A stretch of DNA of 43,510 nucleotides from an uncultured Rhodobacterales bacterium. Lineage in GTDB: Bacteria > Pseudomonadota > Alphaproteobacteria > Rhodobacterales > Rhodobacteraceae. A program made the position numbers and the translations under genes. Positions 1 through 43,510 of this stretch are shown one piece after another. The stretch spans positions 1 to 43,510 of the forward strand of contig CAIQOV010000053.1 in the NCBI GenBank assembly GCA_903873585.1, read 5' to 3'. Numbering within the stretch: position 1 is the first letter of the stretch; each line of letters starts with the position of its first letter. The notes beneath the pieces were generated by a model. The model searched no databases. It was not told where the DNA came from and worked only from the letters and a program-made list of their open reading frames with translations.

Positions 1-1
1 C

Positions 2-853
2 GACATTCCGGTCAGCGCGGGCAAGTTTGATGTGGAAGATTACACGCTGTATCTGGTTGAGTTCATGCGCCATCTGGGGCCTGACACCCATGTGATCGCC
101 GTTTGCCAACCCGCCCCCTTGGCCCTTGCCGCCACAGCATATCTGGCCGCCGAAGACCCCGATGCGCAACCGCGCACGCTCACCCTGATCGGCGGGCCGA
201 TTGATCCTGATGCCGCCGCAACCGATGTCACCGACTTTGGCCGCCGTGTGACGATGGGCCAGTTGGAACAATCGGCCATCCAGCGTGTCGGCTTCAAATA
301 CAAGGGCGCAGGACGTTTGGTTTACCCCGGCTTGCTGCAACTGGCGGGCTTCATGTCGATGAACGCCGAGCGTCATTCCAAAGCCTTCGCCGAGCAGGTG
401 ATGCGCGTGGTGCGCGGAGAGGCATCTGACCACGACGCCCACAACCGCTTTTATGACGAATATTTGGCCGTCATGGATATGTCGGCAGAGTTCTACCTGT
501 CGACGGTTGAGCGCATCTTCAAGAACCGCGAAATCGCGCGCAATGATTTTGTCGTGGCGGGCAAAAAGGTCGATCTGGCGGCGATCAAACGTGTCGCCGT
601 GATGACGGTTGAGGGCGAGAAAGACGACATCTCTGGCCCCGGCCAATGTGTGGCCGCCCTGTCAATGCTGCCCGGCCTGCCTGATTCGAAAAAGACCCAG
701 CACCTAGAACCGGGTGCAGGCCATTACGGCATCTTCGCGGGCAAAAGCTGGCGGTTGAACATTCGCCCGCTGGTTTTGGGCTTTATCGACACGCATTCTG
801 AACTATCCAGTGACGTGGCCGTCACACCGCTGCGTCGGCCAAAGGCGGTCTAA
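2..853 (+). CDS. phaZ: Intracellular polyhydroxyalkanoate depolymerase, 5' end outside window
   Basis: The reading frame is open from base 2 to the TAA at 851-853, so the N-terminal part of the gene lies before the window. The protein resembles intracellular PHB depolymerases, which release 3-hydroxybutyrate units from storage granules in the cytoplasm. The nucleophile elbow reads VCQPA, with Cys in place of the usual Ser, as in PhaZ1-type enzymes. A TVEGEKDDI segment fits the acidic residue of the triad and EPGAGHYGIFAG fits the catalytic His. The C-terminal GFIDTHS is also typical of the family. Its stop overlaps the stop of the convergent hydrolase gene by 4 bases. The first in-frame ATG, at 32, is internal. 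Confidence 0.88.
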   Translation, partial: DIPVSAGKFDVEDYTLYLVEFMRHLGPDTHVIAVCQPAPLALAATAYLAAEDPDAQPRTLTLIGGPIDPDAAATDVTDFGRRVTMGQLEQSAIQRVGFKYKGAGRLVYPGLLQLAGFMSMNAERHSKAFAEQVMRVVRGEASDHDAHNRFYDEYLAVMDMSAEFYLSTVERIFKNREIARNDFVVAGKKVDLAAIKRVAVMTVEGEKDDISGPGQCVAALSMLPGLPDSKKTQHLEPGAGHYGIFAGKSWRLNIRPLVLGFIDTHSELSSDVAVTPLRRPKAV

Positions 854-1593
854 GCGAGGATCTCGGTCAAGTTGGCCTCGATCAGCGCTAGGCAAGCGGG
901 GGTGGAAAAGCGATGATCCGCCCCCTTGACCAGCGTCAGGCGAATATCCGGCCCGCTGGCATGGTCAAACAACTGCTGCGCCACGGCGACGGGCACATCG
1001 GTGTCATCCGTGCCTTGCAAGAAGCGTGTAGGAAAGGGCAGCACCAGCGGCGCGCGTAGCACCAAATTGGCGCGCCCTTGGTCAATCAGGCGCTGGGTGA
1101 AGATATAAGGCCCGTCGGAATAGGCCGAGGGCCGCTTGATCAAGCCCACACGGTCCATCGCGGCCCGCTCGGCCACAGTCAGGCTGGGCAACAGGCTGTC
1201 TTCGGTGAAATCTGGCGCTGCCGCGATGCCAATCAGCCCTGCAATGCGATCAGGGCAAGCCCGCGCCAACAAAAGCGCCAGCCACCCACCCATTGATGAC
1301 CCCACCAAAACCTGCGGACCTTGGGTCAAATCCAATGCTGCGCGCGCGTCATTTAACCAATCGCCAATCCCCAAAGCGTTGAAATCGCCACTCGATTGGC
1401 CCTGCCCGCCATAATCAAAGCGCAAAAAGGCACGGCCTTGCGCCTTGGCCCACGCTTCAAGCGCAATCGCCTTGGTGCCGCCCATGTCTGACCGATAGCC
1501 ACCCAAAAAGATCACCCCCGCCCCCATCCCTGCGGTTTGGTGATAGGCCAGTTGGCGGCCTTGCGGCGTGGTCAGGGTTTGCACGTTTGGCAT
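850..1593 (-). CDS. Alpha/beta fold hydrolase
   Basis: A 247-residue single-domain alpha/beta hydrolase. The nucleophile elbow is GSSMGG with Ser at about residue 100. An acidic residue follows in QGTDDTDVP and the likely catalytic His is in GADHRFS near the C-terminus. No signal peptide is visible, so it should be cytoplasmic. I chose the ATG at 1593, which has AGGA about 9 bases upstream; an in-frame TTG at 1608 would add five residues. The sequence looks like the small carboxylesterase/acyl-hydrolase group found in many alphaproteobacteria, but the substrate cannot be told. Neighbouring phaZ makes an ester or thioester linked to PHB metabolism possible, but this is only a guess. Confidence 0.8.
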
Positions 1594-1647
1594 CGAAGGA
1601 TCCTGCAATTTGAAAGCAATATTGCCACCTTAAGCCCTTGGCCCAGA

Positions 1648-1676
1648 TTGACAACCGCCCCCCTTCCGGTCAAAAC
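1648..1676 (+). promoter_or_regulatory. Candidate thrS promoter
   Basis: TTGACA at 1648-1653 is a full match to the -35 consensus. Seventeen bases later stands CAAAAC (1671-1676), a weak -10. The start codon of thrS follows at 1735. The same arrangement, TTGACA, 17 bases, then GAAAAC, occurs upstream of lgt at 40408. Position and -35 support a promoter; the -10 is poor, so confidence is low. Confidence 0.3.
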
Positions 1677-1734
1677 CGCGCCATATACCCGCAACCGGGC
1701 GCTTCGTAGGCGCCAAAACGACGAGGAGAGGGCC

Positions 1735-3687
1735 ATGTCCCACGCGTCACAGATTTCCCTGACTTTCCCCGATGGCGCACGGCGTGACTATGCCGCAGGC
1801 ATCACAGCCGGCGAAGTGGCGGCCTCGATCGCCCCCGGATTGGCCAAAAAGGCCATCTCGGCCACGGTCAACGGCGCGCATTACGACCTGCAATGGCCGA
1901 TCCATGCCGATGCCTCGATTGCCATTCACACCATGGCAGATGACGCGCAAGCGCTGGAACTGATCCGCCACGATCTGGCCCATATCATGGCCCGCGCCGT
2001 GCAAGAGATTTGGCCCGATGTTAAGGTCACCATCGGCCCCGTGCGCGACTATGGCTGGTTCTATGACTTTGATCGCAAAGAACCTTTCTCGCCCGAAGAC
2101 TTGGGCGCGATTGAAGCGAAGATGAAACAAATCATCAACGCCCGCGACCCCGTGCGCACCGAAACATGGGACCGTGCCCGCGCAATCGCCTATTATGAAG
2201 AGCGCGGCGAGCCCTTTAAGATCGAACTGATCAACCGCATTCCCGAAGGCGAAGACCTGCGGATGTATTGGCACGGCGCATGGCAAGACCTGTGCCGCGG
2301 CCCGCATTTGCAGCACACCGGCCAAGTGCCCGCCGATGCGTTCAAGCTGACCCATGTCGCAGGAGCCTATTGGCTGGGCGATTCCACCCGCCCCATGCTG
2401 CAACGCATCTACGGCCTTGCGTTCAAAAACCGCGACGACTTGAAAGCCCACCAAACCATGCTGGAAGAGGCCGCCAAGCGCGACCACCGCAAGCTTGGCC
2501 GCGAGATGGAGCTGTTTCACCTGCAAGAAGAAGCGCCAGGCATGGTGTTCTGGCACCCCAACGGCTGGCAAATCTATCGCAACCTAGAAGATTTCATGCG
2601 CGGGCGTCTGCGCTCGGCGGGCTATAAAGAAATCAAAACGCCCCAAGTGGTCGACCGCGTGCTGTGGGAAAAATCGGGCCACTGGGAAGCCTACCGCGAG
2701 AATATGTTCATCGTTGAGGTTGACGAAGACGGCGGCAAGGAAAAGCGCATCAACGCTTTGAAGCCGATGAACTGCCCCTGCCATGTTCAGGTGTTCAACC
2801 AAGGCATCAAATCCTACCGCGACCTGCCGCTGCGGCTGGCTGAATTCGGGTCGTGCCACCGCTACGAATCATCGGGGTCTATGCACGGGCTAATGCGCGT
2901 GCGTGGCTTTACCCAAGACGACGCGCATATTTTCTGCACCGAAGACCAGATTGAATCGGAATGTGCGGGCTTTATTGCGCTGCTGTCGGGCGTGTACCGC
3001 GACTTGGGCTTTGCGAAGTTTGACATCAAACTTTCCACCCGCCCCGACGTGCGCGTGGGGTCAGATGAAGTTTGGGATAAGGCCGAATCTGCGCTGAAAG
3101 GTGCTATCGAACACCTTGGCCTGCCCTATCAAATCAACCCCGGCGACGGCGCGTTTTACGGGCCAAAGCTGGATTTCAAACTGACCGACGCGATTGGCCG
3201 TGAATGGCAGTGCGGCACCTTCCAATGCGACTTCAACCTGCCGGTGCGCCTTGGTGCGGAATATGTCGGCGAAGACGGCGCAAAGCACCACCCCGTCATG
3301 CTGCACCGCGCAGTTCTTGGGTCTTTTGAACGGTTTATCGGCATCTTGATCGAAAACTACGCCGGCAAACTGCCCTTCTGGCTGGCCCCGCGTCAAGTGG
3401 TTGTGGCGGCGATTGTGTCGGATGCCGACGCCTATGTGCATGAGGTGGTGAATGCCCTTAAGAAGGCCGGCGTTCGCGCCGAAGCCGATACGCGCAACGA
3501 AAAGATCAACTACAAGGTGCGCGAACATTCGCTGGGCAAGGTGCCGGTTCTGCTGGCCGTGGGCATGAAAGAGGTGGCCGATCGCAGCGTGTCAATCCGC
3601 CGCTTGGGCGAACAGGTCAACGACATGATGACGCTGGACGACGCCATTGCAACGCTGGGCTTTGAAGCGCTGCCGCCTGCGGCTTGA
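1735..3687 (+). CDS. thrS: Threonine--tRNA ligase
   Basis: Charges tRNA-Thr with threonine in the cytoplasm. The 650-residue length is usual for bacterial ThrRS. Domains in order: an N-terminal TGS domain (about 1-65); an editing domain whose zinc-type motif is H79-x3-H83, with CRGPH further on; the class II catalytic core with MNCPCH and the motif 2 block around [18 protein letters not shown]; motif 3 in [11 protein letters not shown]; and a C-terminal anticodon-binding domain starting near PFWLAPRQV. The ATG at 1735 is preceded by GAGGAGAG at 1723-1730. The frame is open further upstream to 1537, but that extension has no TGS-like sequence and no good ribosome site. Confidence 0.97.
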
Positions 3688-3696
3688 ACCGCAGGC
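3675..3696 (+). terminator. Hairpin spanning the thrS stop codon
   Basis: GCCTGCGG (3675-3682) pairs perfectly with CCGCAGGC (3689-3696) around a 6-base loop that contains the TGA stop. No T-run follows, so it is not a classical intrinsic terminator. It may protect the 3' end or slow the ribosome. Confidence 0.35.
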
Positions 3697-3723
3697 CGCA
3701 TCACAAAAGGCTGATCTGTCTGC

Positions 3724-3748
3724 CGGATGCGACAAAACGTCGCATTCG
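3724..3748 (+). promoter_or_regulatory. Hairpin between thrS and the cold-shock gene
   Basis: A 10-pair stem, CGGATGCGAC (3724-3733) with GTCGCATTCG (3739-3748), has one G-U pair and an AAAAC loop. It lies 150 bases upstream of the cold-shock ATG. It could be the terminator of thrS or part of a structured cold-shock leader. The rest of the 3688-3900 gap shows no gene. Confidence 0.4.
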
Positions 3749-3900
3749 TGCGGGAAAGGCTTGATTTTCGCTGCGCCTTGGGCATCATCACGCCCAGTGA
3801 CGACCAATTTCTGACCGCTTCCCTCGTGAAGGTCTCGAAACATCTGGCCGCACGGCTCGGGGCAATATCGCGTCGGGCGGGTAAAGCAAGGAGAAGCGGC

Positions 3901-4107
3901 ATGCCAACTGGCACCGTGAAGTGGTTTAACGGCACCAAAGGTTACGGGTTCATTGCGCCCGACAATGGCGGCAAGGACGTATTTGTGCACATTTCGGCCG
4001 TAGAACGCGCCGGTCTGAAGGGGCTGAACGAGAACCAGAAGATCGGGTTCGAATTGCAGTCTGGCCGTGACGGCAAAGAATCTGCGGGCGACCTGCGGCT
4101 GCTTTAA
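3901..4107 (+). CDS. cspA: Cold-shock domain protein (CspA family)
   Basis: A 68-residue protein made of one cold-shock domain, a five-strand OB fold that binds single-stranded RNA or DNA and loosens mRNA structure. RNP1 is seen in KGYGFIAP and RNP2 in VFVHIS; the opening GTVKWFN is classic. The ATG at 3901 follows AAGGAGAAG at 3888-3896; the frame is open further upstream, but that extension has no cold-shock features. The gap to thrS is 213 bases, long enough for the structured leader common in this family, and holds the hairpin at 3724-3748. Its TAA overlaps the TAA of the convergent YffB-like gene. Which paralogue it is, and whether it is cold-induced, cannot be read from the sequence. 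Confidence 0.93.
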   Translation: MPTGTVKWFNGTKGYGFIAPDNGGKDVFVHISAVERAGLKGLNENQKIGFELQSGRDGKESAGDLRLL

Positions 4108-4430
4108 GCCGTTACTTTCGCTTCGATTGCATCGTCCCAACCCAAGTACCAAGTGGCCCCGTCTTGAATGATGGGGCGCTTCATCACGGTGGGTTGGGCT
4201 GCAATTTGCGCATCGGCGTCGCTTTCGCGCAGAAAATCTGAAAACCCCCGATAGGTCGTGGACTGTTTGTTCACGGCGCGGTCACCGAATTCGGTGAGGA
4301 TGGCGTCAATTTCGGCGCTGGTCAGCGGCTGCGCGCGCACATCGCGAAACACCACATCCTTGCCCGCCTTTTGCAGGGCTTTCAGCGCCTTCTTGGTCGT
4401 GTCGCAGGTGGAGAGTCCGTAGAGGATCAT
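4104..4430 (-). CDS. ArsC/YffB-family thioredoxin-fold protein
   Basis: A 108-residue protein of the ArsC/Spx superfamily. The N-terminus, YGLSTCDTTKKA, matches the YffB branch (E. coli YffB has an NCDTIKKA version), with a single active-site-like Cys9 and no CxxC pair. The downstream TVMKRPIIQ matches the conserved KRP region. YffB-like proteins are annotated as arsenate-reductase-related, but their true function is unsettled; glutathione-dependent thiol reduction has been suggested. No ars genes are nearby. The ATG at 4430 gives the usual family length. The gene is convergent with the cold-shock gene, and its promoter must lie next to the G-rich tract at 4473-4512. Confidence 0.85.
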   Translation of the reverse strand: MILYGLSTCDTTKKALKALQKAGKDVVFRDVRAQPLTSAEIDAILTEFGDRAVNKQSTTYRGFSDFLRESDADAQIAAQPTVMKRPIIQDGATWYLGWDDAIEAKVTA

Positions 4431-4472
4431 GGCGAGACCTTGGGGTTTGGTGGAGCTGCCGAAAGGTTACAC

Positions 4473-4512
4473 GGGGGTGGGGGGAAGGTCTAGGGGATGG
4501 GGTGGGTTGGGG
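4473..4512 (+). other. G-quadruplex-like G-rich tract
   Basis: Six runs of three or more G on the + strand: 4473-4477, 4479-4484, 4493-4496, 4499-4502, 4504-4506 and 4509-4512. The last four are separated by loops of only 2, 1 and 2 bases, an ideal intramolecular quadruplex pattern. It sits just upstream of the YffB-like gene (minus strand) and at the edge of the low-GC patch. The rest of 4431-4599 has a short hairpin (GCACCC 4512-4517 with GGGTGC 4525-4530) and no gene that I can support. Confidence 0.5.
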
Positions 4513-4599
4513 CACCCACCCTGCGGGTGCTGAAATAGTTTTATAGAGCCGCCCGTCGGGAAATTGCGCGCAATGAACACGCAACCTGCACTTTCTGCG

Positions 4600-4800
4600 C
4601 TACTTCTTCTTCGGTGGAACGACACCTGACCCAACTGCTGGCTTAACGGCGTTGCCTCCGCCGGATGGCGCTTGATAGCCACCTTGAAAGCCCCTGTGAC
4701 TTTGATCCGAACCGCTATTCGAAGGCTTTTGACCGGTAGGAGTTAGTGTGGGCTTGTAGCCTTCGTTGAGCGGATTACCGCTGGGGTTTTTCTTTGTCAC
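4600..4800 (-). CDS. Small disordered Gly/Pro/Lys-rich protein, partner of the DUF6338-type gene
   Basis: A 66-residue protein with no hydrophobic segment, rich in Gly, Pro, Ser, Asn and Lys and surely disordered. GYKPT (14-18) and GYQAPS (41-46) look like two copies of a GYxP-type repeat; the end is PPKKK. The start is GTG at 4800, which overlaps the TGA of the membrane-protein gene (GTGA), with AAGGTGA just upstream, so translation is probably coupled. From memory, small GYQP-rich proteins of this type sit beside DUF6338 genes in other bacteria; I cannot verify this here. Function unknown. It could be a tail that recruits or regulates the membrane partner. Confidence 0.65.
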   Translation of the reverse strand: MTKKNPSGNPLNEGYKPTLTPTGQKPSNSGSDQSHRGFQGGYQAPSGGGNAVKPAVGSGVVPPKKK

Positions 4801-5432
4801 GATTTCACCTTTGCGGGTATGATTTCAACTGCGGGTATGATTTCAACCATCCGTATTTCCTCTTCTGAAAGCCAAATCCCTCGAGTAAGCCCGTCGGTCT
4901 CGATGTTGTCCCAATCTTCTCTTTTAAGATCTTCTATGTACAAGTCGCGCCGCGAAAGATCAGAGGAAGCAAATGATTGCGCTCCGAAATAGCCATAGAT
5001 GCGCTCATTAGTCTTCAAGGTCACTACAACCCAAACATGGGTTTTCAAGTTGCCAAACGCATAGTCCCATGATGTTGGCATTGGATGCGAGATTCTTATT
5101 TTCATCTTGGAAATCGGCCAAATTGAAAGCGCCCTCGAAACGATATCGAACTGCGCAGCCAAACCGAGAAGGACACCGATGGTCAAGGGGAAGAAGAAAA
5201 CTATCGAAGTGTTTCGATTGGGTTGTGAAACTGGCAAAAAGCCCGACAGAGGTAGAGCAATTGCGTAGTATATCGATGAGATCACGATGTACTCCATCAC
5301 AGCCTCAGAAATCGAGCGTGTTCGCCCTGTCAGAAATTTACTCCTTACGATCGAAATCAGAAAGCCAGGGGCCAACAGTGCAACAGAGCGGAAGACGTCG
5401 CCGGCGTTAGTAATGGAGAACATCTCAGCCAC
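4797..5432 (-). CDS. DUF6338-family membrane protein
   Basis: A 211-residue protein with three hydrophobic segments in its N-terminal half (about residues 14-32, 47-66 and 76-94), starting with a LLAPGFLISIVRSKF motif typical of DUF6338. The C-terminal soluble half contains VWVVVTLKTNERIYGYFG followed by QSFASSDLSRRDLYIE, the other block I associate with this family. The start is GTG at 5432, with GGAGGAT five bases upstream; an ATG at 5423 is too far from it. The DNA is visibly AT-richer than its neighbours (42% GC over 5041-5100), which suggests horizontal acquisition. The protein ends in a duplicated VEIIPA. Function is unknown. Confidence 0.75.
   Translation of the reverse strand: MAEMFSITNAGDVFRSVALLAPGFLISIVRSKFLTGRTRSISEAVMEYIVISSIYYAIALPLSGFLPVSQPNRNTSIVFFFPLTIGVLLGLAAQFDIVSRALSIWPISKMKIRISHPMPTSWDYAFGNLKTHVWVVVTLKTNERIYGYFGAQSFASSDLSRRDLYIEDLKREDWDNIETDGLTRGIWLSEEEIRMVEIIPAVEIIPAKVKS
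4813..4848. repeat. 18-bp in-frame tandem duplication
   Basis: Two adjacent 18-base units, 4813-4830 and 4831-4848, differ only in the last base. They encode VEIIPA twice near the C-terminus of the DUF6338-type protein. The near identity implies a recent slippage or duplication event. Confidence 0.9.
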
Positions 5433-5576
5433 CCAAAATCCTCCGCGTTAGGGCCTAAGAACCTCAAGGAAGTTTACAAGTGACCATCCTTTAGCCCACT
5501 TTTATCACAACTTACGTGGAGGTCAAACACCCAAAGTTTACACTCTTCGTATTCCGCGTGACCCGCACCATCCCCC
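5433..5576 (-). promoter_or_regulatory. AT-rich leader of the two-gene accessory unit
   Basis: This stretch lies upstream of the DUF6338-type gene and must hold its promoter. GGAGGAT on the minus strand (5438-5444) is the ribosome site for the GTG start at 5432. AT-rich sequence at 5470-5520 would suit a promoter, but I could not pick a convincing -35/-10 pair. Confidence 0.35.
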
Positions 5577-5675
5577 CTACCCCAAAACCTCCAGAAACTC
5601 GCGCCATTCGCCCTTGCGCAGGCCGCTGCTCTCTTGGTCCACAGCCTCCCCCGCCAACCGCAGCCCGCGCAGCTA
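5577..5675 (-). pseudogene. In-frame continuation beyond a TAG stop (31 codons)
   Basis: Reading on past the TAG (5675-5673) of the upstream gene in the same frame gives 31 sense codons before the next TAG at 5579-5577. The peptide ends EWREFLEVLG and looks like a normal C-terminal helix, with mostly G/C third positions like true genes here. The likely explanation is that the TAG is a nonsense mutation and that these codons were the original C-terminus. Stop read-through or chance are alternatives. Confidence 0.45.
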
Positions 5676-6134
5676 AACCGCCAAGCGCAGGGGCCATAAC
5701 TGCGCGTCGGGGGCCATTAACTCTTCCACCGTGCAGATAAACGCCTGCGTGTCGCTGTGGTAAATGGTCAAGCGCCGCCCCCAGCGGGAGTGGGATTGGT
5801 ACAAAACCCGGTCGGCGATGCGCACGGCGATGGAAAAATCACTCAAAAGCTGACCGAACAAGACGTCTTCATCTTGCAACTGGGCAAGAAAGCCCAAAGG
5901 CAACGATGGCAGCGATATATCCAGCACCGCGTCTAATATCTTTGCGCCAGAGGCGGCTTGATAAATCGACGAGCGGCGAAAAAAGCGGGTTTCGCTGTGC
6001 CGCGCTTCGGTTTGGCGCACGGTAAGCGGGCCGAATTGGGCGACCAAGACCGGCGTCATCAGGCCGTCATGGTCAAGCAAGGTTTGGCTAAAACAGACGG
6101 GGTTCACAGCGTTGGGCGGCAGAGGGGCGGTCAT
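5673..6134 (-). CDS. Uncharacterised protein, possibly truncated; weak chorismate-lyase-like features
   Basis: A 153-residue protein starting at ATG 6134. I do not recognise it firmly. The order of features (QFGPLTVRQTE, then Arg-rich RFFRRSSIY, then LPSLPLGFLAQL, then DFSIAVRIADRVL, then RRLTIYHSD followed by FICTVEELM) vaguely resembles chorismate-lyase/UbiC-like folds, which release 4-hydroxybenzoate, but catalytic residues cannot be assigned. No signal peptide or membrane segment is seen. The frame continues for 31 plausible codons after the TAG stop, so this copy may be a truncated allele. It stands alone between the low-GC unit and uxaB, about 107 bases from the latter on the same strand. 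Confidence 0.6.
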   Translation of the reverse strand: MTAPLPPNAVNPVCFSQTLLDHDGLMTPVLVAQFGPLTVRQTEARHSETRFFRRSSIYQAASGAKILDAVLDISLPSLPLGFLAQLQDEDVLFGQLLSDFSIAVRIADRVLYQSHSRWGRRLTIYHSDTQAFICTVEELMAPDAQLWPLRLAV

Positions 6135-6241
6135 GCAAAGGCGCTTTTCTTTGGGCTGTCGCTGGTCTGTCTTGATCGCCGCTGTTTTGCAAGGCTTTCG
6201 CGCTTGGGAAAAGAGGGAACGGGCCTTTGGGCCGCCTAGGG

Positions 6242-7714
6242 CTATGCACGCGCTGGGTAAGGGTTCGATGTGATGGCCAGCAAGGCTGCAAACGATACAG
6301 GCTGTTGGGTTAGAAAATCAAAATCCGCAGCCACCGTGGCCACCAAGTCCAGCGTGGCAATAGATTGGCCCCACAGGCTGACATCGGCCAGAAACGCCGT
6401 GACGATGGCGGTCGTATCGGACAAACCGCGCAGATGCGCGATCAGCGCCAGAACAGGGGCTTGGTCGCGCGGCGGCAGGGCGTCTGCGCCGTCAAAACGG
6501 CCCAGATAGAACACCAACCATCCAGCCAGCGACAGGCTTAAGATCGGCGGAGGGGCGGCGTGGCGCGTTTGATAGGCCAGCACGCGGCCCAACAGGCGGT
6601 CACGGTATTTGGCCAGCCCGTTCAGGCTGATGTCATACCAGCGGTGCTGGATAAACGGGTTGGCAAAGCGGCGCAAAACGTCATCGGCGAAGGCGTCAAG
6701 ATCGGCTTGGGGCAAGGGAACGAAGGGTTTGATCTCTTCCGCCAAAACGCGGTGCAGCAGCGATAACAGGGTGGGTTGCGCCATAGCTTCCCCCACGGTT
6801 TGCACCCCGCACAGCAGCGCAAACGGGCAAAGCGCGGTGTGCGCGCCGTTCAAAATCGCCACCTTGCGCAGCCGATAGGGGGCGGCGTCGGGCACTTCGA
6901 TCGTGCCTGTGTCATGCTCGGCCAAGCGTAGTTTGAAGGCGGGCTTGTCGGGTGGAGATTCAATCACCAGCAGGTGAAACAGCTCGGCCGTGGTCAGGCA
7001 GGGGTCGCGGTAGCCTAAGGATTGTTCTAATTCCTCAAGCGCTTTGGGCGCAGGATGGCCTGTGACGATGCGGTCAACCAGCGTGTTGTAAAACACCGTC
7101 TGTTGCGCGATCCAAGCCAGACAGTCCTGCCCCACCGCCCATTCTGTCGCATGGCGCAGCACTAGGTCGCGCAGCTTATCGCCGCAGTTTTCGGTCAACT
7201 CGCAGGGCAAGACCTGCCAGCCCATGTTCGCCAGATGGCCCAAAGCGCGCCAGCGTTCGACCAAAAGGCGGGTCAGCTTGGCGGGAAAGCTGACGGGCGG
7301 GGCATCACCGATCCGCTGCCCTGCTACATAGGCAATCCCCGCCTCGGTCGTGTTGGACAAAATCACCTCAACCATCGGGTTGCGCGCCAACTGCACCACG
7401 CGGTCCCAATCGGTCGCACAAGACAACTCGGCCAGAACGCTGCCCACCAGTCGGCTGTGGCTTTGCGCCGTGCCATCCGCGCCAATCCCGCGCGACACAA
7501 CCGTATAAAGCCCGCCTTGCGCGTTCAGGGCTGATCCGTCGGTTGACCCTAATGAACGTAAGATCACCACCCCCCAATCGCTGCCCGAAGCCTCGTTCAG
7601 GCGGTCAATCTTCCAATCCATAAAACCGCGCAGAAAATTGCCGCCGCCGAATTGCAAGATGCGCGGCTGCGGGCGGCGGTTCAGATGGGCGGGCGACAGC
7701 GGGGGAAGGGTCAT
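6242..7714 (-). CDS. uxaB: Tagaturonate reductase / altronate oxidoreductase (mannitol dehydrogenase superfamily)
   Basis: A 490-residue protein, the usual length for UxaB, which interconverts D-tagaturonate and D-altronate with NAD(H) in hexuronate breakdown. The N-terminal Rossmann start ILQFGGGNFLRGF is diagnostic. LSNTTEAGI, LPCELTENCG, FYNTLVDRIV and RKVAILNGAHT are conserved UxaB blocks, the last carrying the catalytic Lys/Asn/His region. It follows the zinc dehydrogenase gene by 9 bases, so both are in one operon. An LgoD-type enzyme would supply its substrate tagaturonate. No uxaA (altronate dehydratase) is in the window, so the pathway must continue elsewhere. Other polyol or hexuronate reductases of the superfamily are a lesser alternative. 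Confidence 0.88.
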   Translation of the reverse strand: MTLPPLSPAHLNRRPQPRILQFGGGNFLRGFMDWKIDRLNEASGSDWGVVILRSLGSTDGSALNAQGGLYTVVSRGIGADGTAQSHSRLVGSVLAELSCATDWDRVVQLARNPMVEVILSNTTEAGIAYVAGQRIGDAPPVSFPAKLTRLLVERWRALGHLANMGWQVLPCELTENCGDKLRDLVLRHATEWAVGQDCLAWIAQQTVFYNTLVDRIVTGHPAPKALEELEQSLGYRDPCLTTAELFHLLVIESPPDKPAFKLRLAEHDTGTIEVPDAAPYRLRKVAILNGAHTALCPFALLCGVQTVGEAMAQPTLLSLLHRVLAEEIKPFVPLPQADLDAFADDVLRRFANPFIQHRWYDISLNGLAKYRDRLLGRVLAYQTRHAAPPPILSLSLAGWLVFYLGRFDGADALPPRDQAPVLALIAHLRGLSDTTAIVTAFLADVSLWGQSIATLDLVATVAADFDFLTQQPVSFAALLAITSNPYPARA

Positions 7715-7723
7715 AGCTGCGCC

Positions 7724-8737
7724 TTACCGTTCGATGATAATTTTCAGGATCTGCGCGCGGTTTTCCACCCAATAGGGCAAGGCCGTGGCCGCTTGTGCAA
7801 AGGGGATGATCTTGGTGATCAAGGCATCACTCGCCGCGCCGCGCAGTTCTAGATAGCGGATCACGGCGGCAAAATCCTCGGGCAAAGCGTTGCGCGACCC
7901 TAAGATATCAAGCTCTTTGAGGTTGAAGAACTTGGTGTCATAGGTGACGGGGGCTTTGGAATAGCCGATATACACCACGCGGCCGCCAAAACAGGCCAGA
8001 TCAATCGCGCGGGTGAAGGTTTCGGGCAGGCCCACGGCTTCAATCACCACATCGGCCCCGTCGCCTTGGGTCAAGGCATCAATCTGGGCGTTCAGGTCGG
8101 GGTCGGCGGCGTTCAGGGCGTGGGTGGCGCCGTAAGCCATGGCTGCCTGCGCCTTTGGCCCGAAATCCACGGCAATCACCGTGGCCCCGCGCGCCGCAGC
8201 CCCCGCGATGGCCCCCATCCCGATCATCCCGCAGCCTAAGACCACCACACGGTCCGATGCCGTCACCTTTGCCCGCGCCACGGCGTGAAAGCCCACCGAC
8301 AAAGGTTCAACCAAGGCCAAATGGCGCGGGGCGAGCGTGTCGTTCAACATCAGCTTGCCATAAGGCAGCACGATCCGCTCACACAGCCCACCGTTTTGCT
8401 GCACGCCCAAGGTGCGGTTATAGCGGCAGGCGTTTGTCTTGCCCTTGCGACACGAAGAACACGCCCCGCAGGCGGTATAGGGCATCACGATCACCCGCCG
8501 CCCTGAAGCGTAATCCGCGGGCACATCGCGGCCCGCTTGCAATATCACCGCGCCAATCTCGTGGCCCGGAATGCGCGGAAAGCTGACCAAGGGGTTAAGG
8601 CCGGTAAAGGTGGCCAGATCCGATCCGCACAGACCGACATGGCGCACATCCAGCAACACCTGATCGTCACCAAGGGTTGGTTCCGCCACCGTCTGAAAGG
8701 CCGTCAGCCCCACCTTTTCAATCACCAACGCATCCAT
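7724..8737 (-). CDS. Zinc-dependent dehydrogenase, LgoD/RspB-like (candidate L-galactonate 5-dehydrogenase)
   Basis: A 337-residue medium-chain dehydrogenase. Catalytic zinc ligands are Cys37 (CGSD) and His59-Glu60 (GHE); structural zinc ligands are Cys89, 92, 95 and 103. The NAD-binding fold starts at VVVLGCGMIGMGA. Overall it resembles RspB and E. coli LgoD (YjjN), which oxidises L-galactonate to D-tagaturonate. That reaction fits exactly with uxaB 9 bases downstream and with a divergent lactonase gene, and is the reason for the substrate proposal. Other sugar-acid or polyol oxidations remain possible. It starts at ATG 8737 and shares a 202-base divergent promoter region with the lactonase. 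Confidence 0.82.
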   Translation of the reverse strand: MDALVIEKVGLTAFQTVAEPTLGDDQVLLDVRHVGLCGSDLATFTGLNPLVSFPRIPGHEIGAVILQAGRDVPADYASGRRVIVMPYTACGACSSCRKGKTNACRYNRTLGVQQNGGLCERIVLPYGKLMLNDTLAPRHLALVEPLSVGFHAVARAKVTASDRVVVLGCGMIGMGAIAGAAARGATVIAVDFGPKAQAAMAYGATHALNAADPDLNAQIDALTQGDGADVVIEAVGLPETFTRAIDLACFGGRVVYIGYSKAPVTYDTKFFNLKELDILGSRNALPEDFAAVIRYLELRGAASDALITKIIPFAQAATALPYWVENRAQILKIIIER

Positions 8738-8939
8738 GGCAGGCCCTTTTGCATCACTCTATGCGGCCGCATCATCGCCCGCTGCGCCAAGATTGCAACC
8801 GCTGATCTTGGGCCAGCCAAGCGACGGTTACGAAATTAGGCTATACAGCCCCCCCGTTTCATTCCATGATATTTCCGCTGCAGGAAGGAGCCTTCAGCCC
8901 ATCTTGACCGCCGCGCCATCGGCGCGCAGGGAGCTTTCT
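8738..8939. promoter_or_regulatory. Divergent promoter region with a 12-bp palindrome
   Basis: This gap separates the zinc dehydrogenase (minus) from the lactonase (plus). It contains the perfect palindrome ATGCGGCCGCAT at 8761-8772 and TTGCAACCG at 8793-8801, which recalls a LacI-family half-site; TTGCAAC recurs upstream of the LacI-type regulator gene near 10911. Either could be the operator, but neither is proven. The ribosome site for the lactonase is AGGGAG at 8928-8933. Confidence 0.35.
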
Positions 8940-9857
8940 ATGACACAGCCACAATATCAAATCGACGACGCGCGTTTTGGGTTTTTGACCGTTGGGTCAT
9001 CCAGTCTTGAAAAGCTCTACGGCGGGTGTCGTTGGGCCGAAGGCCCCGTGTGGTTCAACGATCTGGGCTGTTTGTTGTGGAGCGATATTCCCAACCAACG
9101 CATCCTGCGCTACGCGGCCAATCCGCTAGACGGCCAAGGCGTTTCTGTGTTTCGCAGCCAATCCAACTTTGCCAACGGCCATACCCGTGACGGGCAGGGG
9201 CGGTTGGTGTCGTGCGAACACGGCGCGCGCCGTGTGACGCGGACCGAGATTGACGGGTCAATCACCGTGCTGGCCGACCAGTACAAAGGCAAGCGGCTGA
9301 ACTCTCCCAACGATGTGATCGTCCACTCCGATGGGTCGATTTGGTTCACCGATCCGACCTATGGCATCATGTCAGATTACGAGGGCTACCGCGCAACGCC
9401 CGAACAACCCGTGCACGGGGTTTACCGCATAGACACATCGGGCCAGATCACGCTGGTGGCCGATGACTTCGCCCAGCCCAACGGCTTGGTCTTTTCGCCG
9501 GATGAAAGCAAACTGTATATCGCCGACAGCGCCTTTAGCCACGACGCCTCTTTTCCGCGCCATATTCGGGTGTTTGATGTGGCGGGGGGCAAACTGTCCA
9601 ACGGGCGAGTCTTTGCCCAGATCGACAACGGTCTGCCCGATGGCATCCGCATAGATGTCGAGGGCAATCTTTGGTCAAGTGCCGGTGACGGCGTGCATTG
9701 CTTTGCCCCTGATGGCACGCGTTTGGGCAAGATCTTTGTGCCTGAAACCGTCGCGAACCTGACCTTTGGCGGGCCAATGCGCAACCGGTTGTTTATCACG
9801 GCCACCTCGTCACTGTATTCGATCTACGTCGCCGCCACCGGGGCGCAGCGGCCGTAA
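8940..9857 (+). CDS. SMP-30/gluconolactonase/LRE-family lactonase
   Basis: A 305-residue six-bladed beta-propeller of the SMP-30 family, which opens aldonolactones to aldonic acids using one divalent metal. Expected metal ligands are visible: Glu34 in AEGPVW, Asn in LNSPNDV, and Asp in GLPDGIRID; QPNGLVFSPDE is another family signature. The ATG at 8940 follows AGGGAG; longer in-frame starts back to 8736 lie in the divergent promoter. In context it would make the sugar acid (perhaps L-galactonate) used by the LgoD-like enzyme. It has no signal peptide, so it acts in the cytoplasm. It ends 7 bases from the convergent regulator gene. Confidence 0.87.
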   Translation: MTQPQYQIDDARFGFLTVGSSSLEKLYGGCRWAEGPVWFNDLGCLLWSDIPNQRILRYAANPLDGQGVSVFRSQSNFANGHTRDGQGRLVSCEHGARRVTRTEIDGSITVLADQYKGKRLNSPNDVIVHSDGSIWFTDPTYGIMSDYEGYRATPEQPVHGVYRIDTSGQITLVADDFAQPNGLVFSPDESKLYIADSAFSHDASFPRHIRVFDVAGGKLSNGRVFAQIDNGLPDGIRIDVEGNLWSSAGDGVHCFAPDGTRLGKIFVPETVANLTFGGPMRNRLFITATSSLYSIYVAATGAQRP

Positions 9858-9864
9858 ATCTGCG

Positions 9865-10881
9865 TCACAGCAAAGGGATCGGGCAGGCGATGCTGATCTC
9901 GGTATCCTCGATGGTGGTCGCGGGGTCGATCCAGCGGTAATGCTTGCCAAAATGCAGCGCCACACGGCGGGCGTCTTGGCGAAAGCTGTGGTGGATCACA
10001 AAGCTGACCTGCCCCGATTTCAGCAATTCGGTGTTCGTGCGATCAAGGTCATGGGCGGCGAAGACAGCGATCTTGCGGCCTGTGGCGGCAAAGGCTTGTA
10101 AGATGGCCGTATTGCCGCCGCCGATGGAATAAACGCAGCTAATGTCGGGGTGATCTTGCAGCGCTTGCCCGATCAATTCCCCCGTGGCACGGTTGACCCC
10201 GAAGCCTTCTGATACGGTGGTCATCGCCAAATGCGGGGCGTGTTGGGCCAAATACCCCGCAAAGCCCACACGCCGCGCCTCTTCGCCTTCAAAGGCCAGA
10301 CTGGACAGGGTGATCAACACCCGCGCGGGCTGGGGCGGGGCCATGCGGCTAAGCAAATAGGCCGCCGTCGCCCCCGCGCGGGTGTTTTGCATGCCCACAT
10401 AGGCCAGCCGCAGCGGAGCTGCGACATCGGTCACATAGGTGACAACCGGAATTTTGCGCGCTGCAAGATCGGCAAGGCAGGCCGCGATCCCCGCTGTGGC
10501 AGGCGCTTTTAGCACAATGCCCTGCGTGCCCCGCCTTGCAATAGAGCGCAGCAGGGCGACAATCTCGCGCTCTTCCATCACCTCGGCCAGATGGAAGCGG
10601 GCGCGAAAGGGGGCGGGGCGCATCAGGGGCAGTTCGGCTTCAAACGCCGCGCGCACGGCGGTCGAGAACCGCTCTGGCGCTTGCATCACAATATCCAGCG
10701 TCACACGCTTTTCACCCAACAGGCTGGCTGCGTGCTGGCGGTGCAACTCATCCTGCGCGGCTTGCACCCTTACACGGGTCAGCGCGCGCACATGGGCACG
10801 CTCATGCATAACGCGGTCAACCGTGGTCAAACTAAGCCCCGCCTGATGCGCGATTTCTTTGAGGGTGAATTTCAGCTCCAT
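9865..10881 (-). CDS. LacI-family transcriptional regulator
   Basis: A 338-residue regulator: an N-terminal helix-turn-helix (about residues 6-26, around FTLKEIAHQAGLSLTTVDRV) followed by a periplasmic-binding-protein-like sensor domain with GIVLKAPATAG and CVYSIGGGN. The ATG at 10881 puts the helix-turn-helix at the usual place; an upstream in-frame extension would cross the divergent promoter and is rejected. It lies between the lactonase (convergent) and the dioxygenase/SDR pair (divergent, 91-base gap), so it probably senses a sugar acid and controls one or both sides. Repressor or activator mode cannot be decided from sequence. Confidence 0.88.
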   Translation of the reverse strand: MELKFTLKEIAHQAGLSLTTVDRVMHERAHVRALTRVRVQAAQDELHRQHAASLLGEKRVTLDIVMQAPERFSTAVRAAFEAELPLMRPAPFRARFHLAEVMEEREIVALLRSIARRGTQGIVLKAPATAGIAACLADLAARKIPVVTYVTDVAAPLRLAYVGMQNTRAGATAAYLLSRMAPPQPARVLITLSSLAFEGEEARRVGFAGYLAQHAPHLAMTTVSEGFGVNRATGELIGQALQDHPDISCVYSIGGGNTAILQAFAATGRKIAVFAAHDLDRTNTELLKSGQVSFVIHHSFRQDARRVALHFGKHYRWIDPATTIEDTEISIACPIPLL

Positions 10882-10972
10882 TTTCGCATTTGAGGTGTTT
10901 TTGAGGGGATTTGCAACTATCGCGCAGACCTTCCTTTCGGCAGTCATAACCAACCCCAAACCGGAGCCTGAT
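10882..10972. promoter_or_regulatory. Divergent promoter region of the LacI-type regulator and dioxygenase
   Basis: This is a 91-base gap between two divergent starts. TTGCAAC near 10911 also occurs upstream of the lactonase (8793) and could be a shared operator half-site. A GGAG sequence at about 10962 is the ribosome site for the dioxygenase ATG at 10973. No strong inverted repeat is visible. Confidence 0.35.
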
Positions 10973-12139
10973 ATGACCCGCACCACCCCCAACCGCCCCC
11001 CCGTTTGGCTAAACGCTGACAGCGGCGATTTTGAAACTTTCCGCCAGATCGTTTCTCAAACCGCCGACCCCGCCGATACGCCCTTGGCAAGCGCGGTGGT
11101 GCGCAACATTCCAATCTATGACGGCGCACAGGTCGATGCGGCAGCCCTGCACCCCACCCGCCGCCAAGCCTTGATGGAGGAATGGGCCCATGTTTTCGCC
11201 CATGGCGCAGGGATTTTGGTGATCAAACAGGGAGTGGCCGATCACAGCGTGATTGACCGCGCCTCAACCGTGTTTGACCAGATCATCGCCGATGAAAAGC
11301 GCGCGGCCAAAGGCGGCGGCGATCACTTTGCCAAACCGGGGGCCAATGACCGCATCTGGAACTCGTTAGAAAAGCATTGTCTGGCAGACCCTGCCAATTT
11401 TGCCGCTTATTACAGCTCGCATAGCATAGCCCTTGCGTCAGAAGCGTGGCTTGGGCCAGCCTATCAAATGACAGCGCAGGTCAACCGTGTGAATCCGGGT
11501 GGCGCGGCGCAAACCCCGCACCGCGACTATCATCTGGGCTTTATGAGCGGCGCGCGTATGGCGCAGTTTCCCGCCCATATTCACGCCGTATCCCCCACGC
11601 TAACCTTGCAAGGGGCCGTGGCGCATTGCGATATGCCGGTTGAGACGGGGCCGACGATGCTGCTGCCCTTCTCGCAGCAATTCTTCGAAGGCTATCTGGC
11701 CTTCTCACGGCCAGAGTTTCAGGCCCATTTCGCCGCCCATTATGTGCAATTGCCGCTGCAAAAGGGCGATCTGGTGTTCTTTAACCCCGCTGTCATGCAC
11801 GGGGCTGGCACCAACCACACCACCGACCGCTTTCGCATGGTGAACCTGCTGCAAGTCTCGTCCGCCTTTGGCCGCGCGATGGAGACGGTGAACCGCAGCC
11901 GCATGGTGCGCGCGCTGTATCCTGTGCTGCGCGCCACGTCAGGGCTGACCCTAGACAACGTCATTGCGTCTACGGCAGAGGGCTATCCTTTCCCCACCAA
12001 CCTAGACAGCAACCCGCCGGTGGGTGGCATGGCCCCCAAAACCCAAGCCGATTACCTGCGCCAAGCCTTAAGCGCGGGGCAGCCAGAGGCAGAGTTTTTC
12101 CTGACCCTCGAAGCGCTTGATCAAAAGAACAAATCCTAA
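10973..12139 (+). CDS. Phytanoyl-CoA dioxygenase-family Fe(II)/2-oxoglutarate oxygenase
   Basis: A 388-residue double-stranded beta-helix oxygenase. The iron triad is visible: His183-x-Asp185 in TPHRDYHLGF and His276 in VMHGAGTN. Arg286 or Arg288 in TDRFRMV should hold 2-oxoglutarate. Such enzymes hydroxylate small organic substrates using O2 and release CO2 and succinate. The long N-terminal helical part and ILVIKQGV resemble the DUF1479/YbiU branch. The ATG at 10973 follows GGAG at about 10962. It is followed after 10 bases by an SDR gene: hydroxylation by this enzyme and oxidation by the SDR is a natural pair. The substrate is unknown; the sugar-acid neighbours suggest a carbohydrate acid. 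Confidence 0.83.
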   Translation: MTRTTPNRPPVWLNADSGDFETFRQIVSQTADPADTPLASAVVRNIPIYDGAQVDAAALHPTRRQALMEEWAHVFAHGAGILVIKQGVADHSVIDRASTVFDQIIADEKRAAKGGGDHFAKPGANDRIWNSLEKHCLADPANFAAYYSSHSIALASEAWLGPAYQMTAQVNRVNPGGAAQTPHRDYHLGFMSGARMAQFPAHIHAVSPTLTLQGAVAHCDMPVETGPTMLLPFSQQFFEGYLAFSRPEFQAHFAAHYVQLPLQKGDLVFFNPAVMHGAGTNHTTDRFRMVNLLQVSSAFGRAMETVNRSRMVRALYPVLRATSGLTLDNVIASTAEGYPFPTNLDSNPPVGGMAPKTQADYLRQALSAGQPEAEFFLTLEALDQKNKS

Positions 12140-12149
12140 GGACGCCCAG

Positions 12150-12962
12150 ATGAACCGCATTGATGGAAAAATCGCCGTAATCACCGGCGGCACGCAAGGC
12201 TTGGGCGCTGCTATAGCGCGGCTGTTTGCCAAGGCGGGGGCTGCGGGCATTGCCATTGTGGGCCGCGATCAGGCCAAGGGCGATGCCTTGGCGCGCCAGA
12301 TCACCCAAGACAGCGGCGTGCCGGTGCAAATGATTGCCGCCGACTTGGGCGAGATCGGCGATGTGATGCGCGTGGTGTCAACCGCTTTTGCGCGCTTTGG
12401 CCAGATCGACATTTTGGTCAACGCCGCTGGCCTGACAGATCGGGGCAACCTGCTCAACACCTCGCCCGAGTTGTTTGACAAGATCTTTGCCGTGAACGTG
12501 CGCGCACCGTTTTTCCTGATGCAGGAAGCGGTCAAACATATGGCGCAGGGCAAAGGCGATGGGCGAATTGTGAACATCGGCTCGTCTTCCGCGCGCGCAG
12601 GCCAGCCGTTCTTGGCAGCCTATAGCGCGTCAAAAGGCGCGCTGGCTACCCTGACGCGCAACGCAGGCTTTGCCCTGATGCGCAACAAAGTGCGGGTCAA
12701 CCAGCTTGATATCGGCTGGATGCTGTCAGACCATGAAAAGAAGATCCAACTGGCCGAATCCGGTGACCCTGATTGGCAGGCCAAGGCCGAAGCGGGCCTG
12801 CCCTTTGGCCGATTGCTTGACCCCGAAGAAGTCGCCCGCGCCGTTTTGTGGCTGGCGTCAGAGGACAGCGGCATGATGACGGGATCGGTGGTGCATTTCG
12901 ACCAATCGGTCTGGGGCGGCTATGATGGCCAAGCGCCTTCCCCCGCCATGCGGTTGGAATAG
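12150..12962 (+). CDS. Short-chain dehydrogenase/reductase
   Basis: A 270-residue classical SDR. The cofactor motif is TGGTQGLG (12-19), followed by NAAG and the catalytic Ser in GSSSARAGQ with YSASK. An acidic residue typical of NAD(H) preference is not clear; IVGRDQAKG suggests either cofactor. The ATG at 12150 lies 10 bases after the dioxygenase stop, with AAGGA just upstream, so the two genes form an operon. It probably oxidises the hydroxyl formed or used in the same pathway. The C-terminal half is a little longer than in the shortest SDRs but within the usual range. Confidence 0.88.
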   Translation: MNRIDGKIAVITGGTQGLGAAIARLFAKAGAAGIAIVGRDQAKGDALARQITQDSGVPVQMIAADLGEIGDVMRVVSTAFARFGQIDILVNAAGLTDRGNLLNTSPELFDKIFAVNVRAPFFLMQEAVKHMAQGKGDGRIVNIGSSSARAGQPFLAAYSASKGALATLTRNAGFALMRNKVRVNQLDIGWMLSDHEKKIQLAESGDPDWQAKAEAGLPFGRLLDPEEVARAVLWLASEDSGMMTGSVVHFDQSVWGGYDGQAPSPAMRLE

Positions 12963-12982
12963 GGGCGCGCATAACGCGCCCC
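12962..12982. terminator. Hairpin between convergent genes
   Basis: GGGGCGCG (12962-12969) pairs with CGCGCCCC (12975-12982) around a 5-base loop. It lies at the SDR stop and 8 bases from the end of the convergent AA_synth gene. There is no T-run, but the position suits a bidirectional terminator. Confidence 0.5.
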
Positions 12983-12989
12983 CAAATCC

Positions 12990-13595
12990 TTACACACCCG
13001 CAGGGTTTTCCACATCGGCCCCAATCGCCGCCAAATCGGCATAACGGTCCCCAATGCGGTGATGCGGGCGCCCACCGGTAGAGGCCCCAAGGGCTACAAC
13101 CAGTTCGTCATGCGCCGGCGCATCGGGGATTGAAAACTGCACGGTCAGATAGTGCGAGCGTCGACCGCCATCGTTCTTATCCATCAGCGGAATCTGGATC
13201 TGCGTGTTGGCCGGACCGCGCCCGTTGGTGAAGCCCAGATAGGTCTTGGCCCCCACTGCCTCGCGGTAGAAATTGCCAAACCGCAGGGTGTGGATCAAGG
13301 CTGATCCGTGTTCAAGCTCGGCATCGGTGCCCGCCATCGACGCTTTGCCATAAGCCTCAATCGCGTCGCCCGATCCGGCGAGGGCCACCAGCATATCAGT
13401 CAGCATCTTGCCCAAAACGGGGGCGATGCGGGTGATTTCAGGCGACAGGTCTTGCACAAAGCCGCGCCCGTGCCACGGGTTTTTCACCACAGCCGCCACG
13501 CCGATCATGCGCAGCGGCGGGTCAGCGGGGCGCTGGCCTTCGCGGTAGATGATTTCGTCATAGGTCACGACCTTGCGCAATTCGGGAAACATCAT
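12990..13595 (-). CDS. Amino acid synthesis (AA_synth, PF06684/DUF1185) family protein
   Basis: A 201-residue member of the AA_synth family, recognised by RKVVTYDEIIYREG, RMIGVAAVVKNPWHGRGFVQDLS, YGKASMAG, ELEHGSALIH and GGRPHHRIGD. Known structures of the family show a variant of the Bacillus chorismate-mutase fold, also related to RidA-like trimers; the biochemical role is not established despite the name. It is the last gene of an operon with RidA, an alpha/beta hydrolase and the CoA-transferase/flavin-reductase fusion. In this setting it may handle an unstable imine, carbamate or amide intermediate. Two adjacent ATGs (13595 and 13592) follow AGGAGA; either could be used. Confidence 0.85.
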   Translation of the reverse strand: MMFPELRKVVTYDEIIYREGQRPADPPLRMIGVAAVVKNPWHGRGFVQDLSPEITRIAPVLGKMLTDMLVALAGSGDAIEAYGKASMAGTDAELEHGSALIHTLRFGNFYREAVGAKTYLGFTNGRGPANTQIQIPLMDKNDGGRRSHYLTVQFSIPDAPAHDELVVALGASTGGRPHHRIGDRYADLAAIGADVENPAGV

Positions 13596-13605
13596 CTTCT
13601 CCTGT

Positions 13606-15696
13606 TCAGGCCCCGCTCAGGCGGCGCACTTTTCCTTCGGTTTCATTGCCCTGATAGATGCCAAACTCGCCACTTTGGGTTTCATCCGCGTAGCGTTGCA
13701 GCATGCTGCGTTCGGCTGGATTGCGCATGGCGGCCCAATCCAAGGTGGTCAGCGGGCAAAACGCCATGCCCTTGGGGGCGGGGCCTTGCACCTGACCGTG
13801 GTAATAGATGCCGTGGCTGGCTTTGGCGCGATCTTCAAAGACCGCATAAAGGAATTCGACATCGGCGTGCAAGCCTAGGGCGGTCAGGCGGCTGCGCAAA
13901 CGGTCAATGCCGGGGTTGGGGTGGGGCGACAGGGGCAGGGTCAAACCGCCGTCGGCTGCCACCTCCATCAGAACCGCACCGTCCTGCAGCAGCACCGCGC
14001 CCACGCTGGCCCCCGCTGTCGATGCGACCGCCTGCACCAGTTGCGCATCCGCCTCGACCGAGAAGTAGCGGCCACGGTAATACCCCAAGGGCGCGCCTTC
14101 GCCTGTGACAAATTCGACCACACGGCCAATCAGCACCAGATGGTCGCCCGCATCAACCAAGCGGTCGGGCACGCAGACAAACTGCGCCAAAGACCCGTCC
14201 AGCAGCGGCACATGGCCCGCGCCTTCGTGCCAAGCGCAGCGCTGGAACTTGTCCACTTCGCGTGAGGCGAAGAGCGCCGACAGAGCCTGTTGATCTTGGC
14301 CCAGAATGTTCACCCCGAAATGATCGGCCTGCATGAAGGTTTCACACGAATGCGCCGTTTTGGCCAAGCAAACCAACAGCAATGGCGGGTCGAGTGAGAC
14401 CGAGGTGAACGAATTCGCCGTAAACCCGCGCGGCGTGCCATCGGCTTGGCGGGCCGTTAGCACCGTCACCCCCGTGGCAAAACGCCCAAAGGCATCGCGC
14501 AACTGGCGCGGATCAATGGCGGGCTGCGGGGATAGGAAATCTTGCGCTGACTGTGCGCCCAAGCGGGCGGGGGTGGCGGGCGCAGGGCTGGGATTGGCCG
14601 AAAACCGCAGCGGCGTGGCCGCAACCCGCCAAGGCCGCAACCCCGCCTCGGCATGGGGTACAGTGGCGATCATGCCGCGCGCGGCGACATGGGGGTCGGC
14701 GAAAATGTCGGCGACCGAGTTGACAGGGCCAAAGGGCACCAAGCCGCCCAGCACCGCGCTTAATTCTGCCTTGGTCAGCGCGGCGGCCCATTCGGCCACC
14801 ATCGCATTCAGCACCCCCGCATGAATGCGCCGCGCACCGCGTGTGGCAAAGCGCGGGTCGGTGGCCAAATCACCCTGCCCCATCGCCCGCGCCAAGGCGC
14901 GCCAAAAGGCGTCGTCCACAATGCCAATCGCTACATGGCCATCTTTGGCCGCAAAGATGCCAAAAGGGGCCAGCAGAGGGTGGGCGTTGCCTTCAGGGGC
15001 GGGAATGGAACCGTCAAAATCGTGCTGATAGATCAAGCGTTCACACAGGCTGATCATCGCGTCATACATGGCGATGTCCAAGAACTGCCCGCGCCCTGTT
15101 GCCTCGGCCTGCCGCAAGGCGGCCATAATGCCAAAAGCCATCAGCGCGCCGGCAAAGACATCGCCAATGCCGGGGCCAACCTTGGTCGGATGGGCAGCAT
15201 CCGCCCCCGTCACCCCGATCAACCCGCCCATGGCTTGGGCCACCACATCGTAAGACGGCCAATCCGCATAGGGGCTTGCCCCCGAAGACGGATCACCAAA
15301 GCCCCTGATCGCCGCATGAACCAAACGAGGATTGGCGGCTGACAGTACGGCGTAAGACAGGCCCAGCCTGTCCATCACCCCGGGTCGGAAGTTTTCCACC
15401 AACACATCCGCGGTTTTGACCAAGGCCAACAGGTCAGCGCGCCCTGCTTCAGCCTTCAAATCCAGCACAATGCTTTTCTTCGACCGGTTCAGGCTGACAA
15501 AATACCCCGCCCAGTCGTGGTTCGGGTCATCATCGCGGAAAGGGCCGTTGGTGCGACTGCTGTCGCCCTCGGCCGGTTCGATCTTGATCACTTCCGCGCC
15601 CTGATCGGCCAGCATCATGGTGCAATAGGGGCCAGACAGCATCCGGCTAAGGTCAAGCACCCGCAGGCCCGACAGGATGCCTTTTGCGTCAGTCAT
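13606..15696 (-). CDS. Fusion: CaiB/BaiF CoA-transferase + flavin reductase + C-terminal domain
   Basis: A single 696-residue frame with three parts. Residues 1-390 form a CaiB/BaiF (class III) CoA-transferase: LRVLDLSRMLSGPYC, ADQGAEVIKIEP, LVENFRPGV, and the likely catalytic Asp179 in GPGIGDVFAG. Residues about 393-550 form a flavin reductase: FATGVTVLTA, TANSFTSVSLDPP, FGVNIL and GDHLVLIGRV. Residues 551-696 are an uncharacterised tail (GIYQGNETEG near its end) that I recall at the end of some two-component flavin reductases. The fusion joins CoA chemistry to reduced-flavin supply, presumably for the LLM monooxygenase encoded at 18634-19665. The start overlaps the hydrolase gene by 8 bases. 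I see no frameshift at the junction. Confidence 0.88.
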   Translation of the reverse strand: MTDAKGILSGLRVLDLSRMLSGPYCTMMLADQGAEVIKIEPAEGDSSRTNGPFRDDDPNHDWAGYFVSLNRSKKSIVLDLKAEAGRADLLALVKTADVLVENFRPGVMDRLGLSYAVLSAANPRLVHAAIRGFGDPSSGASPYADWPSYDVVAQAMGGLIGVTGADAAHPTKVGPGIGDVFAGALMAFGIMAALRQAEATGRGQFLDIAMYDAMISLCERLIYQHDFDGSIPAPEGNAHPLLAPFGIFAAKDGHVAIGIVDDAFWRALARAMGQGDLATDPRFATRGARRIHAGVLNAMVAEWAAALTKAELSAVLGGLVPFGPVNSVADIFADPHVAARGMIATVPHAEAGLRPWRVAATPLRFSANPSPAPATPARLGAQSAQDFLSPQPAIDPRQLRDAFGRFATGVTVLTARQADGTPRGFTANSFTSVSLDPPLLLVCLAKTAHSCETFMQADHFGVNILGQDQQALSALFASREVDKFQRCAWHEGAGHVPLLDGSLAQFVCVPDRLVDAGDHLVLIGRVVEFVTGEGAPLGYYRGRYFSVEADAQLVQAVASTAGASVGAVLLQDGAVLMEVAADGGLTLPLSPHPNPGIDRLRSRLTALGLHADVEFLYAVFEDRAKASHGIYYHGQVQGPAPKGMAFCPLTTLDWAAMRNPAERSMLQRYADETQSGEFGIYQGNETEGKVRRLSGA

Positions 15697-16483
15697 GCGT
15701 CACCTTGGTCAAAAACGCCAAAAGCGGCGCGTTGGTAAGATCGGGCGCTTGCATCAAGGCCATATGCCGCAAGCCGGGCAAGATCAGCGTTTGCGCGCCT
15801 GCAATTTCGGCGGCGATGGCAAAGGTCATCTCTGGCCCGTTGCCATAGTCTTCATCGCCCGTCACCACCAGCGTGGGGCAGGCAATGGGCGGGTTGGGCG
15901 CGACAATCTCGTCAATGCCGGTGGCCAAGATGCGGTAATAATCGGGATAGGTCGCCGGATTGTTGCCCAGCACCCAGCCGCGCACTTTGTTCATCATCGC
16001 GGGGTTTTGGGCGCGGAACTCATCGGTGAACCAACGCAGCAAGGCGGCTTCGACCGTGGCAGACGGCCCTTGGCTATCTGCCTGCATCACCCGCGCCGCA
16101 ATGGCCGCTTGCGCCGCATCAGAGCGGCGATGGGGCGAATGCAAAATGGCCAGCGCTTGGGTGCGGGCCGGATAATCCTGCGCAAAGCGGCGCGCGATCA
16201 TGCCGCCCAGCGAAAAGCCCACAAGGGCGGCTTTGTCGCGGCCCAGATGATCCAGCAAAGCCGCCAGTTGCGCTGCCAAAGCCGCCAGATCGGGGTTGGG
16301 TTGCGAGGGCGTTTGCCCATGCCCAAGCATATCATAGGTCAGCACACAAAACTGCGGCGCAAGGGCGCGAACCATTTGGTCCCACACGTCATGCGTTAGA
16401 CCCAAGCCGTGGATCAACACGACCAAAGGCGCATCCAAGCGCCCATGCAGCGCATAGGCTGTGCCGTCAGGGGCGCGCTTCAT
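15689..16483 (-). CDS. Alpha/beta hydrolase, PcaD/RutD-like
   Basis: A 264-residue alpha/beta hydrolase. LIHGLGLTHDVW supplies the oxyanion region, GFSLGG the nucleophile elbow (Ser91), VTGDEDYGNGP the acid and GLRHMALMQAP the His. It resembles 3-oxoadipate enol-lactonases and RutD. The ATG at 16483 overlaps the TGA of the RidA gene by 4 bases, and its end overlaps the start of the fusion gene, so it is tightly coupled to both. Possible roles are hydrolysis of a product of the flavin monooxygenase, or release of betaine from betainyl-CoA, since no dedicated thioesterase is in the window. Both are inference. Confidence 0.85.
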   Translation of the reverse strand: MKRAPDGTAYALHGRLDAPLVVLIHGLGLTHDVWDQMVRALAPQFCVLTYDMLGHGQTPSQPNPDLAALAAQLAALLDHLGRDKAALVGFSLGGMIARRFAQDYPARTQALAILHSPHRRSDAAQAAIAARVMQADSQGPSATVEAALLRWFTDEFRAQNPAMMNKVRGWVLGNNPATYPDYYRILATGIDEIVAPNPPIACPTLVVTGDEDYGNGPEMTFAIAAEIAGAQTLILPGLRHMALMQAPDLTNAPLLAFLTKVTHD

Positions 16484-16884
16484 AGGCCACCCTTTACCAA
16501 GGGGCGCCAAGCGACCACCTCTACCTCGACCCGACAATCAACCAACAGGTCGCTGACGATAGCCGAACGTGCGGGGGGATCGTGGGGGAAATATTCGCCG
16601 TACACCGCATTAAAGCCGCCAAAATCGGCACGCTCGCGCAGCCAGATCATCGCCTTGACCACATCTGCGCGTTCACATCCCGCCAAGGCCAGCGTGGCGG
16701 TGATATCCTCCAGCACGGCGCGGGTTTGCTCTTCAATCGTGCCGGTCGTCATGGGCACGCCGTTTTGCATCGGGATTTGGCCGGTCAAATACACCGTATC
16801 GCCCGCCCGAATAGCGCGCGACAAAGACAGTTTGCGCCCACCGATGACCAAAGGCTCGCCAATCACTTGTTTTCGATGGGTCAT
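16480..16884 (-). CDS. RidA/YjgF/RutC-family protein
   Basis: A 134-residue RidA-fold protein. Family members hydrolyse enamine/imine intermediates; RutC acts on aminoacrylate in pyrimidine breakdown. Conserved features are VYLTGQIP, TRAVLEDITATLALAGC, VVKAMIWL, FGGFNAVYGEYFP, PARSAIV (the Arg that binds carboxylate in RidA) and VEVEVVAW. The ATG at 16884 is preceded by GGAG on the minus strand. It opens the four-gene minus operon and diverges from the aldehyde dehydrogenase across 141 bases. Placement with a hydrolase, a flavin reductase and a nearby LLM monooxygenase is reminiscent of the rut operon. Confidence 0.9.
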   Translation of the reverse strand: MTHRKQVIGEPLVIGGRKLSLSRAIRAGDTVYLTGQIPMQNGVPMTTGTIEEQTRAVLEDITATLALAGCERADVVKAMIWLRERADFGGFNAVYGEYFPHDPPARSAIVSDLLVDCRVEVEVVAWRPLVKGGL

Positions 16885-16956
16885 TTCGTCCTCCGCGCTT
16901 GGGGGTAGCAGACACCGCCCCCTTCCCACCGCTTGCGCTTTTTTCGTCAAGCCACG

Positions 16957-17001
16957 GCGAAAATTCGCACATGTTGCAAGCGGTCTGTCGCAGAGTATGC
17001 T
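16957..17001. promoter_or_regulatory. Candidate operator and promoter between RidA and aldehyde dehydrogenase genes
   Basis: An inverted repeat GCGAA-AA-TTCGC lies at 16957-16968; its core CGAAAATTCG resembles CGAAATATCG at 18564-18573 upstream of the LLM gene. On the + strand TTGCAA (16974-16979), 16 bases, then TATGCT (16996-17001) forms a moderate promoter 25 bases before the aldehyde dehydrogenase ATG. A regulator binding the repeat could control both directions. Confidence 0.38.
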
Positions 17002-17025
17002 GGCAGGGAACCAGAGGGCAAGCAG

Positions 17026-18507
17026 ATGAGCGCGATCAAAGATTACCAGATGCTGATAGACGGGGCATGGGTTGGGGCATCGGATGGCAAGATGTTTGAC
17101 AGCGTCAACCCGACCACGGGGCAGGTTTGGGCGCGCATTCCGCAAGCCACGGCCCAAGATGTTGACCGCGCCGTGCAAGCCGCCCACCGCGCCTTTACCA
17201 GCGGGCCATGGGCCAGCATGACCCCCACGGCGCGCGGGCGCTGCTTGCGCAAGTTGGGCGATTTGTTGGCAGAAAAGTCGGAAAGCCTTGGGCGGACCGA
17301 AACCATCGACACCGGCAAGATGCTGAAAGAAACCCGCTGGCAGGCGAAGTATATCGCGGAATTCTTCCACTTTTACGCCGGTTGCGCTGATAAGATTTCG
17401 GGCGAAACCCTGCCCATCGACAAGCCTGACCTGTTCGTTTTCACCAGCCGTGAACCTTTGGGCGTGGTGGCGGCGATTGTGCCGTGGAACTCGCAATTGT
17501 TTTTGGTCGCCGTGAAGCTGGGCCCTGCCTTGGCGGCTGGCAATACGGTGGTGCTGAAAGCGTCAGAGCACGCCTCGGCCGCGATGCTGGAATTTGGCGA
17601 GCTGATCGAAGCGGCAGGGTTTCCCGCCGGTGTGGTCAACATCGTGTCGGGCTTTGGCGAACCGTGCGGGCGGGTGCTGACGTCGCATCCCTTGGTGGCG
17701 CGCATTTCCTTTACCGGCGGGCCGGGGGCGGCGCGGGCGGTGCTGACCAATTCGCGCGAGAATTTCGCCGAAGTCTCGCTAGAACTGGGCGGCAAATCGC
17801 CGTTCATCGTGTTTGACGATGCTGACATTGACAGCGCTGTAAACGGATCTATCGCGGGGATTTTTGGCGCTACAGGGCAAAGTTGTGTGGCAGGATCGCG
17901 GCTGTATCTGCACGAAGACATTGCGGACGAATTCTTGGCAAAGATCGTGACGCTGGCCAAACAAATCCGCATCGGCGACCCTTTGGCCGAAGACACCCAG
18001 ATGGGCCCACTGTGCACCCAAGGCCAGTTGGCGAATATCCAGCGCGAGGTGGCCCATGCCCAAACCGAAGGCGCGACCATTTTGTGCGGTGGCAAGCAGC
18101 CTGATGGCATGGGCGGCACCTATTACGAGCCCACCATCGTTGACTGCCCGCGGCAAGACCTGCGGATTGTGGACACCGAACTGTTCGGCCCCGTCCTGTC
18201 AGTTCTGCGCTTTAAGACCGAGGCCGAGGTGATCGCCCTTGCCAACGATACCCAGCACGGCCTTGCCGCTGGCATCTTCACCCGTGACGGGGCGCGCCAA
18301 ATGCGCATGGCCAAGGCGGTGCGTTCCGGCATCGTTTGGGTCAACACCTACCGCGCCGTTTCGCCCATCGCGGCGTTTGGCGGTGTGAAAGGGTCGGGTT
18401 ATGGCCGCGAAAGCGGGTTTCAGGCGATGTATGATTACACGCGGGCGAAAACCGTGTGGATCAACACCTCGACCGAGCCTATGGCCAACCCCTTTGTGAT
18501 GCGCTGA
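17026..18507 (+). CDS. NAD(P)-dependent aldehyde dehydrogenase
   Basis: A 493-residue ALDH of normal length. Key residues are present: Asn155 in VPWNSQ, Lys178 in VLKASEHAS, Glu253 in LELGGKSPF and the catalytic Cys287 in GQSCVAGSR. The closest groups by eye are betaine-aldehyde, aminobutyraldehyde and similar dehydrogenases. Beside carnitine-type genes, candidates for the substrate are 4-trimethylaminobutyraldehyde, malic semialdehyde or succinic semialdehyde, but nothing in the sequence decides. The ATG at 17026 has only a weak ribosome site, with upstream in-frame codons back to 16933 lying in the promoter. It is followed by a strong hairpin and then the LLM gene. Confidence 0.9.
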   Translation: MSAIKDYQMLIDGAWVGASDGKMFDSVNPTTGQVWARIPQATAQDVDRAVQAAHRAFTSGPWASMTPTARGRCLRKLGDLLAEKSESLGRTETIDTGKMLKETRWQAKYIAEFFHFYAGCADKISGETLPIDKPDLFVFTSREPLGVVAAIVPWNSQLFLVAVKLGPALAAGNTVVLKASEHASAAMLEFGELIEAAGFPAGVVNIVSGFGEPCGRVLTSHPLVARISFTGGPGAARAVLTNSRENFAEVSLELGGKSPFIVFDDADIDSAVNGSIAGIFGATGQSCVAGSRLYLHEDIADEFLAKIVTLAKQIRIGDPLAEDTQMGPLCTQGQLANIQREVAHAQTEGATILCGGKQPDGMGGTYYEPTIVDCPRQDLRIVDTELFGPVLSVLRFKTEAEVIALANDTQHGLAAGIFTRDGARQMRMAKAVRSGIVWVNTYRAVSPIAAFGGVKGSGYGRESGFQAMYDYTRAKTVWINTSTEPMANPFVMR

Positions 18508-18512
18508 CATTG

Positions 18513-18534
18513 GGGCGGGCCACCACGCCCGCCC
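18513..18534 (+). terminator. Hairpin after the aldehyde dehydrogenase gene
   Basis: GGGCGGGC (18513-18520) pairs perfectly with GCCCGCCC (18527-18534) around CACCAC, only five bases after the stop codon. No T-run follows. It may end or attenuate transcription from the aldehyde dehydrogenase, consistent with a separate control element directly downstream. Confidence 0.5.
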
Positions 18535-18554
18535 TAAGCTTGACGAAAAACCTT

Positions 18555-18583
18555 ACACCTTGTCGAAATATCGACACACCTTG
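18555..18583 (+). promoter_or_regulatory. Candidate operator upstream of the LLM-caiD-dehydrogenase operon
   Basis: A perfect inverted repeat TGTCGA-AATA-TCGACA (18561-18576) is flanked and overlapped by two direct copies of ACACCTTG (18555-18562 and 18576-18583), 21 bases apart, two helical turns. Such direct spacing suits AraC-type regulators; the inverted core suits a dimeric repressor. It is 51 bases upstream of the LLM start. Confidence 0.45.
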
Positions 18584-18633
18584 CCACCGTTCGCTTCAAT
18601 CATCAGCCAAACGGGGCCTTGCCGGAGGATAGC

Positions 18634-19665
18634 ATGAAGTTCCAACTCGCCATCAATCTTGAACGGATGGATGACAGCCTTGATATGAAGGATGTCGCCC
18701 GCCACACGCTGGACATGGTCAAGATGGCCGATCAGGGCGGTTTCAACATCGTTTGGGCGGCGGAACATCACGCGCTGGAAATGACGATTGCGCCGAACCC
18801 GTTTTCGATCCTGACATGGTGGGCCGGTGAAACCGACCGCATCCGCCTTGGCACGGCCTGTGTGGCGGCGGCCTATTGGCACCCGATTAAAGTGGCGGGC
18901 GAAGCGGCGTTTGTTGACCTGATTTCCGGCGGGCGTTTGGAATTTGGCATTGGGTCGGGCGCTTATCAGCGCGAATTTGACCGGATGCACCCGGGCCTGA
19001 AGCAATCTGACGCGTGGCAATATATGCAAGAAATGCTGCCCGCCGTGCGCGCCCTGTGGCAAGGCGATTATGCGCATGAGGGACGGTTTTGGAACTTCCC
19101 CACCTCAACCGCGTGCCCCAAGCCTTTGCAAGCGGATGTGCCCGTGTGGATCGCCGCGCGTGCGCCCATCACCTATGATTATGCTGTGAAAAACGGCTGC
19201 AACATCATGTCATGGCCCCTGACCCGCGATATGTCAGAGGCGGAACTTTACATGGCGCGGATGGATGAAGCCATGGCCAACAACCCTGGTGCCAAGCGCC
19301 CCACCATGGCCATGATGCGCCACACGGCGGTGTCGGACCGTGCCTCAGACATCGTGCCGATCCGCGCCGCCCAGCGCCAGTTGTCGCAGTTTGAGAACCT
19401 GTTCAAGAACATGGGCGATGTGACCAACGGGTTCCCCAAGTCGATCCCGTTCGATCAATTGGGCAACCGCGCCGAATATGACCCCGAAATGCTGCAACGC
19501 AACTTGATGTTCGGCACACCGGATGAGGTGATTGCCAAGCTGAAACTGTATCAGGCTTTGGGCGTGGACGAGTTCATTTATTACGCAAGCCTAGGGCTGG
19601 GGCTGGCCGAACAAAAACGCTCGCTTGAGCTGTTTGTTAAAGAAGTGATGCCCGCTTTCGCCTAA
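18634..19665 (+). CDS. LLM-class flavin-dependent monooxygenase
   Basis: A 343-residue bacterial-luciferase-like TIM barrel. Diagnostic parts are FNIVWAAEHHALE (44-46, Glu-His-His), RIRLGTACV, HPIKVAGEAAFVDLISGGRLEFGIGSG and VPVWIAARAP. These enzymes use reduced FMN (or F420) and O2 to oxidise or cleave small substrates; RutA is one. The flavin-reductase half of the fusion protein at 13606-15696 is the obvious electron partner. The ATG at 18634 follows GGAGGA at 18624-18629. It heads a + operon with CaiD-like and carnitine-dehydrogenase-like genes, so a quaternary ammonium acid or its derivative is a reasonable but unproven substrate. Confidence 0.88.
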   Translation: MKFQLAINLERMDDSLDMKDVARHTLDMVKMADQGGFNIVWAAEHHALEMTIAPNPFSILTWWAGETDRIRLGTACVAAAYWHPIKVAGEAAFVDLISGGRLEFGIGSGAYQREFDRMHPGLKQSDAWQYMQEMLPAVRALWQGDYAHEGRFWNFPTSTACPKPLQADVPVWIAARAPITYDYAVKNGCNIMSWPLTRDMSEAELYMARMDEAMANNPGAKRPTMAMMRHTAVSDRASDIVPIRAAQRQLSQFENLFKNMGDVTNGFPKSIPFDQLGNRAEYDPEMLQRNLMFGTPDEVIAKLKLYQALGVDEFIYYASLGLGLAEQKRSLELFVKEVMPAFA

Positions 19666-19691
19666 TCAGCTTTCGCCTGAAAGGAAATCTT

Positions 19692-20492
19692 GTGAGCCAT
19701 GTCGAAGTCACCCGTCGCGGGCGGGTTCTGGAAGTCAAACTGAACAAGCCCAAGGTCAACGCCATTGACGTGGCGATGAGCCAAGACATGGGTCGCGCCT
19801 TTGCTTTGCTGCGCGACGATCCTGATCTGTGGGTGGGCATTCTAACCGCCGACGGCGACCGCATCTTTTCCGCGGGCTGGGATCTGAAAGCGCTGAACGC
19901 GGGTGAGATGTCGCTGGATAACTGGTGGGAAACCGCCGATTACGGCATTGGCGGCTTTGGCGGGCTGACGGAAAACTGGCAGATGAACAAGCCGGTGATC
20001 TGTGCGCTCAACGGCATGGCGATTGGCGGCGGGTTTGAGATTGCCATGTCGTGTGATCTGATCATTGCCGCTGACCATGTGCATTTCGCCTTGCCCGAAA
20101 TGCCCCTAGGCATCGTGCCCGATGCAGGCGCTTTGCAGCGCCTGCCGCGCCTTATTCCGCGCAATATCGCCATGGAAATGCTGCTGCTGGGGCGCAAGAT
20201 GACAGCGGTGGAAGCCGCCCATTACGGCCTTGTCAACAAGGTTGTGCCCAAAGAAGCGCTGATGGAAACCGCTCGCGCTTGGGCTGACCAAATCGCAGGA
20301 TCAGCCCCCTTGGCGATGCAAACCGTCAAAGAGGTGGAACGCGCCATCCAAGCCCTGCCACTGGAAGCCGCGTTCAACCATATGCGCAAGGGCGATCTGC
20401 CCACCTACCGCGCCATGCTCAAATCCGAAGACTCGGCCGAAGGCATCGCGGCCTTTGTCGAGAAACGCAATCCCGTCTTTAAGGGGCGCTAA
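19692..20492 (+). CDS. caiD: CaiD-like carnitinyl-CoA dehydratase / crotonobetainyl-CoA hydratase
   Basis: A 266-residue enoyl-CoA hydratase family protein. It shares with E. coli CaiD, as I remember it, the blocks FSAGWDLKA, GGFGGLTE (CaiD GGFAGLTE), NGMAIGGGFE, FALPEMPLGIVPDAG, the SED-EG stretch (SEDSAEG) and the end EKRNPVFKGR (CaiD EKRDPVWKGR). Glu116 and Glu136 fit the catalytic pair. CaiD interconverts L-carnitinyl-CoA and crotonobetainyl-CoA. The start is GTG at 19692 after AAGGAAA; no better ATG is near. It follows the LLM gene by 26 bases and abuts the next gene. This is the strongest single pointer to carnitine/crotonobetaine chemistry in the window. Confidence 0.85.
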   Translation: MSHVEVTRRGRVLEVKLNKPKVNAIDVAMSQDMGRAFALLRDDPDLWVGILTADGDRIFSAGWDLKALNAGEMSLDNWWETADYGIGGFGGLTENWQMNKPVICALNGMAIGGGFEIAMSCDLIIAADHVHFALPEMPLGIVPDAGALQRLPRLIPRNIAMEMLLLGRKMTAVEAAHYGLVNKVVPKEALMETARAWADQIAGSAPLAMQTVKEVERAIQALPLEAAFNHMRKGDLPTYRAMLKSEDSAEGIAAFVEKRNPVFKGR

Positions 20493-21437
20493 ATGTATCC
20501 TGATCCCAAAACTGTCACCCGTGTCACCACCTTGGGCGCTGGCCCCATCGGCGGCGGGTGGGCCGCGCATTTTCTGGCGCGCGGCTATGATGTCACGGCC
20601 TATATCCATTCCGAAGCCGAAACGGCGGCGCTGATGTCGGTGATCAACACCGGTTGGATCAGCCTGCAAGCCTTGGGTCTGGCACCGGGTGCCTCATTGG
20701 ATCGGTTGCGGATTACCACCGATCTGGCCGATGCGGTCAAAGACGCGCAGTTCATTCAGGAAAGCGCGCCAGAGCGGTTGGACATTAAGCAGGCGCTTTA
20801 TAAGCGCTTGGGCGAACTGGCCCCGCGCGACTGTGTGATCGCCTCGTCAACCTCGGGGCTGATGATGACACAGATACAGGCCGATTGCCCCACACCCCAG
20901 CGCACCGTGATCGGCCACCCGTTCAACCCGCCCTATCTGCTGCCCTTGGTCGAAGTGGTGGGCGGCAAGGCGACCGAGCCTGAAGCAGTGGCTTGGGCGG
21001 TGGCGTTCTATGAAATTGCCGGCAAAGCGCCCTTGGCCATGAAGAAAGAAATCCCCGGTTTTGTCGCCACCCGCTTGCAAGAAGCCCTGTGGCGCGAGGC
21101 GCTGCACATGGTGGCGAACGGCGAGGCAACGCCCGCCGACATCGACAACGCCCTGATGAACGGCCCCGCCCCGCGCATGGCGGTTCAGGGCCAGTGCATG
21201 GCGTTCCATGTGGCTTGCGGTGAAGGTGGGATGGCCACCAACCTTGACCAATTCGGCCCCGCGCTGAAATGGCCGTGGACGCGCCTTGAGGCCCCCGAAC
21301 TGACGCAAGAGCTGCGCGACCGTATGGTGGATGGCTGCAACGAAATCGCCGCTGGCCGCCATTTCGAAGCCATGGCCGCCACCCGCGACCGCGAGATTGT
21401 CGCCGTGCTCAACGCCATCCGCGACGCGCGGCGCTAA
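20493..21437 (+). CDS. lcdH: L-carnitine dehydrogenase-like protein (3-hydroxyacyl-CoA dehydrogenase family)
   Basis: A 314-residue NAD-dependent dehydrogenase with GAGPIGGG (15-22) as nucleotide-binding loop, QESAPERLDIKQALY, the active-site region SSTSGLMMT and GHPFNPPYLLPLVEVVGG with the catalytic His. The length and the GHPFNPPYLLPLVE block match stand-alone L-carnitine 3-dehydrogenases, which make 3-dehydrocarnitine. Some homologues carry a C-terminal thioesterase domain; this one does not. The ATG at 20493 directly follows the TAA of the caiD-like gene, with AAGGGG as ribosome site. Its stop overlaps the stop of the convergent regulator gene. A general hydroxyacid or hydroxyacyl-CoA dehydrogenase is the alternative. 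Confidence 0.8.
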   Translation: MYPDPKTVTRVTTLGAGPIGGGWAAHFLARGYDVTAYIHSEAETAALMSVINTGWISLQALGLAPGASLDRLRITTDLADAVKDAQFIQESAPERLDIKQALYKRLGELAPRDCVIASSTSGLMMTQIQADCPTPQRTVIGHPFNPPYLLPLVEVVGGKATEPEAVAWAVAFYEIAGKAPLAMKKEIPGFVATRLQEALWREALHMVANGEATPADIDNALMNGPAPRMAVQGQCMAFHVACGEGGMATNLDQFGPALKWPWTRLEAPELTQELRDRMVDGCNEIAAGRHFEAMAATRDREIVAVLNAIRDARR

Positions 21438-22546
21438 AGGCGGCTTTTGCTCAAGACTTGAATGGGTTTGGCGCTGCCCCTGTTCTGCAAGGCTTGCAAG
21501 AATTTCGAAAGCGTCCCCGGCCAAGAGGGGGCGCTGTCTTTTTCGGGCCAAGCTTGGCGGTATTCGCTGGGCCTACGGCCAAAGCATTTGCCAAAGGAAA
21601 AGGCAAAATGCGACAGGGTGTTGAACCCCGATGCGGTGGCGATATCGCGCACTGACAGCGTGGTAGAAATCAGCAAAACCCGCGCGTGTTGCAACCGCAG
21701 CAGCAAGCCAAACTGCACCACGGTGCAGCCAATGGCCGCTTTGAACTGACGCTCCATCTGGCGCTGTGACACGTTCAGGGTGTCGGCGATGTCGGGCACG
21801 CTTAAGGGTTCGGTGATGTTCTTTTCGATCAGCTCAATCGCCGCGCGCACCATAGGGGGCAGCGTGTCGGTGCTGCGCCCCATCGTGCGGCGCTGCGGGG
21901 ATGTCGCGGGGCGGACGGGGTGGTGCATCAGTTGATCGGCAATCTCGCCCACCAAGCTTTCGCCCTGCGCCTCTCCGATCAATCGCAATACCAGATCAAC
22001 CCCCGCCAACCCGCCGCCACAGGTCATAAGCCCCGCATCTTGGGTAAATATCTGCTCGACAAAGGAAATGTCGGGGAATTGTTCCTGAAAGCCCGGCCCA
22101 TAAGACCAATGCGTTGTCGCCTTGCGCCCTGACAACAGGCCCGAACGGGCGACCAGATACGTGCCCAACTCTACCGCGCAAATCCGTGCGCCTTCGCGGG
22201 CTTGGCGGCGGATCCATGAAAACACCGTCTTGTTGGTGTAGCTTTCCGCCCCCCAACTGCCCATCACAAAGATCACCTCGCCGCGCCGATTACGTTCAAC
22301 AGGCAAGTGCGCGGGCAGCGACAAACCGTTGCTGGCGGTGATTTCGCCCCCGTCAAACGACACAATATCCCACGCATAAATCGGCTGCGGCGACAGGTAA
22401 TTCGCGATGCGCATCGGTTCAATCATCGTCACCAGCGTTGACATGTTAAAGCGCGGCACGATCAGGAAGGTCACCTGAAGCGGGGCGGAAATCTTCGGCT
22501 CGGCGGCTGCGAGATGATCTGGTTGCATGGTGCGATTTTTCGACAT
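21434..22546 (-). CDS. GlxA/CdhR-type AraC-family transcriptional regulator
   Basis: A 370-residue regulator. The N-terminal half is a DJ-1/PfpI-like sensor domain (VTFLIVPRFNMSTLVTMIEPMR, VMGSWGAES, and ICAVELGTYLVARSGLL where catalytic members would have Cys). The C-terminal 100 residues hold two AraC helix-turn-helix motifs (LSVPDIADTLNVSQRQMERQF and LSVRDIATASGFNTLSHFAFSF). This layout is that of CdhR/GbdR, regulators of carnitine and betaine catabolism. It diverges from the BKACE operon and converges on the carnitine-dehydrogenase-like gene, as expected for a local activator. The start is uncertain: ATG 22546 or ATG 22528, neither with a strong ribosome site. Confidence 0.85.
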   Translation of the reverse strand: MSKNRTMQPDHLAAAEPKISAPLQVTFLIVPRFNMSTLVTMIEPMRIANYLSPQPIYAWDIVSFDGGEITASNGLSLPAHLPVERNRRGEVIFVMGSWGAESYTNKTVFSWIRRQAREGARICAVELGTYLVARSGLLSGRKATTHWSYGPGFQEQFPDISFVEQIFTQDAGLMTCGGGLAGVDLVLRLIGEAQGESLVGEIADQLMHHPVRPATSPQRRTMGRSTDTLPPMVRAAIELIEKNITEPLSVPDIADTLNVSQRQMERQFKAAIGCTVVQFGLLLRLQHARVLLISTTLSVRDIATASGFNTLSHFAFSFGKCFGRRPSEYRQAWPEKDSAPSWPGTLSKFLQALQNRGSAKPIQVLSKSRL

Positions 22547-22624
22547 GGTTGCAGGATATGTGACGAATAAATGAAAGGAAACCGAAATCCAAAGCACAAG
22601 ATACGTTAAAAGCAGGAGGCGATG
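22547..22624. promoter_or_regulatory. Divergent control region between the GlxA-type regulator and the BKACE operon
   Basis: This AT-richer 78-base gap should contain promoters for both sides and probably the regulator's site. A CGAAAT half-site occurs near 22582, similar to half of the repeats at 16957 and 18561, but there is no full inverted repeat. AGGAGG at 22614-22619 is the ribosome site for the BKACE gene. Confidence 0.45.
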
Positions 22625-23515
22625 ATGAATTTTGATGTGGTGGTGACCTGTGCCGTAACTGGGGCTGGCGATACGACGGGCAAAAGCCCGCATGTCCCCG
22701 TCACCCCCGCCGAAATCGCGCGCGAAGCGATTGAGGCGGCTAAGGCGGGGGCATCGGTTGCGCATATCCATGTGCGTGATCCGGTGACGGGCAAAGGCTC
22801 TCGTGATCCCGCGCTGTTTCGCGAAGTGGTCGACCGTGTGCGCGCCAGCGGTACGGATATTGTCATCAACCTAACCGCCGGCATGGGCGGCGATTGGACG
22901 CCTGATCCCAACAACTGGGCCATGCCCGGCCCCGGCACTGATATGATCGGCCCTGACGAGCGTTTGGCCCATGTGAAAGATTGCCTCCCCGAAATTTGCA
23001 GCCTTGATTGCGGCACGCTGAATTTTGGCAATGACAACAGCATTTATATCTCGACCCCGCCGATCTTGCGGCGGATGGCGGCGCTGACCAAAGAGTGGGG
23101 GGTTAAGCCCGAACTTGAGGTGTTCGAACTGGGCCACATCCGCTTTGCTCGCGCCATGATGGACGAGGGGCTTTTGGCCGATCCGCCGATGTTCCAACTG
23201 TGCTTGGGCATTCCATGGGGAGCCGATCAAACGGTGGAAACCATGAAAGCCATGAAAGAACACCTGCCCCCCAACGCAAGCTGGGCCAGCTTTGGCATCA
23301 GCCGTATGCAAATGCCGATGGCCGCTGCGGCTGTGGCGCTGGGCGGCAACGTGCGCGTGGGGCTAGAGGATAACTTGTTTTTAGATCGCGGCGTTCTGGC
23401 GACCAACGCGCAACTGGTCGAACGGGTGATTGGCATCATCACCCGCATGGGCGCACGGGTTCTGACCCCGCAACAGGCGCGCAACAATCTGAAACTTCGC
23501 GGCGCGGACGCGTAA
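22625..23515 (+). CDS. BKACE (DUF849) beta-keto acid cleavage enzyme, probably 3-dehydrocarnitine-acting
   Basis: A 296-residue TIM-barrel BKACE. These zinc enzymes react a beta-keto acid with acetyl-CoA to give acetoacetate and a new acyl-CoA. The zinc ligands HxH (47, 49) appear in [30 protein letters not shown] and FELGHIRFA are other signatures. With dehydrocarnitine the product would be betainyl-CoA. The genomic partners (carnitine-dehydrogenase-like, CaiD-like, GlxA-type regulator) support that substrate. I chose the second of two ATGs, 22625, five bases after AGGAGG; 22622 would be too close. It is first in a + operon that continues into the ABC transporter. Confidence 0.87.
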
Positions 23516-23517
23516 AG

Positions 23518-24522
23518 ATGACAAACACCAGCGGCAGCCTGCATCTGAAGTCGCTGAGCAAACGCTACGGCGCTTTCACCGCTGTCGACAATATCGACCT
23601 GCACATCCAGAGGGGCGAGTTTCTCACCCTTCTGGGCCCGTCAGGGTCGGGCAAGACCACGTTGTTGATGATGATGGCGGGGTTTCAAGATATCACCTCG
23701 GGCGATATTTTGCTGGATGGCGCCTCGATCGCGCATACCCCTGCGGAAAAGCGCAATTTTGGCATGGTGTTTCAGGGCTATGCCCTGTTTCCCCATATGA
23801 CGGTGCAAGACAACATCGCCTATCCCCTATCTGTCCGCCACCGCCCCAAGGCCGAGATTGACGCCCGCGTGGCCGAGATGTTGGACCTTGTGCGATTGAC
23901 AGGCTTTGCCAAGCGCCTGCCCAAAGAGCTGTCAGGCGGCCAGCAGCAGCGCGTGGCCTTGGCGCGCGCCTTGTGCTTTGCGCCTCCGGTTTTGCTTTTG
24001 GATGAACCCTTGGGCGCTTTGGACAAAAAGCTGCGCATCGAAGTGCAGGCGCAGCTGAAAGACATCCACCAGCGCGTGGGCACCACCTTTGTCTATGTCA
24101 CCCATGATCAAGAAGAAGCGCTGTCGATGTCTGACCGCATCGTGATCATGCAAAACGGGCGCATCGAACAGGTGGGCACGCCGTCTGATCTGTATCAAAA
24201 CCCCAAAACCGCCTTTGCCGCCAGTTTCTTGGGCAAAAGCAACTTTTTGCACCGTGACGGCGCGGTTTTCGCGCTGCGCCCCGAAAAGATCGACCTTGCC
24301 CCCGAAGGCAAGGCAAGCGGTTCAAACAAGGTCACAGGCACGGTGCAATCGGTCACCTATTTTGGCGCGGTGCTGAAATATCAGGTCGATGTGCCCGGCC
24401 TAGACCTGATCGAGGTTGATGTTGACGCATGGCGCAGCGGGCAGGCTTTGCCCGCAGGCACGCGCGTGGATTTAACATGGGCCGATAGCGCGGCTGTGCG
24501 CCTGTCGGACCAAAGCCTTTGA
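23518..24522 (+). CDS. ABC transporter ATPase, polyamine/quaternary amine type (PotA-like)
   Basis: A 334-residue importer ATPase. Walker A GPSGSGKTT (40-48), the Q-loop in GMVFQGYALFPHMTV, the signature LSGGQQQR, Walker B LLLDEPLGALD and the switch His in YVTHDQEEALSMSD are all present; a C-terminal TOBE-type domain (from about residue 240) senses substrate or inhibitor. The type is that of spermidine/putrescine and related organic-cation importers. It starts 2 bases after the BKACE stop with no good ribosome site, so translation is probably coupled. Together with the binding protein and two permeases downstream it forms a complete importer, likely for carnitine, gamma-butyrobetaine or a relative. 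Confidence 0.92.
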   Translation: MTNTSGSLHLKSLSKRYGAFTAVDNIDLHIQRGEFLTLLGPSGSGKTTLLMMMAGFQDITSGDILLDGASIAHTPAEKRNFGMVFQGYALFPHMTVQDNIAYPLSVRHRPKAEIDARVAEMLDLVRLTGFAKRLPKELSGGQQQRVALARALCFAPPVLLLDEPLGALDKKLRIEVQAQLKDIHQRVGTTFVYVTHDQEEALSMSDRIVIMQNGRIEQVGTPSDLYQNPKTAFAASFLGKSNFLHRDGAVFALRPEKIDLAPEGKASGSNKVTGTVQSVTYFGAVLKYQVDVPGLDLIEVDVDAWRSGQALPAGTRVDLTWADSAAVRLSDQSL

Positions 24523-24533
24523 AACAAGCCCAA

Positions 24534-24590
24534 ACCGGGACCAACCCGGTGATGTCACAACAGGGCCCAAATGGCCCACAACAAGGAGGT
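24534..24590 (+). promoter_or_regulatory. Two small hairpins and a perfect ribosome site before the binding-protein gene
   Basis: ACCGGG (24534-24539) pairs with CCCGGT (24545-24550), and GGGCC (24563-24567) with GGCCC (24573-24577). AAGGAGGT at 24583-24590, an ideal Shine-Dalgarno, follows six bases before the ATG at 24597. Such structures can stabilise a processed mRNA, and would help make more binding protein than ATPase. Confidence 0.5.
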
Positions 24591-24596
24591 TCGAAA

Positions 24597-25703
24597 ATGC
24601 ACGACAAAAACTTCATGCGTGAGACACTTCTGCAAGGCGCGCAGGCTTTTCAGGCCGGCAAAATGGAGCGCCGCAGCTTTTTGGCGCTGTGCGGCATGGC
24701 AGGCTTTGCCAGCGCATCAGTGCTGGCCGGTCGCGCCGAAGCGGCGGCGGCGGAAATCGTGATGTGGAACTGGGGCGGCCAGTCGGAAGAATGCCACCAA
24801 AGCGCCATTGGCGCGGCCTTTACCAAAGACACCGGCATTCCGCTGAAATTTGACACTTCAGGCCCGTTGCAGGGCAAGATCAAAGAGATGGTCGATTCCG
24901 GCCATGTCACCGCCGACGTCTGCGACGCCGATCTGTTTGACGCTGTGGCCTTGGGCAAAACCGGCCACCTTGAGGCGCTGGATTATTCGGTGATCGACAA
25001 GACCAAAACCGTCGACGGCTATGCACTAGAGTTTGGCATTTCGATCATCCTGTACGGCTATGCCTTTATGTATGACACCCAAGCCTATCCCGATGGCCCC
25101 CCGACATCTTGGGCTGATTTCTTTGACACCGCCAAGTTCCCCGGCACACGTTCGCTGTACAAATGGGCCAACGGGTCGCTGGAAGCGGCACTGATGGCCG
25201 ACGGCGTGGAAAAGGATAAGCTTTACCCGCTAGATATCGACCGCGCGATCAAGAAGATCACGGCGATCAAAGCCGACACGATCTATTGGGGCTCGGGTTC
25301 CGAAGCGCATGACATGATCGTCAACGGCGAAGTGACGATGGGCATGGTTTGGCAAAACCGTGGCCGCAGCATCGAAACCGATACCAACGGGCGCTTCAAA
25401 CTGGTGATGAACCAAGCCTTGGCCATGCCGGGGGCTTACATTGTGCCCAAGGGCAATCCGGGTGGGGCGGACGTGATGAAGTTCATCGCCACCGCCCAAT
25501 CGGTTCCAGCCCAGCTTGACCTGTTCGCCTGCCTTGGCATGACGCCCACGAACCCCGAAGCGATTGCGCAGATGGCTGAAGTGGATCAGCCCTATTCGAT
25601 CACTTCGGCGGCCAATATGCCCTTGGTGGCGCTGAACGATCCGACTTGGTGGGGCGAAAATACCGATGCGGCTGTGAACGCCTTCTTGGCGGCGATCAGC
25701 TAA
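24597..25703 (+). CDS. ABC transporter substrate-binding protein, TAT-exported
   Basis: A 368-residue spermidine/putrescine-type (PotD-like) periplasmic binding protein. The N-terminus carries a twin-arginine signal: ERRSFLALCGMAG with Arg25-Arg26, then a hydrophobic stretch and an AEA-type cleavage site. The mature start EIVMWNWGGQSEE and later GYALEFGISIILYGYAFMYD, WADFFDTAKFPG and NPEA are typical of the group. The ATG at 24597 is set by the perfect ribosome site; an in-frame start at 24519 is far less likely. Aromatic residues that would cage a quaternary ammonium group are plausible, but I cannot place them without a structure. A strong terminator follows. Confidence 0.92.
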   Translation: MHDKNFMRETLLQGAQAFQAGKMERRSFLALCGMAGFASASVLAGRAEAAAAEIVMWNWGGQSEECHQSAIGAAFTKDTGIPLKFDTSGPLQGKIKEMVDSGHVTADVCDADLFDAVALGKTGHLEALDYSVIDKTKTVDGYALEFGISIILYGYAFMYDTQAYPDGPPTSWADFFDTAKFPGTRSLYKWANGSLEAALMADGVEKDKLYPLDIDRAIKKITAIKADTIYWGSGSEAHDMIVNGEVTMGMVWQNRGRSIETDTNGRFKLVMNQALAMPGAYIVPKGNPGGADVMKFIATAQSVPAQLDLFACLGMTPTNPEAIAQMAEVDQPYSITSAANMPLVALNDPTWWGENTDAAVNAFLAAIS

Positions 25704-25712
25704 ACCCTGCTT

Positions 25713-25748
25713 GCACCGGCAGGCCCCCTGTCCTGCCGGTGCCTTTTT
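25713..25748 (+). terminator. Strong intrinsic terminator inside the transporter operon
   Basis: GCACCGGCAGG (25713-25723) pairs perfectly over 11 bases with CCTGCCGGTGC (25732-25742), followed by CTTTTT. This is the clearest rho-independent terminator in the window. It stands between the binding protein and the permease genes, so read-through must be partial, giving excess binding protein over membrane parts. Confidence 0.88.
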
Positions 25749-25761
25749 ATAAGGTCTCCCA

Positions 25762-26601
25762 ATGCGCTTGCCTGTAAACTCTGGCTGGCTTTTGGTGCTG
25801 CCGTTCCTGCTTTTGGTGGGGGGGCTGTTCCTTGGCCCCATTTTGAACGTGCTGTGGATCAGCGTGACCGACCCCGCTCTGGGGCTGGAAAATTACGCGC
25901 AACTTGGCAGTTCCGACACGCTGCGCCGCATCTTGTGGACGACCCTGCGCGTCTGCTTGATTTGCACGGCCTTCAGCGTGGTCTTGGGCTATTGGATCGC
26001 TTACGCCATGGTTCATGCCAAAGGCCCTGCGCAAAGCCGGATGCTGGGGTTGCTGCTGGTGTCGTTCTGGATATCAGTTCTTGTGCGGACCTTTTCGTGG
26101 CTGATGCTGCTGGGCCGCAACGGGGTGGTCAATTCTGGCCTTGAATCCTTGGGCATCATCAGCGCGCCCATCCCCTTTATGCGCAACGAGTTGGGCGTTT
26201 TGATCGGCATGGTGCATTACATGGTGCCCTATGCCGTGCTGCCCATTTTCGCCGCGATGCAAAGCATTGACGGGCGGGTGGTGCAGGCCTCGCGGTCTTT
26301 GGGCGGCAGTGGTGCGCAGACGTTTTGGCGCATCTACCTGCCCCTGACCAAACCCGGTCTCGTTGCGGCATCGCTGTTGGTCTTTATCATCAACCTTGGC
26401 TTTTACGTCATTCCGGCGGTGCTGGGGGGCGGTAAGGTCTTGATGGTGGCGGAATATATCTCGGTTCAGGTCTTGGTGACGCTGCAATGGGGCACAGCCG
26501 CCATGCTGGCCGCGATCTTGCTGTTTGGCGTCTTGGCGCTGATGTTCTTGATGTCGCGCTTTATGAAACTGTCGACCGTGTTCGGGGGCGCGCGCACATG
26601 A
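25762..26601 (+). CDS. ABC transporter permease (PotB-like)
   Basis: A 279-residue membrane protein with about six hydrophobic helices, beginning WLLVLPFLLLVGGLFLGPIL. The cytoplasmic coupling loop with the EAA-like motif is seen in VVQASRSLGGSGAQTFWRIYLPLTKPGLVAA. It is the first permease of the polyamine-type importer. The ATG at 25762 follows a terminator and an AAGGT ribosome site. It ends in an ATGA overlap with the second permease. Confidence 0.9.
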   Translation: MRLPVNSGWLLVLPFLLLVGGLFLGPILNVLWISVTDPALGLENYAQLGSSDTLRRILWTTLRVCLICTAFSVVLGYWIAYAMVHAKGPAQSRMLGLLLVSFWISVLVRTFSWLMLLGRNGVVNSGLESLGIISAPIPFMRNELGVLIGMVHYMVPYAVLPIFAAMQSIDGRVVQASRSLGGSGAQTFWRIYLPLTKPGLVAASLLVFIINLGFYVIPAVLGGGKVLMVAEYISVQVLVTLQWGTAAMLAAILLFGVLALMFLMSRFMKLSTVFGGART

Positions 26602-27389
26602 AGCCCAGCCTTCCCGCCAAACTGAACACCGGCTTTGCTTGGGTGCTGCTGGTGGTGCTGATTGCGCCAGCCTTGGTCGCCATTCCGGTATCGCTGACGC
26701 CCAAAACTTTCCTATCTTTCCCGACAGACGAGCTTTCGCTGCAATATTACCGCGAGCTATTTTCCAGCCCAGAATGGCTGTCAAGCTTTTGGCAATCGAG
26801 CGTGATCGGCCTTTTGTCGACCCTGCTTGCCACCTCTATCGGCACGCTGTGTGCCATTGGCCTGTGGCGCGTATCGTCGCGCGCGGCCGAGGTGGTGCGT
26901 TCCGTTCTGCTCTTGCCGCTCGTCATTCCGCCGATCATCGCCGCCATGGCCTTTTCGCGCCTGTATGTGCCCTTGGGCCTGATTGACAGCTATACTGGCC
27001 TGATCTTGGCCCATACCGTGCTGTCGGCCCCCTTGGTGCTGATCACGGTGTCAGCCTCGCTTGCGGGGTTTGACCCACGGTTGGAACAAGCCTCGCGCAA
27101 TTTGGGGGCGTCAAACTGGGTCACCATGCGGCGGGTGATCATTCCGGGCATCAAACCGGGCATTCTGGCGGGTGCGGTATTTGCCTTTATCTCGTCTTGG
27201 GATGAAATTGTCGTCACGCTGTTTTTGTCGAAATTCAGCGTTTACACCCTGCCGCGCCGCATGTGGAACGGCATCCGCGAAAACACCGACCCAACCGTCG
27301 CCGCCGCAGCCGTTGTGCTGATGGCCGTCACCTTGGTGGCCTTTGCCATCTGGGCGCTGGCTTCGCGGCGGGCGAAATCTGCCGAATAG
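26598..27389 (+). CDS. ABC transporter permease (PotC-like)
   Basis: A 263-residue permease with about six membrane helices. The EAA-like loop is LEQASRNLGASNWVTMRRVIIPGIKPGI. It pairs with the PotB-like protein to form the membrane channel. The ATG at 26598 overlaps the preceding TGA; in-frame codons back to 26487 lie inside the preceding gene and are not the start. PYRRMWNG-like YTLPRRMWNGIRENTDP near the C-terminus is typical of PotC proteins. The acyl-CoA dehydrogenase gene begins 9 bases downstream. Confidence 0.9.
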   Translation: MKPSLPAKLNTGFAWVLLVVLIAPALVAIPVSLTPKTFLSFPTDELSLQYYRELFSSPEWLSSFWQSSVIGLLSTLLATSIGTLCAIGLWRVSSRAAEVVRSVLLLPLVIPPIIAAMAFSRLYVPLGLIDSYTGLILAHTVLSAPLVLITVSASLAGFDPRLEQASRNLGASNWVTMRRVIIPGIKPGILAGAVFAFISSWDEIVVTLFLSKFSVYTLPRRMWNGIRENTDPTVAAAAVVLMAVTLVAFAIWALASRRAKSAE

Positions 27390-27398
27390 GGGCCCAAA

Positions 27399-28556
27399 GT
27401 GACCACAGATACCCACGAAACCGAACTGCTGCTGTCAACCGTGCGCGCCTTTATGGCGGCCGAGATTTTTCCCCATGAAGAGATGGTCGACCGCACGGGC
27501 AACGTGCCCCCCGACCTTGGCCGCCAGATCGAGGCGCGGGCGAAAGAGGCGGGGCTGTATTCGGCCAATATGCCTGAACGGGTGGGCGGCGGCGGCCTGT
27601 CGATGAAGGCGATGTCGTTGATTGAACGCGAATATGGCAAAACCAGCCATGCGCTGCATTCATGGATCGGGCGGCCCACCGAACTGCTATTGGCTTGTGA
27701 AGGCGACCAGATCGACCGCTACCTGATGCCCGCCGTGCGCGGCGAAAAGCGCGAGTTGTTCGCCCTAACAGAACCCGAAGCAGGGTCCGACGCGATGGGG
27801 ATGAAATCGAACGCGCGACGTGATGGGGCGGATTGGATTCTGAACGGGTCCAAACATTTCATCTCGGGCCCCTGCATGCCCGACTTTGCCATCGTCTTCG
27901 CTTCTACCGGTGTGGATGAGACAAAGCGCGGTCCGCGCAAGCGGATCACGGCGTTTTTGGTCGATGTCGGTACCAAGGGCTTTGACATCCGCGAAGGCAA
28001 CAAATCGGTCAGCTACCGCGGCTATAAAACCTTCCAGCTGGCCTTTAACGAGGTGCGCCTTGGCCCTGCCCAAGTTTTGGGAGAAGAGGGCAAGGGCTTT
28101 GAACTGGCTGGTCAATGGCTGGGCATGGGCCGTGTTTGGGTGGGGACGTGCTGCTGTGGCAAGGCCGAACGGATCATCGGGCTTGCCACCGAATGGGCCG
28201 CCAACCGCAAGCAATTCGGCCAGCCCATCGGGCAGTTTCAGGCGACGGGCTTTAAGCTGGCCGATATGGCGATTGGCCTGCGCGCTGGCGATTTGCTGGT
28301 GGCCGACGCCGTTACCCGTGCGGAAGAGGGGCGTTTGAGCGATGCCGATGTGTCAATGGTCAAGGTCTATTGTTCCGAAATGCTCAACCGTGTGGCCGAT
28401 GACGCGGTGCAAATCTTTGGCGGCATGGGCTTGATGGAAGAAATGCCCATCCAGCGCCTGTGGCGTGACAGCCGGCTTGAACGGATTTGGGATGGCACTT
28501 CCGAAATCCAGCGGCATATCATCACGCGGTCAATCCTAAGGCCCTATGGCGCATGA
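27399..28556 (+). CDS. Acyl-CoA dehydrogenase family protein
   Basis: A 385-residue FAD-dependent acyl-CoA dehydrogenase. FALTEPEAGSDAMG binds flavin and substrate, WILNGSKHFISG follows, then QFGQPIGQFQA, and QIFGGMGLMEE with RIWDGTSEIQRH at the C-terminus. Where MCAD-type enzymes have the catalytic Glu (YEGT), this protein has Asp365 (WDGT), a conservative change also seen in some family members. In context it could oxidise gamma-butyrobetainyl-CoA to crotonobetainyl-CoA, the step before CaiD. The start is GTG at 27399; no ATG is close. It overlaps the next gene by ATGA. Confidence 0.9.
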   Translation: MTTDTHETELLLSTVRAFMAAEIFPHEEMVDRTGNVPPDLGRQIEARAKEAGLYSANMPERVGGGGLSMKAMSLIEREYGKTSHALHSWIGRPTELLLACEGDQIDRYLMPAVRGEKRELFALTEPEAGSDAMGMKSNARRDGADWILNGSKHFISGPCMPDFAIVFASTGVDETKRGPRKRITAFLVDVGTKGFDIREGNKSVSYRGYKTFQLAFNEVRLGPAQVLGEEGKGFELAGQWLGMGRVWVGTCCCGKAERIIGLATEWAANRKQFGQPIGQFQATGFKLADMAIGLRAGDLLVADAVTRAEEGRLSDADVSMVKVYCSEMLNRVADDAVQIFGGMGLMEEMPIQRLWRDSRLERIWDGTSEIQRHIITRSILRPYGA

Positions 28557-30652
28557 CTTCGGAACGAAACAAAAACCTTACCCGCCTGCTGTCGCCGCGC
28601 CACATCGCCTTTATCGGCGGGCGCGATGCGGAAGTGGCGATCAATGAGGCCAAGCGCATTGGCTTTACAGGCGCGATTTGGCCTGTGAACCCCAAGCGTG
28701 AAACCTTGGGCGGCTATCCTTGCTTTGCCAGCGTGGCCGACCTGCCCGAAGCCCCCGATGCCACATTTCTCGCCGTGCCAGCCCCCGCCGCCATTGCGAC
28801 TACGGCGCAACTGGCCGCGCGGGGTGCGGGCGGAATTGTGTGCTATACGGCGGGCTTTCGCGAGGCGGGGGCGGCAGGGCAAGTGCTGGAAGCGGCGCTG
28901 ATCCAAGCGGCGGGCGATCTGGCGCTGGTTGGCCCCAATTGCTACGGCGTGATCAACTACCTTGATCGCGCAGCCCTTTGGCCCTTTGCCCATGGCGGTG
29001 GGTCGCCGGGCTATGGGGCGGCGATCATCACGCAAAGCGGAATGCTGTCGTCTGACATCACGATGAGCCAGCGCTCTTTGCCGCTGACGCATATGATATC
29101 CTGCGGCAACCAGTCGGTTCTAAGCCTTGAAGATTTCGTCGACCACCTGATCGACCACCCCGCCGTGCGCGCCATTGGTATGCATATCGAAGGCCTGCGT
29201 GATGTACCCCGCTTTGCCGCCGCAGCCCTGCGCGCTGCTGAAAAGGGCGTGCCCTTGGTGGCGCTGAAAACCGGAAGCTCGCAGATTGGCGCCTCGCTGA
29301 CGGTTAGTCATACTGGGTCATTATCGGGCACGGATGATCTGTATGACGCCTTGTTTGCGCGGGTCGGCGTGATCCGCGTCAAAAGCCCGTCTCAACTGCT
29401 GGAAACCCTGAAGTTCCTGTGCGTCTCTGGTGCGCCATCGGGCAACCGTGTGGCGGGGTTCACCTGTTCGGGCGGTGGGGCCACGATGCTTGCCGACCAT
29501 GCCGAGGCGATTGGCCTTGGCTTTCCCGCCTTTGGGCCAGCCGAACGCGCAGCCCTTTTGCCGCTGCTGCCCGACATCGCCACCGTGTCCAACCCGTTGG
29601 ATTACACCACGCCAATCTGGGGCGATGCCGCCAAGACGGGCCCTGTCTTTGCCGCAGCGATCAACGGCGTGCAGGCCGATAGTGCGGTGCTGGTGCAAGA
29701 CTACCCCGCCGCAGGTCTTGACGAATCCAAGCCCTACTACCGCGCCGATGCGGGCGCATTCATCGCCGCCGCCAAAGCGCGCGGCATTCCTGCCGCCATC
29801 TGCGCCACCTTGCCCGAAAACCTTGATGCCGAAACCCGCGATTGGCTGGTGGCCCAAGGTGTTGCCCCCATGCAGGGCCTAACCGAAACGCTAGATGCCA
29901 TGCGCGCCGCTGGCCTATGGGCCGAACGGCGCGCGCAGATTATGGCCGAGCGCCCCGCGCCCCTGCTGGCCCTGCCCGCCCTAGACAGGTTGCACACGAT
30001 TGACGAAGCAGAGGGCAAAGCGCTTCTGTCGAGCCTTGGCCTGCCCATCCCTGCGGGAGAGGTGGTGGCAGGCGCACAGGTGGTGCAAGCCGCAAGCCGC
30101 ATCGGCTATCCTGTGGTCTTGAAGATGATGGGCCCGAAACTGGCGCATAAATCTGAAGCGGGGGCTGTGGCTGTAGGGCTGGCAAACGCAGCCGATCTGA
30201 CCGCCGCCCTGCAAAAGATGCGCGCCGATGTGACAGCCCATGATCCCTTGGCATTGACCGACCGCTTCTTGGTTGAAGCCATGGCCCCCCGCCCCTTGGC
30301 CGAACTTTTGGTCAACCTGCGGCGCGATGCGCAATTTGGGTTGGTGCTGACGGTGGGCGCGGGCGGGGTTCTGGTGGAACTGCTGGAAGATGCCGCGACG
30401 CTGCTGCTGCCCGCCTCTGCCGCGCAGATTGAAACGGCGCTGAACGGGTTGAAAATCGCCCGCATCCTGCGCGGCTATCGCGGCGCTAAGGGGGCTGATA
30501 TGGCAGCACTGGCTGGCTTTATCTCCCAGCTTTGCCAGCTTTTCGAAACCCACTCGGCCACCTTGGCCGAGGTCGAGATCAATCCCCTTTTCGTCACCGC
30601 CACTGGCCCTTGGGTGGTGGATGTTTTGATCCAGAAAGCAGGCGCGCTTTGA
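28553..30652 (+). CDS. ADP-forming acyl-CoA synthetase (acetate--CoA ligase family, fused alpha/beta)
   Basis: A 699-residue fused NDP-forming ligase. The order is a CoA-binding Rossmann domain (LLSPRHIAFIGGRDAE onward), a succinyl-CoA-ligase-like domain with SHTGSLSG, whose His is the likely phosphorylated residue, and a C-terminal ATP-grasp domain (from ALPALDRLHTIDEAEGKALL) with GYPVVLKMMGPKLAHKSEAGAV. It makes an acyl-CoA from acid, CoA and ATP and is reversible. Here it would activate the imported acid (gamma-butyrobetaine, crotonobetaine or carnitine), doing the job of CaiC. The ATG at 28553 overlaps the stop of the acyl-CoA dehydrogenase gene. Confidence 0.88.
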   Translation: MTSERNKNLTRLLSPRHIAFIGGRDAEVAINEAKRIGFTGAIWPVNPKRETLGGYPCFASVADLPEAPDATFLAVPAPAAIATTAQLAARGAGGIVCYTAGFREAGAAGQVLEAALIQAAGDLALVGPNCYGVINYLDRAALWPFAHGGGSPGYGAAIITQSGMLSSDITMSQRSLPLTHMISCGNQSVLSLEDFVDHLIDHPAVRAIGMHIEGLRDVPRFAAAALRAAEKGVPLVALKTGSSQIGASLTVSHTGSLSGTDDLYDALFARVGVIRVKSPSQLLETLKFLCVSGAPSGNRVAGFTCSGGGATMLADHAEAIGLGFPAFGPAERAALLPLLPDIATVSNPLDYTTPIWGDAAKTGPVFAAAINGVQADSAVLVQDYPAAGLDESKPYYRADAGAFIAAAKARGIPAAICATLPENLDAETRDWLVAQGVAPMQGLTETLDAMRAAGLWAERRAQIMAERPAPLLALPALDRLHTIDEAEGKALLSSLGLPIPAGEVVAGAQVVQAASRIGYPVVLKMMGPKLAHKSEAGAVAVGLANAADLTAALQKMRADVTAHDPLALTDRFLVEAMAPRPLAELLVNLRRDAQFGLVLTVGAGGVLVELLEDAATLLLPASAAQIETALNGLKIARILRGYRGAKGADMAALAGFISQLCQLFETHSATLAEVEINPLFVTATGPWVVDVLIQKAGAL

Positions 30653-31776
30653 CCCTTCCCAGCCATCCAAACCCCGATCTCAGCGTTGGTGCGGATAACA
30701 AACAAGGCTGGAACCAGCCCCACCAACGCCGCCACGGCTTTCACAACGCGCACAGCATCTTTCGCCGCACGCTGATGGTGCGCGCAAGGCGTGTGTTAGA
30801 CCTGACCGACCGGCCCGATGCCGCCCTTGCCGCCAAAGCGCGGGCTTTGGGGGTCACCCGTGATCCGGCCTTTTCAGCCTTAGTGATAGCGCAAGGGACG
30901 GATGTGTTGTTCCAAGCCGCCGCCCCCGATTTCGCCACCACCCGCCCGCATTCGCTGCAATCTATCAGCAAAATGCACATGCACCTGATTATGGCAGAGC
31001 TTTTCGCCGCCGGAACCCTGCGCCCAAACGATATGGTGGGCGACCTGCTGCCGGGGATAGGGTCGGCCTATGCCACGGCCAGTCTGGCAGATGTGCTGGA
31101 TATGAATGTCGAGAATGACTTTTCCGAAGAGTATAACGACCCAGAGGCCGATTGCTTTCGCGAGGAAGAGGCTTTGGGCTGGCGTCTGCCCGCAGAGGAA
31201 CGCCCCGAAGAAACCCTGCGCGCCTTTGTGACCAGCCTGAGTGGCAAGGGCACGCACAACCCCTCGCCCTATTGTCGGTACAAATCGGCCAATACCGATG
31301 TGCTGACGGTGATCGCATCGGCCCATGTTGACCTGTGCGCTAGGGTCGAGGCCATCTGTGACGCCGCAGGCTACGAGGGCGGCTTTCACATCAGCCTTAG
31401 CCCAGAACACCTGCCCGCCTTTTCGGGTGGCGGTTGCCTGTCAGCCCGCGACCTTGCGCGCTTTGGCCTGCTGTTCGCACGCCGTGGCCAAGCGGTTTAC
31501 GGCGCCCCCGTGGGCGTGGCCGCCGCTTTTGACGAAGCCCTGACCCGCCAAGCCCCTATGGTCAGCCCCAAACGCGGCACAATGCGCTATTCCAACCACA
31601 TCATGACGCGCAACGGCTGGGTCGGCCATGCGGGCTACGGCGGGCAGTTCTTGATGGTCAACATGGCCAGCGGACGGGTGGCCGCGTTCTTAAGCGTGCT
31701 GGAAAACGAGTCTGGCTATGATGAAGATTACATGCTGGATGTGATCACCAAGCTAGAAGCCCTGTGCATGGGGTAA
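30649..31776 (+). CDS. Serine hydrolase, class C beta-lactamase / NylB-like family
   Basis: A 375-residue serine hydrolase. The SxxK catalytic motif is Ser105-Ile-Ser-Lys108 (HSLQSISKMH); YKSANTD is a YxN-type second motif and GHAGYGGQF the third. GFHISLSPEHL and LSARDLARFGLLFARRG recall 6-aminohexanoate-dimer hydrolase relatives. No signal peptide is visible. I chose the TTG at 30649, which overlaps the ligase TGA and keeps the sensible segment NPDLSVGADNKQGWNQ; the first ATG, 30775, would cut off 42 residues. It may hydrolyse an ester or amide (for instance an acyl-carnitine) to feed the pathway; this is inference. Confidence 0.82.
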   Translation: MTLPSHPNPDLSVGADNKQGWNQPHQRRHGFHNAHSIFRRTLMVRARRVLDLTDRPDAALAAKARALGVTRDPAFSALVIAQGTDVLFQAAAPDFATTRPHSLQSISKMHMHLIMAELFAAGTLRPNDMVGDLLPGIGSAYATASLADVLDMNVENDFSEEYNDPEADCFREEEALGWRLPAEERPEETLRAFVTSLSGKGTHNPSPYCRYKSANTDVLTVIASAHVDLCARVEAICDAAGYEGGFHISLSPEHLPAFSGGGCLSARDLARFGLLFARRGQAVYGAPVGVAAAFDEALTRQAPMVSPKRGTMRYSNHIMTRNGWVGHAGYGGQFLMVNMASGRVAAFLSVLENESGYDEDYMLDVITKLEALCMG

Positions 31777-31782
31777 GCCGTA

Positions 31783-31813
31783 GGGTGCGCGTTTATCGCG
31801 CACCCCTTTGTTA
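31783..31813. terminator. Bidirectional intrinsic terminator
   Basis: GGGTGCGCG (31783-31791) pairs perfectly with CGCGCACCC (31797-31805) around TTTAT, followed by CTTTGTTAT. It lies between the convergent serine hydrolase gene and the binding-protein gene and should stop transcription from at least the + side. Confidence 0.75.
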
Positions 31814-31818
31814 TCCCC

Positions 31819-33372
31819 TCAAACCCTCGTAAACATCACCGGATCGGGCTGCCCGTCTGCCAAGATCACCGGTTTGAGGGTGCTGTCGTGCAGGGCGATG
31901 TAGGGTTCAAAGCAGATAAAGATGAACCCGCCAGAGCTTTCCATCAAATCCTCCATCTGGTTGAAGATGGCTTTGCGCTTAGACTCGTCTTGTTCGACCA
32001 AGCCTTTTTGATAGAGCGTCTCGAAGTCAGGGCTGTCGAAGAATGACCAGTTATTGACGCCGATCTGGTCGGGGCGGAACCAGACAAGGTTTTCGGTTGG
32101 GTCGATCCCGCCGGAAAAATTCATGAGGACCAGTTCCAATGACTTATAGCCATCTCCGGCCGTTTTATCGCCCAAAGACCAATAGGCGGCGTCCTCGGTC
32201 GGTTGGATTTCCACGGTAATCCCCGCCTCGGCAAGGCTGGCTTGGATGATTTGGGCGATGGCTTGGGTGGTGCTGTCGGTCAAGGCCACCAGTTGCAGGG
32301 TGAGATCGCTCACCCCCGCTTCGGCGAGCAGGGCCTTGGCTTTTTCCACATCGCGCGTGGCGATTAGGTTGGTGGCACGGGTGAAGGGGCTGGTTGGCGC
32401 CACGACGCCCGTACTGCGCGCGGCCAATCCGTCATAAGCGCCCAGCAGAACGGCATCGCTGTCATAGGCGTATTGGATGGCTTGGCGAACGCGCAGGTCT
32501 TTCAGGGGTTCGGCGTTTATGTTGATCGTCAGCCAAGCGTAGCGCGTCGATTGCGCTTGGATCAGGCTGGCCCCTTCGGGCATGGCAGCCGTGACCTGTT
32601 TGGTGGCGCTGACGGCCAGCCTTGTGAAATCAAAGGCATCGGCCTCATAGGCCAGTTGGGCGGCTTGGTCGTCGCCGACGATGTAGAACTCTACCGTCGA
32701 AAAGGCCGGTTTTAGGCCGGTCCAATCGGGGTTTGCGGTGAGGGTGACTTTCTGGTTCTGCTCCCAAGCGGCAAAGCGGTAGGGGCCGCATTCGGCGGGG
32801 GCTTGGGTGGTATAGCTGCCACCCGCCGCTTCCACGGCGGCTTTGCACACGATATTGCCGCCGTAATAGGGCAAGGCGATGATGATAAAGGGCGCGAAAG
32901 CCTCGGATAGGTGCAAGATGCCAGAGCGGGCATCAATCACCTCGACATGGTCGAGCTTTTCGAACTGATAGGCCCAAGCCGAGTCGCTGTGGGCGATGCG
33001 TTCGAACGAGTATTTGACATCTTCCGCCGTCACAGGCCCAAAGCCGTTTGACCACACCAGCCCCTCGCGCAGGGTGAAGGCGATTTTGGTCGGGTCGATC
33101 CAGTCAATCTTTTCCGCGCCCCAAGGCTGCCATGTGTTGCCATCGCGCATATCGCCCAAGCGCACCAGCGTCACTTGCGTGCAGCGCGGGATGATTTCGT
33201 CCAGCTCGCCGATGATGCCCTTGGGGTCGAGCACCTGAAAATCTGCCGTAACGCGCAGGCGCAGGGTCTCCCCCTCGGCCGCCCAAGCAAAGTTGGCGGG
33301 CAGGGTCAGGTTGGCTAGGGTTGCCCCTGCGGTTTGCAAGAAACCGCGACGGTCGGTGCGCCATTTGGTCAT
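31819..33372 (-). CDS. Dpp/Opp-type ABC transporter substrate-binding protein, TAT-exported
   Basis: A 517-residue family-5 (SBP_bac_5) periplasmic binding protein for peptides or other oligomeric/organic solutes. It has a twin-arginine signal, TDRRGFLQTAGATL with Arg8-Arg9, and cleavage near WAAEG. TFLREG-like AFTLREGLVWSNGFGPVTAEDVKYSFERI is the family hallmark. The ATG at 33372 is one base after the stop of the preceding ATPase gene; a longer frame to 33456 lies inside that gene. Unusually for such operons, the binding protein is the last gene. The ligand is unknown; the CocE-type hydrolase at the operon start suggests an ester or amide substrate. Confidence 0.9.
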   Translation of the reverse strand: MTKWRTDRRGFLQTAGATLANLTLPANFAWAAEGETLRLRVTADFQVLDPKGIIGELDEIIPRCTQVTLVRLGDMRDGNTWQPWGAEKIDWIDPTKIAFTLREGLVWSNGFGPVTAEDVKYSFERIAHSDSAWAYQFEKLDHVEVIDARSGILHLSEAFAPFIIIALPYYGGNIVCKAAVEAAGGSYTTQAPAECGPYRFAAWEQNQKVTLTANPDWTGLKPAFSTVEFYIVGDDQAAQLAYEADAFDFTRLAVSATKQVTAAMPEGASLIQAQSTRYAWLTININAEPLKDLRVRQAIQYAYDSDAVLLGAYDGLAARSTGVVAPTSPFTRATNLIATRDVEKAKALLAEAGVSDLTLQLVALTDSTTQAIAQIIQASLAEAGITVEIQPTEDAAYWSLGDKTAGDGYKSLELVLMNFSGGIDPTENLVWFRPDQIGVNNWSFFDSPDFETLYQKGLVEQDESKRKAIFNQMEDLMESSGGFIFICFEPYIALHDSTLKPVILADGQPDPVMFTRV

Positions 33373-33373
33373 G

Positions 33374-34360
33374 TTAGTCCTCCTGTAAACGAGCGGGGTC
33401 GGCGAAGTGGCAGCGCACCAAGCGGTTCGGGCCAAGGGCGCGCAAAACGGGGGCATCGCTGCGGCATAGGGCTTGGGCCTGCGGGCAGCGGCTTTGAAAG
33501 ACGCAGCCTTTGGGGCGGTGCAGCAGGCTGGGAATTTCGCCGGAAATGGCCAGATCAGCGCGGCGTTTGCGCGGGTCGGGCAAGGGTTCGGCGGCGATCA
33601 GGCTTTGGGCATAAGGGTGCAGCGGTTGGGCAAAGACGGCGCGGGTCGGGCCAATCTCTACCAGCCGCCCCAGATACATCACCGCGATGCGGTCTGATAC
33701 GTGGCGGATCATGGCCAAGTTGTGGCTGATGATCAGATAGCTTAGGCCCAGACGGGTTTTCAGATCCCTCATCAGGTTCAAGATTTCCCCTTGAACCGAC
33801 ACATCCAAGCCCGCTGTCGGCTCATCGGCGATCACCAGTTTTGGGTTCAGCGCCAAGGCCCGCGCCACGCCCACACGGCGCGCTTGCCCGCCGGAAAGTT
33901 CGTGCGGGTAGCGGGCCGCGAAATCAGCGGTCAGGCCCACAAGGTGCAGCATATCGGCCACCTTGGCCGCAAGGTCGCGCGGGGCTTGGCCGTGGATGAT
34001 CAACGGTTCGGCCAACAAGGCCCCCACCGTCATGCGCGGCGATAGGCTGGCTACGGCGTCTTGAAACATCATCGCCGAGGTGCGGCGCATTTGGGCGAAA
34101 TCGGCTTGGGTGGCGCGCAGGCGGCCATCAAAGGTGATGCGGCCCGCTTGCGTCGGCGTCAGCCCCAAAAGCGCACGCGCCAAGGTGGTTTTGCCTGACC
34201 CAGATTCGCCCACCAGCCCAAGGGTTTCGCCCGCAGCCACGGCAAAAGATATGTCGCTGAAAATCTCTAGCCTGCGCGCAGTCTTTGGTTTGAAAGCACC
34301 GCTTAAGCCCAGCGACAGGGGCAAGCTTACAGCCAGATCTTGCACGTCAAGCAGGCTCAT
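33374..34360 (-). CDS. Dpp/Opp-type ABC ATPase (DppF-like)
   Basis: A 328-residue ATPase: Walker A GESGSGKTT (51-59), signature LSGGQARR, Walker B LVIADEPTAGLD, switch His in IISHNLAMIRHVSD, and the C-terminal oligopeptide-transporter extension with a Cys cluster (GCVFQSRCPQAQALC) that can bind iron-sulfur. The ATG at 34360 overlaps the TGA of the DppD-like gene. It forms the ATPase pair with that protein. Confidence 0.92.
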   Translation of the reverse strand: MSLLDVQDLAVSLPLSLGLSGAFKPKTARRLEIFSDISFAVAAGETLGLVGESGSGKTTLARALLGLTPTQAGRITFDGRLRATQADFAQMRRTSAMMFQDAVASLSPRMTVGALLAEPLIIHGQAPRDLAAKVADMLHLVGLTADFAARYPHELSGGQARRVGVARALALNPKLVIADEPTAGLDVSVQGEILNLMRDLKTRLGLSYLIISHNLAMIRHVSDRIAVMYLGRLVEIGPTRAVFAQPLHPYAQSLIAAEPLPDPRKRRADLAISGEIPSLLHRPKGCVFQSRCPQAQALCRSDAPVLRALGPNRLVRCHFADPARLQED

Positions 34361-35322
34361 GCCCCCACCTCGTGGCACAAAACCCCGTGCGAGGGTGACA
34401 CCTGCGCCCAAGGCGGGGCCACAGTGCAGCGGGCTGATCGCAGCGCGCAGCGGGGGGCAAAGCTGCACCCTTTGGGCGGGTCGCGCAGATCGGGCAACCG
34501 TCCGGGAATCGTGGGCAAAACCGGTGTCAGATTGGGGAAACTTGCGGGGTCGCAGGCCAACAAAGCGCGGGTATAGGGATGGCGGGCGGCGTGGAACAGA
34601 TCGTCGACCATGGCCTGTTCCACCACTTGGCCCGCATACATCACATAAACCCGATCGCAAAGTTCAGCCACCACGCCCAAGTGGTGCGAGATCACCACGA
34701 TCGTGCCCTGATAGGTCTGCCGCAAATTGCGCAGCAGGTGCAAAATCTGCGCCTCGGTTGTGACATCCAGCGCGGTCGTGGGTTCATCGGCCACCAGAAC
34801 CTGCGGGTTCATCAGCAAGGCCGCCGCAATCGCCACCCTTTGGCGCATTCCGCCCGAAAGCTGGTGCGGATAGCGGCGTAAAATCACATCGGGGTCAGAA
34901 AGCCCCACCAGCGCCAACTGGTCCCGCGCGCGGGCCAGTTTGGCGCGATAGGGCGCGCGGCTTTGGTGCTGAAAGTCGACCAGATGGTCGCCAATCGTCA
35001 GCACAGGGTTAAAGGCCGTCATCGGGTCTTGAAAGATCATCGCCATCGCAGTGCCGCGCAGCGCTCTTTGCGCTTGTGGGGCCAAGGTCAGGATATCTTG
35101 CCCCAAAAAGCGCACCGCACCGCCCGTGACTTTGGCCGTGGCGGGCAACAGGTTCATCACCGCCGCCGCCAGCGTTGATTTGCCGCAGCCGCTTTCGCCC
35201 ACAATGCCAATCACCTCACCCGCCCGCGCCACAAGGTTTGCGCCGCGCAGGGCCATGACGGGGCCGGTGTCGGTTTGATAGGCAACCGATAGGTCAGTGA
35301 TCTCTAACAAGGGCGGCTTCAT
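34357..35322 (-). CDS. Dpp/Opp-type ABC ATPase (DppD-like)
   Basis: A 321-residue ATPase: Walker A GESGCGKST (42-50), signature LSGGMRQR, Walker B VLVADEPTTALD, switch His in VISHHLGVVAELCD, and the C-terminal Cys-rich extension (GCSFAPRCALRSARC). The start at 35322 overlaps the stop of the upstream permease gene (ATGA), as does its own stop with the next ATPase. Sequence features place it in the peptide/nickel importer group. Confidence 0.92.
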   Translation of the reverse strand: MKPPLLEITDLSVAYQTDTGPVMALRGANLVARAGEVIGIVGESGCGKSTLAAAVMNLLPATAKVTGGAVRFLGQDILTLAPQAQRALRGTAMAMIFQDPMTAFNPVLTIGDHLVDFQHQSRAPYRAKLARARDQLALVGLSDPDVILRRYPHQLSGGMRQRVAIAAALLMNPQVLVADEPTTALDVTTEAQILHLLRNLRQTYQGTIVVISHHLGVVAELCDRVYVMYAGQVVEQAMVDDLFHAARHPYTRALLACDPASFPNLTPVLPTIPGRLPDLRDPPKGCSFAPRCALRSARCTVAPPWAQVSPSHGVLCHEVGA

Positions 35323-36176
35323 CGCGGCCTCGTGCTGGCAAGGCGGGGGTCAAGCGCGTCGCGCAATCCCTCGCCCAAAAAGGTAAAGCCCAATGTGGCC
35401 AGAACCAAAGGCGCACCGGCTGCAATCACCAAGGTGGGCGAGGTGCGGATGGAGGTATAGCCATCATACAGCACATTGCCCCAAGACGGCATGGGCGGTT
35501 TGACGCCAAGGTTCAGATAGCTCAACCCCGCTTCCAGCATGATCACCACAGGAATATCCATGCTCAGCACAATGACCAGCGGCCCTAGAACATTGGGCAG
35601 CAAATGGCGCAGCAGAATGCGCGGGGTGCTGGCCCCGATGGCGCGTTCGGCCAAGATGAACTCTGCGCGGCGCAGCGACAGGGTTTGGGCGCGGATCAGG
35701 CGGGCATAGCTGGGGATCGACACCAAAACCACGACCAAAATCAGGGTGAAGGTGCCCGGACCAATCACCGTGATGATGGCCAAGGCCAGCATCATCATGG
35801 GCAGGGCATTCACGCTGTCCAGCACCAGCACCAAAACCGCATCCAGCCAGCGCGGGCCGTATCCCGCAATCAGCCCCAGCAGCAGGCCGATGGCCCCCGC
35901 AATTCCCGTGGCGGTGACAGAGATGGAAAGCGCCGTGCGCGCGCCAAAGATCAGACGCGACAGCGTGTCGCGGCCCAACTGATCAGTGCCCAGCCAATGC
36001 GCCCAGCTTAGCCCTTGTAACTTGGCGCGCACATTCAGCGCCAAAGGGTCATAAGGGGCCAAGATCGGCGCGGCGAGGGCCATGATCACAAACAGGCTCA
36101 CCAAAACCAGCCCCATCGCCCCCATCGGGTCGGCCAACAGTGCCTTTAGGGCGCGCGGGCTAGTCGGCCAAGGCAT
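35319..36176 (-). CDS. Dpp/Opp-type ABC permease (DppC-like)
   Basis: A 285-residue permease with an N-terminal short cytoplasmic part, then LVSLFVIMALAAPILAPYDP, the GTDQLGRDTLSRLIFGARTAL block diagnostic of DppC proteins, and the EAA loop in ERAIGASTPRILLRHLLPNVLGP. About six membrane helices. Its start at 36176 lies 17 bases inside the upstream permease gene, so the two are coupled. Confidence 0.92.
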   Translation of the reverse strand: MPWPTSPRALKALLADPMGAMGLVLVSLFVIMALAAPILAPYDPLALNVRAKLQGLSWAHWLGTDQLGRDTLSRLIFGARTALSISVTATGIAGAIGLLLGLIAGYGPRWLDAVLVLVLDSVNALPMMMLALAIITVIGPGTFTLILVVVLVSIPSYARLIRAQTLSLRRAEFILAERAIGASTPRILLRHLLPNVLGPLVIVLSMDIPVVIMLEAGLSYLNLGVKPPMPSWGNVLYDGYTSIRTSPTLVIAAGAPLVLATLGFTFLGEGLRDALDPRLASTRPR

Positions 36177-37110
36177 CGCGCACCCTTGGGTCTAGCTTGG
36201 CAATCAACAGATCGGCGGCGGTGATCACCAGCAGATAAAACGCGGTTGTCACCAAGACCGTGCCCATCACCACAGGATAGTTGCGCTTGAACACCGCGCC
36301 TGTGATCAGCGTGCCCAAACCGGGGCGCGAGAACACCGTTTCCACAAAAACCGCACTCGACAGAATGCTGCCCAAGCCCATGGCGATCACCGAAATCGTC
36401 GGCACAATCGCCAAGCGCAGCGCGTAGCGCAGCACCACGCGCCGTTCGGGCAGGCCAAAGGCGCGGGCGGTGCGCACATGGTTGGCCCCCATGATTTCCA
36501 GCATCGAGGCCCGCACCATCCGCGCCAGATACCCAACCCAGCCAATCCCCACCGCCAGCGATGGCAAGATCAACGCTTTGATCTGCGAGGTGACATCCCC
36601 CGGTTTTCCGGCCCCAATGGCGGGCAACCAATGCAGCCAGACGGCAAAGATCAACAGCAGGTAAATGGCCACCACGAAAGACGGCACCGATATGAAGCTG
36701 ACCGACACAACCCCCAACACCCGATCAACCCAGCGCCCCTGATAGACGACCGAGATCACCCCAAGCGCTATGCCCAACACCAGCGCCCAGCCCAAAGCCA
36801 CAATGCCAAGGATTAAAGTGTGGGGAAACGCCTCGGCTATTTGATCCAGCACGGGGCGTTTGGACCAAACATCAACCCCAAGATCACCCTGCAACGTATG
36901 GCTGAAAAAGCGCCATATCTGCACCAGAACGGGCTGATCCAGCCCCATGCGTTCGGTCAATAGCGCCTTTAACGCCGGTGTCGCCCTTGGCCCCAAGGCC
37001 ACACTAGCCGGATCACCGGGCACCAGAAAGACCATTCCATACATAGCCAGCATGACCACAATCAAGATCACCAGCGCCAAGCCGACCCGTTGCAGCGCAT
37101 AGCTTAGCAT
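36160..37110 (-). CDS. Dpp/Opp-type ABC permease (DppB-like)
   Basis: A 316-residue permease. The N-terminal LQRVGLALVILIVVMLAMYGMVFLVPGDPA and the segment after it (LTERMGLDQPVLVQIWRF) are typical of DppB; the EAA loop is ARAFGLPERRVVLRYALR, and VFSRPGLGTLITGAV ends the conserved part. The start ATG 37110 is three bases from the stop of the CocE-type gene, so these genes form one operon. Confidence 0.92.
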   Translation of the reverse strand: MLSYALQRVGLALVILIVVMLAMYGMVFLVPGDPASVALGPRATPALKALLTERMGLDQPVLVQIWRFFSHTLQGDLGVDVWSKRPVLDQIAEAFPHTLILGIVALGWALVLGIALGVISVVYQGRWVDRVLGVVSVSFISVPSFVVAIYLLLIFAVWLHWLPAIGAGKPGDVTSQIKALILPSLAVGIGWVGYLARMVRASMLEIMGANHVRTARAFGLPERRVVLRYALRLAIVPTISVIAMGLGSILSSAVFVETVFSRPGLGTLITGAVFKRNYPVVMGTVLVTTAFYLLVITAADLLIAKLDPRVRDALAD

Positions 37111-37113
37111 GGG

Positions 37114-39147
37114 TCACACCATGTCACGGGCGATCTCCTCATCCCAAGCGCGTTCAAACACCAAGGTGTCCCCTTGGTGCAACGCCACCTGCATTTGCAC
37201 GCGAAAATGGGTGGCACTGCAAGACATTCGCCCTGTGGAGTGGTGGTGGATCGTGACATCGGGGAATTGCATCGTCACTTGGTAATCGGTGATCATCGCG
37301 GCACTGGTTGGGTCGCCGTCGATCACCTCATGCCGCACAAAGCCCTTCGAGGATTGGGTTTGCCCGATGTCGTGCATGGTTTTCGCATAGGTCCAGCGCG
37401 GGAAGTCGACGGTCATTTTGCCCGTCAGCATATCGTGCGCGACACGCCGAAGGGGGGCATCCTCGACGGTGTGATAAATATGCGGCGTCTGCGGCGCGCT
37501 TAGGGCGGGGCCAAAGGCGGGCAGATCGGCATCCGCCGCGCGGGGCGGGCGGATGGGCAGGATCAGCCCGCTGTGGCCCAGATGCACGGTGAGCGTGGCA
37601 AGTTCGGGAGAGGGCCAAGCGATGGGGAAATATGTGGTCGACACCGACACCGCGATGCGGTGGCCTTTTGGGAAAGAATGGGCGATATCGTCGAGTTCAA
37701 CAACCGTGTCATAGACTTGCCCCGGAACCAGCGCGCTTGGGTGTTCGTGGCTGTCGCGGTGGGTCAGGTTCAGCATCCCCAAAGCGACTCGGGTTGATCG
37801 CCCATCAGGAGCCACATCGTTCAACCGCACCGCGACCAAAGCCTGCGGCTTGTCGCTGCAAAAGCGCAGGCGCAGTTGGGCCGCGCCAAGGATTTCGCAG
37901 GGTTCGGTCAAAGGATCGGTCTCAAACACCAACGACCCTGCATCGTCAAACCGTTGGTCAGTTGGCCAATCAGCCTCGTCGCCATAACGCCCAATCTCTC
38001 CGGCACTTAACCCCACCCACAGGGGCGAACAGACCTGCGCCTGCCCAAGGCCTGCGCCCAAATCCCCGCCCAAAGCCCCCGCTGGCCCAAGCGCCAGTTC
38101 CTTGGGCACAACGCGCGGCGAGGGCCAGATGTCTTCGGCCACCCAGCGACCGGGTCGCGCGGTGTAGCAGGTTTGCGGCGGCACCCAGTCTTGCATCCAA
38201 ACGCGGTACATCGGCTGGTCCATCATGCCGGTGTCGATGCCCTTCATCCAATGATCGCACCAGCGCACCACCTCTTGCAGCCAACCGATGGCAGGCTGCA
38301 CCGTGACATCTTGCGGATAGGAATGCGCCCAAGGCCCGATGAGGCCCAACCTTGGCCCCGACAAACCCGTCAGCAAACGTGGCACGGCTTCAGAATAATT
38401 GTCAGCCCACCCGCTGACGGCATAGACGGGAAGGGTGATGGCCGCGTAATCCTCGCAGACCGAGCCTTGCTGCCAATAGGCGTCGCGGCGCTGATGGTGC
38501 AGCCAATTCAGGATCCACGGCGTGTTGGCCTGCATCCTTTCAACCCACATATCCTTCCACCGCGCGCCCACCACCTGCGGATCGGGCGGCAGATCATTGC
38601 CGGCAAACATGGTCGAGGACCAGTCGAAGTTATCCTTCGACAGGCACCCGCCCACCCAGTGAATATCGGTGGCATAGCGGTCATCGGTCGACCCGACCGT
38701 GATCACGGTTTTTAAGGCTGGCGGCTGGCGGGCCGCGATTTGCAAGCCGTTAAACCCGCCCCAAGAAATCCCGATCATCGCCACTTGCCCGTCACACCAC
38801 GGCTGATCGGCGGCCCAAGCGATGGCGGCAACGCCGTCAAGTTGCTCTTGCACGGTGTATTCGTCGGTGATGATCCCGTCAGACTCGCCCGTGCCGCGAA
38901 TATCCAGCCGCAAGCAGGCATAGCCGTGGCCCGCCACAAACATGTGCAGCCCCTGATCACGGGTGCGCGTGCCGTCGCGCAAACGGTAGGGCAGATATTC
39001 CAGCAACACCGGCACGGGGGCCGCCCCGCCCAGCGCCGTTTGCGGCAGCCATAGCTTGCCGCAAAGGCGCGTTCCATCGGGCATCGGCACCCAGATGGGT
39101 TCAACAACCACAACAGCGTGGGCAAACGCGTCTTGAACCTGCGGCAT
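37114..39147 (-). CDS. CocE/NonD-family alpha/beta hydrolase (X-Pro dipeptidyl-peptidase S15-like)
   Basis: A 677-residue hydrolase with the S15/CocE layout: an alpha/beta hydrolase domain (DIRGTGESDG, nucleophile elbow GISWGG with Ser128, VYAVSGWADNYSEA for the acid, IGPWAHSYPQ for the His) followed by a C-terminal jelly-roll domain (from about FETDPLTEPCEILG). No signal peptide is visible, so it would act inside the cell on imported substrate. Relatives are cocaine esterase, glutaryl-acylases and Xaa-Pro peptidases. The ATG at 39147 has AGAGGTG upstream; two further ATGs at 39171 and 39168 have none. It is first in an operon with a complete Dpp-type importer. Confidence 0.88.
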   Translation of the reverse strand: MPQVQDAFAHAVVVVEPIWVPMPDGTRLCGKLWLPQTALGGAAPVPVLLEYLPYRLRDGTRTRDQGLHMFVAGHGYACLRLDIRGTGESDGIITDEYTVQEQLDGVAAIAWAADQPWCDGQVAMIGISWGGFNGLQIAARQPPALKTVITVGSTDDRYATDIHWVGGCLSKDNFDWSSTMFAGNDLPPDPQVVGARWKDMWVERMQANTPWILNWLHHQRRDAYWQQGSVCEDYAAITLPVYAVSGWADNYSEAVPRLLTGLSGPRLGLIGPWAHSYPQDVTVQPAIGWLQEVVRWCDHWMKGIDTGMMDQPMYRVWMQDWVPPQTCYTARPGRWVAEDIWPSPRVVPKELALGPAGALGGDLGAGLGQAQVCSPLWVGLSAGEIGRYGDEADWPTDQRFDDAGSLVFETDPLTEPCEILGAAQLRLRFCSDKPQALVAVRLNDVAPDGRSTRVALGMLNLTHRDSHEHPSALVPGQVYDTVVELDDIAHSFPKGHRIAVSVSTTYFPIAWPSPELATLTVHLGHSGLILPIRPPRAADADLPAFGPALSAPQTPHIYHTVEDAPLRRVAHDMLTGKMTVDFPRWTYAKTMHDIGQTQSSKGFVRHEVIDGDPTSAAMITDYQVTMQFPDVTIHHHSTGRMSCSATHFRVQMQVALHQGDTLVFERAWDEEIARDMV

Positions 39148-39365
39148 GGGCACCTCTTGTTGAACCATCATGCAATAAGCTTTCCAAATTTAGCAACAAA
39201 AATCCAAAAGGAATTGCAGTGCCTACGGCCACAAACTGGCGCAAGGGCCTGTTGGCACGGGTTCACTGCGTACCGGTGGGCATTTTGGGATCGTTCATCG
39301 CAAGACGCTGCGCGCTTCAGGCAAGGCGCGCCTGCGTCAGCGATCACACCTCAAATGCAATCGCC
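39148..39365. promoter_or_regulatory. Gap holding the promoter of the CocE-ABC operon
   Basis: The half next to the hydrolase start is AT-rich (39170-39215) and should hold its promoter on the minus strand; I cannot fix the -35/-10 boxes. A + strand frame from GTG 39219 exists but has no family resemblance and runs into the convergent methyltransferase gene, so I do not call it. Confidence 0.4.
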
Positions 39366-40046
39366 CTAGTCCGCAAATGCCGCGCCCAATGCTTCAAACG
39401 CTGCGTCTTCCGAAGCGAATTTGAACAGGGGCAGCACTTTTTGGATGTCAAAGAAACCCATCCGTGAAATCGTTTCCAGATTATTCAGACGGGGTTTGAA
39501 ATTCTGGCGGGGACCATACCAAGCCAGCGTTTGCGGATTGCCGGAACGGAAGATTGTTGCATAATTCAACGTCGGCAAGAAATCATGGATCGCAGGAATA
39601 ATCTTGAACACATCGCCGTGCCAAGGGCGACCGGGCACTTTCAATTTATCCCGTTCGCGGAAAGATGCGGTCTGATCTGGCATCGCGGAAAAAACGTCAG
39701 ATGGCAAAGTGTCGTCGATCAACCAAACCGTCTTGCGGTGCGCATATTGAAACGACGCCAGCAAATCGCGAAAGGTTTGCTCAAACGTGTGCAATCCGTC
39801 AATCATGATCACATCATAGCTGCGCGCTTGGCCCTGTGTCCAAAACGCATCGCTGGTTTGCGTAAAGAACCGCACCTTGTCACTTTCGACAGATTTTGTG
39901 TCAAAACGAAAGACCGGATCGACCCCATCTTTAAAAGCGATGTCAACGTCAAGAAAGGTTTGGCCGGTCCTCACCCCAATTTCAAGATAGGTCTGCGCGT
40001 TGTTTATCTTGGCGATTTTGTTGATGCGGCGGGCTGACCAGTTCAT
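39366..40046 (-). CDS. Class I SAM-dependent methyltransferase (Methyltransf_24-like)
   Basis: A 226-residue protein. YLEIGVRTGQTFLD is the SAM-binding motif I, and YDVIMIDGLHTFEQTFRDL the acidic motif common in Methyltransf_24/TylF-like enzymes. VWLIDDTLP follows as a further core strand. The substrate is unknown. The DNA is somewhat lower in GC than the neighbouring operons. The ATG at 40046 is followed upstream by AGGAAG. It stands alone between the CocE operon and the UbiK-type gene, with a 48-base gap to the latter on the same strand. Confidence 0.78.
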   Translation of the reverse strand: MNWSARRINKIAKINNAQTYLEIGVRTGQTFLDVDIAFKDGVDPVFRFDTKSVESDKVRFFTQTSDAFWTQGQARSYDVIMIDGLHTFEQTFRDLLASFQYAHRKTVWLIDDTLPSDVFSAMPDQTASFRERDKLKVPGRPWHGDVFKIIPAIHDFLPTLNYATIFRSGNPQTLAWYGPRQNFKPRLNNLETISRMGFFDIQKVLPLFKFASEDAAFEALGAAFAD

Positions 40047-40094
40047 GCGTCTTCCTGTCTAAGGCTGTGCGCGCTTTTGTCGAACGGGCAGCTA

Positions 40095-40343
40095 TCAGCG
40101 GCCCAATTTATCCTCAAGCGCTGCCAGCCGCGCTTCTAGCGCCATATTCTCTTCGCGGGCCTTTTGGGCCATGGCGCGCACGGCGTCAAATTCGTCGCGG
40201 GTGACGAAATCGCGGTCGGCCATCCAGCGGTCAAGGAACGACTTCATCGCCGTCTCCATCTCGGTCTTGGCCCCCTGTGCCACGCCCATCGCGTTGGTCA
40301 TCAGCTTGCCGACATCGTCGAAGAATTTATTGCCCGGTTGCAT
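40095..40343 (-). CDS. ubiK: UbiK/BMFP-family ubiquinone biosynthesis accessory factor
   Basis: An 82-residue protein: an amphipathic N-terminal half ([18 protein letters not shown]) and a C-terminal coiled coil rich in Arg/Glu/Ala/Leu ([18 protein letters not shown]). This is the BMFP/YqiC fold; UbiK helps the soluble ubiquinone-synthesis complex in proteobacteria and binds lipids. [20 protein letters not shown] is the conserved core. The ATG at 40343 gives the usual length; GGCAGG lies upstream. It diverges from lgt, a common arrangement in Rhodobacterales as I recall. Confidence 0.85.
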
Positions 40344-40407
40344 TTTGGCCTGCCTTTCGTTGGTACCTATATGCCGTCAAGCCCCGCCCCCTTCAAGGGT
40401 GCAGGTG

Positions 40408-40436
40408 TTGACAACGCGCCAAGCGGGGCGGAAAAC
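40408..40436 (+). promoter_or_regulatory. Candidate lgt promoter
   Basis: TTGACA at 40408-40413, a 17-base spacer, then GAAAAC at 40431-40436, 26 bases before the lgt ATG. The same pattern occurs before thrS. The -35 is perfect, the -10 poor. GCCCCGC (40381) and GCGGGGC (40423) flank the -35 as an inverted repeat. Confidence 0.33.
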
Positions 40437-40461
40437 GCCCAGATCGAAGCAAAGGCGCGCC

Positions 40462-41334
40462 ATGTCCTATATCCCCTTCCCGCCCATCACGCCCGAGATC
40501 TTCTCGGTTGAGGTGTTTGGCCTAACCTTGACCCTGCGCTGGTATGCGCTGGCCTATATTGCTGGGCTTATGGCGGGGTGGTGGGTGATCCGGCAGGCGC
40601 TACGGTCTGCCACGCTATGGGCCACGCCCCCGATGAGCGAAGAGCAATTGGAACGCCTGCTGACTTGGGTGATTGCGGGCGTGATCTTGGGCGGGCGTTT
40701 GGGCTATGTGATCTTCTATCAACCCGCCTTTTACCTATCGAACCCCGCACAAATCTTGCGCGTGTGGGAAGGTGGAATGTCTTTTCACGGCGGCTTTTTG
40801 GGGGTGACGCTGGCAGGTCTGGCCTTTTGCCGGCGCGAGAAAATCTCAGCCGTGGCGACCGGCGATTTGTTCGCCATGGTCGCCCCCATAGGGTTGTTTC
40901 TGGGCCGCGTTGCCAATTTCATCAACGCCGAACTGTGGGGCCGCCCGACCGATATGCCGTGGGGTGTGGCCTTTCCGGGTGATGCAGCACAATTCTGCCC
41001 CGACATCGTGGGGGTCTGTGCGCGCCATCCTAGCCAGCTTTACGAAGCCGCGTTAGAGGGCTTGATCCTTGGCGCAATCCTTCTGTGGGGCGCATGGCGC
41101 GGCGGGTGGCTGGCCTATCCGGGGCGCATCACGGGCCTGTTTATCGCCTTTTACGGCGCGGCCCGCTTTGCGGTTGAATTCGCGCGCCAACCCGACGCGC
41201 AGTTTATCACTGACGGCAACCCCTTGGGCCTTGCGTGGCAGATCCACGGCTGGGGCCTGACCCAAGGCCAAGCCTTGTCGCTGCCGATGATCGCTGTTGG
41301 CCTGTGGTTCTTATGGAAAGCCCGCCGCGCATGA
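40462..41334 (+). CDS. lgt: Prolipoprotein diacylglyceryl transferase
   Basis: A 290-residue inner-membrane enzyme that moves diacylglycerol from phosphatidylglycerol to the lipobox Cys of prolipoproteins. Signatures are [32 protein letters not shown] (with the essential Arg and Asn), [13 protein letters not shown] and [14 protein letters not shown]. About seven hydrophobic helices are visible. The ATG at 40462 gives the expected N-terminus ([11 protein letters not shown]); a frame open back to 40171 crosses the divergent ubiK gene. It overlaps the next gene by ATGA, so lgt, the methyltransferase and pgeF form an operon. Confidence 0.95.
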
Positions 41335-42386
41335 CGCCACTGGCGCAGGTTCTGGCGGCCCGCATCCGCGCCCATGGCCCGATGAGCTTGGCCGACTACA
41401 TGGCCGACTGCCTGCTGCATCCGGCGCACGGCTATTACACCACGCAAAACCCCTTTGGGTCGGGCGGAGATTTCATCACCGCGCCCGAAATCTCGCAGAT
41501 GTTTGGAGAGCTTTTGGGCCTGTCTTTGGCGCAGGCATGGATCGACCAAGGCGCGCCTGATCCTTTCACCTTGGCCGAACTTGGCCCCGGTCGCGGCACA
41601 CTGATGGCTGATATCTTGCGCGCGACCAAAGCGCTGGCGGGCTTTCATGCGGCGATGCGGGTGGTGTTGGTGGAAGCCTCGCCGCGTTTGCGGGGCATTC
41701 AAGCGCAGGCTTTGCGCGACTATCAGCCTGCGTGGGCGGATAGCGTGCAAGACCTGCCGCGCCATCCTTTGTTCTTGGTTGCAAACGAATTCTTCGACGC
41801 CCTACCCATCCGCCAGTTTCAACGCGCAGGGCTTGGCTGGCGTGAGCGGTTGGTGGGGTTATCGGGCGAAGCGCTGGCCTTCGGGCTTGGTCCTGTGGTG
41901 CCGATTGAGGCCCTAACGGAACGGCTGGCCGACACCGTTGACGGCGATGTGGTCGAGCTTTGCCCGCAAGCCCCCGCCATCATGGCTGAAATTGCCGCAC
42001 GAATGGCTGACAAGGGCGCTGCCTTGATCATCGACTATGGCGGCTGGCGCTCTTTGGGTGATACGTTTCAGGCGGTGCTAGCACATCAACCGGTTGACCC
42101 TTTTGCAGCCCCCGGTCAGGCCGACCTAACCGCCCATGTCGATTTTGCGGCCCTTGCGGCATCGGCCTACCCCGCAGCCCACGGCTACACAACGCAAGGC
42201 GCATTCCTTTCAGCACTTGGGATTGCGCAAAGATCGGCCCGTTTGGCGCAAAACCTGTCAGGCACAGCCTTGCAATCGCATCTGGCCGCCACGCAGCGCT
42301 TGACCGCGCCTGCGGAAATGGGAACCTTGTTCAAAGTGCTGGCGCTGCATCCGGCACACCATCCCGCCCCACCCGGAAGTGTTTGA
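41331..42386 (+). CDS. MidA/NDUFAF7-type SAM-dependent methyltransferase
   Basis: A 351-residue protein of the SAM-dependent MidA/NDUFAF7 family. Conserved parts: the N-terminal [40 protein letters not shown] region, the SAM loop [32 protein letters not shown], and [23 protein letters not shown]7 methylates an Arg of a complex I subunit in mitochondria; the bacterial target is probably similar but not proven. The ATG at 41331 overlaps the lgt stop; an ATG at 41313 would add six residues. Its stop overlaps the start of pgeF. Confidence 0.92.
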
Positions 42387-43135
42387 TGCTGGAAATTCTC
42401 ACCTCTGACGCCATCCCCTTTCGCCACGGGTTTTTCACCCGCAAGGGTGGCGCTTCGTCGGGGATATTTGCGGGGCTGAACTGCGGGCCGGGCAGCAGTG
42501 ACTTGTCAGGCGCGGTGCAAATCAACCGCGCACGGGTGGCCGAAGCCTTGGGGCTGCCCCCCACGGCGCTGGTCAGCCTGCATCAGGTGCATTCCGCCGA
42601 TGTGGTGCATGTCACTGAAACACCCATCGCCCCCGTCAAAGCTGACGGCATGGTTACCGCCACCCCCGGTGTTGGCTTGGCCATCCTGACGGCCGATTGC
42701 CAGCCGGTGCTGTTCGCCGACCCCGTGGCGCAGGTGATTGGCGCGGCCCATGCAGGCTGGCGCGGCGCACAGGCTGGCGTGTTGGAGGCCACGGTTGATG
42801 CCATGGTCGCCCTTGGTGCCAAGCGGGCCAATATTGCCGCCACAATCGGCCCCACCATCAGCCAAAAAGCCTACGAAGTCGGGCCAGAGTTCTTTGAAAC
42901 CTTCACCGATGGCGACCCCGCCACCCAGCGCTTTTTTGCCCAAGGCCAAGGCGACCGGATGCTGTTTGACCTGCCCGCTTACGGCCTGCACCGCCTGCGG
43001 GCTGCGGGGGTAGGTGAAGCACAATGGACGCGCCATTGCACCTACTCCGACCCTGAGCGCTTTTTTTCCTACCGCCGCACCACCCATGCGGGTGAGGCGG
43101 ATTACGGGCGCTTGATCTCTGTCATCCGGCTATAG
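42386..43135 (+). CDS. pgeF: PgeF/YfiH-family purine nucleoside phosphorylase (former 'polyphenol oxidase')
   Basis: A 249-residue protein of the Cu-oxidase_4/YfiH family, now known to include purine nucleoside phosphorylases and peptidoglycan-editing PgeF. The zinc/active-site residues appear in LHQVHSADVV (His), LTADCQPVLF (Cys) and GAAHAGWRGAQAGVLEATV (His). TRHCTYSDPERFFSYRR is the conserved C-terminus. The ATG at 42386 shares a base with the stop of the methyltransferase gene; an in-frame TTG at 42383 is less likely. It is the last gene of the lgt operon. Confidence 0.93.
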   Translation: MLEILTSDAIPFRHGFFTRKGGASSGIFAGLNCGPGSSDLSGAVQINRARVAEALGLPPTALVSLHQVHSADVVHVTETPIAPVKADGMVTATPGVGLAILTADCQPVLFADPVAQVIGAAHAGWRGAQAGVLEATVDAMVALGAKRANIAATIGPTISQKAYEVGPEFFETFTDGDPATQRFFAQGQGDRMLFDLPAYGLHRLRAAGVGEAQWTRHCTYSDPERFFSYRRTTHAGEADYGRLISVIRL

Positions 43136-43155
43136 TCGCCCGACACGGCCCTTTC

Positions 43156-43167
43156 ATTTGATCAAAT
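43156..43167. promoter_or_regulatory. 12-bp palindrome upstream of the aminotransferase gene
   Basis: ATTTGATCAAAT is a perfect palindrome 38 bases before the ATG at 43205, in an AT-rich spot. It could be a dimeric regulator site. The overlapping TTGATC is a weak -35-like sequence. Confidence 0.4.
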
Positions 43168-43204
43168 TATCCGGCATAAACCGCGCACAGTGACAGGATA
43201 ATCC

Positions 43205-43510
43205 ATGACCAACCCCAGCCTTATTGCCGGCATTGATCCCGCCAAAGTCAGCGCCCTTGCTGGTCGTGAGGCGCGGCGCTTTAGCATGACCCGCCCCAAA
43301 TCAGCCCGTGCTATGGCCAAGGCGGACGAGGTCTATCTTGACGGCGTGCCGCTGCATTGGATGAAAGATTGGCCAATGCCGCATTTGCCCTTGGTCGCAG
43401 ATGCCAAAGGCGCGCTGATCACCGATATTGACGGCTACCAGATCAACGATTTTTGTCTGGGCGATACCGGTTCCATGTTTGGCCACTCGCCCAAACCCGT
43501 CGCCAAAGCG
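43205..43510 (+). CDS. Class III aminotransferase family protein, N-terminal part
   Basis: The first 102 residues of a PLP-dependent class III aminotransferase, cut by the window end. After an alanine-rich leader comes LPLVADAKGALITDIDGYQINDFCLGDTGSMFGHSPKPVA, which matches the N-terminal substrate-binding block of glutamate-1-semialdehyde-aminomutase-like and omega-aminotransferases. The PLP Lys lies outside. The leader RPKSARAMAKADEVYLDGVP is unlike HemL and more like the aspartate-aminotransferase-family proteins of Rhodobacterales. The ATG at 43205 follows AGGA. It has its own 69-base upstream region with a palindrome, so it is probably a separate unit from pgeF. Confidence 0.82.
   Translation, partial: MTNPSLIAGIDPAKVSALAGREARRFSMTRPKSARAMAKADEVYLDGVPLHWMKDWPMPHLPLVADAKGALITDIDGYQINDFCLGDTGSMFGHSPKPVAKA

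Follow-up and report, generated by a model that had tools for sequence, protein, structure and literature searches.

The closest described relatives of the gene cluster considered here come from the breakdown of trigonelline. According to an excerpt of PMC8269262, the trigonelline ring is opened by the oxygenase system TgnA/TgnB, which acts on trigonelline itself as the first step. Excerpts of PMC7913881 call TgnF homologous to HcdD, a protein of the DUF1185 family, and add that the stimulating effect described for TgnF was not seen with this homologue; a passage of PMC2954203 proposes that DUF1185 proteins take part in amino-acid metabolism. Among single proteins, SMa0793 of Sinorhizobium meliloti (PDB 3rh7, titled just 'putative oxidoreductase') has the same order of a reductase followed by a Nudix-like domain as the protein described below, but no CoA-transferase; an open-licence full-text search found no literature mention of it. 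The reductase of p-hydroxyphenylacetate 3-hydroxylase (NF045919, 5zc2) likewise combines a flavin reductase domain with an extra C-terminal domain, and succinyl-CoA:mesaconate CoA-transferase (NF041294) and L-carnitine CoA-transferase (CaiB, NF002914) share with the same protein the class III CoA-transferase profile and its aspartate.

The window, by which we mean the whole 43,510-nucleotide stretch of DNA that was analysed, is one entire contig from a 3.2 Mb assembly. An earlier note on this DNA had claimed one unbroken 696-codon frame holding a complete class III CoA-transferase and a complete flavin reductase, and the frame is indeed there on the minus strand, with an ATG start and zero internal stops (Table 1). 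The first domain matches CoA_transf_3 (PF02515) over profile positions 1–363 of 366 (cut-off 23.3 bits), and Asp179, which we take to be the catalytic residue from its position in formyl-CoA transferase, does not vary among the aligned fused copies (21 were counted; L118 was left out of the alignment; L and G numbers are our labels for loci and genomes). The second matches Flavin_Reduct (PF01613) at residues 403–547 over profile positions 1–152 of 153 (cut-off 27 bits), and its stretches N428-S429-F430 and D515-A516-G517-D518-H519 are invariant in the same 20 copies. Pfam gave no match at E <= 0.01 for residues 550–696. The label 'CaiB-type' that the earlier note had used holds for the superfamily and no further, in that the fused half scores 120 bits with the CaiB model, under its curated cut-off of 413, and 408 bits with the best model, that of succinyl-CoA:mesaconate CoA-transferase, under its curated cut-off of 700. 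On these sequence grounds the two halves are assigned to the class III CoA-transferases and, as a predicted reductase, to the two-component FMN reductases; both look functional, and each would be an active enzyme. Because the full-length structure model is poor (pLDDT 60.8, pTM 0.34), we make no statement on contacts between the domains.

Table 1. The fused gene, its parts and its neighbours, in coordinates of the window.
Feature	Position	Strand	Basis or remark
DUF1185 / AA_synth (PF06684)	12990..13595	(-)	221 bits
Fused gene: class III CoA-transferase + FMN reductase + Nudix-like tail	13606..15696	(-)	696 aa; at least 21 fused copies
Nudix-like tail, residues 549-696 (148 residues), without Nudix box	13609..14052	(-)	structure model and Foldseek
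Flavin (FMN) reductase domain, residues 397-548	14053..14508	(-)	PF01613, 144 bits; 3rh7, HPAH reductase 5zc2
Linker, residues 381-396	14509..14556	(-)	alignment; length and sequence variable
CoA-transferase domain, residues 8-380	14557..15675	(-)	Pfam PF02515, 409 bits
Asp179 codon of CoA-transferase domain	15160-15162	(-)	invariant in 20/20 aligned
Alpha/beta hydrolase	15689..16483	(-)	likely start by eye, inside longer ORF 15689-16537
RidA family protein	16480..16890	(-)	PF01042, 88 bits; start codon not fixed
Aldehyde dehydrogenase (ALDH)	16933..18507	(+)	profile match
LLM flavin monooxygenase, proposed FMNH2 user	18634..19665 (listed ORF 18619-19665)	(+)	PF00296, 180 bits
CaiD-like enoyl-CoA hydratase (ECH)	19692..20492	(+)	crotonobetainyl-CoA hydratase model, 312 bits, cut-off 500
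Carnitine-dehydrogenase-like 3-hydroxyacid dehydrogenase (HCDH), without canonical C-terminal extension	20493..21437	(+)	L-carnitine dehydrogenase model, 315 bits, cut-off 414
GbdR-like (GlxA/AraC family) regulator	21434..22771	(-)	ORF upstream end overlaps BKACE gene
Beta-keto acid cleavage enzyme (BKACE)	22622..23515	(+)	PF05853, 333 bits
ABC importer, four genes: potA, potD, potB, potC-like	23518..27389	(+)	potD (24519-25703) by profile; other names by eye
Acyl-CoA dehydrogenase (ACAD)	27399..28556	(+)	profile match
Acyl-CoA synthetase (ACL), NDP-forming type	28487..30652	(+)	profile match
Serine hydrolase, beta-lactamase family (PF00144)	30532..31776	(+)	homologue adjoins LLM gene in Rhizobiales clusters

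It is worth considering whether so unusual a chain could be a sequencing or assembly artefact; the earlier note had named read-level evidence of a sequencing error at the junction, together with the lack of the fusion in any other genome, as grounds for refutation. The search for other fused copies that it had proposed gave at least 21, with the window included and G106 and L042 entered once, and these come from different assemblies, isolates of Defluviimonas, D. aestuarii included, and Parasedimentitalea marina among them, the latter with its copy on the complete plasmid NZ_CP033221.1. At least 7 of 390 genomes of the order, its own included, match across both halves among the matches listed (all 390 belong to the same family), and 14 loci (L035-L047, L057) do so in the genome_contigs scan; at L045 the CoA-transferase is in frame with the reductase in one ORF. 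All three domains are under purifying selection. Pairwise dN/dS between the window and its near relatives L036, L047 and L037 is 0.05–0.11 for the CoA-transferase, 0.06–0.09 for the reductase and 0.10–0.23 for the tail, and against the more distant L040 and L045, where synonymous changes are near saturation, it is 0.13–0.16, 0.13–0.22 and 0.29–0.43, respectively; the linker, of 16 residues, is less constrained (0.11 to 1.05). These low values mean that the three domains are being kept, presumably as active units. Nothing was found in favour of an artefact, an explanation that we count as already refuted and to which we assign a vanishingly small probability; the fusion is genuine. A full-text literature search, confined to open-licence papers and hence no proof of absence, found no description of this domain combination. 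Since the one annotated fused record encountered, that of Parasedimentitalea marina (WP_127751231.1), is called just 'CoA transferase', the reductase half is hidden from name-based searches.

The C-terminal tail, which had been thought uncharacterised, turns out to resemble a Nudix protein. A structure model of the tail built from 16 sequences has a mean pLDDT of 85, and its best Foldseek matches in the PDB are 3rh7, followed by Nudix proteins such as 3cng, with a TM-score of 0.72 by query length; reductase and tail together align with 3rh7 almost end to end (301 residues, 210 bits). The Nudix box follows the pattern GX5EX7REUXEEXGU, and none of 49 tails contains it in strict or relaxed form. 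At the DUF1185-hydrolase-ALDH-reductase locus L110, a true Nudix protein encoded by a separate gene (PF00293, with the box) is 31% identical to the tail over 97 residues. Because the fold matches, the box is absent from all 49 tails and the L110 protein is similar, we call the tail, on its modelled structure, a degenerate Nudix domain. Having lost its catalytic box, it most likely binds a ligand or partner and perhaps gates the reductase, by an analogy that we draw from the C-terminal domain of p-hydroxyphenylacetate hydroxylase reductase as we understand it, a domain not homologous to the tail. The NF045919 profile of that reductase matches the fused protein with 162 bits over its first half, and because the match covers only profile positions 4–169 of 309, its extra domain is not shared.

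The fused gene, counted once, belongs to a cluster of 17 genes. On the minus strand the row runs RidA, alpha/beta hydrolase, fused gene, DUF1185; divergent from it run ALDH, the LLM monooxygenase, the CaiD-like hydratase and the carnitine-dehydrogenase-like enzyme, so that the earlier statement that CaiD-like and carnitine-dehydrogenase-like genes lie in the same locus was correct. There follow the GbdR-like regulator, BKACE, the four-gene ABC importer, ACAD, ACL and the PF00144 serine hydrolase. As judged from predicted gene functions, the cluster contains, next to its Tgn-like genes, a second set of the gamma-butyrobetaine/carnitine type, and it probably degrades a nitrogen compound.

Several observations support the view, already taken in the earlier note, that the reductase belongs with the LLM monooxygenase. 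For 18 of the 21 copies an LLM gene is present at the locus of the fused gene, and the other three genomes (L040, L042, L045) carry it elsewhere. When the nine genomes whose fetched locus lacked an LLM gene were examined together with that of L055, all ten had an LLM orthologue, with best matches of 74–81%. The LLM-ECH-HCDH row of Defluviimonas (L145, L146) is separate from the fused gene (L040, L042); in the L045 genome LLM stands without ECH and HCDH (L149). A search with the tail sequence matched 11 of 385 genomes in the class and 19 of 398 in the phylum, the window's own genome being counted in both; of the 24 other tail-matching genomes, 19 were mapped (G580, G893, G969, G1039 and G1095 were left out). 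At 14 of these 19 other Pseudomonadota loci the reductase-Nudix gene, free or (L099, L100) fused to the hydrolase, is accompanied by LLM, ALDH, alpha/beta hydrolase and DUF1185 genes; in L107 and L108 the DUF1185 gene is on the opposite strand at a distance of a few kb, and at L099, L100, L101 and L105 all four pot-type importer genes lie alongside. The five-gene set is absent from the remaining 5 mapped loci: L110 and L111, which have a short reductase and a separate Nudix protein and in which no LLM gene was found, and L113, L114 and L115, where none of the other four module genes was found. At L113, a 39% identical CoA-transferase and an acyl-CoA dehydrogenase lie some 3–4 kb away on the opposite strand. 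L073, from the window's own reductase clade, also stands alone.

We think it likely that the fused protein is a bifunctional enzyme whose two halves serve different steps of one catabolic pathway. The C-terminal half would reduce FMN with NAD(P)H as the reductase component of a two-component monooxygenase resembling TgnAB; free FMNH2 would pass to the LLM monooxygenase, whose gene lies 3 kb off on the opposite strand and which may open or oxygenate an N-heterocyclic or quaternary-amine substrate, and the ALDH, alpha/beta hydrolase, RidA and DUF1185 proteins would process the product. The N-terminal half would be an active class III CoA-transferase moving CoA between acids, as donor and acceptor, of the same pathway, to which ACL, ACAD, the CaiD-like hydratase, the carnitine-dehydrogenase-like enzyme and BKACE would also belong. 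The halves may have been joined as neighbours in one operon, the gain being co-production or co-location. Such a reading gives the fused protein a testable job. A tighter coupling had been supposed in the earlier note, in which an acyl-CoA made or released by the CoA-transferase goes straight to the LLM monooxygenase, itself supplied with reduced flavin by the fused reductase. The presence of both halves in one chain with the LLM gene nearby, and of CaiD-like and carnitine-dehydrogenase-like genes in a row after it, would suit such a transfer. However, the five-gene module occurs without a nearby CoA-transferase at L055, L071 and the same 14 of 19 loci, and for this reason the handing over of a CoA ester is not supported; in the genomes of L055, L071 and L072, the CoA-transferase paralogues found elsewhere are only 37–43% identical. 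Likewise, the reductase is joined to a hydrolase instead in four loci, and the nearest described system, TgnA/TgnB, first acts on trigonelline itself according to the excerpt of PMC8269262. We therefore hold direct handing to be quite improbable.

The bifunctional reading brings the locus close to the Tgn system, and it is informative to see where the likeness ends. The window holds reductase, LLM, ALDH, alpha/beta hydrolase and DUF1185 genes together, a set of the Tgn kind, as does L122 of Acinetobacter baumannii. There, the genes around the five-gene row are those of a GntR regulator, an NCS1-type permease and a succinate-semialdehyde dehydrogenase (SSADH) above the TIGR01780 cut-off, along with unassigned ORFs. 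Rhizobium ruizarguesonis has the five-gene row and an annotated SSADH, and an SSADH is present in both L122 and L125. The layout of the tgn genes that Perchat reportedly described in 2018 for Acinetobacter baylyi is of the kind seen in these operons, and it is from that reported layout that we take the Acinetobacter and rhizobial operons to be tgn. The window differs in that its LLM protein is only 39% identical to that of L122 (39–49% to those of the operons in L119 and L121-L125), and in its additional RidA, CoA-transferase, ECH, HCDH, BKACE, ACAD and ACL genes. Moreover, one ALDH only and no SSADH was found among the profile-searched ORFs of its cluster (10.9–31.8 kb, minus three transporter ORFs). 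Because the LLM identity to L122 and L125 is only 39–43% and no SSADH was found beside it, trigonelline was not adopted as the substrate of the window's system. An open-licence full-text search for trigonelline with luciferase-like protein and flavin reductase found nothing. Homarine was likewise set aside: the PMC8269262 excerpt considers action of TgnA/TgnB on this compound unlikely, and a literature search found no gene set for it.

The carnitine-type genes raise the question of whether two unrelated pathways, one of gamma-butyrobetaine/carnitine type and one Tgn-like, simply lie side by side here, with the fusion an accident of gene order and no shared metabolism. Three Rhizobiales contigs (L139 with L048, L141 with L051, L143 with L054) carry the complete set in rearranged form, the serine hydrolase, LLM, ECH, HCDH, regulator, BKACE, importer, ACAD and ACL genes leading directly to ALDH and a RidA-hydrolase-CoA-transferase-DUF1185 row; the 17-gene cluster is thus exposed whole in the window and on these contigs, and in other Rhodobacterales loci its parts were seen only within the fetched length. 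This contiguity indicates that both gene sets belong together, and LLM, ECH and HCDH form one gene row. It is true that L055 and L071 have the LLM set without carnitine-type genes nearby, that the genomes of L055, L071 and L045 have no window-type carnitine dehydrogenase, and that the L045 genome also has no window-type BKACE, though the fusion is present. Against this, the window's own genome has elsewhere a second, canonical-looking gamma-butyrobetaine/carnitine set (identity to the window's proteins: BKACE 55%, carnitine dehydrogenase 36%, ACAD 53%, ACL 40%, ECH 44%), so the set in the window is probably specialised. Hence we regard two separate pathways as unlikely.

The dehydrogenase of the second set has an extra C-terminal domain, presumably the thioesterase of canonical carnitine dehydrogenase, and the window's enzyme is without it; window-type dehydrogenases have 313–366 aa at 19 of 20 loci, the exception being a longer open frame at L139. 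We suggest that the CoA-transferase takes over CoA recycling. That the CoA-transferase goes strictly with the window-type dehydrogenase was rejected, as the presence of a close CoA-transferase and that of the dehydrogenase agree in only 6 of 8 genomes: L045 has the fusion without the dehydrogenase and G380 the dehydrogenase without a close CoA-transferase. Staying with a bifunctional enzyme in one pathway, we offer a more specific version that is speculative and, taken as a whole, possible rather than probable. Here a pathway not described so far might couple FMN-dependent ring opening of the Tgn type with a CoA cycle of the carnitine type. Its substrate would be a betaine carrying a heteroaromatic or cyclic quaternary nitrogen in place of the trimethylammonium of gamma-butyrobetaine; the CoA-transferase half might replace the thioesterase domain and supply the incoming acid with CoA taken from the BKACE product, and the reductase half might then drive the opening of the freed betaine.

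The history of the fusion can be followed in loci mapped by tblastn. When 60 CoA-transferases were placed on a tree, those that are fused (20 rows, without L069) formed one clade (99/95), whose sister is a group of seven unfused CoA-transferases from the same kind of gene cluster (99/94). All seven adjoin the hydrolase, and DUF1185 comes next in six. In L053, the seventh, the end of the CoA-transferase gene and the beginning of the reductase gene share 4 bases, which supplies the separate but adjacent parts that the earlier note had proposed to look for; this reductase is 56% identical to the window's, the contig ends inside it, and the overlap is the arrangement one step before fusion. In the Rhizobiales relatives, the CoA-transferase is a separate gene, and 3 of 6 loci (L048, L049, L052) have a separate, short and distant reductase (32–34%) downstream of DUF1185; no reductase was found in the mapped stretch of L050, L051 and L054, that of L050 being a contig of only 3.5 kb.

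The reductase-plus-tail tree (49 rows) places the window type in one clade of 26 (100/98), to which belong, besides every one of the 21 CoA-transferase fusions, four free copies and a single hydrolase fusion. On this tree, fusion to the CoA-transferase requires three changes, at least two of them forced by starred branches; the character is shared by a Rhodobacterales lineage but must have been lost in places or gained a second time. Four loci (L072, L099, L100, L119) have the reductase fused to the alpha/beta hydrolase in place of the CoA-transferase, as in the in-frame, 579-aa protein of G380 (L072), with no CoA-transferase beside it, and in Mesorhizobium amorphae WP_006205510.1. The hydrolase fusions need two changes, both forced by starred branches, and are most simply read as two gains. 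The fusion partner in each case is the gene found ahead of the reductase in related operons; given the four loci with a hydrolase in that place, the partner follows gene order, and the best reading is that CoA-transferase and reductase were joined as operon neighbours. A flavin reductase has, in different lineages, been joined to whichever enzyme comes before it in the operon, be it a CoA-transferase or an alpha/beta hydrolase.

The reductase and its Nudix-like part are common to two kinds of fusion, one to the CoA-transferase and the other to an alpha/beta hydrolase, the latter occurring at L072 (genome G380), L119 (Mesorhizobium amorphae) and, likewise joined in frame, at L099 and L100.

Features in the window, its genome and related loci
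Feature	Coordinates	Strand	Remark
Alpha/beta hydrolase + reductase + Nudix-like protein	L072:9561-11300	minus	one frame
Alpha/beta hydrolase + reductase + Nudix-like protein	L119:7158-8945		one frame
Second gamma-butyrobetaine/carnitine-type gene set	G000:C25:5572-12863 (L154)		canonical-looking; window's own genome
Rieske ring-hydroxylating oxygenase	L053:4306-5463	minus	top NCBIfam model is that of glycine betaine monooxygenase GbcA, whose cut-off the score does not reach
PhyH-type dioxygenase + short-chain dehydrogenase genes	window 10859-12962		adjoining cluster

At L110 and L111, where the LLM flavin monooxygenase gene was not found, the row runs DUF1185-hydrolase-aldehyde dehydrogenase (ALDH)-short reductase, then carboxymuconolactone-decarboxylase-like and GntR-like regulator genes (both assigned by eye), along with a stand-alone Nudix gene, its Nudix box confirmed for L110; a pot-type importer accompanies both rows. 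At L053, which has an unfused CoA-transferase, the Rieske oxygenase follows ALDH, the position held by the LLM gene in Rhodobacterales, and the LLM orthologue sits on a different contig.

Among loci mapped around CoA-transferase/reductase relatives, only L035 and L036 showed close copies of the PhyH-type dioxygenase and short-chain dehydrogenase beside the cluster.

Two Defluviimonas loci (L147, L148) hold a second LLM copy, in the row reductase-ALDH-LLM-DUF1185-hydrolase. Assigned by eye, without profile search, the neighbours at L147 are glycine-betaine-type (ProV/ProX) transporter-like, TPP enzyme-like, ureohydrolase-like, MttB-like methyltransferase and sarcosine/dimethylglycine-dehydrogenase-like. 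On Agrobacterium fabrum pAt (L123), an LLM 49% identical to that of the window is accompanied by reductase, ALDH, hydrolase, DUF1185, carboxymuconolactone decarboxylase and NIPSNAP genes, with annotated glycine betaine/proline ProX transporter genes nearby.
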